56,868 bases of DNA, taken from Paludibacter sp. GTDB lineage: Bacteria; Bacteroidota; Bacteroidia; Bacteroidales; Paludibacteraceae. The position numbers and the translations under genes were made by a program. Numbering within the stretch: position 1 is the first letter of the stretch; every line of letters begins with the position of its first letter. The notes beneath the pieces were generated by a model, which worked only from the letters and a program-made list of their open reading frames with translations, made no database searches and was not told where the DNA came from. Location: positions 1 to 56,868 of the forward strand of contig JAQUWU010000033.1 in the NCBI GenBank assembly GCA_028692715.1, given 5' to 3'. Positions 1-56,868 of this stretch are shown here, in pieces.

Positions 1-3000
1 TATGCTACAAATAACGTGCTTACTAGCTATGGTGAGGAAGTGACATTTACAACAACTACGCTAAAAGACCCAACTGAATTTACCGCTATTGCAGTTTCAC
101 AAACCCAAATTAATTTATTTGTTACTCCAAACGATGTGAACGACAGGCTTATGGTGGTCTATAATAACAATGGAATTTTCACCACACCTGCAGATGGAAT
201 GGTTGCGGGTTTGGTCGGCGATGCATTTGCAGATGGAACAATCCTTTATAAGGGAAATGTCGATGACTTGACAAATCAGACGAACTTGACCTCAAACGAA
301 ACGGTATATTACAAAGTATTCACATTCTCGGATGAAAATATATATTCTGATGGATTGGCTGCTAGTGCCACTACTCTTTGTAATGCTGAGAATCTAACGT
401 TCAAAGAAGGATTTAATGAAGATGTTATCCCAGGATGTTGGTCACAACAATATGTCAGTGGAACTTCAGATATTGAATTTGTAAAATCGAATGAAAATCC
501 TGATACTTCTCCACAGGAAGGAACGAATTATGTTCTATGGAAATCGTATTATTTTAATTCGGGAGTTGAAACACGTCTTGTTTCTCCTCCTGTTAGTTCA
601 ATTGGAATAACTGATATTTCAGTTGAGTTTTACTGGATGCAGGACGAAGATTATAAGAATTCTGAAGATGGAGTTTATTTAGAATACTCAACTGATGGTT
701 TAACATGGACAACTGTTGGATCTATGATTCCGCGTTATGTTTCATCTGGTAGTGGTTGGACAAAAAAAAGTGTTCTGTTACCTACAGAAGCATTGAATCA
801 GAACAACCTGTTGATCGGATTTAAATTTCATTCTGATTATGGAAATAATTGTAGTATAGATAATGTCCAGATACGTAGAACGCCTCCGGCAGACCTACAA
901 GGATTTAATACCTCTCCCAGTTCAACAACGCAAATAAATTTAACTACAACGGCAAATTTAGCTGATGATAAAATTGTGGTGGTTTATAATAATACAGGTG
1001 TATTTACAAGTCCAACGGATGCAGTGCCTGCTGGAAGTATTGGTAGCTCCTTTGTAGGAGGAACAATTCTTTATAATGGAGATGCAAGCACGATGATAAA
1101 TCACACTGATTTGACGATGTATACTACTTATTATTATAAAGCATTTTCATATAATAATCTTAATGTTTTTTCAGCTGGATTAATAAGTAATGCCCGTACA
1201 AATGGCATTCATCCAACCAACCAGCCAACTAATTTTAGCAAAGATGTAGTAAATATATCAGGTACTTCGTTGACATGGACTCCAGCTGTTGCAGGTGAGC
1301 AATTACCAGATGGCTATTTGCTGAAATTAAGCTTAGGTAATCCCGTCCTAAATCCTGTGGCTGGTGAAGATCCTGCAGATATGAAAACTGTAACTAATGG
1401 ATTGGGCAATTTTAAAGTTGCCCCCGGAACTACCGCTTCTACTTCAGGTTTTAGTGGTTTGCAGGAAGGAACCATGTATAATTATAAAATCTATTCCTAC
1501 ACCAATGCCGGTTTGCAAATCGACTTTAATACCGATGCGCCTCCTGCAATTTTTCACGCAACTCTACCAGGCAAAGTAACTGCCCAAACCTATACGGCAA
1601 ACGGCACAAGTGCTGATATTGCATGGACTCAATCAGCAAGTTATGTGCCCGGTAATCACAGTACATTGGTGTTTGTAAAAGCAGCAAGTGCCATCACGTC
1701 CGGAACACCAACTCATGCACCATCAACTTACACTGCTAATGCAGTGGTTGGTTCAGGAACGGTCTATGAACTGGATGCAGCCGCTTATTGTGTATACTAT
1801 GGCGATGGAAACAATGTAACAATAACCGGATTAACCGAAGGTACAGCTTATTACGTATCTGTTTACACGGTAGTAGATGCACCCAATTCGGATGGAAGCA
1901 ATTCTTATTCAAAAGCTGCAATCTTAGCGAATGGAAAAGCTTTCGTCAATGCCGACATTAGCTTAAAACCTTATGGAGCTGTTTACAAAATTGCGAAAGA
2001 TGATGATTACACCTATATTGGGGGTGATTTTAACAATATTGGAAAGGCGATAGGTAGTGGTGTGAAACTAACAACAAATTCAGATAAAGCAGATTTATCA
2101 TTACCGAATGTTGTTGGGGGGGATGTTAAATGTTCTGTTTCTGATGGTAATGGCGGTTGGTATATTGGTGGTGATTTCACACAAGTAGGGACACTTTTAC
2201 GGAACAATTTGGCTCAAATAAATTCAGCCGGTGAAGTAACGGATTGGAATCCAAATGCGGATAGTGACGTAAAATGTATAACTGTTTCAGGATCTGATGT
2301 ATATGTTGGTGGTTCTTTTAGTACTGTTGGCGGACAATCAAAACTAAATATAGCAAAACTGAATAATTCTGATGGAAGTGTCGATGCTTTATGGAATCCT
2401 GAAGCCAATTCTACTGTTTATGCTATTAAAATAGATGAGTCAGGAAATATATATGCGGGAGGTGACTTCTCTGCTATAGGTGGGCAATCGATGTTTGGTA
2501 TTGCAAAACTAAATAATACGGATGGAAGTGCATATGCAACTTGGAATCCTGGTTTAACAGGTTGGTTTGTTTCAACTATTGAGATAAGCGAATCGAATAT
2601 TTATATAGGTGGTTATTTTTCACAAGTTGGAACACTTTTACGGAACAATTTGGCTCAAATTAATTTAGCCGGTGAAGTAACGGATTGGAATCCAAATGCA
2701 GATAGTGACGTAAAATGTATAACTGTCTCAGGATCTGATGTATATGTTGGTGGCTCTTTTAGTACTGTTGGCGGACAATCAAGACTAAATATAGCAAAAC
2801 TGAATAACACCGATGGAAGTGCTGATGTTTTATGGAATCCGGAAGCAAACTATACCGTTAATGCTATTAAAATAGATGAGTCAGGAAATATATATGCGGG
2901 AGGTGACTTCAATAGCATTGGAGGACAATCTAAAAACTACCTTGCCAGATTAAATAATACTACTGGGGAAGCAGACAATACATGGAATCCGAATCCGAAT

Positions 3001-6000
3001 GAAGGAGTTTTAGCATTAGCTATTAATGAAATGGATATATATGCGGGCGGCTCCTTTACATTCGTTGAATGTCAACCAAGATATAATATAGCTCGATTTA
3101 AAAATGCTGATGGAAGCTTAGATGAAGTCTGGAAACCAATTATAAATAATACTGTTTGGGCAATTACATGTAAGGGTACGGATATTTATGTTGGTGGTGA
3201 TTTCTCAAAAGTGAATGATGAATCGCACAGAGGTCTTATAAAGTTAAATAATGTAGATGGTGAGATAGATTATAGTTGGATGCCGGATGCTGATGGAAAT
3301 GTATCTACTATAATAGTGAAAGATGATGCTCTTTTTATAGCAGGCGAGTTTGAAAATATAGGTGGGCAAGCCAAAACAGGTCTAGCTAAAATAAATACAA
3401 CCGATGGTAGTGCAGATATTAACTGGAGTGCAAATACAGATAATGATGTTCGTTGCTTAACTGATGATAATAATGGCCATTTTTATGTTGGAGGCAATTT
3501 TACAACAATAAATGGAGTAAGTCGGAGTGCAATAGCCAAATTAAATAGTAATACTGGGGCTGTAGATATAGATTGGAATCCAAATGCGAATGAAACAGTT
3601 TATTCGATTGCTGTTAACGACAACGATATTTTTGCCGGAGGTTTTTTCAGGAATATTGGAGGTCAGCCCAGAAATGCCATTGCAAAATTAAATAACACAA
3701 CTGGGGAGGCTGATCTATCATGGGATGCGAATCCAAGCGGAAATAATTCAGCTAGAGCACCAAGACAAGAAATAAAGACTACAACCAGCAAAGTGAATCA
3801 ATTGGATGCTTTGCTTGCTAAAATAAAGAGCAAGCAAAACGACACAAGTATTTCTGGAATACAAAAAGTTGCTTCATCTACCGAAGCAGAAAGTAGTAGT
3901 GGTATAATTGATATAGTTCACAATGGTTCGGATATTTATGTGGGAGGAATTTTCCTTGAGATAGGTGGACAAACGATAAACGGCTTAGCAAAATTAAATA
4001 GTAGTACAGCTCAGGCAGATTCGGAATGGAATATGGGAATAGATGATAACGCAATCGTAATATCTATTCTTATTGATAATGAAAATGACAATCTTTATGC
4101 TGGTGGCATCTTTAGATATGTAGATGGAAAATATCAACCCAATTTTGCAAAGATGAAGAAAATTCCAACAAATGATGTTGAGTATTTTACAATTTTATCA
4201 TCTTCTACTGCTACTATTTCATCTACTCTTAATAGTACATCATCAGTAGATGTTACTTCAAATACAAGTTGGACGGCCGTTTCAGATCAAAGTTGGTTGA
4301 AAGTAACCCCCGATGTATTGACATCCGGTAATGGGAAACTTACTTTCATCGCTGATGCCAATTCCAGTAATACCCGTACTGCCATTGTAACTGTATCGTC
4401 AACAGACTTAGCAGGTCAAAGCGTTTCAGTAACGGTAACACAAGCCGCAAACACTCAGATCACTGTTCCAAACCTTACACTCACAACGACAAAAGAATAT
4501 GATAATACCCTATCAGCAACGGTTGTGGTTGGAGAACCTGTCGGAATAACATCAGGAGATAACGTTATAGTCAAAGCTACAGCAAGCTTTGTAGATGCCA
4601 CTGTTGGATCGGGAAAAACAATTAATATATCGTTCACCCTTGAAGGTACTAATGCAGCTAAATACAATGCTCCGGCTGATTATTCAGTAAACAATGGAGT
4701 TATTACTGCCAAAGAATTAACGGTAACGGGAGCAACAGCGCAATCAAAAGTATATGATGGCACTACAACAGCAATGATTGCCGGAGCTATGCTTTCGGGA
4801 GTAGTAGGAAGTGATGCTGTAGTTTTGGCAACCGCTACAAGCGGAACATTTGGTCAGGTAGGTGTTGGAGCTGATATTACAGTTACTCCATCCATGACTC
4901 TTACCGGAACTGCTAGTGGTAATTATACTTTGATACAGCCAATCGGATTGAAAGCAAACATTACTGCCAAAGAATTAACGGTAACGGGAGCAACAGCGCA
5001 ATCAAAAGTATATGATGGCACTACAACAGCAACGATTGCCGGAGCTATGCTTTCGGGAGTAGTAGGAAGTGATGCTGTAGTTTTGGCAACCGCTACAAGC
5101 GGAACATTTGGTCAGACTGGTGTTGGAACTAATATTTCAGTTACACCAACTATGACCCTTACTGGATCTGCCAGTGGAAATTATACTTTGACACAGCCAA
5201 TCGGATTGAAAGCAAACATTACTGCCAAAGAATTAACGGTAACGGGAGCAACAGCGCAATCAAAAGTATATGATGGCACTACAACCGCAACTATTTCCGG
5301 AGCTACGCTTTTGGGAGTAGTAGGAAGTGATGATGTAGTATTGGCAACCGCTACTATTGGAATATTTGGTCAGGTTGGTGTTGGAACTGATATTTCGGTT
5401 ACACCGACAATGACAATTACAGGAACTGCTAGTGGAAATTATACATTGTCACAGCCAATCGATTTGAAAGCAAACATTACTGCCAAAGAATTAACGGTAA
5501 CGGGAGCAACAGCGCAATCAAAAGTATATGATGGCACTGCAACAGCAACTATTTCCGGAGCTACGCTTTCGGGAGTAGTAGGAAGTGATGATGTATTATT
5601 GGCAACCGCTACAAGCGGAACATTTGGTCAGGTTGGTGTTGGAACTGATATTTCGGTTACACCGACAATGACAATTACAGGAACTGCTAGTGGAAATTAT
5701 ACATTGTCACAGCCAATTGGTTTGAAAGCAAACATTACTGCCAAAGAATTGACAGTGACTTATCCAACTGTAACTGCAATAAAGATATATGATGGAAACT
5801 CCACAGCAACCGCTGTTTCCGGTACATTATCGGGTGTTATTACGAATGACGCAGCAAATGTTATGCTGGGTACAACTGCATCGTACCAGGATGCGAAAGT
5901 AGGAATAGCTAAAACGATTACTGTGAAATATTCATTGTCCGGTTCAGCTGCAGGAAATTATACTGCTCCAGAAGATTACAGTTTGGGTACCGGTGAAATC

Positions 6001-7059
6001 ACCCGTAAGCAATTGACTATTTCAGAGCCTATAGTAGTTACCAACAAGATGGTGGATGGAAATAGCTCTGCTGCCATAACTACGGTTGGAAGTTTATCGG
6101 GTGTGGAAGATGTCGATGTCAACAATGTAATGGTTACGGCAACGGCAAATTACAACGATGCTGCTGAAGCAACCGGCAAAACAATTACGGTAGTATATAT
6201 TTTAACTGGAAGTGCAAAGGACAATTACATTGCTCCGGTAAATTATATCATCACAAACACCAAAATATCCGGTACGATCACATTAAGTCCATTGGAAACA
6301 CCAACTCCGGGTTGCGAAGATGATTATCTGGACTTGGATTACAGCATTTTGACAGGAACACCGACGCAGTATAAAATAACCTTTGATGCGACAACAAATA
6401 ATGCAGGTATTCTGAATGTTGGGTATACAAATTTACCTGTGACAACAAGTTCGGGAACACTACAGATTGCTATTCCAAAGGGAACCACTGATGGAACCTA
6501 TCAAGGAACTTTAATGGTACGAAATGAATTCGGAATGGAAAGTCCGGCTTATTCTTTCACGTTCACTATAAATCTTTCTGCGGACTATCTGGTTACGAAA
6601 TTCAATCAAATTATTTTGTGCGATAACAAGAATAATCGGTTTGTCGATTATCAGTGGTATAAGAATGGCTTAGTTATCAATGATGCTACCAAACAGTTCT
6701 ACAACGATCCGACCGGACTGGTAGGTGTATACGCTGTAGAAGTTACCGATCTTAATGGGTTAAAGATAATGAGCTGCGAAAAAACACTGAATTTTGCAAA
6801 AGCAGTTAAGGTGAGCATTTATCCAAATCCGGTAAAACGTACTCAGACTTGCACTGTTCAGGTAACAGGGTTAAGTGACAAAGAGCTTGAAAATGCAGAA
6901 CTTTCGGTTTATACACTTCAGGGAATTTGCATTTATCAATCCACTAATGTAGAGATGTTCAATTCTCTGAAACTTCCTGCTGTCGACGGAATTTATGTAG
7001 GACATGTAAAAACATCTGATGGGAAAGAGTATTTGTTCAAAGTAATTGCTATAAAATAA
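1..7059 (+). CDS. Giant multidomain secreted surface protein with T9SS C-terminal sorting domain (5' end outside window)
   Basis: The reading frame is open from the first base, so the start lies upstream; at least 2,352 residues remain. Modules in order by nucleotide: Fn3-like units (about 61-375 and 880-1200, near-copies of each other) around a jelly-roll 'choice-of-anchor' type segment (376-890); more Fn3-like sequence (1201-1930); a long beta-propeller-type array of blades with GGDF/GGSF and WNPxA motifs (1950-4160); a BACON-like domain (4180-4450); YDG-type repeats (4471-6260); an Ig-like region; and a tail with IYPNP at 6817-6831, typical of T9SS type A sorting domains. The family is exported across the outer membrane and the tail is normally cleaved. 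I infer an extracellular adhesin or scaffold; no catalytic domain is visible. An OmpA-type gene follows 74 bp downstream. Confidence 0.88.
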   Translation, partial: YATNNVLTSYGEEVTFTTTTLKDPTEFTAIAVSQTQINLFVTPNDVNDRLMVVYNNNGIFTTPADGMVAGLVGDAFADGTILYKGNVDDLTNQTNLTSNETVYYKVFTFSDENIYSDGLAASATTLCNAENLTFKEGFNEDVIPGCWSQQYVSGTSDIEFVKSNENPDTSPQEGTNYVLWKSYYFNSGVETRLVSPPVSSIGITDISVEFYWMQDEDYKNSEDGVYLEYSTDGLTWTTVGSMIPRYVSSGSGWTKKSVLLPTEALNQNNLLIGFKFHSDYGNNCSIDNVQIRRTPPADLQGFNTSPSSTTQINLTTTANLADDKIVVVYNNTGVFTSPTDAVPAGSIGSSFVGGTILYNGDASTMINHTDLTMYTTYYYKAFSYNNLNVFSAGLISNARTNGIHPTNQPTNFSKDVVNISGTSLTWTPAVAGEQLPDGYLLKLSLGNPVLNPVAGEDPADMKTVTNGLGNFKVAPGTTASTSGFSGLQEGTMYNYKIYSYTNAGLQIDFNTDAPPAIFHATLPGKVTAQTYTANGTSADIAWTQSASYVPGNHSTLVFVKAASAITSGTPTHAPSTYTANAVVGSGTVYELDAAAYCVYYGDGNNVTITGLTEGTAYYVSVYTVVDAPNSDGSNSYSKAAILANGKAFVNADISLKPYGAVYKIAKDDDYTYIGGDFNNIGKAIGSGVKLTTNSDKADLSLPNVVGGDVKCSVSDGNGGWYIGGDFTQVGTLLRNNLAQINSAGEVTDWNPNADSDVKCITVSGSDVYVGGSFSTVGGQSKLNIAKLNNSDGSVDALWNPEANSTVYAIKIDESGNIYAGGDFSAIGGQSMFGIAKLNNTDGSAYATWNPGLTGWFVSTIEISESNIYIGGYFSQVGTLLRNNLAQINLAGEVTDWNPNADSDVKCITVSGSDVYVGGSFSTVGGQSRLNIAKLNNTDGSADVLWNPEANYTVNAIKIDESGNIYAGGDFNSIGGQSKNYLARLNNTTGEADNTWNPNPNEGVLALAINEMDIYAGGSFTFVECQPRYNIARFKNADGSLDEVWKPIINNTVWAITCKGTDIYVGGDFSKVNDESHRGLIKLNNVDGEIDYSWMPDADGNVSTIIVKDDALFIAGEFENIGGQAKTGLAKINTTDGSADINWSANTDNDVRCLTDDNNGHFYVGGNFTTINGVSRSAIAKLNSNTGAVDIDWNPNANETVYSIAVNDNDIFAGGFFRNIGGQPRNAIAKLNNTTGEADLSWDANPSGNNSARAPRQEIKTTTSKVNQLDALLAKIKSKQNDTSISGIQKVASSTEAESSSGIIDIVHNGSDIYVGGIFLEIGGQTINGLAKLNSSTAQADSEWNMGIDDNAIVISILIDNENDNLYAGGIFRYVDGKYQPNFAKMKKIPTNDVEYFTILSSSTATISSTLNSTSSVDVTSNTSWTAVSDQSWLKVTPDVLTSGNGKLTFIADANSSNTRTAIVTVSSTDLAGQSVSVTVTQAANTQITVPNLTLTTTKEYDNTLSATVVVGEPVGITSGDNVIVKATASFVDATVGSGKTINISFTLEGTNAAKYNAPADYSVNNGVITAKELTVTGATAQSKVYDGTTTAMIAGAMLSGVVGSDAVVLATATSGTFGQVGVGADITVTPSMTLTGTASGNYTLIQPIGLKANITAKELTVTGATAQSKVYDGTTTATIAGAMLSGVVGSDAVVLATATSGTFGQTGVGTNISVTPTMTLTGSASGNYTLTQPIGLKANITAKELTVTGATAQSKVYDGTTTATISGATLLGVVGSDDVVLATATIGIFGQVGVGTDISVTPTMTITGTASGNYTLSQPIDLKANITAKELTVTGATAQSKVYDGTATATISGATLSGVVGSDDVLLATATSGTFGQVGVGTDISVTPTMTITGTASGNYTLSQPIGLKANITAKELTVTYPTVTAIKIYDGNSTATAVSGTLSGVITNDAANVMLGTTASYQDAKVGIAKTITVKYSLSGSAAGNYTAPEDYSLGTGEITRKQLTISEPIVVTNKMVDGNSSAAITTVGSLSGVEDVDVNNVMVTATANYNDAAEATGKTITVVYILTGSAKDNYIAPVNYIITNTKISGTITLSPLETPTPGCEDDYLDLDYSILTGTPTQYKITFDATTNNAGILNVGYTNLPVTTSSGTLQIAIPKGTTDGTYQGTLMVRNEFGMESPAYSFTFTINLSADYLVTKFNQIILCDNKNNRFVDYQWYKNGLVINDATKQFYNDPTGLVGVYAVEVTDLNGLKIMSCEKTLNFAKAVKVSIYPNPVKRTQTCTVQVTGLSDKELENAELSVYTLQGICIYQSTNVEMFNSLKLPAVDGIYVGHVKTSDGKEYLFKVIAIK
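2191..2910 (+). repeat. Near-identical internal duplication in the beta-propeller region (441-bp offset)
   Basis: Bases 2191-2469 recur at 2632-2910 with few substitutions, always offset by 441 bp (147 codons). The other propeller blades are much more diverged. This fits a recent in-frame duplication of about three blades. Confidence 0.85.
4711..5742 (+). repeat. Four tandem 258-bp repeats encoding YDG domains
   Basis: Units start at 4711, 4969, 5227 and 5485, each exactly 258 bp (86 codons) and opening with AAAGAATTAACGGTAACGGG. Each encodes a KVYDGTTTA-type YDG module. Units 1 and 2 resemble each other most, as do units 3 and 4, which suggests stepwise doubling. One diverged unit lies before and two after the array. 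Confidence 0.95.
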
Positions 7060-7068
7060 AATAACGGC

Positions 7069-7113
7069 TCACGGTGATCTTTCACTGTGAACCACCTGTT
7101 AAACACAGTGAAA
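7069..7113 (+). promoter_or_regulatory. Two mutually exclusive hairpins upstream of the OmpA-like gene
   Basis: TCACGGTGA (7069-7077) can pair with TCACTGTGA (7082-7090, one G-U pair). The same middle segment, TTTCACTGTG (7080-7089), can instead pair perfectly with CACAGTGAAA (7104-7113). No U-run follows either stem. It lies in the 74-bp gap before the chosen ATG at 7134. Function is unproven. Confidence 0.4.
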
Positions 7114-7133
7114 ACCATTTAGAAAAAAATAAA

Positions 7134-8513
7134 ATGAAGAAACAAATTATAATAGGATTAAGCTTACTTATTGGAGGCGCATTACAGGCTCAGGAAGCGG
7201 GAAGTTATTTACACTTCAATGTGGGAGGTGGTGTGCATAATCTGTCATACGAAATCCCGAATGGTACCGAAAAAGGCCAAGCAGGTTACACCTTAAATGC
7301 AGCATATAGTTATTTTTTCAATCCGCATTGGGGTTTGCAAATTGGCTTTGGCTTTCAATCATTCAAAGCTCTCTCAACACTCAGCACGATGACATCCATA
7401 ACGGATGTTGATACTGATGGTGACTCGTATCAATACCGAACCTACTACAAAAGTTGGCAGGAGAAACAAGAGGCACTCTTTATGGATATTCCATTAGAAC
7501 TACAATACCGCCTGGGCATTGGAAAAAAGACATCAATTCTGGCTTCTGCCGGAGTAAAAATGGCATTACCGGTAAGTGCAAGCTATAAAAGTACAGCTGG
7601 GCAAATACAAACCACAGGTTATTACAGTCAGTGGAATGTGGAATTAACTGATTTAGCCGAACATGGTTTTACAACAATCACTAATAACTATTCTGGTAAT
7701 TTATCTTTTAAACCTACTTTTATGGGAATTGTAGATTTGGGTGGACTCTACAAATTATCTGAAAAAATAGACTTGTATGCAGGTGCCTATCTCAATTACG
7801 GACTCAATAAAGTAAACATTGCCGATACAAAGACAGTATATCAAAAAGATGGAACTTATAACGGAATGTTTGCCTCAGACCAAATTTCAAATGTAAAGCC
7901 TGTCTCGGTGGGAATAAAAGTAGGGCTATACTGGAAACTGGCCACGAAAAAGACACCAGCTCAACCAATGAAAGTGGATGAACCACTAGTTTCGACTATT
8001 GATGCTGTAAAACAACCGCTTAACCTCGATACTCTTTCTGCTGTCAGAGAAGAAGCGCCAATAGTACCCGAAGTGAAAAAAGACATTGTCGTTGCACCGG
8101 TAATAATTCAGAATGTAGCTGCTGTAGAAAATGTTATGAAAGTTGATTCTTTAAAAATAATTAAAGACCTTGCTCAATCAATCAGCATTAATTTCGAGGA
8201 AAATTCAGATCAGGTATCCATTATTAATAATGAGAAGATTCGTGTGATAAGTAACATGCTGAAAGTAAATCCTGATTTAAAACTGAAGATTATCGGTCAC
8301 ACCTGTAATATCGGTTCACATGCCGCCAATATGAAAGTAGGAATGAAACGAGCCGAAGCAATAAAACAGAAATTTATTGAACAAGGTGTTTCAGAATCTC
8401 AATTGATTACTCAAAGCAAAGCTTATGACGTACCATTAGTTCCAAATACTTCGGAAGAAAATCGAACTAAAAACAGACGCGTAGAAATGACCGTATTCTT
8501 AAAGAACAAATAA
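7134..8513 (+). CDS. Outer-membrane beta-barrel protein with C-terminal OmpA peptidoglycan-binding domain
   Basis: 459 residues from the ATG at 7134. An in-frame ATG 60 bp upstream exists, but starting at 7134 gives a clean signal peptide (MKKQIIIGLSLLIGGALQAQ). Residues about 22-290 look like an outer-membrane beta-barrel rich in alternating aromatic and polar residues. A Pro/Val-rich linker follows, then an OmpA domain (about 345-455) with the IIGHT motif and the NRTKNRRVEM segment that bind peptidoglycan. It probably anchors the outer membrane to the cell wall. It lies in the same direction just behind the giant secreted protein, so joint transcription is likely. Whether it holds or exports that protein is only inference; the gene is not an obvious PorP/SprF-type partner. 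Confidence 0.85.
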   Translation: MKKQIIIGLSLLIGGALQAQEAGSYLHFNVGGGVHNLSYEIPNGTEKGQAGYTLNAAYSYFFNPHWGLQIGFGFQSFKALSTLSTMTSITDVDTDGDSYQYRTYYKSWQEKQEALFMDIPLELQYRLGIGKKTSILASAGVKMALPVSASYKSTAGQIQTTGYYSQWNVELTDLAEHGFTTITNNYSGNLSFKPTFMGIVDLGGLYKLSEKIDLYAGAYLNYGLNKVNIADTKTVYQKDGTYNGMFASDQISNVKPVSVGIKVGLYWKLATKKTPAQPMKVDEPLVSTIDAVKQPLNLDTLSAVREEAPIVPEVKKDIVVAPVIIQNVAAVENVMKVDSLKIIKDLAQSISINFEENSDQVSIINNEKIRVISNMLKVNPDLKLKIIGHTCNIGSHAANMKVGMKRAEAIKQKFIEQGVSESQLITQSKAYDVPLVPNTSEENRTKNRRVEMTVFLKNK

Positions 8514-8530
8514 TATACTTCGGAACCACA

Positions 8531-8730
8531 TTCCCCTTGGACCGATAATTAAACCGTGCAAACGGTTTGATTATCACCGAGGTGGAAGTCTATACTGTGA
8601 AAAGGAGTATCTATTGCCAAAATAGCTACCGAAACCCTAGAACGGAAAGTGATAGGAAATAACACTTTTCAAATATTCACTTTCCACCTAACAAGTTTTG
8701 GAAACCTGTTAGGTGGGAAATAGTGATATT
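8531..8730. other. Strongly structured intergenic stretch (two long hairpins) between convergent genes
   Basis: Hairpin A spans 8531-8587: outer stems TTCC/GGAA and CCTTGG/CCGAGG, then a 14-bp inner stem (8544-8557 with 8562-8575, one G-U) closed by a GCAA tetraloop. Hairpin B spans 8672-8730: CCACCTAACA (8684-8693) pairs with TGTTAGGTGG (8707-8716), extended by AATAT-CAC/GTGATATT. Neither has a U-run. They could end transcription for both flanking genes or be part of an RNA. I recognise no known RNA family. Confidence 0.45.
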
Positions 8731-8795
8731 CATTTTCAAAAAGTAAAGTTGTAAAGTTTGTTTTGCTCTATCTTATTTGATAGTATTATTCAACG

Positions 8796-9770
8796 CTAAG
8801 AGTTTTCATCTTCTTCCACTATCAAATCACTGATATCTTTATAATAATGTTTTACAAACAAGTTAGAAGCCACGCGCTTTAAAAAAACAGGTTCGGTAAC
8901 ATGCACATGACTCATGTCAATCCGAAGCCCTATAATGTTATTTTCACTTTCGGGGAGATAACCGTATTCGTTTTGCAATCGGGATTTCTTTATCCAATTG
9001 AAAATCTTCGCCGGATCGTACACATTGTATCTCACATAGTCTACATCTTCTTTCCCTTTTCCTTCGAACCACGAAGTAGTTTTTAGAATTGAACGGATCT
9101 TGATTTTTTTGTTGTTATTAAACTCCCCTCCAATAATATTCATCGGTATTTTTATATCCACTCTCCATTCATTTGAACCTGCCGGAAGAATGCCTGCTAC
9201 ATCCAGAATGGCCATGCCGAAACTCGAACATCCCGATCCTTCCATTTCGTAGCGTGGCCATGTAGCACCGTTGTAGAGCTCGCTTGGCGAACATTTTAGG
9301 GTCGATTTAGTTTTAAAATGTTCTATAAATTCTGTCACCCGTTCAATGGATTGTTCGTTGACTTTGAATCGGATATAGCCAATCATTCCTCTTTTTGAAT
9401 ATATTTCCATACCCTTTTTAATTCGCTTTTCAGGTTCAATGTGTCCTTGCAAGGTGGCGCCAAGTACACCGAGTCCCATTTTTCGTACCAAAACGGAAGT
9501 GACTTTCTCAGTATGAAATTTACCCGACATTGCTATATAATAAGGTTCGGGAATTTTTGGTGATTTTATGCGAACTATGGTATGTCCTATTGTATATAAG
9601 TTTCTGGCAGTTATTGCTTTAATAAAACATTTCAAAGTAGTTTTGAATAGCACCGAAGGATTCGACCAATCAATATCAGCCAACGATGGAATTACAAAAA
9701 TCGTAATCTCATGTTCAAATTCCATCTTTTCAGTTGAATTGTTTTTCAATGTATGATTCTCTGTCTGCAC
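8796..9770 (-). CDS. Protein of unknown function, possibly cysteine-peptidase-like
   Basis: 324 residues, no signal peptide and no membrane segment, so probably cytoplasmic. I do not recognise the family. Two small motifs stand out: TIGHTIVRI (near residue 62) and GSGCSSFGMAIL (near residue 185). A His placed before a Cys with small neighbours resembles the order in permuted NlpC/P60-type (YiiX-like) peptidases, but this is a weak guess. The first Met is used; an in-frame Met at residue 16 (MEFEHEITIF) is an alternative start. On the minus strand a TATATTTG box (9799-9806) about 30 bp upstream of the ATG fits a Bacteroidetes -7 element, though no good -33 box is seen. The gene stands alone and converges on the OmpA-like gene. 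Confidence 0.7.
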   Translation of the reverse strand: MQTENHTLKNNSTEKMEFEHEITIFVIPSLADIDWSNPSVLFKTTLKCFIKAITARNLYTIGHTIVRIKSPKIPEPYYIAMSGKFHTEKVTSVLVRKMGLGVLGATLQGHIEPEKRIKKGMEIYSKRGMIGYIRFKVNEQSIERVTEFIEHFKTKSTLKCSPSELYNGATWPRYEMEGSGCSSFGMAILDVAGILPAGSNEWRVDIKIPMNIIGGEFNNNKKIKIRSILKTTSWFEGKGKEDVDYVRYNVYDPAKIFNWIKKSRLQNEYGYLPESENNIIGLRIDMSHVHVTEPVFLKRVASNLFVKHYYKDISDLIVEEDENS

Positions 9771-10266
9771 GATTTTGTTTTGATAAATATTTATAGAACA
9801 AATATATACTAAAATTCGATCTCAATATCTTTTCTACAAAGCTACAAATTAGCATTAACAACTCCAATTATATTTCAACTTATTTTTCTTAACCCATTTT
9901 GTAGCAAAGACAGCTCAAAACCATTAAATACTTACATTTTTGGACATTAAATTATCCATTAAAACATGTAAGTTGTTGAGATACAGTTTAGTATTCTTGA
10001 CGTTGCATTGTAGTACCCTGCAGAAAGTTGTTTTACATGAAAAAAGAGTTTTTCTTTGTATCATGTATTTCAACGCCAAATATTGTCATAATCCTAAAAC
10101 AAATATATCCGATTGATAGTACCGATTGGTTGAAAGCTATCGCAACGTACTTGACGAATTCAGGTAGTGTAATGTTTTGAGTGTAGAATTTTAGGGCGAT
10201 TCTATTGGTGATTAGATTGACTTGATTGAGAAAGGAGTCTGCAATCGGATAATAGGGCAATAAAGT
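9771..10266. other. Intergenic region without a supported gene
   Basis: About 500 A+T-rich bases lie between the orphan gene and the transposase relic. A 75-codon minus-strand frame (10033-10260) has no recognisable family and no good start context, so I leave it uncalled. The stretch may contain further decayed parts of the same mobile element, but I cannot align it to one. Confidence 0.5.
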
Positions 10267-10618
10267 TTGTTTGAAGAGGCTTGTGTAACAGCAATTGTAG
10301 AAGAACTTTATCTGCGAATGAGGAAGGAAAAGAAAGTTGATTTAGGTACAATTGATCTCAATAAAGATATTGATACCGTTGATTTGAACACCATCAAGAA
10401 CAAGAATGTACGTGAAGTAGGTGCCGAATGGTTATCCTTTCAGTCAGTTCATGAACTGTGTATTGAGCGTCAGATAGTAAATCATTGTGCCAAATCATTG
10501 ACCACCTTCGTTTATCGAGACCTACACTTGTAGCAAACGGGTCATCATGCTAATCGATGCCGGAATTGCTACCGAAGAAATTCGGGCACTCATAGAGGAA
10601 AAGTTTGTCGAAAAATGA
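10267..10618 (+). pseudogene. Decayed DDE transposase remnant (IS1634/IS4-like)
   Basis: Two pieces of a transposase lie in different frames. The first (10267-10533) encodes VDLNTIKNKNVREVGAEWL, which matches my memory of the N-terminal region of IS1634-type transposases of Bacteroidetes. The second (10537-10618) encodes RVIMLIDAGIATEEIRAL, like the 'VVIDAGIATEEN' strand of the DDE catalytic core. The several hundred residues that should separate them are missing, and a stop at 10531 plus a frame change break the gene. A stop codon just before 10267 also breaks the upstream frame. I see no intact terminal inverted repeats. It is a non-functional scar. The family name is from memory and not tested. 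Confidence 0.55.
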
Positions 10619-10620
10619 CA

Positions 10621-10662
10621 AAATAAAAAAAAACACCCGTAAATTAAATTTACGGGTGTTTT
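10621..10662 (-). terminator. Rho-independent terminator of the OmpA lipoprotein gene
   Basis: AAACACCCGTAAA and TTTACGGGTGTTT form a perfect stem (10631-10661) with a tiny loop. On the minus strand it is followed by a long T-run (the A-run at 10621-10633). It lies about 20 bp past the stop codon of the lipoprotein gene. Confidence 0.9.
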
Positions 10663-10681
10663 GCATAGAAACTAGTTTTAA

Positions 10682-11371
10682 TTATTGAGCTTCTGCGTCT
10701 TTAATCATTTTTTCGCTGGCATACATGTAAACTTCAACACGACGATTAGCTGCTTTTCCGGCAGCAGTTGAATTATCAGCAATTGGATCTGAGAAGTTCA
10801 TACCTATAATTTCTTTGAATTGCGTTGCAGTAACATTTTTTGTTTCCAAAAAATCGGCGACTGATTGTGCACGGTCTTGTGATAATTTTTGATTTATTTC
10901 CAAAGAACCTACATTATCAGTATGACCCATAATTGCGATATCCATAGTGGGATTCTCAACCAAAATTTTTGCAAATTTTGTTAATGCAGCTTGTGCGGAG
11001 GTATTTAAAGTACTTTTACCTGTTTTAAATAAAATTCCTGAGTCAAAAGTAACTTTCAAGGCTTTTAAATTATTAGCATCTCTGATACTATCTACTTTTG
11101 CCCCTTCTATGGCTGCTGCCTCAGCAGCTGCTTTGTCCATTTTCTTACCGATTATCACTCCGGTTGTTGCACCAACTGCTGTTCCAATTCCAGCTCCAAT
11201 AGCAGCGCTTTTAGCATCGTGGCCAATTAGAGCACCAACCCCAGCTCCTAAGGCGGCACCGGCACTACCTCCGAGCAAACCACCTTTTACTGTTTTACTC
11301 ATTGAGCTACAACCGGCTAACAGAATGGCTCCACTTAAAACTACGGCCATTAATCCTTTTTTTTGTTTCAT
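10682..11371 (-). CDS. OmpA-family lipoprotein with glycine-zipper segment (YiaD-like)
   Basis: 229 residues. The signal peptide ends in LLAGC, a lipobox, so the mature protein starts at a lipidated Cys20. Residues 28-75 are a Gly/Ala-rich stretch with GxxxG spacing (GLLGGSAGAALGAGVGALIG), a glycine-zipper that inserts into or lies along the membrane. Residues about 105-220 form an OmpA-like peptidoglycan-binding domain with IMGHTDNVG and AANRRVEVYM. The layout is that of E. coli YiaD-type outer-membrane lipoproteins that tether the envelope to the cell wall. It is monocistronic, with a strong terminator behind it. The nearest promoter I can find lies about 370 bp upstream (see 11737-11767), which would give a long leader. 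Confidence 0.9.
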   Translation of the reverse strand: MKQKKGLMAVVLSGAILLAGCSSMSKTVKGGLLGGSAGAALGAGVGALIGHDAKSAAIGAGIGTAVGATTGVIIGKKMDKAAAEAAAIEGAKVDSIRDANNLKALKVTFDSGILFKTGKSTLNTSAQAALTKFAKILVENPTMDIAIMGHTDNVGSLEINQKLSQDRAQSVADFLETKNVTATQFKEIIGMNFSDPIADNSTAAGKAANRRVEVYMYASEKMIKDAEAQ

Positions 11372-11589
11372 GTTTGTTGATTTTTAATAATGTAATTTAA
11401 ATATTTATTTGTTTATAATCAAAAAATTCAAAATGACTTTTTAAGCTCAGGAGCTAACTATTAAATTCAGACATTATAACACATAATTACATAATTTGTT
11501 TAATATCTAACTATTCTTTTTACAATAAAAGAATAACTTCAAAATCTAATAAATCAAAAATACCTTCATTTATCTATCTACTGAATAAA

Positions 11590-11731
11590 CCCCTGCTAAC
11601 GCAGACCTGCAACCTGTACAAGATAAAAAAAAAGGTACTTCTCTTTATCTTGTATTGGCACTGGTACACCCGCCCCCAGTAGCGAGTCTATCTTTTTACC
11701 GCTGTAAAGATAAGAATTTGTTCGTAATTAA
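11590..11731 (-). ncRNA. Candidate small RNA or structured leader upstream of the OmpA lipoprotein
   Basis: Reading the minus strand from about 11731 there are four stems: TATCTTTAC/GTA-AAGATA around an AGCG loop (11689-11712), ACTGG/CCAGT, ACAAGATAAA/TTTATCTTGT (a perfect 10-bp stem at 11628-11652 with T-rich loop), and CTGC/GCAG. A promoter-like pair (11737-11767) stands at the right distance. It lacks the conserved GGAAGCAGCC core of SRP RNA. It could be a free RNA or the 5' leader of the lipoprotein gene. Confidence 0.4.
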
Positions 11732-11736
11732 CGTTG

Positions 11737-11767
11737 CAAATATATGTATTTTTACTTATATTTCAAT
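11737..11767 (-). promoter_or_regulatory. Bacteroidetes-type promoter driving the structured region
   Basis: On the minus strand ATTG (11764-11767) and TATATTTG (11737-11744) are 19 bases apart, matching the -33 TTG / -7 TAnnTTTG pattern. A start near 11731 would place transcription directly into the hairpins. Confidence 0.5.
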
Positions 11768-11916
11768 AGGGCTAATTCAAAAAAAAATCTTCTGTTGTCG
11801 CACGAATTCTATGTGTGGCAGCGAGGGCTAAAAACACAGAATTTACAGAATATATTTTTTATTAACCATTACATACGTTAGAATATCCCTTTCAAAAAAC
11901 ACATAACTTTTAGTTA

Positions 11917-11967
11917 AACGCAAGACGCTAAGAATATATTTTCTTTGTGTTATAGCAACTTTGCGTT
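11917..11967. repeat. Small inverted-repeat element with CGCAA-rich ends
   Basis: AACGCAA (11917-11923) and TTGCGTT (11961-11967) are perfect inverted repeats around 37 bases, with GACGCTAAG inside. Such 'cgcaa-gacgc' hairpin elements are common between Bacteroidetes genes. The rest of the gap 11768-12189 shows nothing I can support; a 63-codon frame there is low-complexity Leu/Phe and not credible. Confidence 0.35.
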
Positions 11968-12189
11968 CAGAAAAATGTAGTAGCTTTTTTACGACATTAT
12001 TTTATTCCTATTACTTCTTTCTTATAGTAATAAGTTTATTGTTTCTACTGAGTTTCTTGAAAAATTCTGAATTGTTTAAGGACACAAAAGTAACACTTAA
12101 AAGTATTTTCACCGGGAAACCAGTTGTTTTGTTTAATCTGTCTGCTGTGTAATAACAACGACAAACTGATCAAAAGTTTGCTGCTTAAA

Positions 12190-14553
12190 TCAGATATTCT
12201 CCGAAACCGGATCAATAGGAATGTTTGAAACTATTTTATTACGAGTGCCGGTGTGAAATCTGCTCTCCTTTTTATTGATAATTAGAGTAGATGGGATATT
12301 TTCTAATTCGTTTTTGTCGGACACGGAAAGAATTTCCCAAGTCTGATAACTTATCAACATAAAGCTATATTTCGTCAAAACAGTAGAATTAATTTTTGTT
12401 TGTTTAATTAATTTCACCGCATTTGGATATTGTGTTTTCAATTCCTGAAAAGATTTTCGAATAATCTCATTTTTCTCTGTCAATCTATTTACATCCAAGA
12501 TATTAATCGATACTTCAGAATTGTTTTTTAGCAACCTCCTGGCATAACGCAATAAAAAAACATCGGATTCCAACTGAAGTAAAACAACGGTTGCAGATAT
12601 TACGGTAAAATCTCTATTCACAAAAACACCTACGCTACAATGGCTATTTTCAATAAAATATCTGGTTTTGTCTTTTATTAAAGATCCGGGATAAAAATAA
12701 ACCTGTTTTTTTGCAATTTTATTGATTATTTTATTGAGCCATTTTATTCTTCCAAACGAAGAACTATCTTTGAAAAATGGTGTTTCTGACAATGAAACAC
12801 CTGCTCCAACCAATAAAAAGTCTGAGTTGTTAAAATTTGCCGACTTTACAATTTCTTGTTCAATATTGTCAGCTACTTTGTATTCCGTATCAATAGGGAT
12901 ATTCAATGATTGCGCTTCATATAAAACACTTTTGAACCCTTCCTGGGCATATTGCTCACCATAAATAGGATGAGTATCCGTTCCGGGTGTAATATGCAAA
13001 ACAGTTACTGCCAAACTATTTTTCGCTCCTTCGAGAACTGTTTTTGCAACATCAAGTAAAATTTTCCCATTCTCTGGATTACCAATTGAAATCATTGCTT
13101 TGAAGATTCCCTCTCTTTGTTGAATAATGTATTCCTTCTCGATGTCTTTATCTGGGAAAAGAAAATTTATCAACGATAAAATAGGGGTTGTCATAAATGT
13201 AGTAACCAATGCCATAAGAACCAACATTACAAATATCGGAGGTGGAAAAATACCCATTTCATATCCTATATTCAAAACGATGAGTTCCATTAACCCCCTT
13301 GTATTCATCAAAACGCCTAAGGAAAGGCTATCTTTCCACGATTCGCCCAAAATTCGGGCAGTAAATGCACCACCAATGAATTTTCCACTGATGGCTACTA
13401 GAATAAAAATAACACAAATAAGCCATAAGTAGGGTGTGTTTAATAATCCTAGTTCCGTTCGCAATCCGGTAAAAACAAAGAATAAAGGTAATAGCAAAGT
13501 AACAGAAACATCTTCTACCTTTTCGATAATCATTTTTCTGAAGTTTGTTAACGGAGGCATTATTACACCTGCCAAAAAGGCTCCAAAAAGTGCATGAATA
13601 CCAATTATATCGGTCAGATACGAAGAAATAATTAAAATTAAAAGCAAAAAGGCAACAATGCTTTTGTTCAACACTTCACTATTGCTATAAATTTCGCCTA
13701 TTTTTTTCAGAAATGGACGAATAACCAACATCATTACCAACACATATGCAATAGAGAACCCAATTGTATAAAGAGAACTAACAAAACTTCCTGTATTGGC
13801 AATAGCAATGGCAGCAGCTAAAACACACCATGCCGTTACATCGTTGATAGCAGCACTTGCAATTGCCAATGTTCCCAATGGGGTTTTTGTAAGACCTTTT
13901 TCCTGCACAATTCTTGCAAGCACCGGAAATGCTGTAATACTCATCGAAATTCCTATGAATAAAGCAAATGAAAGATAGGTAGTTTGACCCGCAGCAAATT
14001 CCTGATAGACAAAATAGGCCAAAATCATTCCAAAGAAATAGGGAATTACTATACTGGCGTGACTAATAACAAAGGTAACACCCATTTTCCCTTTAATAGC
14101 TCCCAGATTTAGATCCATCCCAATAGTAAACATAAACAAAATAAGTCCAATCTGACTTAATATGTATAAATTTCCCAGCGAATTGGCAGCGAATAAAAAG
14201 TGAAATACTTCCGGATAAAAAATGCCTAAAAGTGATGGACCTAAGACAATTCCGGCCAGAATTTCCCCAATAACGGTCGGTTGTCCAATTTTCTTGAAAA
14301 GAAAACCAAAAAGTCGTGAAACGATAAGTATAGAAATGATTTGCAAAAGCAACATAGCTCCGGGTTCGGCAATGTTGTGTAAAATAGATGTTTTAAAAAT
14401 TTGAAAACTATCTGTGTTTGGAGATGAGTGCAGTTGGAGAATATTCAACGTCTCAAGTGTTTCGCCTTTTTTAATAAGGAAATAACTTAAAAGAAAGAAA
14501 AAAAACAACATCAACGTATAAACCGTCCATGTTTTAAGAGGCGTATTTTTCAT
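12190..14553 (-). CDS. CPA2-type cation:proton antiporter with C-terminal USP-like domains
   Basis: 787 residues. After a first membrane helix (12-28), residues about 60-450 form the Na+/H+ exchanger fold of the KefB/NapA type with 12-13 helices; GQPTVIGEILAGIVLGPSLLG and AINDVTAWCVLA are hallmark segments, the latter carrying the paired Asn-Asp ion-binding residues. Residues about 475-787 are soluble and lack the Rossmann GxGxxG of TrkA-N; they look like two universal-stress-type domains (ISIGNPENGKILLDVAKTVL, HSDFLLVGAG-like segment NSDFLLVGAGVSLSE). This arrangement is usual in Bacteroidetes antiporters. It sits in the inner membrane and exchanges Na+ or K+ for H+. It stands alone on the minus strand; ion specificity cannot be read from sequence. 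Confidence 0.88.
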   Translation of the reverse strand: MKNTPLKTWTVYTLMLFFFFLLSYFLIKKGETLETLNILQLHSSPNTDSFQIFKTSILHNIAEPGAMLLLQIISILIVSRLFGFLFKKIGQPTVIGEILAGIVLGPSLLGIFYPEVFHFLFAANSLGNLYILSQIGLILFMFTIGMDLNLGAIKGKMGVTFVISHASIVIPYFFGMILAYFVYQEFAAGQTTYLSFALFIGISMSITAFPVLARIVQEKGLTKTPLGTLAIASAAINDVTAWCVLAAAIAIANTGSFVSSLYTIGFSIAYVLVMMLVIRPFLKKIGEIYSNSEVLNKSIVAFLLLILIISSYLTDIIGIHALFGAFLAGVIMPPLTNFRKMIIEKVEDVSVTLLLPLFFVFTGLRTELGLLNTPYLWLICVIFILVAISGKFIGGAFTARILGESWKDSLSLGVLMNTRGLMELIVLNIGYEMGIFPPPIFVMLVLMALVTTFMTTPILSLINFLFPDKDIEKEYIIQQREGIFKAMISIGNPENGKILLDVAKTVLEGAKNSLAVTVLHITPGTDTHPIYGEQYAQEGFKSVLYEAQSLNIPIDTEYKVADNIEQEIVKSANFNNSDFLLVGAGVSLSETPFFKDSSSFGRIKWLNKIINKIAKKQVYFYPGSLIKDKTRYFIENSHCSVGVFVNRDFTVISATVVLLQLESDVFLLRYARRLLKNNSEVSINILDVNRLTEKNEIIRKSFQELKTQYPNAVKLIKQTKINSTVLTKYSFMLISYQTWEILSVSDKNELENIPSTLIINKKESRFHTGTRNKIVSNIPIDPVSENI

Positions 14554-14750
14554 AAGGATAATACTGAACGAGAAGGTTGATTTTTAATAAAAAAAATGAC
14601 CCGATACAAACCTTAAATAACGCAACAAAGATAGTGAATATTTCTATCCCAGAATTTTATCTGAATTTTATTTCTTATGTTTTAAAATATGTTTTAGTCC
14701 TGAAGATAATTGAATATTTCAGACTTAACAAAACACATTTAATCAAGTTT

Positions 14751-16589
14751 TTAAAACGACTGCATATCTACTAGACGTTTATAATAACCGTTTAGATCAA
14801 TTAGTTCATCATGTTTTCCGCGTTCTACTATTTTTCCTTCGTGAAGTACACAAATTTCATCAGCCCGTTTGATGGTAGAAAGTCTGTGTGCAACAACCAA
14901 AGTAGTACGGTTTCGCATTAAATTTTCAAGTGCTTCCTGCACCATTTTTTCCGATTCGGTATCTAAAGCTGAAGTTGCTTCGTCAAGAATTAGAATTGGA
15001 GGGTTTTTAAGTATCGCACGAGCTATGCTTATTCGTTGTCGTTGCCCACCTGATAGTTTACTTCCACGATCGCCAATTGTAGTATTGTAGCCATTTTCAG
15101 TAGCCATAATAAAATCATGAGCGTTGGCAATTTTTGCCGCTTCAATAACTTGTTCCAAAGTTGCATTATGTACACCAAAAGCAATATTATTGAAAAACGT
15201 ATCGTTAAATAAAATCGCCTCCTGGTTTACATTCCCCATTTGCGAACGAATAGCATGTGTGTTGAATTTTTTGATATTTACTCCATCCATCAGAATTTCA
15301 CCTTTGTTTGGATCGTAATAACGTGGTAATAGATCAACAAGTGTCGATTTCCCTGAGCCTGATTGTCCAACAAGTGCTACAGTGTGACCCTTGGGGATTA
15401 TCAGATTAATATCGCGCAATACCCAATCAGTTTCATATTTAAAACTGAGATTCTTAAATTCGATTTTAGCACTAAAAGGTTGAAGTGTTTGGGGACTTTG
15501 AGGTTCTTCAATTGAATTCTCAGTTAAAAGAATTTTATCAACACGCTCAAGTGACGCCAGTCCTTTTTGAATGCTGTAGGTTGCTTTTGACAAATCCTTT
15601 GAAGGAGCAATAATACTGTAGAAAATAACAATATAATAAATAAATTCTGCTGCACCTAAACTACTGTTATGTGCTAATATAAGTGTTCCACCAAACCAAA
15701 GTAAAATAGCAATTACTATTGTACCCATCAATTCACTAACAGGATGCGCCAGATTGTAACGACGATTTATTCTATTCAAGGTTCGACGCAGTTTTTCGTT
15801 TAATAATGAAAAACGTGATTCCAGTTTATCTTCTGCATTGAAAGCTTTTATTACGCGCAACCCACCAAGAGTTTCCTCTATTTGCGAAAGAAGCTCTCCT
15901 GATTGTTCCTGTCCTATTGTTGAACTTTTTTTAAGAGAATGACCAATACGACCAATCAGCCAACCACTAAAAGGAAGAAGAACTAATACGAAAATGGTAA
16001 GCTTCCAACTCATGACAAACATAACTCCAAGATAAATCAGAATCATGATCGGGTTTTTAAAAATCATATCCAACGAACTCATAATAGAGGCTTCCACTTC
16101 ACTAACATCGGACGTCATCCGCGACATAATATCTCCTTTACGTTCTTCGGTGAAAAATCCAATAGGTAACTGTATAATTTTCCGGTAAAGTTGATTACGC
16201 AAATCACGTAATACGCCTGTACGAATGGGGATCATAAAATAAGAACCAAAATAGGCAAGGCCAACCTTTAATGCGGTCATTATCACCAAAAAACCACCAA
16301 GATACAGTAATGCATTATTGGGACCAACCTGTTCAATCAGCTTATCTACAGAATAATACAGGTTGTTTTTTATAGCCGATACAATTTCCTTAAATTCATT
16401 GTTCCATGTCCAAATCTGATAAAACTTCATTGATTTTTCCAACCCAAAAAGTATCTGCAACACCGGAATTATAGCTGCAAATGAGAACAAGCTGAATATT
16501 GTAGACAACAGATTTGCCAACAAGCTTAAGAAAACATACTTTTTGTAAGGCGGAATAAACCGCTTGAGAAGTGTCAAAAATTTAAACAT
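14751..16589 (-). CDS. MsbA-like ABC exporter (fused membrane and ATPase domains)
   Basis: 612 residues, a half-transporter that works as a homodimer. Residues about 15-320 are a six-helix exporter membrane domain (GDIMSRMTSDVSEVE is the usual cytoplasmic loop). The ATPase follows: Walker A GQSGSGKST near residue 406, signature LSGGQRQR near 512, Walker B ILILDEATSALD near 535, and the H-loop in VVAHRLST. Length and layout match lipid A flippase MsbA and its homologues, which move lipid A core from the inner to the outer leaflet. Drug export is the main alternative, because this subfamily is hard to split by eye. It is monocistronic; a repeat-rich gap of 220 bp separates it from purB upstream. 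Confidence 0.85.
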   Translation of the reverse strand: MFKFLTLLKRFIPPYKKYVFLSLLANLLSTIFSLFSFAAIIPVLQILFGLEKSMKFYQIWTWNNEFKEIVSAIKNNLYYSVDKLIEQVGPNNALLYLGGFLVIMTALKVGLAYFGSYFMIPIRTGVLRDLRNQLYRKIIQLPIGFFTEERKGDIMSRMTSDVSEVEASIMSSLDMIFKNPIMILIYLGVMFVMSWKLTIFVLVLLPFSGWLIGRIGHSLKKSSTIGQEQSGELLSQIEETLGGLRVIKAFNAEDKLESRFSLLNEKLRRTLNRINRRYNLAHPVSELMGTIVIAILLWFGGTLILAHNSSLGAAEFIYYIVIFYSIIAPSKDLSKATYSIQKGLASLERVDKILLTENSIEEPQSPQTLQPFSAKIEFKNLSFKYETDWVLRDINLIIPKGHTVALVGQSGSGKSTLVDLLPRYYDPNKGEILMDGVNIKKFNTHAIRSQMGNVNQEAILFNDTFFNNIAFGVHNATLEQVIEAAKIANAHDFIMATENGYNTTIGDRGSKLSGGQRQRISIARAILKNPPILILDEATSALDTESEKMVQEALENLMRNRTTLVVAHRLSTIKRADEICVLHEGKIVERGKHDELIDLNGYYKRLVDMQSF

Positions 16590-16611
16590 TCGTTTCTTTA
16601 ACTATTATGAA

Positions 16612-16695
16612 ATTAGAACAAAGAGTTTAGAGCAAAGAACAAAGAGATTAGAACCAAGATGTTAGAGCCAAGATATTAGAACAAAGAGCAAAGAT
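16612..16695. repeat. Degenerate short tandem repeat (about 13-14 bp, unit like TTAGAACAAAGAG)
   Basis: About six imperfect copies of a TTAGARCMAAGAK unit run head to tail between the ABC exporter and purB. A second short array, with AACTGTTAACTGATAACTG at its start, sits at 16783-16811. Neither codes for anything credible. Confidence 0.75.
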
Positions 16696-16812
16696 TCATT
16701 AACACAATGACAAACAGTGTATTCTCTAATTCAAAGTGTACATTCGTATGACAAAGATTATTAATATTAATATTGATATTGTCAACTGTTAACTGATAAC
16801 TGATAACTGTTT

Positions 16813-18156
16813 TCAGACTCCCGTATAATTTCTAGGTGTTATGCGTTTCAATTCTTCTTTTACCGATTGGCTTACATCCAGTGTTTCAATAAAATCTCGA
16901 ATAGATTTTTCGTTTATTCCTTCATTCGTACGAGTCAAAGCTTTCAATGCTTCATATGGTGACGGATAGGCTTCACGACGTAGAATAGTCTGAATTCCTT
17001 CAGCAACAACAGCCCATGTATTATCAAGGTCACGATAAATAACCGTTTCATTCAACAATAATTTACTTAATCCTTTCAAAATGCTTTGAGTAGCAATAAT
17101 TGTATGACTAAATGGAACACCTACATTTCGCAAAACAGTACTATCAGTCAAATCGCGTTGTAAGCGTGAAATTGGCAATTTACCGGATAAAAATTCTAAG
17201 ATTGCATTGGCTAGAGCTAGATTCCCTTCTGCATTTTCAAAGTCAATCGGGTTCACTTTGTGAGGCATAGCTGAAGAACCTACTTCGCCCGCTTTAATTT
17301 TTTGTTTGAAATACTCCATCGAAACATAAGACCAAATATCACGACAAAAATTAATTAATATGCTATTGATACGTTTCATGGCATCAAACTGAGCCGCCAT
17401 ATTATCATAGTTGGATATTTGGGTAGTCCATTGTTCGCGATCCAAACCTAATTTGTCGGACAAAAAATGATTCCCAAAATTTTTCCAATCTATAAAAGGA
17501 TAAGCTACTGTATGGGCATTAAAATTCCCTGTAGCACCACCAAATTTTGCAGAATTAGGAGCTTCTTTCAAAATAGCTAATTGCTGGTTCAATCGGTTTA
17601 CAAAAACCATCATTTCCTTCCCTAAACGAGTTGGTGATGCAGGTTGACCGTGAGTTTTTGCTAACATCGAAACATCACGCCATTCATCAACTCTTTGATT
17701 TAATTCCAATATCAATTTCTCCATTTCGGGAAAGTAAACATCAGCTAAAGCATCTTTTATTGATAAAGGAACGGAAGTATTATTAATATCTTGTGAAGTC
17801 AGACCAAAATGAATGAATTCTTTAAAAGACTGCAAACCAAGTGTATCAAATTTTTCTTTAATAAAATACTCAATCGCTTTTACATCGTGATTTGTAACAC
17901 TTTCAATTTCTTTAATTTTCAAAGCATCAGCTTCATTGAATTCAGTATAAATTTTTCTCAGTTTCGGAAAAGCTGACCCCGGAACTTGTTCAAGTTGTTT
18001 TAATGGGATTTCGCAAAGAGAAATAAAATATTCAACTTCAACCAAAACACGATAACGCATCAATGCATATTCGGAGAAATATGTGGCATAAGCTTCAGTT
18101 TTAGAACGATAACGACCATCGACAGGAGAAATAGCAGTAAGAAGAGATAGATTCAT
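16813..18156 (-). CDS. purB: Adenylosuccinate lyase
   Basis: 447 residues from the ATG at 18156. Earlier in-frame codons are rejected: the protein from 18156 begins MNLSLLTAISPVDGRY, the same opening as E. coli PurB, and a likely -7 promoter box (18220-18227) lies inside the longer frame. The fumarase/aspartase-superfamily signature loop GSSAMPHKVNPIDFENAEGN carries the catalytic Ser; GGATGNFNAH and the TSQDINNTS segment are the other conserved blocks. It removes fumarate twice in purine synthesis: SAICAR to AICAR, and adenylosuccinate to AMP. Cytoplasmic homotetramer. It diverges from psd; purD, another purine gene, lies 6 kb away, so there is no pur operon. Confidence 0.97.
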   Translation of the reverse strand: MNLSLLTAISPVDGRYRSKTEAYATYFSEYALMRYRVLVEVEYFISLCEIPLKQLEQVPGSAFPKLRKIYTEFNEADALKIKEIESVTNHDVKAIEYFIKEKFDTLGLQSFKEFIHFGLTSQDINNTSVPLSIKDALADVYFPEMEKLILELNQRVDEWRDVSMLAKTHGQPASPTRLGKEMMVFVNRLNQQLAILKEAPNSAKFGGATGNFNAHTVAYPFIDWKNFGNHFLSDKLGLDREQWTTQISNYDNMAAQFDAMKRINSILINFCRDIWSYVSMEYFKQKIKAGEVGSSAMPHKVNPIDFENAEGNLALANAILEFLSGKLPISRLQRDLTDSTVLRNVGVPFSHTIIATQSILKGLSKLLLNETVIYRDLDNTWAVVAEGIQTILRREAYPSPYEALKALTRTNEGINEKSIRDFIETLDVSQSVKEELKRITPRNYTGV

Positions 18157-18219
18157 ATAAAAATTGTTACGTAGTTTATTTAGAAACCAATCAACAGGTT
18201 TCAAATCAAAAATAAGCTG

Positions 18220-18227
18220 CAAAGTTA
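18220..18227 (-). promoter_or_regulatory. Likely -7 promoter element of purB
   Basis: The minus strand reads TAACTTTG, an exact TAnnTTTG. A start near 18213 leaves a 57-base leader and supports the ATG at 18156. No convincing -33 box is seen. Confidence 0.5.
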
Positions 18228-18264
18228 AGCAATTTCAATGGATAATAAAAGTTTAAACAAGCGG

Positions 18265-18296
18265 CTTGCATCACTGATACTTTTTCTCTACTTTTG
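18265..18296 (+). promoter_or_regulatory. Likely promoter of psd
   Basis: CTTG (18265-18268) and TACTTTTG (18289-18296) are 20 bases apart, fitting the Bacteroidetes -33/-7 pattern. It would give a leader of about 150 bases before psd and may serve the overlapping MazG-like gene and deoC too. Confidence 0.5.
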
Positions 18297-18453
18297 TTAT
18301 TCATAAGTTCGATAAAAAATAATCTATTCACCTGAAGGCGCAAAAACAAAAAAAAATCTTCAAGTCCTTTCTACGCGTCTTTTAGTAAATTAAAATAATT
18401 TTTTAGCAGAAAATATTGACCCGGTTGATAGAAACAAAAAACTCGAAAAACAC

Positions 18454-19122
18454 ATGAGATATATTAAAATTCACAAAGAAGGTCGTATGATATTGAGTTC
18501 ATTGCTAATTATTTTATTTGCACTGAATTCATATATCTACATTCATTTCCCCTTACCCGCACTTGCTGTAAATCTAATCATTTCAGCCTTATTATTATTT
18601 TTCTTTGCATATTTTTTTCGTAATCCACCCCGTAAAGTCTACATTGAAGATCCTAGTCTGGTCATTGCACCTGCCGATGGAACTGTAGTGGTGGTAGAAC
18701 CAACAGACGAATTGGAATATTTTGGTGACAAACGAATTCAGGTGTCTATTTTCATGTCTGTTTTCAATGTACACGCCAATTGGTATCCCGTTAAAGGTCG
18801 TGTACTTAAATCCAAACACCATGGAGGGAGGCATATGGCTGCATTTCTACCAAAATCAAGTCACGAGAATGAACGATCAACTGTTGTTATAGAAACAGAA
18901 TTTAAAACCCAAATTCTCGTGCGACAAATTGCCGGTGCATTAGCGCGTCGAATAGTAACTTATGCGCATGCCGGAAAGGAATGTCATTTGAACGAACATC
19001 TTGGTTTTATAAAATTTGGTTCCCGTGTTGACATATATTTTCCGTTGGACGCTGAGATCTTTGTTAAGGTAGGTGAATCGACCCGGGGAAATGAAACTAT
19101 TATTGCCCGATTAAATGAATAG
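18454..19122 (+). CDS. psd: Phosphatidylserine decarboxylase proenzyme (short, Gly-Ser cleaving type)
   Basis: 222 residues. Two hydrophobic segments (about 13-30 and 34-52) anchor it in the inner membrane. APADGTVV and FMSVFNVHANWYPVKG are the conserved phosphatidylserine-decarboxylase blocks. The self-cleavage site is FGSR: Gly189-Ser190, where Ser190 becomes the pyruvoyl cofactor of the small alpha chain. This is the short proenzyme type (about 220 residues) found in many Bacteroidetes, not the 320-residue LGST type of E. coli. It converts phosphatidylserine to phosphatidylethanolamine, the main membrane lipid. Its last 8 bases overlap the next gene, so the two are translationally coupled. 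Confidence 0.95.
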   Translation: MRYIKIHKEGRMILSSLLIILFALNSYIYIHFPLPALAVNLIISALLLFFFAYFFRNPPRKVYIEDPSLVIAPADGTVVVVEPTDELEYFGDKRIQVSIFMSVFNVHANWYPVKGRVLKSKHHGGRHMAAFLPKSSHENERSTVVIETEFKTQILVRQIAGALARRIVTYAHAGKECHLNEHLGFIKFGSRVDIYFPLDAEIFVKVGESTRGNETIIARLNE

Positions 19123-19453
19123 TTCAATAACATTGGAAAATGCCCAAATACAGGTGGACAAATGGATTAAAACATTTGGTGTAAAGTATTTTGGCGAATT
19201 AACAAATATGGCAATTCTTACTGAAGAAGTGGGAGAGCTTGCCAGAGTGATAGTGCGTACCTATGGCGAACAATCATTTAAAGAATCGGATAAAAATGCC
19301 AATCTTGCCGACGAAATGGCAGATGTGCTATGGGTATTAATCTGTCTTGCCAACCAAACAGGCGTAAATCTCACTGATGCATTTGAAAAAAATATGCTAA
19401 AAAAAACAGAACGTGATAAAACCCGTCATTTAGAAAATGATAAATTAAAATAA
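19115..19453 (+). CDS. MazG-like nucleotide pyrophosphohydrolase
   Basis: 112 residues, about the size of single-domain MazG-type enzymes. EEVGELARVI and ADEMADVLW form the ExxE-(12-28)-ExxD metal-binding pattern of the all-alpha NTP pyrophosphatase superfamily. Such enzymes hydrolyse (d)NTPs to the monophosphate plus pyrophosphate with Mg2+, cleaning up damaged or excess nucleotides. Its start overlaps the end of psd by 8 bp; deoC follows 49 bp later. The preferred nucleotide cannot be told from sequence. Co-transcription with deoC would fit a nucleotide-salvage role, but that is inference. Confidence 0.85.
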   Translation: MNSSITLENAQIQVDKWIKTFGVKYFGELTNMAILTEEVGELARVIVRTYGEQSFKESDKNANLADEMADVLWVLICLANQTGVNLTDAFEKNMLKKTERDKTRHLENDKLK

Positions 19454-19502
19454 ATAATCTGGTCTTTACCTTTAGGGGTTAGGGGTCATAATTAAAAACA
19501 TT

Positions 19503-20381
19503 ATGGATAAATTCGATGACCTTTTCGCGCAATATAATTGCAACTTAAACGATGAAACAGTAAAACAAGAAATTGAAAAAATACTGTCTGCACATTATGC
19601 TGAAAACGACAATGTAGAAGTGTACAAACAATGTCTGAATCAAATTGATTTAACTTCATTGAACGGTACTGATACCCAAGCTGAAATCATTTCGATGGTA
19701 GAGAAAGTAAATGGTTTTAAAAATACTTTCCCTGCGCTTCCAAATGTAGGAGCTATCTGTGTTTATCCTGCAATGGTATCAACAGTAAAAAAGTATTTGA
19801 AAGAAGATATTGGCATTGCTTCAGTATCAGCAGGTTTTCCTGCCTCACAGACTTTTATCGAAGTAAAGGTTGCTGAAACTGCTATGGCACTAATGGAAGG
19901 GGCTACAGAAATAGATGTGGTTATTTCTATCGGAAAATTTCTGGAAGGGAATTATCATGAAGTTTACGAAGAACTTACCGAACTAAAAGCTGCCTGTAGA
20001 GAAGCACATTTAAAAGTTATTTTGGAAACAGGAGCTTTAGTTACAGCAACGAATATCAAAAAAGCATCTATACTTGCGATGGCTTCGGGAGCTGATTTTA
20101 TCAAAACTTCTACTGGAAAAATACCAGTGGCTGCAACTTTAGAAGCAACTTATGTAATGTGCCATGCGATTAAAGAATGGAACGAAAAAAATGGTATTAA
20201 AGTTAGTTACAAACCTGCGGGAGGTATCGTTACAACTCAAGACGCAGTGAAACATTACACCCTCGTAAAAGAAATTCTGGGAAATGAATGGTTGAATAAT
20301 AAAAGGTTCAGATTTGGAGCAAGCCGGTTGGCAAATAATTTATTAAGCTCAATTGAAGGAAAAGAAGTGAAGTACTTCTAA
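19503..20381 (+). CDS. deoC: Deoxyribose-phosphate aldolase
   Basis: 292 residues, some 30 longer than E. coli DeoC because of an N-terminal extension. The class I aldolase TIM-barrel motifs are present: EIDVVISIGKFL, VILETGAL and DFIKTSTGK, in which Lys201 forms the Schiff base; the second conserved Lys lies in VSYKPAGGI. It splits 2-deoxyribose 5-phosphate into acetaldehyde and glyceraldehyde 3-phosphate in deoxynucleoside breakdown. Cytoplasmic. The 49-bp gap before it contains a TTTAGGGGTTAGGGGT repeat (about 19477-19492) that recurs before the response-regulator gene. It is probably the last gene of the psd transcript. Confidence 0.95.
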   Translation: MDKFDDLFAQYNCNLNDETVKQEIEKILSAHYAENDNVEVYKQCLNQIDLTSLNGTDTQAEIISMVEKVNGFKNTFPALPNVGAICVYPAMVSTVKKYLKEDIGIASVSAGFPASQTFIEVKVAETAMALMEGATEIDVVISIGKFLEGNYHEVYEELTELKAACREAHLKVILETGALVTATNIKKASILAMASGADFIKTSTGKIPVAATLEATYVMCHAIKEWNEKNGIKVSYKPAGGIVTTQDAVKHYTLVKEILGNEWLNNKRFRFGASRLANNLLSSIEGKEVKYF

Positions 20382-20394
20382 TTGATTCAAAATT

Positions 20395-20627
20395 GAGTGT
20401 CCACCGAAAAGTTGTTTTTTGAGTCTACCTGATGGTAGACATGCGCAAACGGAGTATTTCGACGTTCCGCATTTACGGAATATGCAAATAGCGCAAATTT
20501 ACACAAAAAAGAATTTGGATATTATATTGATTTATATGTATTTATAGATTTGCGGTAATTCGCAGTTTTCAGCGTCATTTGCGCCTACCTGCAGCAGGCA
20601 GGTTCTACTCTTTTTTTTACCGGACAA
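20395..20627. mobile_element. MITE-like non-coding element, copy 1
   Basis: About 230 bp that match the element at 51221-51402: shared order GAGTGT...CGAAAAG, GCAAATTTACACAAAA-like, TTTATAGATTTGCG, CAGGCAGGTTCTACTC-poly(T). The ends are rough inverted repeats (TGTCCACCG against CCGGACA). It carries some 50 bp not in the other copy, including a GTCTACC/GGTAGAC hairpin (20423-20440). No gene inside. The right end runs close to the secDF terminator. Confidence 0.65.
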
Positions 20628-20661
20628 CAATAATTTAAATACAAACTATTTCTAAAAATAT

Positions 20662-20695
20662 AAAAAGCCTTGCTGAAATTTCAGCAAGGCTTTTT
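20662..20695. terminator. Bidirectional terminator after secDF
   Basis: AAAAAGCCTTGCTGAAA and its exact complement form a 17-bp perfect stem with A- and T-runs on both sides. It lies 28 bp past the secDF stop and can also serve plus-strand transcripts from deoC. Confidence 0.93.
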
Positions 20696-20723
20696 AAGCT
20701 TTTATAAAACGAAATCTATTGAA

Positions 20724-23700
20724 TTATTTATTTTCATCTGTTGGTTTGTCCAATCCCATTTTTTTGAATTTCTTAGCATAAAATTCATAAGTAATTGGCG
20801 CAGCAACAAACACCGAAGAGTATGTTCCGATTACGATACCGAATAACATGGCAAATATAAATCCACGAATTGTTTCACCACCAAAAAAGAAGATAGCAAT
20901 CAAAACGACAATGGTACTCATGGCGGTACTAAAGGTACGACTTAAAGTGTGGTTAATAGCATCGTTCATTACCGATTTACGGTCACGTTTCGGATATAAT
21001 GTAATGTTTTCACGTATACGGTCAAAGATAATTACCGTATCATTTACAGAGTAACCCACTACTGTCAGAATTGCCGCTATAAACGATTGGTCAATCTCCA
21101 TGGAGAATGGCATTATACTATATAACAAGGAGAATGTTCCGATAGTAATTATTGCATCGTGCATCAAAGCCACTGTTGCACCAAGTGCATACCCAACCTG
21201 ACTAAATCGTACAAAAATATACAAACCGATAGCGAGAATTGCAAATATAATTGCCAGAACCGCTGCCCGTTTAATATCATCGGCAATGGTTGGTCCTACT
21301 TTTTGAGAACTCTTAATATATTCCTGTACAAATTTTTGTTTAGATACATCATTTTTCAATAAAGGTTTCAAACCATTATAAAGTCTTCCTTCAATTTCGT
21401 CATCAATAGTAATTGAGTTATCATCAATTTTATATTTAGTAGAAACACGAACCTGATTGTCAGAACCAATAGTTATTACCTGTACGCTTGTTCCGTCAAA
21501 TGAGTTTGCCAGTAATTTACGTACCTCATCGGTTTTTACCGACTCGTCGAAACGAATGATATAGTTACGTCCACCACTAAAATCTACACCCATACTTAAT
21601 CCACGTGTTCCAAATGAGATCAGACTGATAGCGATCAATGTACCTGAAATGATATAAGCAATTTTACGACTGCCGATAAAATCAAGTTTGGCATTTTGAA
21701 ACCAGTTTTTTGTCAAATTAGTTGTAAATGGAAGTTCCTTTGCAGTTTCTTTTTTAGCGTAAGATTCCAACATAAGACGTGTTAAGAACACAGCTGTAAT
21801 AAACGAAGTGATAATACCAATAATCAAGGTATTCGCAAAACCTTTGATGGGTCCTGTACCGAAAACAGCTAACACAATACCGGTAATCAATGTAGTAACG
21901 TTGGCATCAATAATAGCTGAGATAGCATTACCAAAACCATCTTCAATGGATCGTTTCATAGTTTTACCGCTACGAAGTTCTTCCCGAATACGTTCGTAAA
22001 TAATAACGTTTCCATCCACAGCCATACCCAGGGTCAACACGATACCGGCAATACCAGGCAGTGTTAACACGGCAGAGAAAGAGGCTAAAATTCCTATTAA
22101 GAAAAATACATTGGCAAATAATGCAATATCGGCAATAAGTCCCGGTATAACTCCATAGTATAATACCATGTATATCAATACCAATAAGAATGCGATAATA
22201 AATGAAATCAAACCGCTATTAATCGCTTCAGCACCCAATGATGGTCCAACAATGTCTTCCTGAACAATACGTGCAGGTGCAGGCATTTTACCGGATTTCA
22301 AGGTGTTTGCTAAATCTTTAGCTTCTTCAACTGTAAAGTTACCGGTAATTTGTGAACTACCTCCTGAAATTTCAGTATTTACGGTTGGGAAAGAGTATAT
22401 ATATCCATCCAATGCAATGGCAATAGATTTTCCGATATTATCTTTTGTCATCCGAGCCCATGTTTTTGAACCTTCGGCATTCATTGACATACTAACATTT
22501 GCATAAGCTGAAGTCTGATTGAAATCAGCACGAGCATCTGTAATCACATCACCTGCTAACGGAGCACGTCCATCACGGTTAGTAATTTTAATTGCAATTA
22601 ATTGATATAATTCGCCTTTTTCATCCAACGATTTAACAGACCAACGTAAGCCTAGATCGCGGGGTAAAACTTCTTTCACCTGTTTTGTAGCAAAATATGA
22701 ATTAATTTTGGCAGTATCTTTACTCTGTGCAATACCTACTACCGGTCCGCGACTACGATTAGGGTCTACTTGCAGTATAGCAAATAATGGATTTTCTTTA
22801 CGACTGTTTTCAATTGATTTTAACGAATCAGATGCATTTACATTTTTACTTTCCAATGCAGCTTTTATACTATCAACACTATTACTTGGTGTAGCTTTTT
22901 GTTCAGCAACCACTTTGTCAACAGACGTTGAATCTTTGACAACAGATTCTGAACCTTCAGTTGATTGTAAAGTATACAACACTTTATTTGCTGCGGCTAA
23001 ATTATTGAAGATTTCACTTAACTCATACGTTTCCCAAAATTCAAGATTTGCTGATCCCTGAAGTAATTTACGAACACGCTCTGGTTCTTTAATACCAGGA
23101 AGCTCAATTAAAATACGTCCTGTGTTATCTAATTTCTGAATGTTTGGTTGTACCACACCAAAACGGTCGATACGAGTACGCAATACATTGAATGAATTAC
23201 TGATTGCACCATCAATCTCAGTACGTAATACTTTTACAACATCAGCATTCGAAGTAGTGAGAGAAATTTTATCTTTCAGTTCGAATGTACTGAAAATCGT
23301 TGCCAGCTTAGCTTGTGGGTCAATTTCGGTATATGCCTGAACAAACAAGTCCAAGTAACGAACCTGACTGTTGGTTTTTTGGCGTTCAGATGCCATACCA
23401 AGTGCTTTCGTGAAGTTTGGAGAGCTGTTGAATCCTGATAATGAACGAATAATATCGGGAACCGATACTTCTAATGTTACATTCATACCACCTTTAAGGT
23501 CAAGCCCTAAGTTGATTTCTTTTTCGCGACATTCTTTCAGTGTATAGCCCAACCACACCTTCTCACTACCAATGGAGTCGAGGTAATTGTACTCTTTCAT
23601 TTTGTCGCCTGCTGCGTATTCCTTAGCTTTATTGTTGTAAGTTCCTGTAACAACGCTAAAAGAGAGATAAAATAAACACACTAAAGTTAGTGCTACTGCA

Positions 23701-23729
23701 AAAAGTCTGATAAGTCCTTTGTTTTGCAT
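20724..23729 (-). CDS. secDF: Fused protein translocase subunit SecD/SecF
   Basis: 1,001 residues, a single SecD-SecF fusion as usual in Bacteroidetes. One N-terminal helix, then the long periplasmic SecD domain (IGLDLKGGMNVTLEV; ILIELPGI), six helices with the conserved GMAVDGNVIIYERIREEL segment around residue 590, then the SecF half from about 680 (GVDFSGGRNYIIRF) with its own helices and the matching GYSVNDTVIIFDRIREN motif near 900. Paired Asp/Arg residues in these motifs use the proton gradient to pull exported proteins out on the periplasmic side of SecYEG. Between about 250 and 310 there is a Ser/Lys/Asp-rich insertion of low complexity. A TATATTTG box on the minus strand (23785-23792) is a likely -7 element. 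Confidence 0.97.
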   Translation of the reverse strand: MQNKGLIRLFAVALTLVCLFYLSFSVVTGTYNNKAKEYAAGDKMKEYNYLDSIGSEKVWLGYTLKECREKEINLGLDLKGGMNVTLEVSVPDIIRSLSGFNSSPNFTKALGMASERQKTNSQVRYLDLFVQAYTEIDPQAKLATIFSTFELKDKISLTTSNADVVKVLRTEIDGAISNSFNVLRTRIDRFGVVQPNIQKLDNTGRILIELPGIKEPERVRKLLQGSANLEFWETYELSEIFNNLAAANKVLYTLQSTEGSESVVKDSTSVDKVVAEQKATPSNSVDSIKAALESKNVNASDSLKSIENSRKENPLFAILQVDPNRSRGPVVGIAQSKDTAKINSYFATKQVKEVLPRDLGLRWSVKSLDEKGELYQLIAIKITNRDGRAPLAGDVITDARADFNQTSAYANVSMSMNAEGSKTWARMTKDNIGKSIAIALDGYIYSFPTVNTEISGGSSQITGNFTVEEAKDLANTLKSGKMPAPARIVQEDIVGPSLGAEAINSGLISFIIAFLLVLIYMVLYYGVIPGLIADIALFANVFFLIGILASFSAVLTLPGIAGIVLTLGMAVDGNVIIYERIREELRSGKTMKRSIEDGFGNAISAIIDANVTTLITGIVLAVFGTGPIKGFANTLIIGIITSFITAVFLTRLMLESYAKKETAKELPFTTNLTKNWFQNAKLDFIGSRKIAYIISGTLIAISLISFGTRGLSMGVDFSGGRNYIIRFDESVKTDEVRKLLANSFDGTSVQVITIGSDNQVRVSTKYKIDDNSITIDDEIEGRLYNGLKPLLKNDVSKQKFVQEYIKSSQKVGPTIADDIKRAAVLAIIFAILAIGLYIFVRFSQVGYALGATVALMHDAIITIGTFSLLYSIMPFSMEIDQSFIAAILTVVGYSVNDTVIIFDRIRENITLYPKRDRKSVMNDAINHTLSRTFSTAMSTIVVLIAIFFFGGETIRGFIFAMLFGIVIGTYSSVFVAAPITYEFYAKKFKKMGLDKPTDENK

Positions 23730-23855
23730 GGAAAGTTTTATTTAAAATAAGACATTAATTGTTTCAATTTTTACTTAAGAGGTGCAAATATAGCACTTTT
23801 TTTATTACAAACATAAAAAAATGAGAATCAGCTGCTATAAGTGAAGTTTTTTGGC

Positions 23856-23890
23856 AAAAAAAAGCTGTTTCGTTATGAAACAGCTTTTTT
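23856..23890. terminator. Terminator after the tRNA gene
   Basis: AAAAAAGCTGTTTC and GAAACAGCTTTTTT pair around a GTTAT loop. With A- and T-runs on both sides it can stop the tRNA transcript on the minus strand 6 bases after the mature 3' end. Confidence 0.9.
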
Positions 23891-23895
23891 CTCTG

Positions 23896-23967
<72 letters not shown>

Positions 23968-23981
23968 ATATTTTGTGAGTG

Positions 23982-24012
23982 CAAAAGTACTTCTTTATAT
24001 TGAACTGGCAAA
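23982..24012 (-). promoter_or_regulatory. Promoter of tRNA-fMet
   Basis: Minus strand TTTG (24009-24012), 19 bases, then TACTTTTG (23982-23989), an exact TTTG-N19-TAnnTTTG match 15 bp before the mature tRNA 5' end. Confidence 0.85.
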
Positions 24013-24247
24013 TATTTTAAGCTATTTTTTTTATTTAAATAAATAGAAACCGAATAATCAACTGATAAAAAGCATTTTAATAGGTGTTTTTATTGCAATT
24101 GCAATTTTAAATTTAAAATTGAAATTTGAGATATTTTCCCATACGCTGTATATCTTATAATTAGCAAATATATAAGACTCAATAAATGTAAAAATGAATT
24201 ATTATATGTTATATAACACAAAATTAACGTATTTTATTCCAAATACA

Positions 24248-24279
24248 TTTGGATGGTATTGAAATATGCCGTACTTTTG
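24248..24279 (+). promoter_or_regulatory. Promoter P1 for the small RNA before purD
   Basis: TTTG (24248-24251), 20 bases, then TACTTTTG (24272-24279): an exact Bacteroidetes promoter. Transcription would start near 24286. Confidence 0.75.
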
Positions 24280-24285
24280 CAAAGT

Positions 24286-24394
24286 GATTTTTTCATAGTA
24301 TTAGATTTAAGGTTAACAAAAAGATTGGTAGTATGTCGTGAGACAAGCTACCTTTCGTCTTTTATAGAGGTTGCTGTCAGGCAATCTTTTTTTG
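24286..24394 (+). ncRNA. Candidate small RNA with its own promoter and terminator-like closing stem
   Basis: AAAAAGATTG (24318-24327) pairs with CAATCTTTTT (24382-24391), followed by more T's, so one long-range stem both closes the RNA and ends it. Inside are GGTAG/CTACC (24327-24352) enclosing GTC/GAC, and TTGC/GCAA next to the closing stem. No open frame fits. A separate purD promoter starts after the T-run, so this is probably a free RNA of about 110 bases and not a purD leader. I do not recognise an RNA family; the SRP core GGAAGCAGCC is absent. Confidence 0.55.
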
Positions 24395-24427
24395 TTTAAC
24401 AAAATACCCACCTAAGGTTTGTTTTCA

Positions 24428-24459
24428 TTTGCCCAAAAGCTGAAAAAAAGTTACTTTTG
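24428..24459 (+). promoter_or_regulatory. Promoter P2 of purD
   Basis: TTTG (24428-24431), 20 bases, TACTTTTG (24452-24459). A start near 24466 leaves a leader of about 20 bases before the purD ATG. Confidence 0.8.
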
Positions 24460-24485
24460 CAATCTAAACTCATTTATTTCAATAT

Positions 24486-25754
24486 ATGAATATTCTTCTC
24501 CTCGGATCTGGCGGACGCGAACACGCAATGGCCTGGAAAATTGCTCAAAGCCCAAAGCTTACAAAACTTTATATTGCACCCGGTAATCCCGGAACTGCAC
24601 AAGTCGGAACAAATTTGGCGATTGCTGCCGATAATTTTCCGGCATTAAAAACGGCTGTACTCAAAAATAAAATTGATATTGTAGTTGTTGGACCTGAAGA
24701 TCCATTGGTAAAAGGAGTTGTAAACTTTTTTGCCGACGACGCAGAACTCAAAAATATTGCAGTAGTTGGACCGGATAAAGTTGGGGCTCAACTCGAAGGG
24801 AGTAAAGATTTCTCGAAACAGTTTATGTTCCGCCACAATATTCCAACGGCAGGTTATTTAAGTGTAACTTCCGAGAATATTCAAGATGGAATTTCATTTC
24901 TGAAAAGTTTACAAGCACCTTATGTATTGAAAGCCGATGGTTTAGCGGCAGGAAAAGGCGTTTTGATTTTGAATGATCTAGACGAAACTATTTCTGAGCT
25001 TAAATCAATGTTGGATGGAAAATTTGGGGCAGCCAGCAAAACGGTTGTTATCGAAGAATTTCTTTCCGGAATCGAATGTTCAGTATTTGTGATATCTGAT
25101 GGTAAAAACTACAAAATCCTTCCCGAAGCGAAAGATTATAAACGTATTGGTGAAGGCGATAAAGGATTGAATACTGGTGGTATGGGTGCAGTTTCACCTG
25201 TTCCTTTTGCAAATGCAGAATTCATGAAAAAAGTTGAAGATCGGATTATCAAGCCAACTGTAGATGGATTAAACGCTGAAGGAATTGTTTATAAAGGATT
25301 TATTTTCTTCGGATTAATAAAAGTAAACGAGGAACCTTATACCATTGAATACAATGCTCGCATGGGTGATCCCGAAACAGAAGTTGTGATGTTACGTATA
25401 AAGTCAGATTTTGTGGAATTACTCGAAGGTGTAGCAAACGGAAATCTAAATGAAAAAACAATTGAATTTGATGACCGTGTTGTGGTAACAGTAATGTTAG
25501 TGTCAGGTGGTTATCCCGAAGCATTTGAAAAAGGAAAAGTAATTTCAGGATTTGAAGATGTGGAAGGCAGTATTGTTTTTCATGCCGGAACAACTCAAAA
25601 AGACAATGATATTGTAACTAGTGGTGGTCGTGTAATGGCTGTAAGTTCGTACGGAAAAACAAAAGAAGAAGCACTGGCAAACTCTTTTTCTAATGCAAAA
25701 AAAATTCAATACGAAGGAAAATATTTCAGGGGTGATATAGGGTTTGATTTGTAA
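24486..25754 (+). CDS. purD: Phosphoribosylamine-glycine ligase (GAR synthetase)
   Basis: 422 residues, full length for the family. It opens with [18 protein letters not shown], the N-terminal GARS signature, followed by the ATP-grasp domain: [30 protein letters not shown], and [11 protein letters not shown], with the metal-binding [13 protein letters not shown] near residue 290. The C-terminal domain ([17 protein letters not shown]) is complete. It joins phosphoribosylamine and glycine using ATP in step two of purine synthesis. Cytoplasmic. It has its own promoter 30-60 bp upstream and is separate from purB. The next gene lies 124 bp away behind a small palindromic repeat element. Confidence 0.97.
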
Positions 25755-25763
25755 GATGATGCT

Positions 25764-25863
25764 CCCAACCTCTAAAGGGGCTTAAAGAAAAAATTAGTAA
25801 AGAAGATATAAAGCAATAATAGACATTTATAATTCAAACTCCACTTTAGGGGTTAGGGGTTGA
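25764..25863. repeat. Short intergenic element with imperfect inverted ends (CCCAACCTCTAAAGGGG family)
   Basis: CCCAACCTCTAAAGGGG starts at 25764 and CTTTAGGGGTTAGGGG ends near 25860; read as inverted repeats they agree in about 13 of 16 positions. The same motif appears before deoC (about 19477-19492, right half only) and at 33904-33920. It has no coding content. Confidence 0.5.
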
Positions 25864-25878
25864 TATATTTAAGAAATC

Positions 25879-27033
25879 ATGGCAAAAATATTAGTAATCG
25901 ACGATGAACGCAGCATACGTAATACGCTGAAAGACATTTTGGAATTTGAGAAACATCAGGTTACAGTTGCTGAAAATGGCAAAATAGGTCTTGAAGCAGC
26001 ACAAAACGCAGTTTTTGATCTTATCTTTTCGGATATTAAAATGCCGGAAATGGATGGGATTGAATTGTTGGCAAATTTGATGGAAAAGGAGATCGAAGCA
26101 CCCATAGTTATGATTTCCGGTCATGGGAATATTGAAACAGCTGTAGAATGTATTAAAAAAGGTGCGTTTGATTTTATAGAAAAACCTATTGATTTGAACC
26201 GACTTTTGATTACTGTACGCAATGCGTTGGACAGGAACAATTTGGTTGTTGAAACCAAAACACTCAAAAAGAAAGTGGCAAAACGGCATCAAATGATTGG
26301 TGCTTCGTCGGCAATTGAAAAAGTGCGCATGATGATTGAACGGGTAGCTCCAACCGATGCACGCGTGTTGATTACAGGTGATAATGGCACCGGGAAAGAA
26401 GTGGTTGCACGCTTGCTTTATGAGCAAAGCAACCGAACTGATGCCGCCTTCGTGGAAGTAAATTGTGCCGCTATTCCATCTGAACTGATTGAAAGCGAAC
26501 TTTTTGGACACGAAAAGGGAGCTTTTACGTCTGCCATAAAACAACGTATCGGAAAATTTGAACAAGCCGATGGCGGAACCATTTTTTTGGACGAAATTGG
26601 CGATATGAGTTTATCTGCTCAAACAAAAGTATTGCGTGTTTTGCAGGAAAGTGAACTAACACGTGTTGGAAGCGACAAAAGCATAAAAGTAAACGTACGT
26701 GTATTTGCAGCCACCAACAAAGATTTGAAAGCTGAAATTGAAAAAGGAAATTTCCGCGAAGATTTATTTCATCGCCTCAATGTTATTCCAATTCATGTTC
26801 CAAGTCTGGACGAGCGAAAAAATGATATACCCCTTTTGATAACACATTTCTGTGAACTTATTTGCAACGAACAAGGTCGTCAGACAAAAATCTTTGAAGA
26901 AGATGGAATTGAATTGTTGAAATCACGTTCATGGACAGGAAATATCCGCGAGCTGAGAAATGTGGTGGAACGTTTGATTATTCTGGGAGGGAACACTATT
27001 TCGAAAGAAGATATTGAAATGTTTGCTTTATAA
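25879..27033 (+). CDS. NtrC-type sigma-54 response regulator lacking a DNA-binding domain
   Basis: 384 residues. Receiver domain (1-120) with Asp8/Asp9, phosphorylated Asp52 (FSDIKMPEMDG) and the Lys in IEKPID. Then a sigma-54 AAA+ ATPase: Walker A GDNGTGKE, Walker B GGTIFLDEIGD, and the sensor segment VRVFAATNKDL. The sigma-54-contact loop reads GAFTSA instead of the usual GAFTGA. The protein ends at the WTGNIRELRNVVERL region plus 20 residues; the Fis-type helix-turn-helix normally found after it is missing, and the next 15 bases run straight into a convergent gene. It probably activates sigma-54 promoters from solution or through a partner. No histidine kinase gene is adjacent, so it is an orphan in this window. 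Confidence 0.92.
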   Translation: MAKILVIDDERSIRNTLKDILEFEKHQVTVAENGKIGLEAAQNAVFDLIFSDIKMPEMDGIELLANLMEKEIEAPIVMISGHGNIETAVECIKKGAFDFIEKPIDLNRLLITVRNALDRNNLVVETKTLKKKVAKRHQMIGASSAIEKVRMMIERVAPTDARVLITGDNGTGKEVVARLLYEQSNRTDAAFVEVNCAAIPSELIESELFGHEKGAFTSAIKQRIGKFEQADGGTIFLDEIGDMSLSAQTKVLRVLQESELTRVGSDKSIKVNVRVFAATNKDLKAEIEKGNFREDLFHRLNVIPIHVPSLDERKNDIPLLITHFCELICNEQGRQTKIFEEDGIELLKSRSWTGNIRELRNVVERLIILGGNTISKEDIEMFAL

Positions 27034-27048
27034 AACCTCTTCCATCTT

Positions 27049-28029
27049 CTATTTCACACTTTTGCTTTCAGCTCTTTTATTTACATAAACAGATAAAAGT
27101 ATTGAAGCAGTAAGAAATATGACAATAACTCCTAAAGATGAAAGGTTTGAAATGTGGTACGAATAGCCAAAATCTATTGAAAATTCGTTTAAACACATTT
27201 TAAACCCTATAAATGTAAGGATCCCGGACAAGGCATATTTTAGGTATTGAAAATAATCCATAATACCACTTAAGGCAAAATAAAGCGAACGTAAACCTAA
27301 TATCGCAAAGATATTTGAGGTGTACACAATAAACGGATCTTTTGAAACAGAAAGAACTGCAGGTATTGAGTCAACAGCAAAAATCAAATCGGAAACTTCT
27401 ATAAAAAGTAATACTACAAAAAAAGGTGTAGCATACAAAATTCGGTTCTTCATTACAAAGAACTGTGGTTTTGAATTGTCGTTTGTAACTGGAATTATTT
27501 TTTTGAATAAACGGATAACAATATTTTCGTTGGGATTGAACTCTGCATCTTCCTTTTCAAACAACATTTTCAGACCCGTAAAAATCAGGAATGCTCCAAA
27601 AATATACATTACCCAAGCAAACTTATTAATAAGTGCTACTCCTGCAAAAATAAAAATGCCGCGCATAATAATGGCACCAATGATACCCCAAAAAAGAATT
27701 TTATGTTGGTATTTTGGCTCAATTTTGAAATAACTGAAAATCATTAAGAACACAAATAAATTGTCGACACTCAATGATTCCTCAATCAAATAACCGGTAA
27801 GAAATTCGGTTGCTTTTTGTCTTCCCAGATCGAAATTAACCAGATTTCCTACGACAAGATAAATTCCAAAATTGAAAATTATTGCCAAACCAATCCAAAA
27901 CACACTCCAAAGGAGCGCACTTTTCACCTTTATAGCAGTGTTTTTTTTGTGAAATACAAAAAGATCAAGCACCAGCATTAGTAATACAAATGCTACAAAA
28001 CCAATCCAAAAACTAAAGGGAACTTCCAT
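27049..28029 (-). CDS. TerC/Alx-family integral membrane protein
   Basis: 326 residues with about nine membrane helices. ESLSVDNLFVFLMIF near residue 85 and EVSDLIFAVDSIPA near 215 are the two hallmark TerC motifs with membrane-buried acidic residues that are thought to bind metal. Relatives (Alx, MeeF/MeeY) export manganese, often to protect or feed secreted metalloproteins; older names link it to tellurite resistance. Two acidic repeats are placed as usual. Length matches the Alx type. On the minus strand TACCTTTG (28048-28055) is a likely -7 box about 20 bases before the ATG; I see no yybP-ykoY riboswitch, since the leader would be too short. The stop is 15 bp from the convergent response-regulator gene. 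Confidence 0.92.
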   Translation of the reverse strand: MEVPFSFWIGFVAFVLLMLVLDLFVFHKKNTAIKVKSALLWSVFWIGLAIIFNFGIYLVVGNLVNFDLGRQKATEFLTGYLIEESLSVDNLFVFLMIFSYFKIEPKYQHKILFWGIIGAIIMRGIFIFAGVALINKFAWVMYIFGAFLIFTGLKMLFEKEDAEFNPNENIVIRLFKKIIPVTNDNSKPQFFVMKNRILYATPFFVVLLFIEVSDLIFAVDSIPAVLSVSKDPFIVYTSNIFAILGLRSLYFALSGIMDYFQYLKYALSGILTFIGFKMCLNEFSIDFGYSYHISNLSSLGVIVIFLTASILLSVYVNKRAESKSVK

Positions 28030-28190
28030 TTGTCAAATAAATTTTTGCAAAGGTACGAAAATTAGTACATTTGTATTTGAAATCTAAAGCAAAAAGAAAG
28101 TTTCAATAGTTAAATCCTGGATTTGTTAATCCAGCTTGTCTATTCTCGTTTTGGCTAATTAAATCCCAGAGTATAGATGTAAGGAAATTT

Positions 28191-30215
28191 TTATTTAACC
28201 AATAACTTGCTTGTATTGGTTGAGGTTTTGATAATATAAGTCCCATTATTTAAAGTAACAGGAAACTGTCCGAAAACAGTTTGACCTGTTTTTATACTTT
28301 TACCCGTAAAGTCGTAAATATTGACTATTCCGGTATAATTGTTTAGTTTTAAAACTCCGTTTGAATATGATGCTATATTATCATTTTCGGATATTTGCTT
28401 AACAGCGTTAGGGTTATCTACTATACTAATTTTAATAGCTCCTAAATAGAAAAATTTAGTAGAATTGTTGTTATTATCACCTGCCTCAGATTTAATAATT
28501 ATTTCGCCTTGTGCGTTTGGTTGTATATTATTTATTTCTGTTATCTCAGTTGTGTTGTTCGAGGAGTTTAAGGTAGTAAAAGCTGTTGTAGAGCCTGTTA
28601 TCGTATATTTTGCTTCGCGATTGTCTGACACACCAGTACGCGATGCAAATATTGAGAAACTGTAATATTTTGTGTTATCTAAACCTGAAAGCACAAACTC
28701 TCCTAGCGGATTAGCTGCTACTGTTCCCCAAACAACTGAATGGCCAAAGAAATTGTCGATAGTTGCAGTTCCTGGAAAAATTGATGCTTCAGCACTTATT
28801 GTTGCTGTTCCAGTAGTGTTGTATCCATTATAAAATGGATCTGTTATTTTCAACGTTATGCCAGAATTGTCTCCCATATCATCAATTAATGATTGGTTGG
28901 CACTTTGAGTATCGCTAATATTATTCCAATTTCCGGGGGTCAAAAAACTTTCAGCATTCGATCCAAAATCAATAAATATATCCCCTACAGCATCGGGATT
29001 AATTATCGTACTGTTTATATTGAAAGTAATATCATCAACATATATTTTTATTGGGGATGAATTTACATTGTTTTGAGCGTAAAATATTGTTTTCACATTG
29101 TCATATGTAAAGTTAGGAGAGATATCTTTCCAATCCTGAAGAGGTATAATAACCTTCGACCAAACACCTGCAGGAATTTGATCTATATAGGATGAAAGTA
29201 ACAGTCTTGCTGTAGTGGTACCCGTATTAGATTCGAGATAGATGGATGGCAGATCGATATCAGCAATTGTGTTTTCAGAATAAACTCTGAATTCTAGTTC
29301 TTTATGATTGGTAATATTAGACGGAATCCAATCGGTTGCGGCAACACACGCAACCCAATTTCCACCTTCTACTCCTTGATAATCAAGTTTAAGAGACGTT
29401 ACTCCATTATAATGGTAAGTGCTATCGGTTGATATTTTCCCCGCCTGAACAGTATTAAAAACACTTGGAGCAGTCGCATTTACCCAACTTGGATCATGAT
29501 AATATGGATGACTGCTTTCTTTGAATATCGAAATATCTGCGTTTATTGTTTCGGAAGTTAATAAGTATGGTTCAAGAATTGATTTCCAAAGTGCATATCC
29601 AGTTGCGTTCATATGAAGTAAATCTGAACCAAAAAGACTTGAATCAGGAGTTCCGTCAGAACTAAGCATCGGTGTCCAGGTATCCACATAAGTTAGGTAT
29701 TCATATTTATCAGCATAATTTTTCATTAAGAGATTTGCTGCTTGGTAAATTGTAAAAGCACTTGTACGTGATGGACTTGGTTTGATTGAAACAAGTAGGA
29801 TTTTAGCATTGGGATAATAAATATTGATCATTCTGGTCATGGTAATCACATCATCCATAAACTCATCGGCTGTTTTTGTTGTTCCATACAAATCATTATC
29901 TCCTTCGTATAAAACCACTTGTTTAGGACTGTAAGGAGCAACAACTTGATCGAAAAAATAGATTAAATCCGTCATCATTGAGCCACCAAATCCGCGATTA
30001 AGTACATTTGAATTTGGAAAATCTGTTTTTAAGCCAGTCCACATTGTAAAAGTTGAACTTCCTGCAAATAGCACAACATCACTCGCTACACCATCGTTGG
30101 TATCTTGAGCTGCAAAATTACTCATAGCACTGGTCCATAAACTGGCACGAGAATATTGAGATTGTGCTACAAAAATTAAATTTATAAATACTATAAAAAA
30201 AAATATACGTTTCAT
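28191..30215 (-). CDS. Secreted SGNH-fold esterase with CBM-like modules and T9SS-type tail
   Basis: 674 residues, signal peptide 1-19. The first 215 residues are an SGNH hydrolase: block I FAGSS with Ser54, block II GFGGS, block III GDND, and block V DLLHMN with the catalytic Asp-His pair. It most resembles the acyl- or acetyl-esterase branch (the 'GSSSIRxW' kind). Residues about 235-400 are a CBM-like beta-sandwich and about 415-610 a second unknown module starting DFGSNAESF; both are shared with the neighbouring gene. The last 65 residues (NYTGIVNIYDFTGKSI to LLVK) resemble a T9SS sorting tail without YPNP. Last gene of the minus-strand glucan locus. I infer a surface esterase that strips acyl groups from the polysaccharide; the substrate is unproven. 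Confidence 0.82.
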   Translation of the reverse strand: MKRIFFFIVFINLIFVAQSQYSRASLWTSAMSNFAAQDTNDGVASDVVLFAGSSTFTMWTGLKTDFPNSNVLNRGFGGSMMTDLIYFFDQVVAPYSPKQVVLYEGDNDLYGTTKTADEFMDDVITMTRMINIYYPNAKILLVSIKPSPSRTSAFTIYQAANLLMKNYADKYEYLTYVDTWTPMLSSDGTPDSSLFGSDLLHMNATGYALWKSILEPYLLTSETINADISIFKESSHPYYHDPSWVNATAPSVFNTVQAGKISTDSTYHYNGVTSLKLDYQGVEGGNWVACVAATDWIPSNITNHKELEFRVYSENTIADIDLPSIYLESNTGTTTARLLLSSYIDQIPAGVWSKVIIPLQDWKDISPNFTYDNVKTIFYAQNNVNSSPIKIYVDDITFNINSTIINPDAVGDIFIDFGSNAESFLTPGNWNNISDTQSANQSLIDDMGDNSGITLKITDPFYNGYNTTGTATISAEASIFPGTATIDNFFGHSVVWGTVAANPLGEFVLSGLDNTKYYSFSIFASRTGVSDNREAKYTITGSTTAFTTLNSSNNTTEITEINNIQPNAQGEIIIKSEAGDNNNNSTKFFYLGAIKISIVDNPNAVKQISENDNIASYSNGVLKLNNYTGIVNIYDFTGKSIKTGQTVFGQFPVTLNNGTYIIKTSTNTSKLLVK

Positions 30216-30233
30216 GATATTTAGGATTAATAA

Positions 30234-30262
30234 ACTCCGTAGCCAATAGTTGACTACGGAGT
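30234..30262 (-). other. Intercistronic hairpin before the SGNH gene
   Basis: ACTCCGTAG and CTACGGAGT form a 9-bp perfect stem with an 11-base loop; on the minus strand TTTATTAA follows, a weak U-run. It could reduce read-through or protect the upstream message. Confidence 0.55.
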
Positions 30263-30299
30263 CAAATGAATTTAATTTTAATATGAAATAATTTTAATT

Positions 30300-32252
30300 T
30301 TATTTGGCAATTAATTTAATATTACCCAATGAGGTATTTGCTATATAAATGCCTTTTTCAAGTTTAACTGACATATAACCAAATACGGACTGTCCTTCGG
30401 AGATTAATTTTCCAGCTACATTGTAGACTTTGACAATACCAGTATAATCATCAATTCTTAATACTCCATTTTGATAATATCCATTTAACGCTTTTTCAGC
30501 GCTAGGATTAATTACAGACGTGGAATTTCCGGTCTCTGTCATTTTCACGGCACCAAGGAAATAGAATTTCTCTGCACTTGTATTATTTGGACCAGCTTCT
30601 GTTTTAAAGGTTATAACACCTGCTGATGTTGGCATTATATTCATTATTTTTACTACTTCACTCTCATTGTTTGAAGCGTTCAGAACAGCTGACTTTCCTG
30701 CACCTGCACCAGTAATTGTGTATTGTGCATCTCTTATGTTCGTAACATTCGCTCTTGAAGCAAAAATTGTAAAGGAATAGTATTTAGTAGCATCGAGTCC
30801 ACTTATGGTGAAAATCCCTTCTGGGTTAGCTACCGTAGTTCCAAAAACGCCACCGTTACCAAAGAAATTATCACTGGTTGCTGTTGAAGGGAATATTGCT
30901 GCATCTCCCGTTGTCAAACTGGCACCTGATGTATTGTAACCATTGTAAAACGGATCGGTAACTAGTAAAGTCGCTCCTGTAGCATCTCCCTGATTATCAA
31001 TTAATGCTACATTAGCAGCTTGATTATCTGTAACGTTATTCCAGTTGTCGGTAGACATTAGAGCAGCTGAATTTGAACCAAAATCGATTAATGTGGTTAC
31101 TTCGCCAGGAACAACTGTTGATAAATTAAATGTTATTTCATCTAAATACAATATATGCGCTGCATTATCAGCTGCATTCTGTGAAAAGAAGAGTCCTTTA
31201 ATTACATCTTTTGCAGTAAATGTAGGATCAGCAGCCCAAAAATCAGCTAATGGTACTATTACTTGTGTCCATGTGTTTGCAGTTAAATTAGATACATAAT
31301 TTCCAAGTTCTACATTCCCAGTTATATTTGGAGTACCGCTATGTGATTGTAAATAAATCTTTGGCAAAGCAGTTTTTACTAAATCTACTGGTGAGTTTAC
31401 CCAGAATCTCAAATGAGTCATAGTACTTACATCAAATGCAGCCCATTCCAATCCTGCAACTAATGCTTCCCAATTTCCACCTGTAGCAGAATTCCATTCA
31501 AGTTTTAATGCATTAGCTCCTGCTTTAACTGGAGAAGTAACTACTGGTAATTTATCACCAGGTTGTGTTGGATCTGACCATAAAACACCTGTAACTGTAC
31601 TTGGAGCAGTTGTGTTCATCCAGCTTTGATCACGAAAAAGATCGCTTGCACTGTTATCAAATAAAGTAAGTTTTGTAGGTGGTGTTGGCGGTACAATTGA
31701 CTCATCATAAACAATTGTAATATCATCGATATAAGCAATTGCATTTACATCAACTGGTGTATAATAATCAGGGAATAAACTCAAGGTAGTAATGTTTTTG
31801 ATTCCATTAGCGTAAATATCAAAAACAATAGTTTCCCATTCATCGGTTTTTGTTGCCTGATTTGTAGGATTAAATTCTTTTGAAATAGCTCCAGCACATT
31901 TAATTCGTAATTGCGAAGTGGCATTTTTCCGAAGATATTTAATTTCAATACGATGGTAACCAGTAGGAATCTCTTCTGTTAATGTAGCCCAAAAGCCTGC
32001 CCAACCTTGATTATCACCAGTATCGTAACGTTTCCATTCCCATACTTTATTGCTTGAGTTCACGGCATCTTTTACCGGATTATCAACCACTGCAATATCC
32101 ATAGAGGCTGACGGATTTACATTTACTGTTGTTGTAAAATTTACCTGTCCATTTTCAAAATCATCGAGTACAAATGTATCCAACGTTGTTGTGGCTTTTG
32201 CTACAAAAAGCAGTGTAAAAGCCATTAAAAGAGTAAAAATTGTTTTTTTCAT
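30300..32252 (-). CDS. Secreted non-catalytic CBM-like protein with T9SS-type tail
   Basis: 650 residues, signal peptide 1-20 (ending AKA). Three beta-rich modules follow: about 22-190 (FVLDDFENGQ..YIDDITIVYD, a CBM-like jelly roll), about 205-385 (LKLEWNSATGGNWEALVAGL..IYLQSHSGT, paralogous to the middle module of the SGNH protein), and about 395-580 (DFGSNSAALMSTDNWNN, also shared). The tail DYTGIVKVYNVAGKLISEG to LIAK is a likely sorting domain lacking the YPNP box. No catalytic motif is visible, so I infer a surface glycan-binding protein that helps hold the polysaccharide, in the place a SusE/F-like protein often takes. It is 36 bp behind the upstream GH144-like gene and 84 bp before the SGNH gene. 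Confidence 0.8.
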   Translation of the reverse strand: MKKTIFTLLMAFTLLFVAKATTTLDTFVLDDFENGQVNFTTTVNVNPSASMDIAVVDNPVKDAVNSSNKVWEWKRYDTGDNQGWAGFWATLTEEIPTGYHRIEIKYLRKNATSQLRIKCAGAISKEFNPTNQATKTDEWETIVFDIYANGIKNITTLSLFPDYYTPVDVNAIAYIDDITIVYDESIVPPTPPTKLTLFDNSASDLFRDQSWMNTTAPSTVTGVLWSDPTQPGDKLPVVTSPVKAGANALKLEWNSATGGNWEALVAGLEWAAFDVSTMTHLRFWVNSPVDLVKTALPKIYLQSHSGTPNITGNVELGNYVSNLTANTWTQVIVPLADFWAADPTFTAKDVIKGLFFSQNAADNAAHILYLDEITFNLSTVVPGEVTTLIDFGSNSAALMSTDNWNNVTDNQAANVALIDNQGDATGATLLVTDPFYNGYNTSGASLTTGDAAIFPSTATSDNFFGNGGVFGTTVANPEGIFTISGLDATKYYSFTIFASRANVTNIRDAQYTITGAGAGKSAVLNASNNESEVVKIMNIMPTSAGVITFKTEAGPNNTSAEKFYFLGAVKMTETGNSTSVINPSAEKALNGYYQNGVLRIDDYTGIVKVYNVAGKLISEGQSVFGYMSVKLEKGIYIANTSLGNIKLIAK

Positions 32253-32288
32253 AATAATTTAATTTTTAAAAAGTTTGTAATTATTTGG

Positions 32289-33965
32289 TTATCTTAATTT
32301 TGCTATCAAATTGTACTCCTTATTATCAGAAGTTTTCAGAGTGATAGTATGCTGTTTTCCGTTTTGTATGTTATCGTCATCAAATGAGAATATGTTTGCT
32401 CCAGCTATTCCAATTACTTTTGCTTGATAAACAATTTTGTTCTCTGCATTTTCTTTGATTGTGAATTGAACTTCTTCCCCTTGATTCAGAGAATAATCCA
32501 ATTCATAATTACCCCGGTCAGGATGACGCATCATGTCATATTCATTTGTTAGGGTATTGATGTTAGCTCTATAGAAACCTTCATCAAATGTTTGAACATC
32601 TTTTATCCCTGCTAAATTGAGCCCGTTTTTTATATTTTCATTCTTCATCAATAAATTCCAAATAAGTCCTGAACGATAATTTTCAATCATTACCACAATT
32701 GGACCCTGATCAATAGCTAAGTGCTTCTTTTCAGAAGTATTGGTGCTAGGACAATAAGCATCTGCAAATCCGTAAGTTCCTTCCAGTAAAGACTGAGTGG
32801 AAATGTTTAATAAAAATTGAGTACTATAAAATGGAGTATATGGATACGAACTTAAAGCGGCTGTTGGTGCAATCACTCCATCATCATTAGTTGGTGAACG
32901 TGCACTATAATTCCAACTTGGAGCTTTTGCTCCGTAGCAAGCGGTAAGTCCCCAGTTTCTTTCATCATATTCGTACGAAGAAGGAGCATCTTTTATGCAG
33001 TAATGTCTGTTAATCATAGTATGCGCCACATTTTGATTCCAATAATCTACGGTTTCATCTTGTAACTTTTGAGGGTTCAATCCTAAAAAAGAATAATGTG
33101 CAAAAAACAATGGACCGCCATAGTCCGAACCTAAAGGAAGTTCATAACCATAAAATGATCTGTTAGCCTGATATATTGAATTATTATTTTTCCAGCCCTG
33201 ATTATATACATCTTGAGTTACATTGTGAGGTTCTGGTGCAGAAAGTGCAAGAATATATACAATCCATGCTTCGTTCCAACCTTTTATATCAAGTGAGAAT
33301 TTGTTGTCTTGTGAATACCAAAGCCATTTTATGGTATTTCCTCCAGCGCCGTAAAATTTCCAGTCGATAGTATTCCAAAATGAATTTACAGAATCACGAA
33401 TTTCAGTTTCCACACTTGTATCCGCAGTATAGTACTCCAAAGCAGTCAATAGTCCGGCTGTCATAAATGATGATTCAACAACATCGCCGGTTTTTATTTG
33501 ATCTCCAAATGCGTGAGCTGTACCATCTGTATTGTACCAATGCGACCACATGCCTTTAAATCGTTCGGCTTTACCTAAAAAACGAACAATTTTTTGTGTT
33601 TGAGCTGCTGCTTCTTCACGGGTTATCCAACCACGTTCAGAGCCTACAATTATTGACATTAATCCAAATCCACTTCCTCCAGTAGTAACAACAGTTCCAC
33701 GTTCATTTCCTTCGTATGCCATTCCAGTTGTAGGATCAGCACCCGCATAGAAATAATTAAAGGTCTTGTGTTGCCATTCGTCTATAACAGGTTTAACTTT
33801 TTCTGGAGAATAGGTTTCATCGTTTTTAATGACTATTATGGTTGGAATTTCGGCTTCTTTACATGAAAAAAAGAAAAGGAAAATAACGAACAACAGTGTA
33901 CCCCCAACTCCTAAATGGGAGTTGAGAATATTGTTGATATAATTATTTTTCTTGAGCAATTTCAT
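32289..33965 (-). CDS. GH144-like (glucoamylase-family) lipoprotein, likely endo-beta-1,2-glucanase
   Basis: 558 residues. A lipobox FFSC lies near residue 35, so it is a lipoprotein, possibly surface-exposed. The body (about 60-540) is the PF10091-type (alpha/alpha)6 barrel: TTGGSGFGLMSI, HWYNTDGTAHAF, GDVVESSFMTAGLLTALEYY, GWNEAWIVYILALSAP, GGPLFFAHYSFLGLNP, and VMIENYRSGLIWNLLM. GH144 enzymes of Bacteroidetes with this layout cleave beta-1,2-glucan (from memory). A second copy of the family sits at 38586-40184. The signal region is odd: codons 15-22 (NSHLGVGG) come from a short palindromic repeat otherwise seen between genes, lengthening the part before the hydrophobic core. It is 66 bp behind susD. 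Confidence 0.85.
   Translation of the reverse strand: MKLLKKNNYINNILNSHLGVGGTLLFVIFLFFFSCKEAEIPTIIVIKNDETYSPEKVKPVIDEWQHKTFNYFYAGADPTTGMAYEGNERGTVVTTGGSGFGLMSIIVGSERGWITREEAAAQTQKIVRFLGKAERFKGMWSHWYNTDGTAHAFGDQIKTGDVVESSFMTAGLLTALEYYTADTSVETEIRDSVNSFWNTIDWKFYGAGGNTIKWLWYSQDNKFSLDIKGWNEAWIVYILALSAPEPHNVTQDVYNQGWKNNNSIYQANRSFYGYELPLGSDYGGPLFFAHYSFLGLNPQKLQDETVDYWNQNVAHTMINRHYCIKDAPSSYEYDERNWGLTACYGAKAPSWNYSARSPTNDDGVIAPTAALSSYPYTPFYSTQFLLNISTQSLLEGTYGFADAYCPSTNTSEKKHLAIDQGPIVVMIENYRSGLIWNLLMKNENIKNGLNLAGIKDVQTFDEGFYRANINTLTNEYDMMRHPDRGNYELDYSLNQGEEVQFTIKENAENKIVYQAKVIGIAGANIFSFDDDNIQNGKQHTITLKTSDNKEYNLIAKLR
33904..33924. repeat. Palindromic repeat inserted in the signal-peptide coding region
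   Basis: CAACTCC (33905-33911) and GGAGTTG (33918-33924) form a hairpin, and CCCAACTCCTAAATGGG matches the intergenic element at 25764 (CCCAACCTCTAAAGGGG) in 14 of 17 positions. Here it lies in frame inside the lipoprotein gene. Confidence 0.65.
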
Positions 33966-34031
33966 TTCTTGTTTTTTTTAGAAGTACATTTATCAATATA
34001 GGTCTTATCTTTACCTATTTATGGGTTAATA

Positions 34032-35519
34032 TTAGTAACCAATATTTTGAGTTAAAACTCCGTTGGATTTATCAATTTCAGTTTGTGGAATAGGAAATAA
34101 TTCGTGTTTGTTTTGAACAAAGCCAGTAATGACGTCTTTTGCAACACCCCAACGTACCAGATCGTAAAATCGTTCCCATTCCATTGCTAATTCGATTCTT
34201 CTTTCTTGCCTGATTTTCTGTCGTAATTCTTCTATATCCGTAGTAGTAACCTTGGGGAGAATAGCACTATTTCCGTTGCGGGCACGTTCGCGAACCATTT
34301 CCAATTTAGCCAAAGCTTCGGTTGTGTTTCCAAGTTCACAAGCCGACTCTGCATGCATTAACAATACATCGGAATAACGAATTAGACGAATATTCATCCA
34401 ATATCCTTGTGCAAATGCTGAACGACCATAAATACTGCGTTCATTTGTTCTTACGTATGCCTTTTTGTTAAAGTATTGATAACTTGCAGCATCGGCTTTC
34501 ACCACCCTTCCATCGAGCGTTTCTCCGTTAGTTACTACCGACGCTTCTTTTCGGGGGTCACCTGTTTCATAAGCATCCATCAATACTTGACTTGGCGCAT
34601 TAAAGCCCCATCCCATGTTTGGAACTCCTCTAATACCTTGAATTTGACTGAACTGACTTCCCATATCAGAATTTATTTGCAATTCAGGTTTGTATTCACA
34701 ATTTAATTCAAAAACTGATTCAGGACCAAATTCATTAGCTTCAGTCCATATTTCAGAATAAGGAGTGGATAAATTATTGTCACCGGAAGATATTATCAAT
34801 CCCGTTTGCGTGAATGCTTCCGTCCATTTCTGTTGATACATGTAAACCTTTGCCAAAACTGCACGGGCTGCATTCTGAGTTGCTTTTCCTTGAGTTAGAC
34901 TCGCAACGTTTGCTAATCGAGTTTTGAGGTGCGGAATCGCCCACTTCAAATCTGTTTCAAGATAACTCCACATTTCATCTCTTGTTGATCGTGCAGGAGT
35001 GTTTTCAGTTTGTTGTAATACTTGGTTAACATATGGAACTCCACCAAATGCTTGTGTTAATCGATAATACATTACAGAACGAATAAAAATTGCTTCAGCC
35101 AATAATGTGTTTTTCGTACTTACAGTGTCGGACATAGAGTTCGCTAAAGCTATCGCTTCGTTTGTAGTATAAATAGTGCTATAACAATTTGAATAATAAT
35201 CTTGAAGTTGAGTATTGCTAGGAGTATAACTCATTGCTTTAAATTCAGCAATAACGCCTCCATCTGTAGCTGTACTTCCTTTTTCCACATCGGGAGTTGT
35301 ATAGTTACACATTGCTAAACCAGCCCATTGAAAAGTAAACTTTCTGAGATCACCGTAAGATTCTACTAATTTGGCTTCAACAAGGATGTCAATAGGAATA
35401 GAATCTGTATTTGTATAATTGTAACTAGTCCAACGAGCTTTTGGATAACTATTAAGAAAGTCATCAGAACAGCTGGTTACCAAAAGAATAAGTGCTAAAA
35501 AAAATATTGTTTTTTTCAT
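34032..35519 (-). CDS. SusD/RagB-family glycan-binding lipoprotein
   Basis: 495 residues. Signal peptide with lipobox VTSC, lipidated Cys17. TPR-like helices with NEAIALANSM, EAIFIRSVMYYRLTQAFGGVPYV and the C-terminal LRQKIRQERRIELAMEWERFYDLVRWG, the classical SusD signature, and the HELFPIPQTEID end. It sits on the outer surface as the lid of the SusC channel and binds oligosaccharides to be imported. It starts 11 bp after susC stops, the usual tight pair. Length is close to the family norm. Ligand inferred from the GH144 and GH3 neighbours: beta-1,2-gluco-oligosaccharides. Confidence 0.95.
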   Translation of the reverse strand: MKKTIFFLALILLVTSCSDDFLNSYPKARWTSYNYTNTDSIPIDILVEAKLVESYGDLRKFTFQWAGLAMCNYTTPDVEKGSTATDGGVIAEFKAMSYTPSNTQLQDYYSNCYSTIYTTNEAIALANSMSDTVSTKNTLLAEAIFIRSVMYYRLTQAFGGVPYVNQVLQQTENTPARSTRDEMWSYLETDLKWAIPHLKTRLANVASLTQGKATQNAARAVLAKVYMYQQKWTEAFTQTGLIISSGDNNLSTPYSEIWTEANEFGPESVFELNCEYKPELQINSDMGSQFSQIQGIRGVPNMGWGFNAPSQVLMDAYETGDPRKEASVVTNGETLDGRVVKADAASYQYFNKKAYVRTNERSIYGRSAFAQGYWMNIRLIRYSDVLLMHAESACELGNTTEALAKLEMVRERARNGNSAILPKVTTTDIEELRQKIRQERRIELAMEWERFYDLVRWGVAKDVITGFVQNKHELFPIPQTEIDKSNGVLTQNIGY

Positions 35520-35530
35520 TGTAGTATCGA

Positions 35531-38500
35531 TTAAAAGTTAACAGAAATTCCTGCTGTATAAACTGATGGTATAGGATAAGTTCCGCCACTGTCTATACCT
35601 CCAGTTAAAATGCTTCCACCAATTTCAGGTGTATATCCAGAATTAGATTTGAATGTAATAGGGTTTTGAGCGCTTACATACACTCTTGCTTTGCCTATAC
35701 CCAGAGTTGCTAATGTGTTTTTGGGTAAATTATATCCTAATTGAATAGAGCGAACCCTAAAGTAAGATGCACTTTCTAATAAATTGGTCGATGGTAGAAA
35801 ATTGTTTCCCCTCGAATTATCCAATATCGGTTCGAAGTTTGAAGTACCTTCTCCATGCCAACGGTTTAATGCTGAAGTGTAATAGTTGAATTGTGCATAT
35901 TGAGGGAGCTTTTTAGTGTTTATAATGCTATTCCCAGCAGAACCATTAAAATCTATTGATATATCGAAGTTAGAATAACCAACATTTACACTCATGCCAT
36001 ACGTAAAAGTTGGTATGGTTGTACCAATGAAATCCCTATCTTTATCTGTAATTTCTTCATCTCCATTTAAATCTTTGTATTTAATGTCTCCAGGTTTTGA
36101 TGTCCATGAGGCTGGATAATAATTGTCTATTTCATCTTGAGTTTGAAATATACCTTCCTGAACATATCCATAAATTGCACCGATGGAGTGACCTACTGAA
36201 GTTCTATGATATGTTGAAACTAAGTCTGAATTGTCGTTTCCTAATGCAAGAACTTCGTTCTTCAGCGTTGCTCCATTAACGCTAACTCCATAATCAAAAC
36301 CTCCTATTTTATCTTTCCAACCAACAATAAATTCTACACCACTATTTTGAACCGAGCCTGCATTTGTTATTGCGTATCCCGAACCAACAGATGCAGGAGG
36401 ATCAACATAAGCCAACAAATCATTGGTGGTTTTTGAATAATAGGTTAGTTCTACATTCATACGGTTTTTAAATAACTGACTTTCAAATCCGGCATCCAAT
36501 CCGCTAACAACTTCCCAGTGTATGTTTTCATCTACGACGTAGTCCTGAGTAGGAAGATAGTATGTAACTCCACCAGCCACAACTTGTTGTCCTTTTGGAT
36601 TTATACTTGGAAGCCATAAATAATTTCCTATTTTATCATTCCCGAGCTTCCCCCATGATGCCTTTACTTTTAAATAATCAATATCATTCGTCATGTCTTT
36701 CCAAAAGTTCTCTTCGCTTGCAATCCAGCCTAATCCCACTGAAGGAAAATATCCCCATCTATTGGTTGGCGAAAATTTAGAGGAACCGTCCGCACGAAAA
36801 GTAAGAACCGCTATGTATTTGTTGTCATACGAATAGTTAATTCTACCCAAATAGGAAGCAAAAGATTCTGAAGAATACCAGTCGCTATTATACTTTTTCA
36901 AATCGGAGCCCATGCTTAACATCCAAAAATCTTCCGGAACAATCGTTGTGCTACCACTAATTAAAGAGTCTGTTGAAGCACTAAAACCTTTACTCTCCGA
37001 TACTCTTGCAGTATAGCCTGCCAAAGCTCCAATTCTATGTTTATCAATTACTTTATTGTAGTTTAAAATATAGTCAACTTGATATTTAGAATATTCAGAT
37101 GTACTTCTACTAAAAGAGGTTTTTTCGCTTTTATGTGATGATATAGATGTCTCATTATTAACATCGTAATACGGAGTGAAGTCACTACCCATACTTATAC
37201 CTAAATCTCCGTAAGCAGTTGCTTTAAAACTAAAATCTTTTAAAAAGTTGATTTCGGCATAGATATTACCAACAGCTCGATAACCATAACTTTCGGAAGT
37301 TCCTTTGTTTATTTCCATAACGGCCACTGGGTTTGCAACATCTTTTTGAATGTTGGGCGATGGTGTATAGTATGATCCAATATTGTTTACATCATGATCT
37401 TCCTCTGGAGAATAAGGCGAGTAAGTTGGTAATGCTTTCGCTGCATTTGAAACACTTGCAGTGGCTGGATCATTATCCCAACGGTTTAATGTAACGTTAC
37501 CACCCACCTTTATATTTTTACTTACCTTATAATCACCAGCCCATCGTCCATTAAAACGTTGGTACGAATTATAATTTACAATACCATCTTGTTTGAAATA
37601 TCCCAGCGAAAGTACAGTGCTAGCATTATCTGTAGACTGAGAAATAGTAATACCATGGTTTGTAATTAATGCTGGGCTAAAAATATAAGATTGCCAATCG
37701 GTACCTCCACCTAATAAATCCCCCACCCAATCTGCTGCTGTTGGATCAATATTTTTTAGTTGTTCATTATATAACATGGTGAAATCTGATGCATTTGTCA
37801 ATTTTAGACGATCTCGATCACTTAAAACCTGTAGCCCACCATATCCATCATAGTTTACAGTTAACTTGCCTTTTGAAGCTCGTTTGGTAGTGACGATTAT
37901 CACACCATTAGCACCTTGAACACCGAAAATTGCCAACGATGAAGGATCTTTTAAAACTTCCATCGAACTGATATCAGTTGGATTAATAAAATCAATATTG
38001 TCTGTGAATAACCCATCCACGATGAATAATGGGTTCGTACTTGCATTAATAGTTGCAACACCCCTAATTCTTATTGTGGGCGAACCACCGGCAGAACCAT
38101 TGTTTGTTAAAACCAATCCTGGAACTTTACCCTGCAAAGCTTTCACAGGATTATAATCGGGCGATGTTTTAAGATCTTCGCCACTGATTGATACGATTGA
38201 TCCTGTCAAGTCTCTTTTACGAGCAGTACCATAACCGACTACAACGATTTCATCCAATCCTTTCGCTTCGGATTCAAGTGAAACATTGAAAATTCCACCC
38301 GATGTGATTTTCAGCGTTACTGATTTCATTCCTACAAAACTAAAAGCTACAGAACTGTTTTTAGGTATCTCTGTAAGTTGATACTTTCCATTAAAATCTG
38401 TAATTGTGCCTAAAGTTGTACCTTCAACTTTTACACTCACTCCAATTAAAGTTTCACCGGTAGCCTTGTCCGTAACTGTACCATTGATACTTAGCTTGTT

Positions 38501-38563
38501 TTGTGCGGAAAGAGTTAAACAAGTTAGCATTAATGGTAAAATAATAATAAATAGTTTTTTCAT
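35531..38563 (-). CDS. SusC/RagA-family TonB-dependent outer-membrane transporter
   Basis: 1,010 residues, full length. Signal peptide 1-20, then a carboxypeptidase-regulatory-like domain (INGTVTDKATGETLIGVSV to about 100), the TonB box region LDEIVVVGYGTARKRDLTGS, the plug with GKVPGLVL, SPTIRIRG and NPLFIVDG, and a 22-strand barrel ending in a Phe (TAGISVNF). Imports oligosaccharides through the outer membrane with energy from TonB-ExbBD. It begins 22 bp after the GH144-like gene, in the same operon. No FecR-type signalling domain is present, so control does not go through an anti-sigma factor; the SusR-like regulator upstream is the likely sensor. Confidence 0.96.
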   Translation of the reverse strand: MKKLFIIILPLMLTCLTLSAQNKLSINGTVTDKATGETLIGVSVKVEGTTLGTITDFNGKYQLTEIPKNSSVAFSFVGMKSVTLKITSGGIFNVSLESEAKGLDEIVVVGYGTARKRDLTGSIVSISGEDLKTSPDYNPVKALQGKVPGLVLTNNGSAGGSPTIRIRGVATINASTNPLFIVDGLFTDNIDFINPTDISSMEVLKDPSSLAIFGVQGANGVIIVTTKRASKGKLTVNYDGYGGLQVLSDRDRLKLTNASDFTMLYNEQLKNIDPTAADWVGDLLGGGTDWQSYIFSPALITNHGITISQSTDNASTVLSLGYFKQDGIVNYNSYQRFNGRWAGDYKVSKNIKVGGNVTLNRWDNDPATASVSNAAKALPTYSPYSPEEDHDVNNIGSYYTPSPNIQKDVANPVAVMEINKGTSESYGYRAVGNIYAEINFLKDFSFKATAYGDLGISMGSDFTPYYDVNNETSISSHKSEKTSFSRSTSEYSKYQVDYILNYNKVIDKHRIGALAGYTARVSESKGFSASTDSLISGSTTIVPEDFWMLSMGSDLKKYNSDWYSSESFASYLGRINYSYDNKYIAVLTFRADGSSKFSPTNRWGYFPSVGLGWIASEENFWKDMTNDIDYLKVKASWGKLGNDKIGNYLWLPSINPKGQQVVAGGVTYYLPTQDYVVDENIHWEVVSGLDAGFESQLFKNRMNVELTYYSKTTNDLLAYVDPPASVGSGYAITNAGSVQNSGVEFIVGWKDKIGGFDYGVSVNGATLKNEVLALGNDNSDLVSTYHRTSVGHSIGAIYGYVQEGIFQTQDEIDNYYPASWTSKPGDIKYKDLNGDEEITDKDRDFIGTTIPTFTYGMSVNVGYSNFDISIDFNGSAGNSIINTKKLPQYAQFNYYTSALNRWHGEGTSNFEPILDNSRGNNFLPSTNLLESASYFRVRSIQLGYNLPKNTLATLGIGKARVYVSAQNPITFKSNSGYTPEIGGSILTGGIDSGGTYPIPSVYTAGISVNF

Positions 38564-38585
38564 AATGTATTGATCGAAAGTGTGA

Positions 38586-40184
38586 TTATTTATTGTCTGT
38601 TTTATCTTTGTAATAGAAATTCAAAATCTTAAGTCCGTTTTTTATTTCGGGATTGCTCATAAATAATTTCCAGAGTAAACCACTTCTGTAATTTTCTATC
38701 ATTACAGCAATCGGTCCTTCATCTATGGCCAGATAACTGCGAACCACCTGTTGCCCTTCAACTAATCCCGGATTGTAAGCATCGTAGAATCCATATTTAC
38801 CAAACAATTGTTTTCCCTTATCAAAATAGAAATGACGGATAACATCCATTGATTCTTTTGGTGTGTATACAATTGAGGATACAGCAGCGGTTGGCGATAC
38901 AGTGCCATTGTCATCGGTTGTTCCTGGATGGTGCGATGAGTAACCAACTAATGGATCGTCAGAGGAAGTGAAACCCCAGCAATTTGCTCCGTATCCGGAG
39001 TGCTTTTTGGGATTGTCAATAGCGTAAGCTCTGTGTATTAGAGCGTGTGCACGGTTGCGTTCAAAATAATTTGTATTCTCATCAGTTAATCCATTTGGAT
39101 TTAAACCCAAAAAAGAATAATGGGTAAAAAACAGTGGACCACCATAATCCATTCCCAAATCAAGTTTAATTCCATAGTAACTTTTCCCATTCAAATAATA
39201 GTTTGAGCTTGTATAACACCTCTCATATACTGATAGTTCAATAGGATGAGTTGGTGATGAAGCGGCCAAAATATAGGTTATCAAGGTTTCATCAAATCCC
39301 TTAATCCGATGATTCATTTTGAATCCATAATTTTTCGACCAATGCCAATACAGCGAATCTTTTCCCTGTGTATACCATTCCCAATCTATAGTTTCCCAAA
39401 GCTTTGTAATTCTATTTGACAAATTCTTTTCGCTTTCAGTTCCATTCAAATAATACTGACGGGCAGTCAATAATCCCTGAGTCAGAAAAGCTGTTTCAAC
39501 AAGGTCACCGCCATCATCAAACTGACTGAAACTGAAAACTTTTCCGGTTTCAGCATTGTACCAATGTGCCCAAGCTCCATGAAAACGTTCGGTTTTTTCA
39601 AGAAATCCGACAATTTTATTGATCGTTTGGTAGGCATTCTCTTTGCTGTAATAATTCCGTTCCGCTCCGGCAATTAGTGCCATTATTCCGAAACCTGTTC
39701 CACCAGTTGTAACAATATTGCTATTTACATCATTGCTTCGTTCGCGTGCCATTCCGGTTATCGGATCAGCAAAATCGTAGAAGTAACGGGTAGTATATCG
39801 TTGAACCATATCCAACAATTCATCATCCGAAGCAGGTTTCATCATTGTTGTTACTTCGAATTTAACAGCGTCTATACTTTTTACTGATAATCCTTTAGGA
39901 ATTATTTTGTATATAATTTTTTTGTCTGTAGTAACTGGTTTTTTAAAAAAATCCAGATATGTATCAGAACAATTTTCATTTTTCAAGTCGAAAGTTTTTC
40001 CATTATCTGTAGAACAATAAATTTCGTATATAAAACCCTGCGTATTTTTCCAGTTAAGTTCAACATGTGCAGGATAAGCCGTAGCTTTCATGCCAGATGG
40101 CACAACATATTTTGGAGTCTCAGCAATTAAAGTGCCGAAAATAATTATCACTATAGTGGTTAATATGTTTCTTTTATTGTTCAT
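38586..40184 (-). CDS. GH144-like glucanase with N-terminal Fn3-like domain
   Basis: 532 residues. A signal peptide (cleavage near residue 22, no lipobox) suggests periplasmic or secreted location, unlike its lipoprotein paralogue. Residues about 28-110 are an Fn3-like beta-sandwich, then the (alpha/alpha)6 barrel: TTGGTGFGIMAL, HWYNAETGKVFSF, GGDLVETAFLTQGLLTARQYY, GFDETLITYILAASSP, GGPLFFTHYSFLGLNP and PIAVMIENYRSGLLWKL. The acidic residues in GGDLVETAFL and GFDET are candidates for catalysis; I have not mapped them to a structure. It probably cleaves beta-1,2-glucan, perhaps handling shorter oligomers after import. It starts 3 bp from the stop of the Cys-rich gene and is followed by susC. 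Confidence 0.86.
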   Translation of the reverse strand: MNNKRNILTTIVIIIFGTLIAETPKYVVPSGMKATAYPAHVELNWKNTQGFIYEIYCSTDNGKTFDLKNENCSDTYLDFFKKPVTTDKKIIYKIIPKGLSVKSIDAVKFEVTTMMKPASDDELLDMVQRYTTRYFYDFADPITGMARERSNDVNSNIVTTGGTGFGIMALIAGAERNYYSKENAYQTINKIVGFLEKTERFHGAWAHWYNAETGKVFSFSQFDDGGDLVETAFLTQGLLTARQYYLNGTESEKNLSNRITKLWETIDWEWYTQGKDSLYWHWSKNYGFKMNHRIKGFDETLITYILAASSPTHPIELSVYERCYTSSNYYLNGKSYYGIKLDLGMDYGGPLFFTHYSFLGLNPNGLTDENTNYFERNRAHALIHRAYAIDNPKKHSGYGANCWGFTSSDDPLVGYSSHHPGTTDDNGTVSPTAAVSSIVYTPKESMDVIRHFYFDKGKQLFGKYGFYDAYNPGLVEGQQVVRSYLAIDEGPIAVMIENYRSGLLWKLFMSNPEIKNGLKILNFYYKDKTDNK

Positions 40185-40187
40185 TTT

Positions 40188-40424
40188 CTATATGCTGAAT
40201 TTTCTGTATATCTCTTTTCTTACCGGACAATTACATGTTTTAGAATTGCCAAAACTCATTTTATAATTACAAACATCATTACAATGAATAAAAAGAACTT
40301 TCCCTTCAACCCATCTATCTACTTTGGTATTTAAACAAGTAGCCTTATTGTTTTTTAAGCATTCAAAGTCTTTAGAACAATGAGCTGTTATGGATAATAT
40401 TTTGTTATCGATTTCTATACTCAT
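40188..40424 (-). CDS. Small cysteine-rich protein of unknown function
   Basis: 78 residues, no signal peptide. Seven Cys at 16, 22, 30, 48, 52, 64 and 66, with CNDVC and CNCPVRKEIYRKF at the end. The spacing could bind zinc or an iron-sulfur cluster, or form a small folded knot; none is proved. I recall similar unnamed small proteins ending CTCPVR(K/L)xI in other Bacteroidales, but I cannot name a family. It is placed tightly in the operon: 26 bp behind the GH3 gene and 3 bp before the GH144 gene, so it is surely co-transcribed with the locus. Stop and start spacing and the coherent Cys pattern argue that it is a real gene. Confidence 0.7.
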   Translation of the reverse strand: MSIEIDNKILSITAHCSKDFECLKNNKATCLNTKVDRWVEGKVLFIHCNDVCNYKMSFGNSKTCNCPVRKEIYRKFSI

Positions 40425-40450
40425 TGATTTTTATATTAGTTTATTGTTTC

Positions 40451-42679
40451 CTATTGAACTGATAATGCAAAATTCGTTTCCTTCACATCCCTTGAATTTC
40501 CTCCGATAAATAGTTTGAAGTCTCCCGGCTCAGTGCCGTAAGTCATATCCAATCGGTGAAAAGCCAGCATATCAGGAGTTATTTTGAAAGTTATCACTTT
40601 ACTTTCTCCCGCTTTTAAGTAGATTTTTTCAAATCCCTTAAGCTCTTTTACAGGGCGGGTTACACTTCCTACCAAATCCCTGATATAACATTGAACCACT
40701 TCCTCACCATCGACTCCACCTGTGTTTGTTACATTCACTGAAGCTTCCAAATTACCATTTTCAGTCAATTCACTAGTCGAAAGTTTTATATCCGAATAAA
40801 CAAAAGTGCTGTAACTCAAACCAAATCCAAAAGGATACAAGGGATCGTTAGGACAATCGATATAACGTGATTTGTATTTCGGATTTTCAAGATAAAGCGG
40901 TCGTCCGGTATTTTTTTCGTAGTAGAAAATCGGCACTTGTCCCAACGTTCTCGGGAAAGTCATAGTCAGTTTTCCTGACGGATTATAATCACCAAACAAA
41001 ACCTGTGTAATTGCTTTTCCACCCATTGTTCCCGGATACCAGGCTTCCAGTATTGCATCAGCCAAAGTTGATTCCTTTGATAAATCAAGTGGACGTCCGT
41101 TCATTAGAACAACGATTACTGGTTTATTTAACGTTTTAAGTTTTTCGAGTAATTCAGTCTGAACACCAGGAATTTTTATACTTGTGCGACTGGCAGCTTC
41201 ACCACTCCATTCCCAATCTTCGCCAATGACCATTACAATTTTATCAGCACGACGCGCTAAAGCAATGGCAGCCGGAAAACCACTTCGATCTTCACCCATT
41301 TTTTTGCATCCTTCAGTATAAATCACATTTGATTCGCCATTGTAAAGTTTTATTTCATCAATTGTGGATTTCATAAAATCCCAATCTCCTGCAGCCTTCC
41401 AAGATCCTAATAAGTCTCTGGTAGAAGCAGCTAATTCACCTATGACAACAATTTTTTCACCTTTTTGAAGTGGAAGAACATTATTCTCATTTTTCAGAAG
41501 AACCATTGATTTTTTAGCTACATCCAAAGCTGCTTCCAAATGCTCAGGAGCATAAACCAAACGTTTTTCCCGTTCCTCATTGCAGTATTTATAGGGGTCA
41601 TCGAACAAATCAAGCATAAACTTCACTTTTAGAATTCGTCTAACAGATTCGTCAATAAGTTTGACATCTAATAATCCTTCATTAACCTGATTTTTCAGGT
41701 ATTTGAAATAAACTTCACCCTGCATGTCCATATCAACACCGGCTTTTATAGCCAATAAACCTGCATCAACTTCGTTGGCAACAATACCGTGATTCACCAT
41801 TTCATTGATTGAAGTATAATCCGTAACCACAAAACCTTTAAATCCAAGTTCTGTGCGTAAAAGATCGGTAAGTAGATATTTACTCCCGGAGGCAGGGATG
41901 CCATCCAGTTCGTTAAAAGAAGACATAACGCTCATTGCTCCAGCATCGATGGCCGCTTTGTAGGGTGGGAGATAGGTGTCCAGAAAAACACGTTTTGACA
42001 TATCCACCGTATTATAATCGCGTCCTGCAAGCGGAGCACCATATGCTGCAAAATGTTTTACACAGGCAAGAATGGAAAGCGAATCGGATAAATCGTTTCC
42101 CTGAAAACCATGAACACGAGCTACAGCAATTAAAGAACCCAAATAAGGATCTTCGCCTGCACCTTCCGATACGCGTCCCCAACGAGGTTCAACTGAAATG
42201 TCGCACATTGGTGCAAAAGTCCAGTTAATTCCGGAAGCTGCAGCTTCGATGGCAGAAACACGGGCTGATTTTTCAATCGCTACCATATCCCAAGAAGCGG
42301 ATTCGCCAAGAGAAATAGGAAAAATTGTTTTGTGGCCGTGAATAACATCGTAACCGAATAATAGGGGAATACCCAGTCTCGATTCTTCTACAGCAATTTT
42401 CTGAAGTTTGCGTGTGTATTTTGCGGTATGTGCGTTAAAGATGTTTCCACAATTTCCTGAACGGATATCATCTAAATAACCGCTTTTAAGTGTAGGTCCG
42501 GTAACATCCCAGTCACTGGTGTATAATACCATCTGACCAATTTTTTCTTCCAGTGTCATTAATTTTATCACTGAATCAACCCGTTGATCCAATCGTTCTT
42601 CGGTCGAAGATATATTCGATTTATTGCAGGAAGTAAAAATAAGTACAAAAAGGAGTGAGGTAAAAATATATTTTTTCAT
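40451..42679 (-). CDS. GH3 beta-glucosidase lipoprotein (probable beta-1,2-oligoglucoside specificity)
   Basis: 742 residues from the ATG at 42679; the longer frame is rejected because MKKYIFTSLLFVLIFTSC gives a clean lipoprotein signal and a promoter (42714-42746) lies in the extra part. N-terminal TIM barrel with WGRVSEGAGEDPYLGS, the KHFAAYGAP motif, and the nucleophile Asp287 in GFVVTDYTS; then the alpha/beta sandwich (VVIGELAASTRDLLGSW; VMVIGEDWEWSGEAASR with the acid/base region) and a C-terminal Fn3-like domain (ASVNVTNTGGVDGEEVV). It removes glucose from the non-reducing end. The pairing with GH144 recalls the sophorose-cleaving BT_3567 type of B. thetaiotaomicron (from memory). First gene of the operon; probably periplasmic, anchored by its lipid. 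Confidence 0.93.
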   Translation of the reverse strand: MKKYIFTSLLFVLIFTSCNKSNISSTEERLDQRVDSVIKLMTLEEKIGQMVLYTSDWDVTGPTLKSGYLDDIRSGNCGNIFNAHTAKYTRKLQKIAVEESRLGIPLLFGYDVIHGHKTIFPISLGESASWDMVAIEKSARVSAIEAAASGINWTFAPMCDISVEPRWGRVSEGAGEDPYLGSLIAVARVHGFQGNDLSDSLSILACVKHFAAYGAPLAGRDYNTVDMSKRVFLDTYLPPYKAAIDAGAMSVMSSFNELDGIPASGSKYLLTDLLRTELGFKGFVVTDYTSINEMVNHGIVANEVDAGLLAIKAGVDMDMQGEVYFKYLKNQVNEGLLDVKLIDESVRRILKVKFMLDLFDDPYKYCNEEREKRLVYAPEHLEAALDVAKKSMVLLKNENNVLPLQKGEKIVVIGELAASTRDLLGSWKAAGDWDFMKSTIDEIKLYNGESNVIYTEGCKKMGEDRSGFPAAIALARRADKIVMVIGEDWEWSGEAASRTSIKIPGVQTELLEKLKTLNKPVIVVLMNGRPLDLSKESTLADAILEAWYPGTMGGKAITQVLFGDYNPSGKLTMTFPRTLGQVPIFYYEKNTGRPLYLENPKYKSRYIDCPNDPLYPFGFGLSYSTFVYSDIKLSTSELTENGNLEASVNVTNTGGVDGEEVVQCYIRDLVGSVTRPVKELKGFEKIYLKAGESKVITFKITPDMLAFHRLDMTYGTEPGDFKLFIGGNSRDVKETNFALSVQ

Positions 42680-42713
42680 TGCATTGTGATTTTTTTCGAT
42701 TAGAATTAACACC

Positions 42714-42746
42714 ACAAAGAAACACATTGATATTTCCTATTGCAAA
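42714..42746 (-). promoter_or_regulatory. Promoter of the glucan-utilisation operon
   Basis: Minus strand TTTG (42743-42746), 21 bases, TTTCTTTG (42714-42721), one base off TAnnTTTG. A start near 42708 leaves a leader of about 28 bases before the GH3 start. Confidence 0.6.
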
Positions 42747-42783
42747 TTTCAAGACCCAATAAGAACCCTACATTTAAAAAATA

Positions 42784-42831
42784 TAAAAAAAAATGACCCC
42801 ATTTTATCCCTACAAAGAAATAAAACGGGGT
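42784..42831 (-). terminator. Terminator of the SusR-like regulator gene
   Basis: ACCCCATTTTAT (42796-42807) pairs with ATAAAACGGGGT (42820-42831), 11 of 12 positions, and on the minus strand a T-run follows. It separates the regulator from the operon it faces. Confidence 0.85.
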
Positions 42832-42873
42832 AATAAAGTACTGTTATATTGTCATCTAACTATAGTTCAAAAA

Positions 42874-45738
42874 TTATTTAAACTCAATCATAAACTCGGT
42901 TAAACTCTTGGTTGAGGGGAGCCCGATTTTCTTTCGGATACGATATCGACCTACTTCCACTCCTTTAAGTGATATATTCATCAGATGAGCTATGTCTTTA
43001 CTTGAAAGATTCAGACGCAAATACGCACAAAACCTGAGATCATTTGTAGTAAGTTCAGAAAATTGAATATGTAAATTCCTGAAAAAGTTTTCGTGAATGC
43101 GGTCAAAATTAGTTTGAAAAATTGCCCAATCGTCTTCAGATGACAAATTTTCGTCTAATAAGCGAATTAGTTTATCAAAATATTTGTTAGGATATTGATT
43201 TCCTAGGATGTTTTTCTGATTGATGACTTCTTCTTTAATACTTACCAGGATTTCATTTTTCTTTATGATAGTCATGGTCGACTCGGCCAGTTCCTTACTT
43301 TTAATTTTTAATTCAGTTTCAAGTTTTTCATTTTGCAAAGCAATAATTTGCTGTTCCCGTTTTTCAATTTCCTTGCGTCTTATCTCTTCCTGTTCAAAAT
43401 GGATTTTTTCCTTTTTTACATGAAAAAGATGCAGTATATAAAAATAGATAGCAATTAATAGTAATACAATGATTATCAAATAAATAATTTTTGCAATAAG
43501 GCTAAGATAAAATGGAGGTTTTACCACGAAATCATAAGAAACTTCAGAAAGAATAATGCCACTTTTTGTTTGCGCCTGCACCCGAAGTTTATATTTACCG
43601 TAATTCAGATAATTATAGGAAATTACCGATGTCACGGTTGGTTCATTCCAAACCACATCAAGTCCTTCGAGTTTATAGCTGAAAAAAATGTTGTTTAAGT
43701 TTTCGTATTGTGGAAAGAATACGCTGAAAATCACATTATTTCTACTGAAAGGTGTCGTAGGAATCGACGTTGACGACAGGGGCAGATAAATATTTATTTT
43801 CGATTCAGCATCAGTCGTTAAAATATTTTTAAATTTTAAAGTTGTAGAAATGCTCTTCTTATTATATTTATCTGCATGGTAAATGGCAATCCCGTTTTCA
43901 AGAGTAAACAGACATTCAGTCTCTGATATTGGAATTATATTCTGATAATCATCAACTGTCTGATTCAGGAATAAAGCATATTGTACAATATCCAATACTT
44001 TTATTGCTCCGGATTTTACCTGAACAAGTGCTGATTCGCCATCGCGAATAAACCAATACAAATCCGATTTAAAATGACAAACCCGATAGGAATGAGAGTA
44101 ATATCCCAAGCTCTTATTCAACTCAATATAAGGAACAATTTTTTTCTGAATATCGTCGTAAGTATAAAATCCGGTTCTGTCGGTAAATACCACTCTGTTA
44201 TTAATTGAAAAAACGTTGATATTGTATTGATGGACTTTATCAAGCGTATTAAAAGTGCTGATATGTTCAATTTCTTTCAAATCAGGAGAAAGCTGAATAG
44301 CATAAAGACCCTGATGAAGATGACTTGCCCAGATAGTCCCTGTATAATCAATTTCTATATACCTGATTGGATTAACAAAATGATTAACCGCGTGACTAAA
44401 TCTCCATTTTCCATTTATTTTTGTATAAATACAAAGCTGAGTGTATGTTCCCTGAACCAATACTTCTTTCCCATTAATGAGCCCTTTTTTAATGCACATA
44501 CTTCCTTTCACAGGCGATATTTGCTGAATACCTTTATTGCTAACTTCATAGGTCTCTTCATTGTTTCCACAAAATAGTTGGTTATCGAACTGATTCAATG
44601 TCCAAGTTTGACCCTTAATTCGGGATTCAAATGACAAATTTTGGATAGATTTATTATCTAAACTAAGTTGCGCCTTATAAAGCCCCTGATTCGTACCGAT
44701 AAACAAGTTTGGCTTTTGATAATTAAGTGAGTATATGGAACCCACAGAAGGATTAAAGGAGTGGATATAATGAATGGAAGAATTGATCTGCACAAAAGAT
44801 ATTCCTTTGTCCATTGCTAACCAAAGATTATTATCTCTGTCGGGATACATACCCAAAATAGTATTGTTCTGGAGAACATTCGATGTATTTAATGTCCAAT
44901 GCTTTCGACCCGACTTATCAATTGCAGTTGCTCCATTCAGGATACTTCCAACTACAATTAGACCATTAGGTAGAATTACAGCACGATTTAATTCAGCTTT
45001 TTTTATTTCTTCATCGGCATTTGTTTCAAATCTACTAACATTTGTTCCATCGAAAAGAAAAAGTCCATCTGATTTTGTAACTAACAAGGCATGTTTCCTG
45101 TCAAAATTAAGAACCGAAATGACTTCACTTTTTATCAAACTATTTGTAACCGGAACAAATGTATTCTTTTTTACATCAAATACACTAAAACCCAATTGTT
45201 CGGTATGAGTGTAAATTTTATTGTTGAAAATACTGAAAAATAAAAAGGTAAATGGGCATCGAACTCCTTTTATTTCTCCTTTTGTATAAATGAAATAAGA
45301 GGTAAAAGATTGAAATATGATTGATCCGTTATAATTGATTATATTCCATATTTCATCATTCATCATTTTATAATTCTTTAGTTTGTCGGATAATGAAATA
45401 TAATGAAGTAAACCGAAATTATCTTTTTCAAAATATCCAAATTCTTCGAACGATCCGACATAGATACGATTATCGGCTTTACATAAAACAGAACGGACAA
45501 TTTTATTTCCTGAAATCTTATTAGTTTTCCATTTCGAACCATCAAATTCCAATAATCCTTCATTATTTCCAAAATACAGAATTCCATCTCTTCCTTGCCC
45601 TATCGACCAGTTTTGATTGGAAGCATTGTAATCTTTTTTGCTGAATTGGTTGACAATGGGTGTGAACTCCTGAGAGAATGAAAGGATATAGAGTAAATTG
45701 AAAAGTAGAAGTATAAATAATCTCGACAGTGATTTCAT
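42874..45738 (-). CDS. Membrane-spanning SusR-like regulator (propeller, Y_Y_Y domain, LuxR-type HTH)
   Basis: 954 residues from the ATG at 45738 (MKSLSRLFILLLFNLLYILS gives a signal peptide; the longer frame does not). Residues about 22-640 are a two-component-regulator-type beta-propeller (NWSIGQGRDGILYFGNNEGLLEFDG and similar blades), about 690-755 a Y_Y_Y domain (FFSYKLEGLDVVW..YGKYKLRVQA), then a helix (about 762-785), a coiled coil, and a C-terminal LuxR/GerE-like HTH (FCAYLRLNLSSKDIAHLMNI). No kinase or receiver domain is present: a one-piece sensor that senses glycan in the periplasm and acts on DNA directly, as SusR-type proteins do. Next to the glucan operon, same strand, own terminator; likely its activator. 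Confidence 0.9.
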   Translation of the reverse strand: MKSLSRLFILLLFNLLYILSFSQEFTPIVNQFSKKDYNASNQNWSIGQGRDGILYFGNNEGLLEFDGSKWKTNKISGNKIVRSVLCKADNRIYVGSFEEFGYFEKDNFGLLHYISLSDKLKNYKMMNDEIWNIINYNGSIIFQSFTSYFIYTKGEIKGVRCPFTFLFFSIFNNKIYTHTEQLGFSVFDVKKNTFVPVTNSLIKSEVISVLNFDRKHALLVTKSDGLFLFDGTNVSRFETNADEEIKKAELNRAVILPNGLIVVGSILNGATAIDKSGRKHWTLNTSNVLQNNTILGMYPDRDNNLWLAMDKGISFVQINSSIHYIHSFNPSVGSIYSLNYQKPNLFIGTNQGLYKAQLSLDNKSIQNLSFESRIKGQTWTLNQFDNQLFCGNNEETYEVSNKGIQQISPVKGSMCIKKGLINGKEVLVQGTYTQLCIYTKINGKWRFSHAVNHFVNPIRYIEIDYTGTIWASHLHQGLYAIQLSPDLKEIEHISTFNTLDKVHQYNINVFSINNRVVFTDRTGFYTYDDIQKKIVPYIELNKSLGYYSHSYRVCHFKSDLYWFIRDGESALVQVKSGAIKVLDIVQYALFLNQTVDDYQNIIPISETECLFTLENGIAIYHADKYNKKSISTTLKFKNILTTDAESKINIYLPLSSTSIPTTPFSRNNVIFSVFFPQYENLNNIFFSYKLEGLDVVWNEPTVTSVISYNYLNYGKYKLRVQAQTKSGIILSEVSYDFVVKPPFYLSLIAKIIYLIIIVLLLIAIYFYILHLFHVKKEKIHFEQEEIRRKEIEKREQQIIALQNEKLETELKIKSKELAESTMTIIKKNEILVSIKEEVINQKNILGNQYPNKYFDKLIRLLDENLSSEDDWAIFQTNFDRIHENFFRNLHIQFSELTTNDLRFCAYLRLNLSSKDIAHLMNISLKGVEVGRYRIRKKIGLPSTKSLTEFMIEFK

Positions 45739-46025
45739 AGTATCAACTTTATTGATTTTTTGATTCCGGTTTTTATGCAAATTACGGAAAGTTCTCTGAA
45801 ATTGCAAAATATTTTCAATTATATCTGTGAAATTTACTTTTACTTGAAACTTTTACAATTCTTAATCAGAGTAAAATGGAATCTTAATAGGTGCATTCAT
45901 TAAATATCAATTTTAAAGTCATTTAATAGTAAATCCAAACAGGTTAAATGTAATTCGCATTTATATAAACTTATGTAAAACAATAAATATTATCTTTGCC
46001 ATACATAATTAAAGAATGAAGCAAA

Positions 46026-46598
46026 ATGGAACAAATTTATATTGATGATAAAACTTTTGATAAAATAGATTTTTCAGTTGAAGAAATTGACGGAACCGAT
46101 TATGATAAATGTCGATTTGTTAATTGTAACTTTTCTGAACAGAAACTGTCGGGAATCAATTTTTCATCCTGCGAATTCAATAGTTGTAATGTAAGCAATG
46201 TAAAATTGATTAAAACCTCGTTGCAGGATATTCGGTTTATTAATTGCAAAATGCTGGGATTGCATTTTAGTGATTGTAATCCATTTTTGTTACAACTTTA
46301 TTTTAAAGATTGTGTGTTGAATTATTCAACTTTTTATCAACTGAAACTCAGAAAAACCATATTCTCTGCCTGTGCATTACTCGAAGTCGATTTTTCTGCT
46401 GCTGACATGACGGAAGTGATGTTTGATGACTGTGATTTGTCCGGGACTATTTTTGAAAATACAACGCTCGAAAAAGCTGATTTTCGGAGTTCGTACAACT
46501 ACAACATAAATCCGGAACTGAACAAAATGAAAAAAGCCAAATTCTCACTTTTAGGAGTACGGGGACTTTTAGGGAAGTATAATATTGACATTGAATAA
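46026..46598 (+). CDS. Pentapeptide-repeat protein
   Basis: 190 residues, no signal peptide. From about residue 25 to 165 the sequence is built of A(D/N)LXX-like five-residue steps (CRFVNCNFSE, INFSSCEFNS, ADMTEVMFDDCDLSGTIFE), forming a right-handed quadrilateral beta-helix. Members such as Qnr and MfpA mimic DNA and protect gyrase from quinolones; most members have unknown roles, and Cys-rich steps as here are common in the Qnr-like cytoplasmic type. Drug resistance is not shown by this sequence. A TATCTTTG box at 45991-45998 is an exact -7 element about 30 bases before the ATG, without a clear -33 box. It is a single-gene unit converging on copZ. Confidence 0.88.
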   Translation: MEQIYIDDKTFDKIDFSVEEIDGTDYDKCRFVNCNFSEQKLSGINFSSCEFNSCNVSNVKLIKTSLQDIRFINCKMLGLHFSDCNPFLLQLYFKDCVLNYSTFYQLKLRKTIFSACALLEVDFSAADMTEVMFDDCDLSGTIFENTTLEKADFRSSYNYNINPELNKMKKAKFSLLGVRGLLGKYNIDIE

Positions 46599-46605
46599 AT
46601 TAATC

Positions 46606-46646
46606 AAAAAAAAACAGAGGATGTTCAATAAAAATCGAACACCCTC
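46606..46646 (-). terminator. Terminator of the copA-copZ operon
   Basis: GAGGATGTTC (46617-46626) pairs with GAACACCCTC (46637-46646), 9 of 10 positions, with a T-run on the minus strand. It may also stop the pentapeptide-repeat gene coming from the other side. Confidence 0.85.
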
Positions 46647-46670
46647 CTTCAAACATATATACTAATAACT

Positions 46671-46877
46671 TTATAATATTGAAGTGACTTCATAACCAAC
46701 ATTATCAACAGCTGTTTTTATTGTTTCATCACTTATTTCCTTACTTAGATTTAGGGTAGCAATATTTGCTTCCAAATCCACTTTGGCTTCAACACCATCT
46801 ATATTATTAAGAGCTTTTTCGACTCTGGCTGAGCAATGCATACAACTCATGCCTTTTATTTGCACAATTTTCTCCAT
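46671..46877 (-). CDS. copZ: Copper chaperone, single HMA domain
   Basis: 68 residues, the size of a lone heavy-metal-associated domain. GMSCMHCSARVEKAL carries the MxCxxC copper-binding pair (Cys12 and Cys15) and the DNVGYEVTSIL end completes the ferredoxin-like fold. It binds Cu(I) in the cytoplasm and passes it to the P-type ATPase. It lies 36 bp behind copA on the same strand, the usual operon pairing. A mercury chaperone is the main alternative, but the partner ATPase has the copper-type CPC motif. Confidence 0.9.
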   Translation of the reverse strand: MEKIVQIKGMSCMHCSARVEKALNNIDGVEAKVDLEANIATLNLSKEISDETIKTAVDNVGYEVTSIL

Positions 46878-46913
46878 AATGATATTTATTTAGAATTAGA
46901 AAAAATATTTATT

Positions 46914-49202
46914 TTATTTAATCATTGATTTTAAAGGTTTAAACCGCAACAACCTCAAAGCGTTTAAAACAACTGTTATGGAACTGAAACTCATTGCTGC
47001 AGCCGCAAACATAGGATTTAATTTCCACCCCAACACTGAATAAAATACGCCGGCTGCCAATGGAATACCAATAATATTATAAATAAATGCCCAGAAAAGA
47101 TTTTGCTTAATGTTCACCATCACGTTTTTACTTAATCGCAATGCGTTTACAGCATCCATTAAATCGCTATGGATTAACACCACATCAGCAGATTCTATGG
47201 CAATATCGGTTCCGCTGCCAATAGCAATTCCTACGTCAGAACGCATAAGCGCCGGAGCATCATTTATACCATCACCCACCATTGCCACTTTTTTACCCTC
47301 GGCTTGTAATTTTATAATTTCTTTGTCTTTATCCTGAGGCAGAACTTCGGCAATCACTTTTGTTAAACCCAGTTGAGATTGAATAGCAGCAGCTGTTTTT
47401 GCATGATCGCCTGTGAGCATAATCACCTCCAAGCCCATTGCTATCATTTTATCAATGGCTTCTTTGCTTGATGGTTTCAGAACATCTGCAACAGCTATCA
47501 AACCGAAAATTTCTTTATTGTTTGATAAAAATAAAGGCGTTTTACCTTCTGTAGCTAATTTTTCAGAAATATCATCAAATTCTTTCAAATCAATTTTCAG
47601 ATCAGTCATCAGTTTTTTGTTTCCGGCAAAATACTTAATACTATCAATAGTTGCTTGAATTCCCATTCCGGAAATAGACTGGAAATCTTCAACGGGAATG
47701 ATTTCCATTTTTTTATTTTTTGCTTCGGACAAAATGGCTTCGGACAAAGGATGTTCAGATGGTTTTTCAAGAGAAGCCGCCAGCTGTAATAAATCATTTT
47801 TCGAAATTGATTTAATTGGGATAATATCTGTAATGATCGGTTTCCCCTGAGTTATCGTACCTGTTTTATCTAAAACAATTGTATCAATTTTATGAGTCAT
47901 TTCCAACGCTTCGGCTGATTTAAATAAAATACCATTTTCGGCTCCTTTGCCGGTGCCTACCATTATGGCTACAGGAGTAGCTAAACCAAGGGCACAAGGG
48001 CACGAAATGACCAATACCGCAATTCCAATAGATAATATAAAGTCGAACCGATATCCCATTAACCACCAAATAGCCATTGCAGTAGTTGAAACAGCTATAA
48101 CAAATGGAACAAATACACTGCTTATTTTATCGGCTAAACGAGAAATAGGTGCCTTCGAAGAGGAAGCTTGTTCCACTAAATGAATGATTTGAGAAAGAGT
48201 AGTATCACTTCCAATTTTTGTTGCACGAATTGTGAAATTTCCTGATTTATTAATGCTTGCAGAAAGGACATTGTCTCCTTTTTGTTTAAAAACAGGAATA
48301 CTTTCACCAGTTAGAGCAGATTCATCAACTGAAGAATTTCCACTAATAACTACACCATCAACAGGTACCCGTTGACCAGGCCGAACAACCACCATTTCGT
48401 TTGGTAGAACATCTTCTATTGGAATTTCAATCTCGATTTTATTACGAATAACAGTTGCTGTTTTAGGTGCTAAATCCATTAATTTTTTTAATGCGTCAGA
48501 AGTTCTGCCTTTTGATTTTGCTTCGAGATATTTTCCCAGTGTAATTAATGTAAGAATAGTACCTGCGGATTCAAAATAAAGATCGTTGGAATAACGTCCA
48601 ATTGTATATAAATCGCCGTATTTTAATCCGATATAAATACGAAACAATGAATAAATACCGTAAACGATTGCTGCTGTCGCACCTAATGCAATCAAAGAAT
48701 CCATATTTGGCGACAATTTTATTAATGATCTAAAACCGTTCGTAAAATATCTCCGATTGTTAAATACAATAGGTAACAACAACCAAAACTGCAGAAATGC
48801 ATATAAAAATGCATATTCAACAGTGTGCAAAGTAGCAAATTGAGGCAAACCCAACATATGTCCCATAGATAAGTACATAAGGGGGATCAAAAAGGCAAAT
48901 GAAATCCAAAAATGATTTCGCATATGAACCTTTTCCTCCATAATATAATCAATATTATTTTCTGAGTTGGTAGTAGAATTAAAGCTACTATCATGCATGT
49001 GAGCACTATAACCGGCATCCTCCACTGAATCTTCGATGATACTAGGGTTCAATTGTAATTCATCAAAGCTAACTATCATACTATTTGTTAGCAAGTTAAC
49101 ATTTACAGCCTTCACTCCTTCCAGTTTGCTTACACTTTTTTCAACATGAGATACACAAGCTGAGCAAGTCATACCGGTTACATCAAATTTTTCAGTTTTC
49201 AT
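46914..49202 (-). CDS. copA: Copper-exporting P-type ATPase
   Basis: 762 residues from the ATG at 49202, which gives MKTEKFDVTGMTCSACV at the amino end; an upstream in-frame ATG would add 32 unlikely Lys/Asn-rich residues. One HMA domain (MTCSAC) lies at residues 1-70, then eight membrane helices. Signatures in order: TGES (actuator), ISCPCALGLATP (CPC in helix 6, copper binding), DKTGTIT with the phosphorylated Asp, SEHPLSEAI (HP motif in the nucleotide domain), and MVGDGINDAPAL. NxxYN and MxxxS segments in the last helices agree with Cu(I) specificity. It pumps Cu(I) from the cytoplasm to the periplasm. The downstream copZ supplies copper. A long palindrome sits 110 bp upstream (49312-49334). 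Confidence 0.95.
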   Translation of the reverse strand: MKTEKFDVTGMTCSACVSHVEKSVSKLEGVKAVNVNLLTNSMIVSFDELQLNPSIIEDSVEDAGYSAHMHDSSFNSTTNSENNIDYIMEEKVHMRNHFWISFAFLIPLMYLSMGHMLGLPQFATLHTVEYAFLYAFLQFWLLLPIVFNNRRYFTNGFRSLIKLSPNMDSLIALGATAAIVYGIYSLFRIYIGLKYGDLYTIGRYSNDLYFESAGTILTLITLGKYLEAKSKGRTSDALKKLMDLAPKTATVIRNKIEIEIPIEDVLPNEMVVVRPGQRVPVDGVVISGNSSVDESALTGESIPVFKQKGDNVLSASINKSGNFTIRATKIGSDTTLSQIIHLVEQASSSKAPISRLADKISSVFVPFVIAVSTTAMAIWWLMGYRFDFILSIGIAVLVISCPCALGLATPVAIMVGTGKGAENGILFKSAEALEMTHKIDTIVLDKTGTITQGKPIITDIIPIKSISKNDLLQLAASLEKPSEHPLSEAILSEAKNKKMEIIPVEDFQSISGMGIQATIDSIKYFAGNKKLMTDLKIDLKEFDDISEKLATEGKTPLFLSNNKEIFGLIAVADVLKPSSKEAIDKMIAMGLEVIMLTGDHAKTAAAIQSQLGLTKVIAEVLPQDKDKEIIKLQAEGKKVAMVGDGINDAPALMRSDVGIAIGSGTDIAIESADVVLIHSDLMDAVNALRLSKNVMVNIKQNLFWAFIYNIIGIPLAAGVFYSVLGWKLNPMFAAAAMSFSSITVVLNALRLLRFKPLKSMIK

Positions 49203-49311
49203 ATCTTGGTAATTGTATAAAAATTTAGTGGGATTTCCTTTATTATTCTTCTTCTTCAAATCCTCTTTCTCCAATATTCCATTCATGCTCAGAAACAACT
49301 AATAAGAAGAA

Positions 49312-49334
49312 TTAGTTCATTATTAATGAACTAA
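49312..49334. promoter_or_regulatory. Perfect 11-bp palindrome, candidate operator for copA or the exporter genes
   Basis: TTAGTTCATTA (49312-49322), one T, then TAATGAACTAA (49324-49334), perfect dyad symmetry. It lies 110 bp before copA in the gap shared with the divergent exporter genes. No regulator gene is adjacent. The low U content after either arm argues against a terminator. Confidence 0.5.
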
Positions 49335-49631
49335 GAAATTGCAATATATGTTTTCGTTATTTAAATGGAAGAGTATTATTTTTTTGTACCTTTGTACCTG
49401 AATTCTTAACTTGTTTCTGTTTCGCCAAAAGTAATAAAAATGAGTGGGATATGAATTATTAAATTTACAAAATTATAGCTTTTTACGATGATTCAACTTT
49501 TATAATAGTTGAATATTTTCGAACCTTTTTTCTTCTGAAAGCCACACTTTATAATCTGTAAATTTATTTTATACCGATAGCACAAACAATACAGTCCAAT
49601 TTCGACTTTGTCTCATTGCCCTATTTGTTTG

Positions 49632-49707
49632 TATGCATCGGCATAAACCACAGTTGACATATAAAATAGCTTTGGACTATTTTATATGTACAGATGGTAT
49701 TATCTGT
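49632..49707 (+). promoter_or_regulatory. Three consecutive hairpins upstream of the ThrE-like genes
   Basis: TATGC/GCATA (49632-49645), a perfect 13-bp stem ACATATAAAATAG/CTATTTTATATGT (49657-49689, 7-base loop), and ACAGAT/ATCTGT (49690-49707) follow one another, ending 51 bp before the ATG at 49759. The remainder of the gap 49335-49631 shows only a TACTTTTG -7 box on the minus strand (49426-49433) that could serve copA. Confidence 0.5.
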
Positions 49708-49758
49708 TCAAAATAATACAAAAATACCAAATTTTAATCTTTACCAAATTTCATTTGT

Positions 49759-50550
49759 ATGCATACTATTTCGGAAAATAAAATACCAAAAATAAATCAA
49801 GTGTCTGATCTACTGACTGATATAGCTTCCGAATTAATGACATCCGGAGCGCATACCATGCGTATTATTCAGAACATTTCGCGAATAGCTGAAAGGTTTG
49901 GTTATTATATTGATCTGTCGGTATTTCAACTGAGTATTATGATGACCATAACCAATAAGGAAGATCAAACTCAGCGAATGACAATTATCAAAAAGACTAA
50001 GCCCTTATTACTTAATTTTACATTTGTCTCCAATCTAAGTTCACTCAGTTGGGATACTTATGATAAAAATCTTCCTTACGACGAAGTGAAGAAAAGATTC
50101 AAGGAAATTATATCCCAAAAAAGGATGTCGAGATGGGTGGTTTTATTTTTGGTAGCCTGTGCGAATGCAGCTTTTTGTGCTTTATTTAAAGGAGATTTAT
50201 ACGCTATAGCTCTTGTATTTACAGGTACGGCAGCAGGATTTTTTCTTCGTCAGGAAATGGTCAAGAAACATATGAATCACCTTGTAGTTTTCACTTCCAG
50301 CGCATTTGTGGCATCACTTTTATCAGGAATGGGATATGCTTTTAACCTGGGAAACACGCCGGAAATAGCTTTAGCATCCAGTGTTCTGTATTTGATTCCG
50401 GGGGTTCCTTTAATAAATTCAATTTTAGACATTATTGAAGGTCACATTCTTACTGGTACAGCCCGATTAGTAAATGCCACTAGTTTAATCGTTTGTATTG
50501 CTATCGGGTTATTTAGTGCAATGTTAATTTTAGGATTAGAAAAATTATGA
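49759..50550 (+). CDS. Threonine/serine exporter family, N-terminal subunit (ThrE PF06738-like)
   Basis: 263 residues. Residues 1-115 are a soluble region with the DUF1212 pattern (LLTDIASELMTSGAHTMRIIQNISRIAERFG and FVSNLSSLSW), followed by five or so membrane helices (AVALVFTGTAAGFFLRQ; YLIPGVPLINSILDIIEGH). In Corynebacterium ThrE the same two parts are one protein that exports threonine and serine by proton antiport; here, as in many Bacteroidetes (like E. coli YjjP/YjjB), they are two genes. The next gene overlaps by four bases (ATGA), so the subunits are translated together. Substrate remains unproved: YjjPB-type pairs have been linked to succinate or threonine export. Confidence 0.88.
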   Translation: MHTISENKIPKINQVSDLLTDIASELMTSGAHTMRIIQNISRIAERFGYYIDLSVFQLSIMMTITNKEDQTQRMTIIKKTKPLLLNFTFVSNLSSLSWDTYDKNLPYDEVKKRFKEIISQKRMSRWVVLFLVACANAAFCALFKGDLYAIALVFTGTAAGFFLRQEMVKKHMNHLVVFTSSAFVASLLSGMGYAFNLGNTPEIALASSVLYLIPGVPLINSILDIIEGHILTGTARLVNATSLIVCIAIGLFSAMLILGLEKL

Positions 50551-51038
50551 GTTCAAACATATTTCAATTGGTACTTATTGATGGATTACTTGCTGCAATT
50601 GCTGCGATAGGATTTGCTGTCATCTCTAATCCTCCTCGGAAAGCAGTCTATGTTTCCGCATTTCTTGCGGCAATTGGTCACTCATTACGATTTTTCCTTA
50701 TGAAATCAGGGATGGAAATCTCTCTGGCCACATTTGTTGCTGCTACTACTATCGGTCTTATGAGCCTCTTTTTTGCAAAGTTGATTCATTGTCCGGCAGA
50801 AACTTTTTCGTTTCCTTCATTACTCCCCATGATTCCGGGTCTATTTGCTTACCGAACCGTGTTGGGATTGATAAAATTTATGCAAAATACCGATGCAGTA
50901 AGGTCTCAGGAAAACCTTCTGAATATTTTTCATAATGGATTTACGACTTTATTTATTCTTCTGGCATTGGTCATTGGTGTTTCTTTGCCTGTTTTACTTT
51001 TCCCCAAATACTCCTTTAAAGTAACAAGAAAGTATTAA
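50547..51038 (+). CDS. Threonine/serine exporter family, small membrane subunit (ThrE PF12821-like)
   Basis: 163 residues with about five helices (FQLVLIDGLLAAIAAIGFAV and onward). PSLLPMIPGLFAYRTVLG is the hallmark PGxxxY segment of the DUF3815 half. With the preceding gene it forms a two-part inner-membrane exporter similar to YjjB. Start ATG lies inside the stop region of the N-terminal subunit, four-base overlap. The downstream region holds hairpins and the MITE-like element, so this is the last gene of the unit. Confidence 0.87.
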   Translation: MSSNIFQLVLIDGLLAAIAAIGFAVISNPPRKAVYVSAFLAAIGHSLRFFLMKSGMEISLATFVAATTIGLMSLFFAKLIHCPAETFSFPSLLPMIPGLFAYRTVLGLIKFMQNTDAVRSQENLLNIFHNGFTTLFILLALVIGVSLPVLLFPKYSFKVTRKY

Positions 51039-51220
51039 TTATCGATTTCTTCAACGTAATAAGTATTTACCATTAAACAATGTGCCATTTACCATTTAAT
51101 AAAAAGAAGCTAAACAGCATATTACGAGTTTATTAATGAGACATTATTATTCTCATTACTTACCTATAAGTCTGATATATTTTATATCGGGCTTGTGTGT
51201 ATTATTACTTGAATATCATT
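51039..51220. other. Intergenic hairpins after the exporter genes
   Basis: TAATGAG/CTCATTA (51134-51158) and AAGTCTGATATA/TATATCGGGCTT (51168-51194, two G-U pairs) may end the exporter transcript, though neither has a proper U-run. Nothing coding is seen. After the mobile element, 51409-51537 is plain A+T-rich leader for the next operon. Confidence 0.45.
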
Positions 51221-51402
51221 GAGTGTACTCCGAAAAGTGATTTTTGAACGCAAATTACGCAAATAACGCAAGTTTACACAAAATAAAATTCACATATTCT
51301 ATTGACTTATAAATATTTATAGATTTGCGATTATTTGCGATTTTCAGTGTTATTTGTGCCTACCTGCTGCAGGCAGGTTCTACTCTTTTTCGGAGTGGAC
51401 TC
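51221..51402. mobile_element. MITE-like non-coding element, copy 2, with target-site duplication
   Basis: 182 bp bounded by inverted repeats GAGTGTACTCCGAAAA and its partner GAGTCCACTCCGAAAA (14 of 16 bases) and flanked by ATCATT on both sides (51215-51220 and 51403-51408), a 6-bp target duplication. The inside has no gene; it shares TTTATAGATTTGCG, a CCTGC-GCAGG palindrome and CAGGCAGGTTCTACTC with the copy at 20395. It probably moved with the help of a transposase encoded elsewhere. Confidence 0.75.
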
Positions 51403-51537
51403 ATCATTTAAATAATTATTTCAGAGAAGAGTTGTGTTAAATGATATTTTTTTCGATTTGAATTTAAATCCAAACTTAACTCTCATTACGTCTAATAGAA
51501 AAACAATTACTAAATTTTCATTTAAAAATAAGAAATT

Positions 51538-52167
51538 ATGAAACGAATCGAATTATTTTTAATAGCTCTGGCAATGATCGTAGGAGCAAATGCAGCACAT
51601 TCAACTGTTGATATTGATAGTTTAAAAAACGCAATTATTCAAAACAGTAAAGAAATTCAGGAACAAAGGAAAGACTCCATCATGTATTCCAAATTATCGG
51701 CCGATCAAATTTTAGAACTTAAAAAGGCAGAGTTGGATGTACAACGAGAAAAGGCAGAAGTTTTCAGTCGTAATGACATGCCCTTTAGTAGTTCTCAATT
51801 ATTTCTGATTGTACTATTACCATTTCTATTTGTAGCAACTATTGTTTACATCACTTCAAAAGCAAAAAAAGATGAATCAAAACGCCGTTATGACCTGTAC
51901 TCCAAATCATTGGAAATGGGACAATCAATACCCGAACATTTTTTTGATGAGCCTAAAAAAGCAAATGGATCTTCAAATATAAAAAAGGGAATTCTATGGT
52001 TAGTCGTAGGATTGGCATTATTGATTTATTTTATAATTATGCATAAAAACAATGCATTAATTGCAGGGATTATTCCTACTTTTGTTGGTATCGGTTATTT
52101 GTTGGTTCATATTCTGGATAAACCGAAAGCTGAATTAACAGAGAAAAAAGATGAGCAACACGGATGA
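51538..52167 (+). CDS. Membrane protein with DUF6249-like domain, first gene of a sigma-factor operon
   Basis: 209 residues: signal peptide 1-19, a charged coiled-coil stretch (25-80) with repeated Lys/Glu, then three helices (about 86-105, 150-166 and 172-190). FDEPKKANGSSNIKKGILWL matches the small DUF6249-type membrane proteins that sit beside ECF sigma factors in Bacteroidetes. The role is unknown. Its last 17 bases overlap the sigma gene in another frame, so the three genes are tightly coupled. It may sense the envelope or hold the sigma factor, but no anti-sigma motif is visible. Confidence 0.75.
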   Translation: MKRIELFLIALAMIVGANAAHSTVDIDSLKNAIIQNSKEIQEQRKDSIMYSKLSADQILELKKAELDVQREKAEVFSRNDMPFSSSQLFLIVLLPFLFVATIVYITSKAKKDESKRRYDLYSKSLEMGQSIPEHFFDEPKKANGSSNIKKGILWLVVGLALLIYFIIMHKNNALIAGIIPTFVGIGYLLVHILDKPKAELTEKKDEQHG

Positions 52168-52696
52168 CATCCGCTGGATTACACAGCTTACTTTGTTAGG
52201 AGACAAAAGTGCCTTCGATAAGCTAACTTGTAAATATCAATCGCCCATTCGAAGGTTCTTTCTGAACTTAACGGTTGGCGACTCCCAGTTGAGCGACGAT
52301 CTGGCTCAGGAAACTTTTATTAAAGCTTATTTGAATATTAGCTCATTCAAAGGTATTTCAGGATTTTCTACATGGCTGTATAGGATTGCCTACAATGTTT
52401 ATTATGATTCGGTAAGAGCCAGAAAATATTACGCTGATATTGACGAGCAGGTGATTGATAGTCAATATCAAACTCAAAATGAATTTTCCGCTGAAAAAAT
52501 GGATATTTACAAGGCGTTAAATTTACTCAGAAAAGAAGAACAAACAGCCGTTCTGTTGTTTTATATGGAAGATAAAACACACAAAGAAATTGCTAAAATA
52601 ATGAATTGTCCACTAGGTACAGTGAAAACTTATATTCTGAAAGGAAAAGAAAGATTGAGTGTTTATCTCACAAAGCAAGGTTATGGAAACAAATGA
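52151..52696 (+). CDS. ECF-type RNA polymerase sigma factor
   Basis: 181 residues, only regions 2 and 4 as in the ECF class. Region 2: DDLAQETFIKAYLNISSFKG and FSTWLYRIAYNVYYDSVRARK for -10 binding; region 4: EEQTAVLLFYMEDKTHKEIAKIMNCPLGTVKTYILKGKERL as the helix-turn-helix. It directs RNA polymerase to a stress- or signal-linked set of genes, including probably its own operon. It overlaps its upstream neighbour by 17 bases and the downstream small membrane protein by 14. There is no FecR gene, so it is not the SusC-coupled type, even though a SusCD pair lies on the other side of the terminator. Confidence 0.94.
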   Translation: MSNTDDIRWITQLTLLGDKSAFDKLTCKYQSPIRRFFLNLTVGDSQLSDDLAQETFIKAYLNISSFKGISGFSTWLYRIAYNVYYDSVRARKYYADIDEQVIDSQYQTQNEFSAEKMDIYKALNLLRKEEQTAVLLFYMEDKTHKEIAKIMNCPLGTVKTYILKGKERLSVYLTKQGYGNK

Positions 52697-53003
52697 TACC
52701 GATAAAATGCTAAGCGCATTTTTCAAAGAAAACAAAATTGAAATTCCTGATAATGGTTTTAGCCGGAAAGTGATGTCAAACATACCAATTGAAAAGGATC
52801 GTAGTTGGATTGTTTGGTTTTTTGGAGCTATTGGTATGGCTATAACTATGTATTTTGTTTTAACTCAGGGATTGTTTGTGCAGGTTTTTATGTTGTTTGA
52901 AAAAATGCCCTTCTATTATATAATTGCTGCAATAGCCGTCTTTCCATTGCTTGGTACTGCAGGATATTATATTTTTCATGACAAAAGATTTTCTTTTATT
53001 TAA
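52683..53003 (+). CDS. Small two-helix membrane protein, probable anti-sigma or sigma partner (DUF5056-like)
   Basis: 106 residues from the ATG at 52683 (METNDTDKMLSAFFKENK); a longer in-frame start would only lengthen the overlap with the sigma gene. The first 40 residues are cytoplasmic, with DNGFSRKVMSNIP, a stretch typical of DUF5056-type proteins downstream of ECF factors; two helices follow (about 44-64 and 75-95). The position directly behind the sigma gene, with 14 bases overlapping, suggests that it controls the sigma factor at the membrane. It lacks the zinc HxxxCxxC anti-sigma motif. Function is inferred from place only. Confidence 0.75.
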   Translation: METNDTDKMLSAFFKENKIEIPDNGFSRKVMSNIPIEKDRSWIVWFFGAIGMAITMYFVLTQGLFVQVFMLFEKMPFYYIIAAIAVFPLLGTAGYYIFHDKRFSFI

Positions 53004-53030
53004 GGTTTTTAAAAAACACTTGTCTACTTA

Positions 53031-53067
53031 TAAAAAAAAAGGATGTTCAATTGAACATCCTTTTTTA
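53031..53067. terminator. Bidirectional terminator between the sigma operon and susD
   Basis: AAAAAAGGATGTTCAA and its exact complement make a 16-bp stem with A-run and T-run on either side; both converging units can use it. Confidence 0.93.
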
Positions 53068-53084
53068 TTGTCGATTATGAGAGA

Positions 53085-55076
53085 TCAATTATAACCTTCG
53101 TTCTGTAAGAATTCACCTTTATTTGTTACTGCATCCAACTGAGCCTGAGGAATTGGACGATAATAATGATATTCTTGGATATTATCCTTAGCCTGAGCAT
53201 TATAAGCTTTAACTCTTTCTAGCAATTTGTGTGTACGTTTCAAGTCGAACCACCGTTGTTGTTCACCACAAAGTTCAATAGCACGTTCGTCCAGAATAGT
53301 GTTGATATCTACGACAGTACCTGACGGCAAATCATTATCTTTGCCACTGATTGCACGTTTTTCACGTAAGGCATTGATAGTTCCCAATGCATCTCCACCT
53401 ATTGCAAGTTCTGCTTCAGCTTTAATTAAATACATTTCTGATAAGCGAAGTACCATCACATCTCGATCTGCAATTTCAGGTGTAACTTTATCAAGATCAG
53501 AACGGTTATAAACATCCATCTCCCATTTTTTTAAAGCAATAAATGATTGGTCACCACAATACGCAACGTTCTTATAACGACCATCACCATATGGATCAGC
53601 TGTTGGCATTGTAGTAGTAGGCAGTGCAGTTGCAGGATCTGAAGATGTGTAAAGCGGTAAATTTCCACCCACTAATGTGTGAATCCGATAACGGTTTTGA
53701 GCTCTAGCTATCATTGCTTGACCTTGCGTGCTATTTCCATCATCCATCATAAAATAAAGTGCTGTATCCTGCATTGATGTGTACTTTAGAGAATGACCTT
53801 CTAATCCGGGAGCAATAGTATAACAATCTCGAATGGTACCGGCATAACGCTGATCAGTCTCTTTAATATTTTTAAACAAGTTTACTAAATATAATGAGGG
53901 CACATAGCGAGTGAATCCACGACTATATTTAGAGTAAGTTGGACCTACTGCAACTTCAAGATTTGTTAATCTATTTTTAATTATAGCAGTTATAGTAGTT
54001 ACGCGAGTAAATACATCTGTCAAATCCGAACCTGCATTATTCCATTTTGGAACAAACATCAACAACATAGCATTACCTCCACCAATAGAACGACCAGTAC
54101 GACTAATCAAATTGACATAATCTAAATATGTACCACTAGCATCAGTCTTTATCCGGTAAGGAAGTACGTTATCAGTTAATGTAGAGCTATAAGTTACGCC
54201 CCAAATACTTTCATGGTTCGTAGCAACATCTTCATTAGTCATTGTCCAGACATCTGAATAATTATCATAAAATGTAGAAAAATTACTATTTATAACATCA
54301 GTAGCTTCAGCTTTAGCTAAAGTATATAGATTTTTGCCAGCATAATCTGTGTTTGTGGAAATACTAGTTGCTCCAAGCCATGAAGAAGCATATAAAAGCA
54401 CTCGAGCTTTAAATGCACGAGCAGCCCAATAAGTAACAACTGAAGATTTTGTACTAATAGTAGTCGATGATTTTAACTCGGCAATTGCATCGTCAAGATC
54501 GGCAAGTATATTACTATAAACAACTTCTTCTGAATCACGATAACCATCTGTTGATGCAGTTTTAATAGCTTCTTTGTAATAAGGAACCGGTCCCCAAATA
54601 TTCACCATATGCCAATAATAAAATGCACGTAAAAAATGAGCTTCCCCTAAATGTTGTGTCTTTTTAGTATCAGTAATAATGGTGTTTTTTGGAATATACT
54701 CCAAAGCCGTATTACAAACATTTACTGCCGTAAAAAATGCTTCCCAATATTGATCTAGACAAGGATTATCAGCTGTGTTTCCATCCAAACTTTCAGCAGT
54801 AATCTTGTAGGAGTTCAAACTTTTTTGTTTATTATCATATCCATAATAAAATAAATCAGTACCCATTTCCGATAAACCCAATCCAGCTTCCTTTCCATAC
54901 CATGTTCTGGAATAAGTATAACAAGAAGCAACTAAACCTTCAATACCTGATTCAGTTGAGTATAGTAAATCTCCCGTTTCCCCTACTTTATTTTCTTCTA
55001 CAAGAAAATCTTTACAAGAAGTGACCGTCAAGGCAAAGCCAATAGCCACAAGTGATATATATAATTTAATTTTCAT
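53085..55076 (-). CDS. SusD/RagB-family lipoprotein (second pair)
   Basis: 663 residues, large for SusD. Signal peptide with lipobox VTSC and lipidated Cys21. The family pattern is present: GEAHFLRAFYYWHMVNIWGPVPYYKEAI, RVLLYASSWLG, LRLSEMYLIKAEAELAIGG, ILDERAIELCGEQQRWFDLKRTHKLLERV and YRPIPQAQLDAV. A surface glycan or peptide binder working with the SusC-type gene 14 bp upstream. The substrate cannot be read; no enzyme genes are in view on this side, because the window ends. A complete and apparently intact gene, although its SusC partner is truncated. Confidence 0.94.
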   Translation of the reverse strand: MKIKLYISLVAIGFALTVTSCKDFLVEENKVGETGDLLYSTESGIEGLVASCYTYSRTWYGKEAGLGLSEMGTDLFYYGYDNKQKSLNSYKITAESLDGNTADNPCLDQYWEAFFTAVNVCNTALEYIPKNTIITDTKKTQHLGEAHFLRAFYYWHMVNIWGPVPYYKEAIKTASTDGYRDSEEVVYSNILADLDDAIAELKSSTTISTKSSVVTYWAARAFKARVLLYASSWLGATSISTNTDYAGKNLYTLAKAEATDVINSNFSTFYDNYSDVWTMTNEDVATNHESIWGVTYSSTLTDNVLPYRIKTDASGTYLDYVNLISRTGRSIGGGNAMLLMFVPKWNNAGSDLTDVFTRVTTITAIIKNRLTNLEVAVGPTYSKYSRGFTRYVPSLYLVNLFKNIKETDQRYAGTIRDCYTIAPGLEGHSLKYTSMQDTALYFMMDDGNSTQGQAMIARAQNRYRIHTLVGGNLPLYTSSDPATALPTTTMPTADPYGDGRYKNVAYCGDQSFIALKKWEMDVYNRSDLDKVTPEIADRDVMVLRLSEMYLIKAEAELAIGGDALGTINALREKRAISGKDNDLPSGTVVDINTILDERAIELCGEQQRWFDLKRTHKLLERVKAYNAQAKDNIQEYHYYRPIPQAQLDAVTNKGEFLQNEGYN

Positions 55077-55090
55077 AATTTTTAAATTTT

Positions 55091-56764
55091 TTAGAATTCA
55101 ATATTTGTTCCAAATACAATTTGTTTTGCTAATGGGAATGTGATAGCCCCTCCTCTTTCAGAGTCATAATTATCAATACTACTAAATGTGAAATAGTTTT
55201 TCATTGAAGCATAAAATTTAGCATTAGATACTCCAACCTTTGACAGAATGTTTTTAGGTAAAGTATAAGATAGAGTGATATCTTTAATTTTTAAATATGA
55301 GGCATCCTCATAAAGTGTGGCAGAACTATAGGAACTCCAATTAGTGCTATTTCCAGGAGTAGGAAATTTTGCGTCTTGATTTTCTAATGTCCAATAATCT
55401 AAGTCTCCCCAGTTAGAACCATCATATGTAACGAGATTGTTAAAATCGTATTGTAGATATCCTCCTAAACGTGCAAAGACTAACACTGATAAAGAAAATT
55501 TTTTGTATGTAAATGAGTTATTCATACCAAGAATTGCATTAGGATTACGATTATAAATACGCTTATCATCATCAGTCAATTTACCATCATCATTCGTATC
55601 AATAATCTTAATAGTTCCCGCTTCACCTGTCATTGTCATTGTTTCATCAGGATGACGAGTGAGCCAATCTGCTTTATATGTATCATACTCACCGACGCCC
55701 CAACAGCCATCTGATTCATAATTATAAAATATATTTACAGGTTGTCCAACAATTTGTCCGGTAGTTCCATTAATATTTTTAGTAATTCCGTTTGAAAGTT
55801 TAGTAATCTGATCTTGAGCCATAGAAGCCGACCAGTTTATATCCCATTTAAAGTCTCTATTATCAACAATCTTAGTGTTCAATGAAACTTCGATTCCATT
55901 ACCTTTCGTTTCACCAATATTATCGAGAACTTGTGTAAATACACTTGATGCTGGTAAGCTCCTTAAATAAAGTAAGTCATAGGTGTTAGTAAAATATACA
56001 TCAACACTTCCAGAAATACGATTTTTAAGTATCCCAAAATCTAACCCAAAGTTTAAAGAAGACGTTTTTTCCCATTCAAGGTTCTCATTGCCAAGTTTAT
56101 TCGCTATACTACCAGAATATTGTTTTCCATTTAAATAGTAGTAAACAGGGAAATCCGTTGAATTACTTACAGTAGTTAAAGTGCCGTAAGCATCTACGGC
56201 GGCGTTACCTGAAAGACCCCACGATGCTCTTAATTTTAAATTATCAAGCCAATCAGTTTCTTTTAAAAATGATTCTTCATTTATTCGCCAAGCGGCAGAT
56301 ACTGAAGGGAAGTAGCCCCATTTATGACTATCAGACAAGACTGATGATCCATCAGCACGGACAGAGGCTGTTAAAAGATACTTGTCTAAATATCTATAAT
56401 TTAAACGTCCAAAGAATGAAAGCATTTGACTTTGTACATAACCACTAGATACGACAGGTGTAATGATTTTTTTTACATCATAAAAAGAACTTGTATAATA
56501 ATGTTCTGCAGCAGTATTTCCAGAAATAGTACGAGTTTCAGTGATTCCCTGAGTCTGACTATGACCAATTAAGGTGGTTAGATTATGTTGTGAACCACCA
56601 AAATCGGTATTAAAATTCATTGTATTTTCCCAGGTGTAAGCAGTTTTACTGTTATCTTCGACTGAAATGTAGCTTCCAGATGCTGCTTGTAACTTCCCAA
56701 CACTTTGATAGTCTTGATATAATCCATCACGATATACATTTCTATCTAATTCTACTTTGACAGA
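55091..56764 (-). pseudogene. Truncated SusC/RagA TonB-dependent transporter (C-terminal barrel half only)
   Basis: About 558 codons remain of a protein that is normally about 1,000. The frame is open upstream of its first Met (56620): the codons before it read SVEDNSKTAYTWENTMNF, ordinary SusC barrel sequence, and continue to 56764, where TAA (56765-56767) closes the frame. The signal peptide, TonB box, plug and first strands are missing. The remaining part has typical SusC barrel motifs (FFGRLNYRYLDKYLLTASVRADGSS, WGYFPSVSAAWRINEE, YLKIKDITLSYTLPKN) and ends in FGTNIEF. It cannot act as a transporter alone. The DNA beyond is A+T-rich and non-coding, so this is a deletion or rearrangement breakpoint, a shuffling site, or an assembly junction. 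Confidence 0.85.
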
Positions 56765-56767
56765 TTA

Positions 56768-56868
56768 AAACGATAATACTTTTTCTATTAATATTTTGAT
56801 ATAAACAATGTAATTTTTATAGAAATACATATTGATATATCACTTATATTTAGTATCTTAGCAGTGGA
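56768..56868. other. Non-coding A+T-rich sequence beyond the susC breakpoint
   Basis: About 100 bases with stops in all useful frames; no terminal repeat or recombinase site can be recognised before the window ends. Confidence 0.5.

Follow-up and report, generated by a model that had tools for sequence, protein, structure and literature searches.

Our analysis indicates that eight genes in the window (the whole stretch of 56,868 nucleotides of Paludibacter sp. DNA studied here) likely form a PUL, with alternative capture cassettes, for beta-1,2-glucans that other bacteria make, whether as linear chains or in cyclic form (e.g. osmoregulated periplasmic glucans). Beta-1,2-glucans of the cyclic and osmoregulated periplasmic kinds are produced by many Gram-negative bacteria. 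Cyclic glucan synthases match PF10091; the genome from which the window comes has neither a third PF10091 match nor a MdoG/OpgG match, so its host is probably not a maker of such glucans. The initial annotation had already proposed this substrate, and gene content continues to favor it: with two GH144-related enzymes (GH144A and GH144B), a BglX-type GH3, SusC, SusD, and an SGNH protein, this is a probable beta-1,2-glucan locus. The eight close-spaced minus-strand genes that it placed at 28191-42679 are all present as ORFs at those positions (Table 1), with gaps of 3-84 bases between neighbors, a spacing that suggests a single transcript. Pfam and NCBIfam searches matched GH3, PF10091 twice, SusC, SusD, and Lipase_GDSL_2 plus CBM30 in the operon; a SusC/SusD pair and CAZymes stand in a single close-spaced run, the arrangement by which a Bacteroidota PUL is recognized.

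Table 1. Features of the predicted beta-1,2-glucan locus (positions in the window)
Feature	Position	Strand	Evidence
Regulator: Reg_prop, Y_Y_Y, weak LuxR-type HTH	42874..45741	-	domain profiles
Terminator-like hairpin	42796..42831	-	16 pairs, T-run
GH3 lipoprotein, BglX-like beta-glucosidase; common to both cassette versions	40451..42679, Met at 42679, stop 40451	-	PF00933, PF01915, PF14310
Cys-rich protein, 78 aa, function unknown, not locus-specific	40188..40424	-	
GH144A, canonical residues; common to both cassette versions	38586..40184	-	PF10091 244.7 bits; 5gzh E 4e-136
SusC-type TonB-dependent transporter, in exchanged cassette	35531..38563	-	TIGR04056 821 bits
SusD-type lipoprotein, in exchanged cassette	34032..35519	-	PF07980, PF14322
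GH144B, lipoprotein by eye, divergent clade, in exchanged cassette	32289..33965	-	PF10091 192.9 bits; 5gzh E 6.5e-96
CBM protein, 650 aa, in exchanged cassette	30300..32252	-	alignments; PDB profile
CBM protein, d1 module	32189-31695	-	alignment-set border
CBM protein, CBM30-like d2 module	31679-31119	-	alignment-set border
CBM protein, domain C	31097-30513	-	alignment-set border
CBM protein, T9SS-like tail	30491-30303	-	tail profile
SGNH protein, optional cassette part	28191..30215	-	PF13472, PF21582
SGNH protein, SGNH domain	30158-29556	-	PF13472
SGNH protein, CBM30-like module	29534-29016	-	PF21582
SGNH protein, domain C	28985-28413	-	alignment
SGNH protein, T9SS-like tail	28388-28194	-	tail profile

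In the scheme that we infer, which extends to localization, the sequence of steps, the form of the substrate and its acyl group, and the inducer, CBM30-like proteins (probably exported by the T9SS) and SusD would hold the glucan at the cell surface, where the SGNH protein would strip ester substituents and GH144B, as a surface lipoprotein, would cut the chain. SusC would import the pieces, GH144A would cut them further in the periplasm, GH3 would release glucose, and the Reg_prop/Y_Y_Y regulator would sense a product. The regulator, GH3, and GH144A would form a constant part, behind which SusC-SusD-GH144B-CBM(-SGNH) is exchanged with an alternative cassette. Loci combining SusC, SusD, GH3, and two GH144s have already been published. 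The Maribacter dokdonensis locus (PMC8072126) has the same core of SusC and SusD with one GH3 and two GH144, and the SusC, SusD, GH3, and GH144 core also occurs in abundant PULs (PMC6499787) and in fosmid PULs (PMC6550366). The available text of these reports mentions sulfatases in the marine loci, and an esterase or a CBM30-like protein goes unmentioned in it, although the association with CBM and SGNH proteins may be implicit in the PUL lists of PMC6499787. The locus described here differs from them in that one of its GH144s belongs to a clade without residue D135 (see below). It brings forward three candidate proteins, namely a D135-less GH144, a predicted beta-1,2-glucan-binding module, and a predicted glucan esterase; our literature search found no description of the removal of ester groups from beta-1,2-glucans by consumers.

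Within the genus, the SusC-SusD-surface GH144-binding protein segment occurs as two cassettes behind the same GH3 and GH144A, and the two were never seen together. The window carries version 2, with GH144B and the CBM30-like binding protein; version 1 has a LamG binding protein, and both GH144s of version-1 loci are canonical. SusC identity is 66-71% within version 2 and 28-34% to version 1; GH3 identity is 76-84% in both versions, and the regulator also precedes version-1 loci, with 53-70% identity in the five loci whose match was of sufficient length. Cassette type disagrees with the concatenated GH3 and GH144A tree, limited to the 17 loci with both genes, in which a single clade is rejected (p-AU 3.9e-6). 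Left out of this tree were G021, G022, and G026, with no GH144A beside GH3, and G016, whose GH3s are other paralogues; in a tree of GH3 alone, G016 was placed among the outgroup. Blastn blocks between loci were assigned to locus pairs from their coordinates, and both genus and order-level counts exclude at least ten named loci that duplicate genomes in the set. It seems that related species have traded the import and capture half as one block, so that nature offers here an example of an import cassette swapped while sensor and downstream enzymes stay. In what is accessible of PMC5967196, a divergent SusC/SusD pair in an otherwise similar fructan locus of B. thetaiotaomicron enables the use of inulin; here, by contrast, the block is larger and would have moved between species.

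As the two cassettes are exchanged behind a constant part, that of the window probably handles a different form of the same polymer, that is, a decorated (e.g. ester-decorated) or otherwise different beta-1,2-glucan. Cassettes may also differ for reasons other than substrate. We regard it as rather unlikely that both import the same plain beta-1,2-glucan, with the outer-membrane part swapped as phage receptor or antigen and the SGNH protein a mere passenger. Such an explanation would accommodate the conflict between cassette type and tree, the regulator, GH3, and GH144A common to both versions, and the four of ten genus cassettes without SGNH, but it sits badly with the fact that the binding protein (LamG versus CBM30-like) and the GH144 at the surface are replaced as well, and with the altered cleft residues found throughout the GH144B clade. 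Returning to a cassette adapted to another form of the glucan, we tentatively raise the possibility that in Bacteroidales the sensor and the periplasmic pathway for beta-1,2-glucan stay constant, and that the whole outer-membrane capture cassette is repeatedly swapped to follow the decoration of this polymer. The cassette of the window might then be a specialist for ester-decorated (e.g. succinylated) cyclic glucans, combining a GH144 subfamily with a remodeled cleft, a beta-1,2-glucan-binding CBM30-like module family, and an SGNH glucan deacylase. OPGs bear succinyl esters, according to the available part of PMC9558356.

The two GH144-like enzymes of the initial annotation are both homologous over the catalytic domain to CpSGL (5gzh, 5gzk), a GH144 endo-beta-1,2-glucanase, and both keep the catalytic acids E142 and E211; however, they are not equivalent, D135 being lost in GH144B. 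For CpSGL, the accessible text of PMC12102758 gives E211 as the general acid, E142 as the likely base, and F268 and Y330 as clan residues, and reports that mutation of D135, a residue not conserved in the wider clan, drastically lowers activity. These four residues are kept in GH144A and GH144B; the place of D135 is held by D in GH144A and by I157 in GH144B. In a comparison set from which only identical sequences had been removed, I or V replaces D135 in all 20 members of the GH144B clade, and D is found in 76 of the 82 other GH144s; E142, D139, E211, F268, and Y330 are kept throughout the clade (20/20). GH144B also has K158 for N136 and a changed YWHWS-type segment, and its cleft residues differ clade-wide. 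On these alignments we assign GH144A to GH144 and GH144B, provisionally, to a divergent GH144 relative, without treating D135 as family-defining; its apparent membership in a divergent, D135-less clade is new here. GH144A has by eye a signal without lipobox and would be periplasmic.

Since D135 is missing, GH144B may have no activity, or its substrate may be a different glycan. That it is a surface glucan-binding lipoprotein and no longer a hydrolase, GH144A doing all the cutting, seems unlikely to us: the loss of D135 in every clade member and the altered YWHWS-type segment would suit such a role, but E142, D139, E211, F268, and Y330 are intact in all of them, and in G021, G022, and G026, where the locus has no GH144A, GH144B is the only GH144. 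Kinship to GH144 need not mean glucan, since in B. xylanisolvens, as far as the available text of PMC11739564 goes, a beta-1,2-galactosidase that does not cut beta-1,2-gluco-oligosaccharides adjoins a GH144 homologue. Together with the remodeled cleft of GH144B, this might point to another beta-1,2-linked glycan, such as a polymer of mixed composition or a beta-1,2-galactan. We hold this to be slightly less probable still, as version-1 loci, whose two GH144s are canonical, have GH3 and GH144A in common with the window and our Pfam search found no GH35 among the operon genes. Sophorolipid was also considered as a possible substrate. That the PF10091 proteins and the locus are unrelated to beta-1,2-linkages is highly improbable, given their homology to characterized beta-1,2-glucanases, whose catalytic residues they keep, and a related SGNH gene that elsewhere adjoins an SOGP-type phosphorylase.

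The CBM protein, whose module borders were placed by hand from two alignments, has no Pfam match at E<=0.01, but a profile of 12 modules matched CBM30 structures in the PDB at 1.5e-8. Against the PDB, the d2 module profile matched best (E 2.1e-20) the N-terminal domain of BDI_3064 (5z06), a protein that carries this extra domain and a GH144 domain, whereas here the module lies in the separate CBM protein and in the SGNH protein. In a search of the order confined to the best two candidates per genome, which yields minimum counts biased toward strong matches, 19 of 20 loci outside the window have the d2 module next to a GH144 or as part of one, in 15 of them within a single ORF. We see in the CBM protein, built of CBM30-like modules, a candidate beta-1,2-glucan-binding protein. 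It is not the addition of this locus that it had first been taken for, as the cassette occurs in several families and many genomes encode fusions of this type of module with GH144. The d1 module was rejected as a GH144 marker (GH144 in 4 of 14 d1-only loci).

The SGNH protein matches Lipase_GDSL_2, and its CBM30-like module scores 32.5 bits against PF21582 (cut-off 27). Residues S53/S54, G77/G78, N107, D198, and H201, which we take to be the SGNH/GDSL signature blocks (Ser, Gly, Asn, Asp-x-x-His), are invariant in 11 of 11 aligned proteins. The predicted esterase gene is an optional extra of the cassette, and relatives recur near other GH144 loci. Among 13 order-level matches above 200 bits, at least four lie within 15 kb of a GH144 and nine have none seen nearby (best three candidates per genome, giving lower bounds that lean to strong matches). 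Two genomes, G083 and G173, have a gene of this SGNH subfamily behind an SOGP-type phosphorylase; gene sets with SOGP (1,2-beta-oligoglucan phosphorylase), e.g. L119 and L120, include a related SGNH gene, whereas the window is without SOGP and relies on GH3. Of the 10 genus genomes carrying the cassette, 4 are without the SGNH gene, and in other families no cassette was seen with it alongside; the gene is hence not essential. The T9SS-like tails of the CBM and SGNH proteins (18.7 and 21.1 bits) fall below the curated cut-off of 23; the genome has a T9SS SprA match of 2846 bits and 150 tail matches.

GH3 matches NF011678 BglX at 829.8 bits (cut-off 666). It also matches, with E 6e-223, the structure 5xxl, which bears the chain title 'Periplasmic beta-glucosidase' and which we take to be BT_3567. 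This structure is the fifth of 97 matched PDB sequences, and four distinct sequences representing three molecules (3u48, 3u4a, 5tf0, and 9urf) score higher, so the BT_3567-type sophorose specificity proposed at first is no more than a candidate. The promoter proposed at 42714-42746 was not recovered, a sigma-70 scan, which does not cover Bacteroidetes promoters, giving nothing there on the minus strand; the hairpin between regulator and operon is the one found against a mean of 0.2 in shuffles. The HTH of the regulator (GerE, 18.2 bits) stays below its cut-off of 23.5. The Cys-rich ORF does belong to a real gene family, with 53% identity to an ORF between GH3 and GH144A in G032, but we rejected it as a specific component of the locus, homologues occurring elsewhere too (10 of 60 genomes, including its own).

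Phosphatase-type matches were found in at least 39 of 393 genomes (best two candidates per genome). A link to phosphoryl removal is no more than a lead: among the places listed, which are part of all, no phosphatase lay near a PF10091 protein. In G026, a LamG plus purple-acid-phosphatase protein is encoded between the CBM and SGNH genes, and in G201 a fusion joins the d2 module to a purple acid phosphatase of this kind.

Our analyses make it fairly likely that the window harbors a beta-1,2-glucan locus with an exchanged cassette, probably for a different (e.g. ester-decorated) form of the glucan, a reading held at this confidence because its decoration part rests on inference. The eight minus-strand genes of the initial annotation were borne out; neighbors are 3 to 84 bases apart, and a terminator-like hairpin lies between the set and the regulator. 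The window is contig C36 of a genome of 4.85 Mb, assembled into 122 contigs. It contains, within this locus, the two PF10091 matches of the genome, and MdoG/OpgG yielded no match genome-wide under a search that detected the E. coli positive control. Loci combining SusCD, GH3, and GH144 are already published (PMC6499787, PMC8072126, PMC6550366); in the literature searched, mostly titles without supplementary tables, we found no description of a D135-less clade, a CBM30-like module as GH144 companion, the SGNH link, or the cassette exchange. The Cys-rich protein of the locus has no Pfam family over cut-off, and its homologues lie at scattered sites in 10 of 60 genomes, its own included. A second SusD/SusC pair reaches the contig end, its enzymes falling, by eye, outside the window.

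Coordinates of the features discussed (window, or fetched loci L)
Sequence	Coordinates	Feature
Window	16-7059	Repeat protein, 2347 aa
Window	28191-30215	SGNH protein
Window	30300-32252	CBM protein
Window	32289-33965	GH144B
Window	38586-40184	GH144A
Window	40188-40424	Cys-rich protein, 78 aa
Window	42831-42796	Terminator-like hairpin
Window	42874-45741	Regulator
Window	53085-56620	Second SusD/SusC pair
L034	15305-17761	LamG + purple acid phosphatase
L056	4420-5829	S/D-type PF10091
L057	5117-6544	S/D-type PF10091
L058	8306-9712	S/D-type PF10091
L061	8639-10036	S/D-type PF10091
L062	772-2184	S/D-type PF10091
L086	8756-13114	GH144-d1 fusion
L090	6494-10243	d2-phosphatase fusion
L093	17100-18500	S/D-type PF10091
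L100	5707-7113	S/D-type PF10091
L110	14493-15875	S/D-type PF10091
L119	10241-17233	GH35, phosphorylase, SGNH
L120	4794-11247	GH35, phosphorylase, SGNH

Among the window's own genome and 35 relatives sampled from the genus (21 with PF10091), two cassettes occur behind the same GH3 and GH144A genes. The window's cassette, version 2 (SusC-SusD-GH144B-CBM, with or without SGNH), is found in ten genomes and version 1, composed of SusC, SusD, a lipoprotein of ~290 aa (the single one scanned bears LamG), and a second GH144 of canonical type, in nine; G018 is outside these counts, G016 is atypical, and G004 has a CBM remnant alone, at a contig end. Identity to the window is 76-84% for GH3 in both groups and 65-74% for GH144A where present; for SusC it is 66-71% in version 2 against 28-34% in version 1, and for SusD 63-67% against 29-35%, the version-2 ranges including G037, from another family. 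Genomes G025 (version 2) and G013 (version 1) share 90.9% DNA identity from the genes upstream through GH3, falling to 84.7% across GH144A. Past this gene, their 11.0 and 7.1 kb share just three matches of 77-122 bases, at ends of GH144 genes, and identity returns (65.8%) in a downstream patatin-like gene. When mapped on a GH3 + GH144A tree built from 17 loci, the cassette label requires 7 changes (shuffled mean, 6.0), of which well-supported branches force 5, and a single version-2 clade is rejected (p-AU 3.9e-6; 2.3e-6 with G037 out of the group). Repeated exchange of the cassette as a block fits best. An ancestor with both cassettes, followed by many losses, is possible. No genome of the genus sample was seen to carry the two together. 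The exchanged part may also be GH3-GH144A rather than the cassette. In other families the SusC-SusD-GH144B-CBM block occurs in different gene orders, with GH144 and GH3 behind it in L073, L077, L079, L083, and L089, and a third order in L082. Block exchange of the cassette has a likeness in Bacteroides thetaiotaomicron, where a divergent SusC/SusD pair changes fructan use (PMC5967196).

Both PF10091 proteins match the same PDB structures, 4gl3 and the endo-beta-1,2-glucanase CpSGL (5gzh), with E values of 4e-142 and 4e-136 for GH144A and 1.5e-103 and 6.5e-96 for GH144B. The general acid is assigned to residues equivalent to CpSGL E211, and E142 is the likeliest candidate for the base; the clan is marked by E211, F268, and Y330 (PMC12102758). 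The proposed pair of GH144-like enzymes is supported, the two not being equivalent: in an alignment of 102 sequences (window, fetched loci, and three PDB chains), GH144A has D135, E142, E211, F268, and Y330, and GH144B keeps E142 and E211 and has D135 replaced. All 20 members of the B clade have I or V at D135 and K at position 136, D135 being present in 76 of the 82 other sequences. The clade retains D139, E142, E211, F268, Y330, and D400, and alters 19 columns that are ≥90% constant in 74 canonical GH144 sequences, including H114, W182, H193, S195, Y368, and Y396. GH144B is thus a GH144 relative with many altered positions, and a putative enzyme. By eye, GH144B has a lipoprotein-type signal, absent from GH144A; the former would be at the surface and the latter periplasmic. 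Eight further PF10091 proteins (27-30% identity to GH144A), with S and D replacing D139 and E142, may represent another family of the clan; GH35 lies near those of L058 and L062.

The CBM protein carries single d1 and d2 modules, the latter CBM30-like, together with a domain C that also occurs in the SGNH protein and a T9SS-like tail; among its complete relatives, the number of d modules is two to four. Twelve d2-type modules, seven taken from GH144 fusions, were combined into a profile, which matched the N-terminal domain of BDI_3064 (5z06, 2.1e-20) and CBM30 structures (1.5e-8) in the PDB; the SGNH protein alone matched 5z06 at 0.0018. Across 393 genomes of the order, scoring at most the two best candidates per genome so that counts are lower bounds, at least 20 loci outside the window had d2-type matches at E ≤ 1e-10. 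GH144 lies within the fetched stretch in 19 of 20, in the same ORF in 15, and the sole exception (G201:C3) fuses d2 to a purple acid phosphatase. GH144 immediately precedes the CBM protein in all 18 loci, from 24 named ones, that have upstream sequence and d2 (L067-L084); ten are records of genomes already sampled, and the other eight (L067, L070, L073, L077, L078, L079, L082, L083) have B-clade GH144. Specificity is lower for module d1, with GH144 present in 4 of 14 d1-only loci; a 1453-aa Flavobacterium ORF fuses d1 to a GH144 domain. Our literature search found no paper titled for a beta-1,2-glucan CBM, its top match being on CBM92. In L034, a LamG and purple acid phosphatase protein is encoded between the CBM and SGNH genes, and in L090 this kind of phosphatase is fused to d2. 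These enzymes could possibly remove phosphoryl groups; none of the phosphatase homologues among the matches listed was near GH144.

The SGNH signature residues are invariant in all 11 aligned sequences. Six of the ten version-2 genomes of the genus have the gene (the window's own, G014, G025, G026, G033, and G021, in the last on a separate contig from the cassette), and it was not seen in the nine version-1 genomes, some of whose contigs end early. At order level, scoring at most the three best candidates per genome, at least 13 matches exceeded 200 bits, excluding the window and G110, G214, and G306 (profile members found via adjoining GH3/GH144). GH144 lies within 15 kb of four (G083, G099, G173, G411), with a chance probability of 7e-6 for at least four under a rough 0.01 per match; G173 and G411 belong to the same family, and in G411 the SGNH gene is on the opposite strand with other genes intervening. 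No GH144 was seen within 15 kb of the remaining nine, one of which (G093) is on a 4.65-kb contig. In G083 and G173, GH35 and an SOGP-type 1,2-beta-oligoglucan phosphorylase precede the SGNH gene, followed in G083 by GH3, and in G200 a SusC-SusD-GH3-GH144 run closes with a weaker SGNH relative. Loci L119 and L120 have GH35, SOGP-type phosphorylase, and SGNH genes consecutively, with GH3 next in L120, and probably represent a second kind of beta-1,2-glucan gene set with the same SGNH subfamily. Osmoregulated periplasmic glucans bear succinyl and methylmalonyl groups (PMC9558356), and a title cited therein reports O-ester-linked succinyl on Brucella cyclic beta-1,2-glucan; the predicted SGNH protein is plausibly a deacylase.

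T9SS export of the CBM and SGNH proteins is likely, not certain, because the genome encodes SprA and at least 150 TIGR04183 matches (198 candidates, 150 scored), and the two tails score 18.7 and 21.1 bits, respectively, below the cut-off of 23. At the other contig end, the repeat protein has a T9SS tail (TIGR04183, E 6.6e-7).
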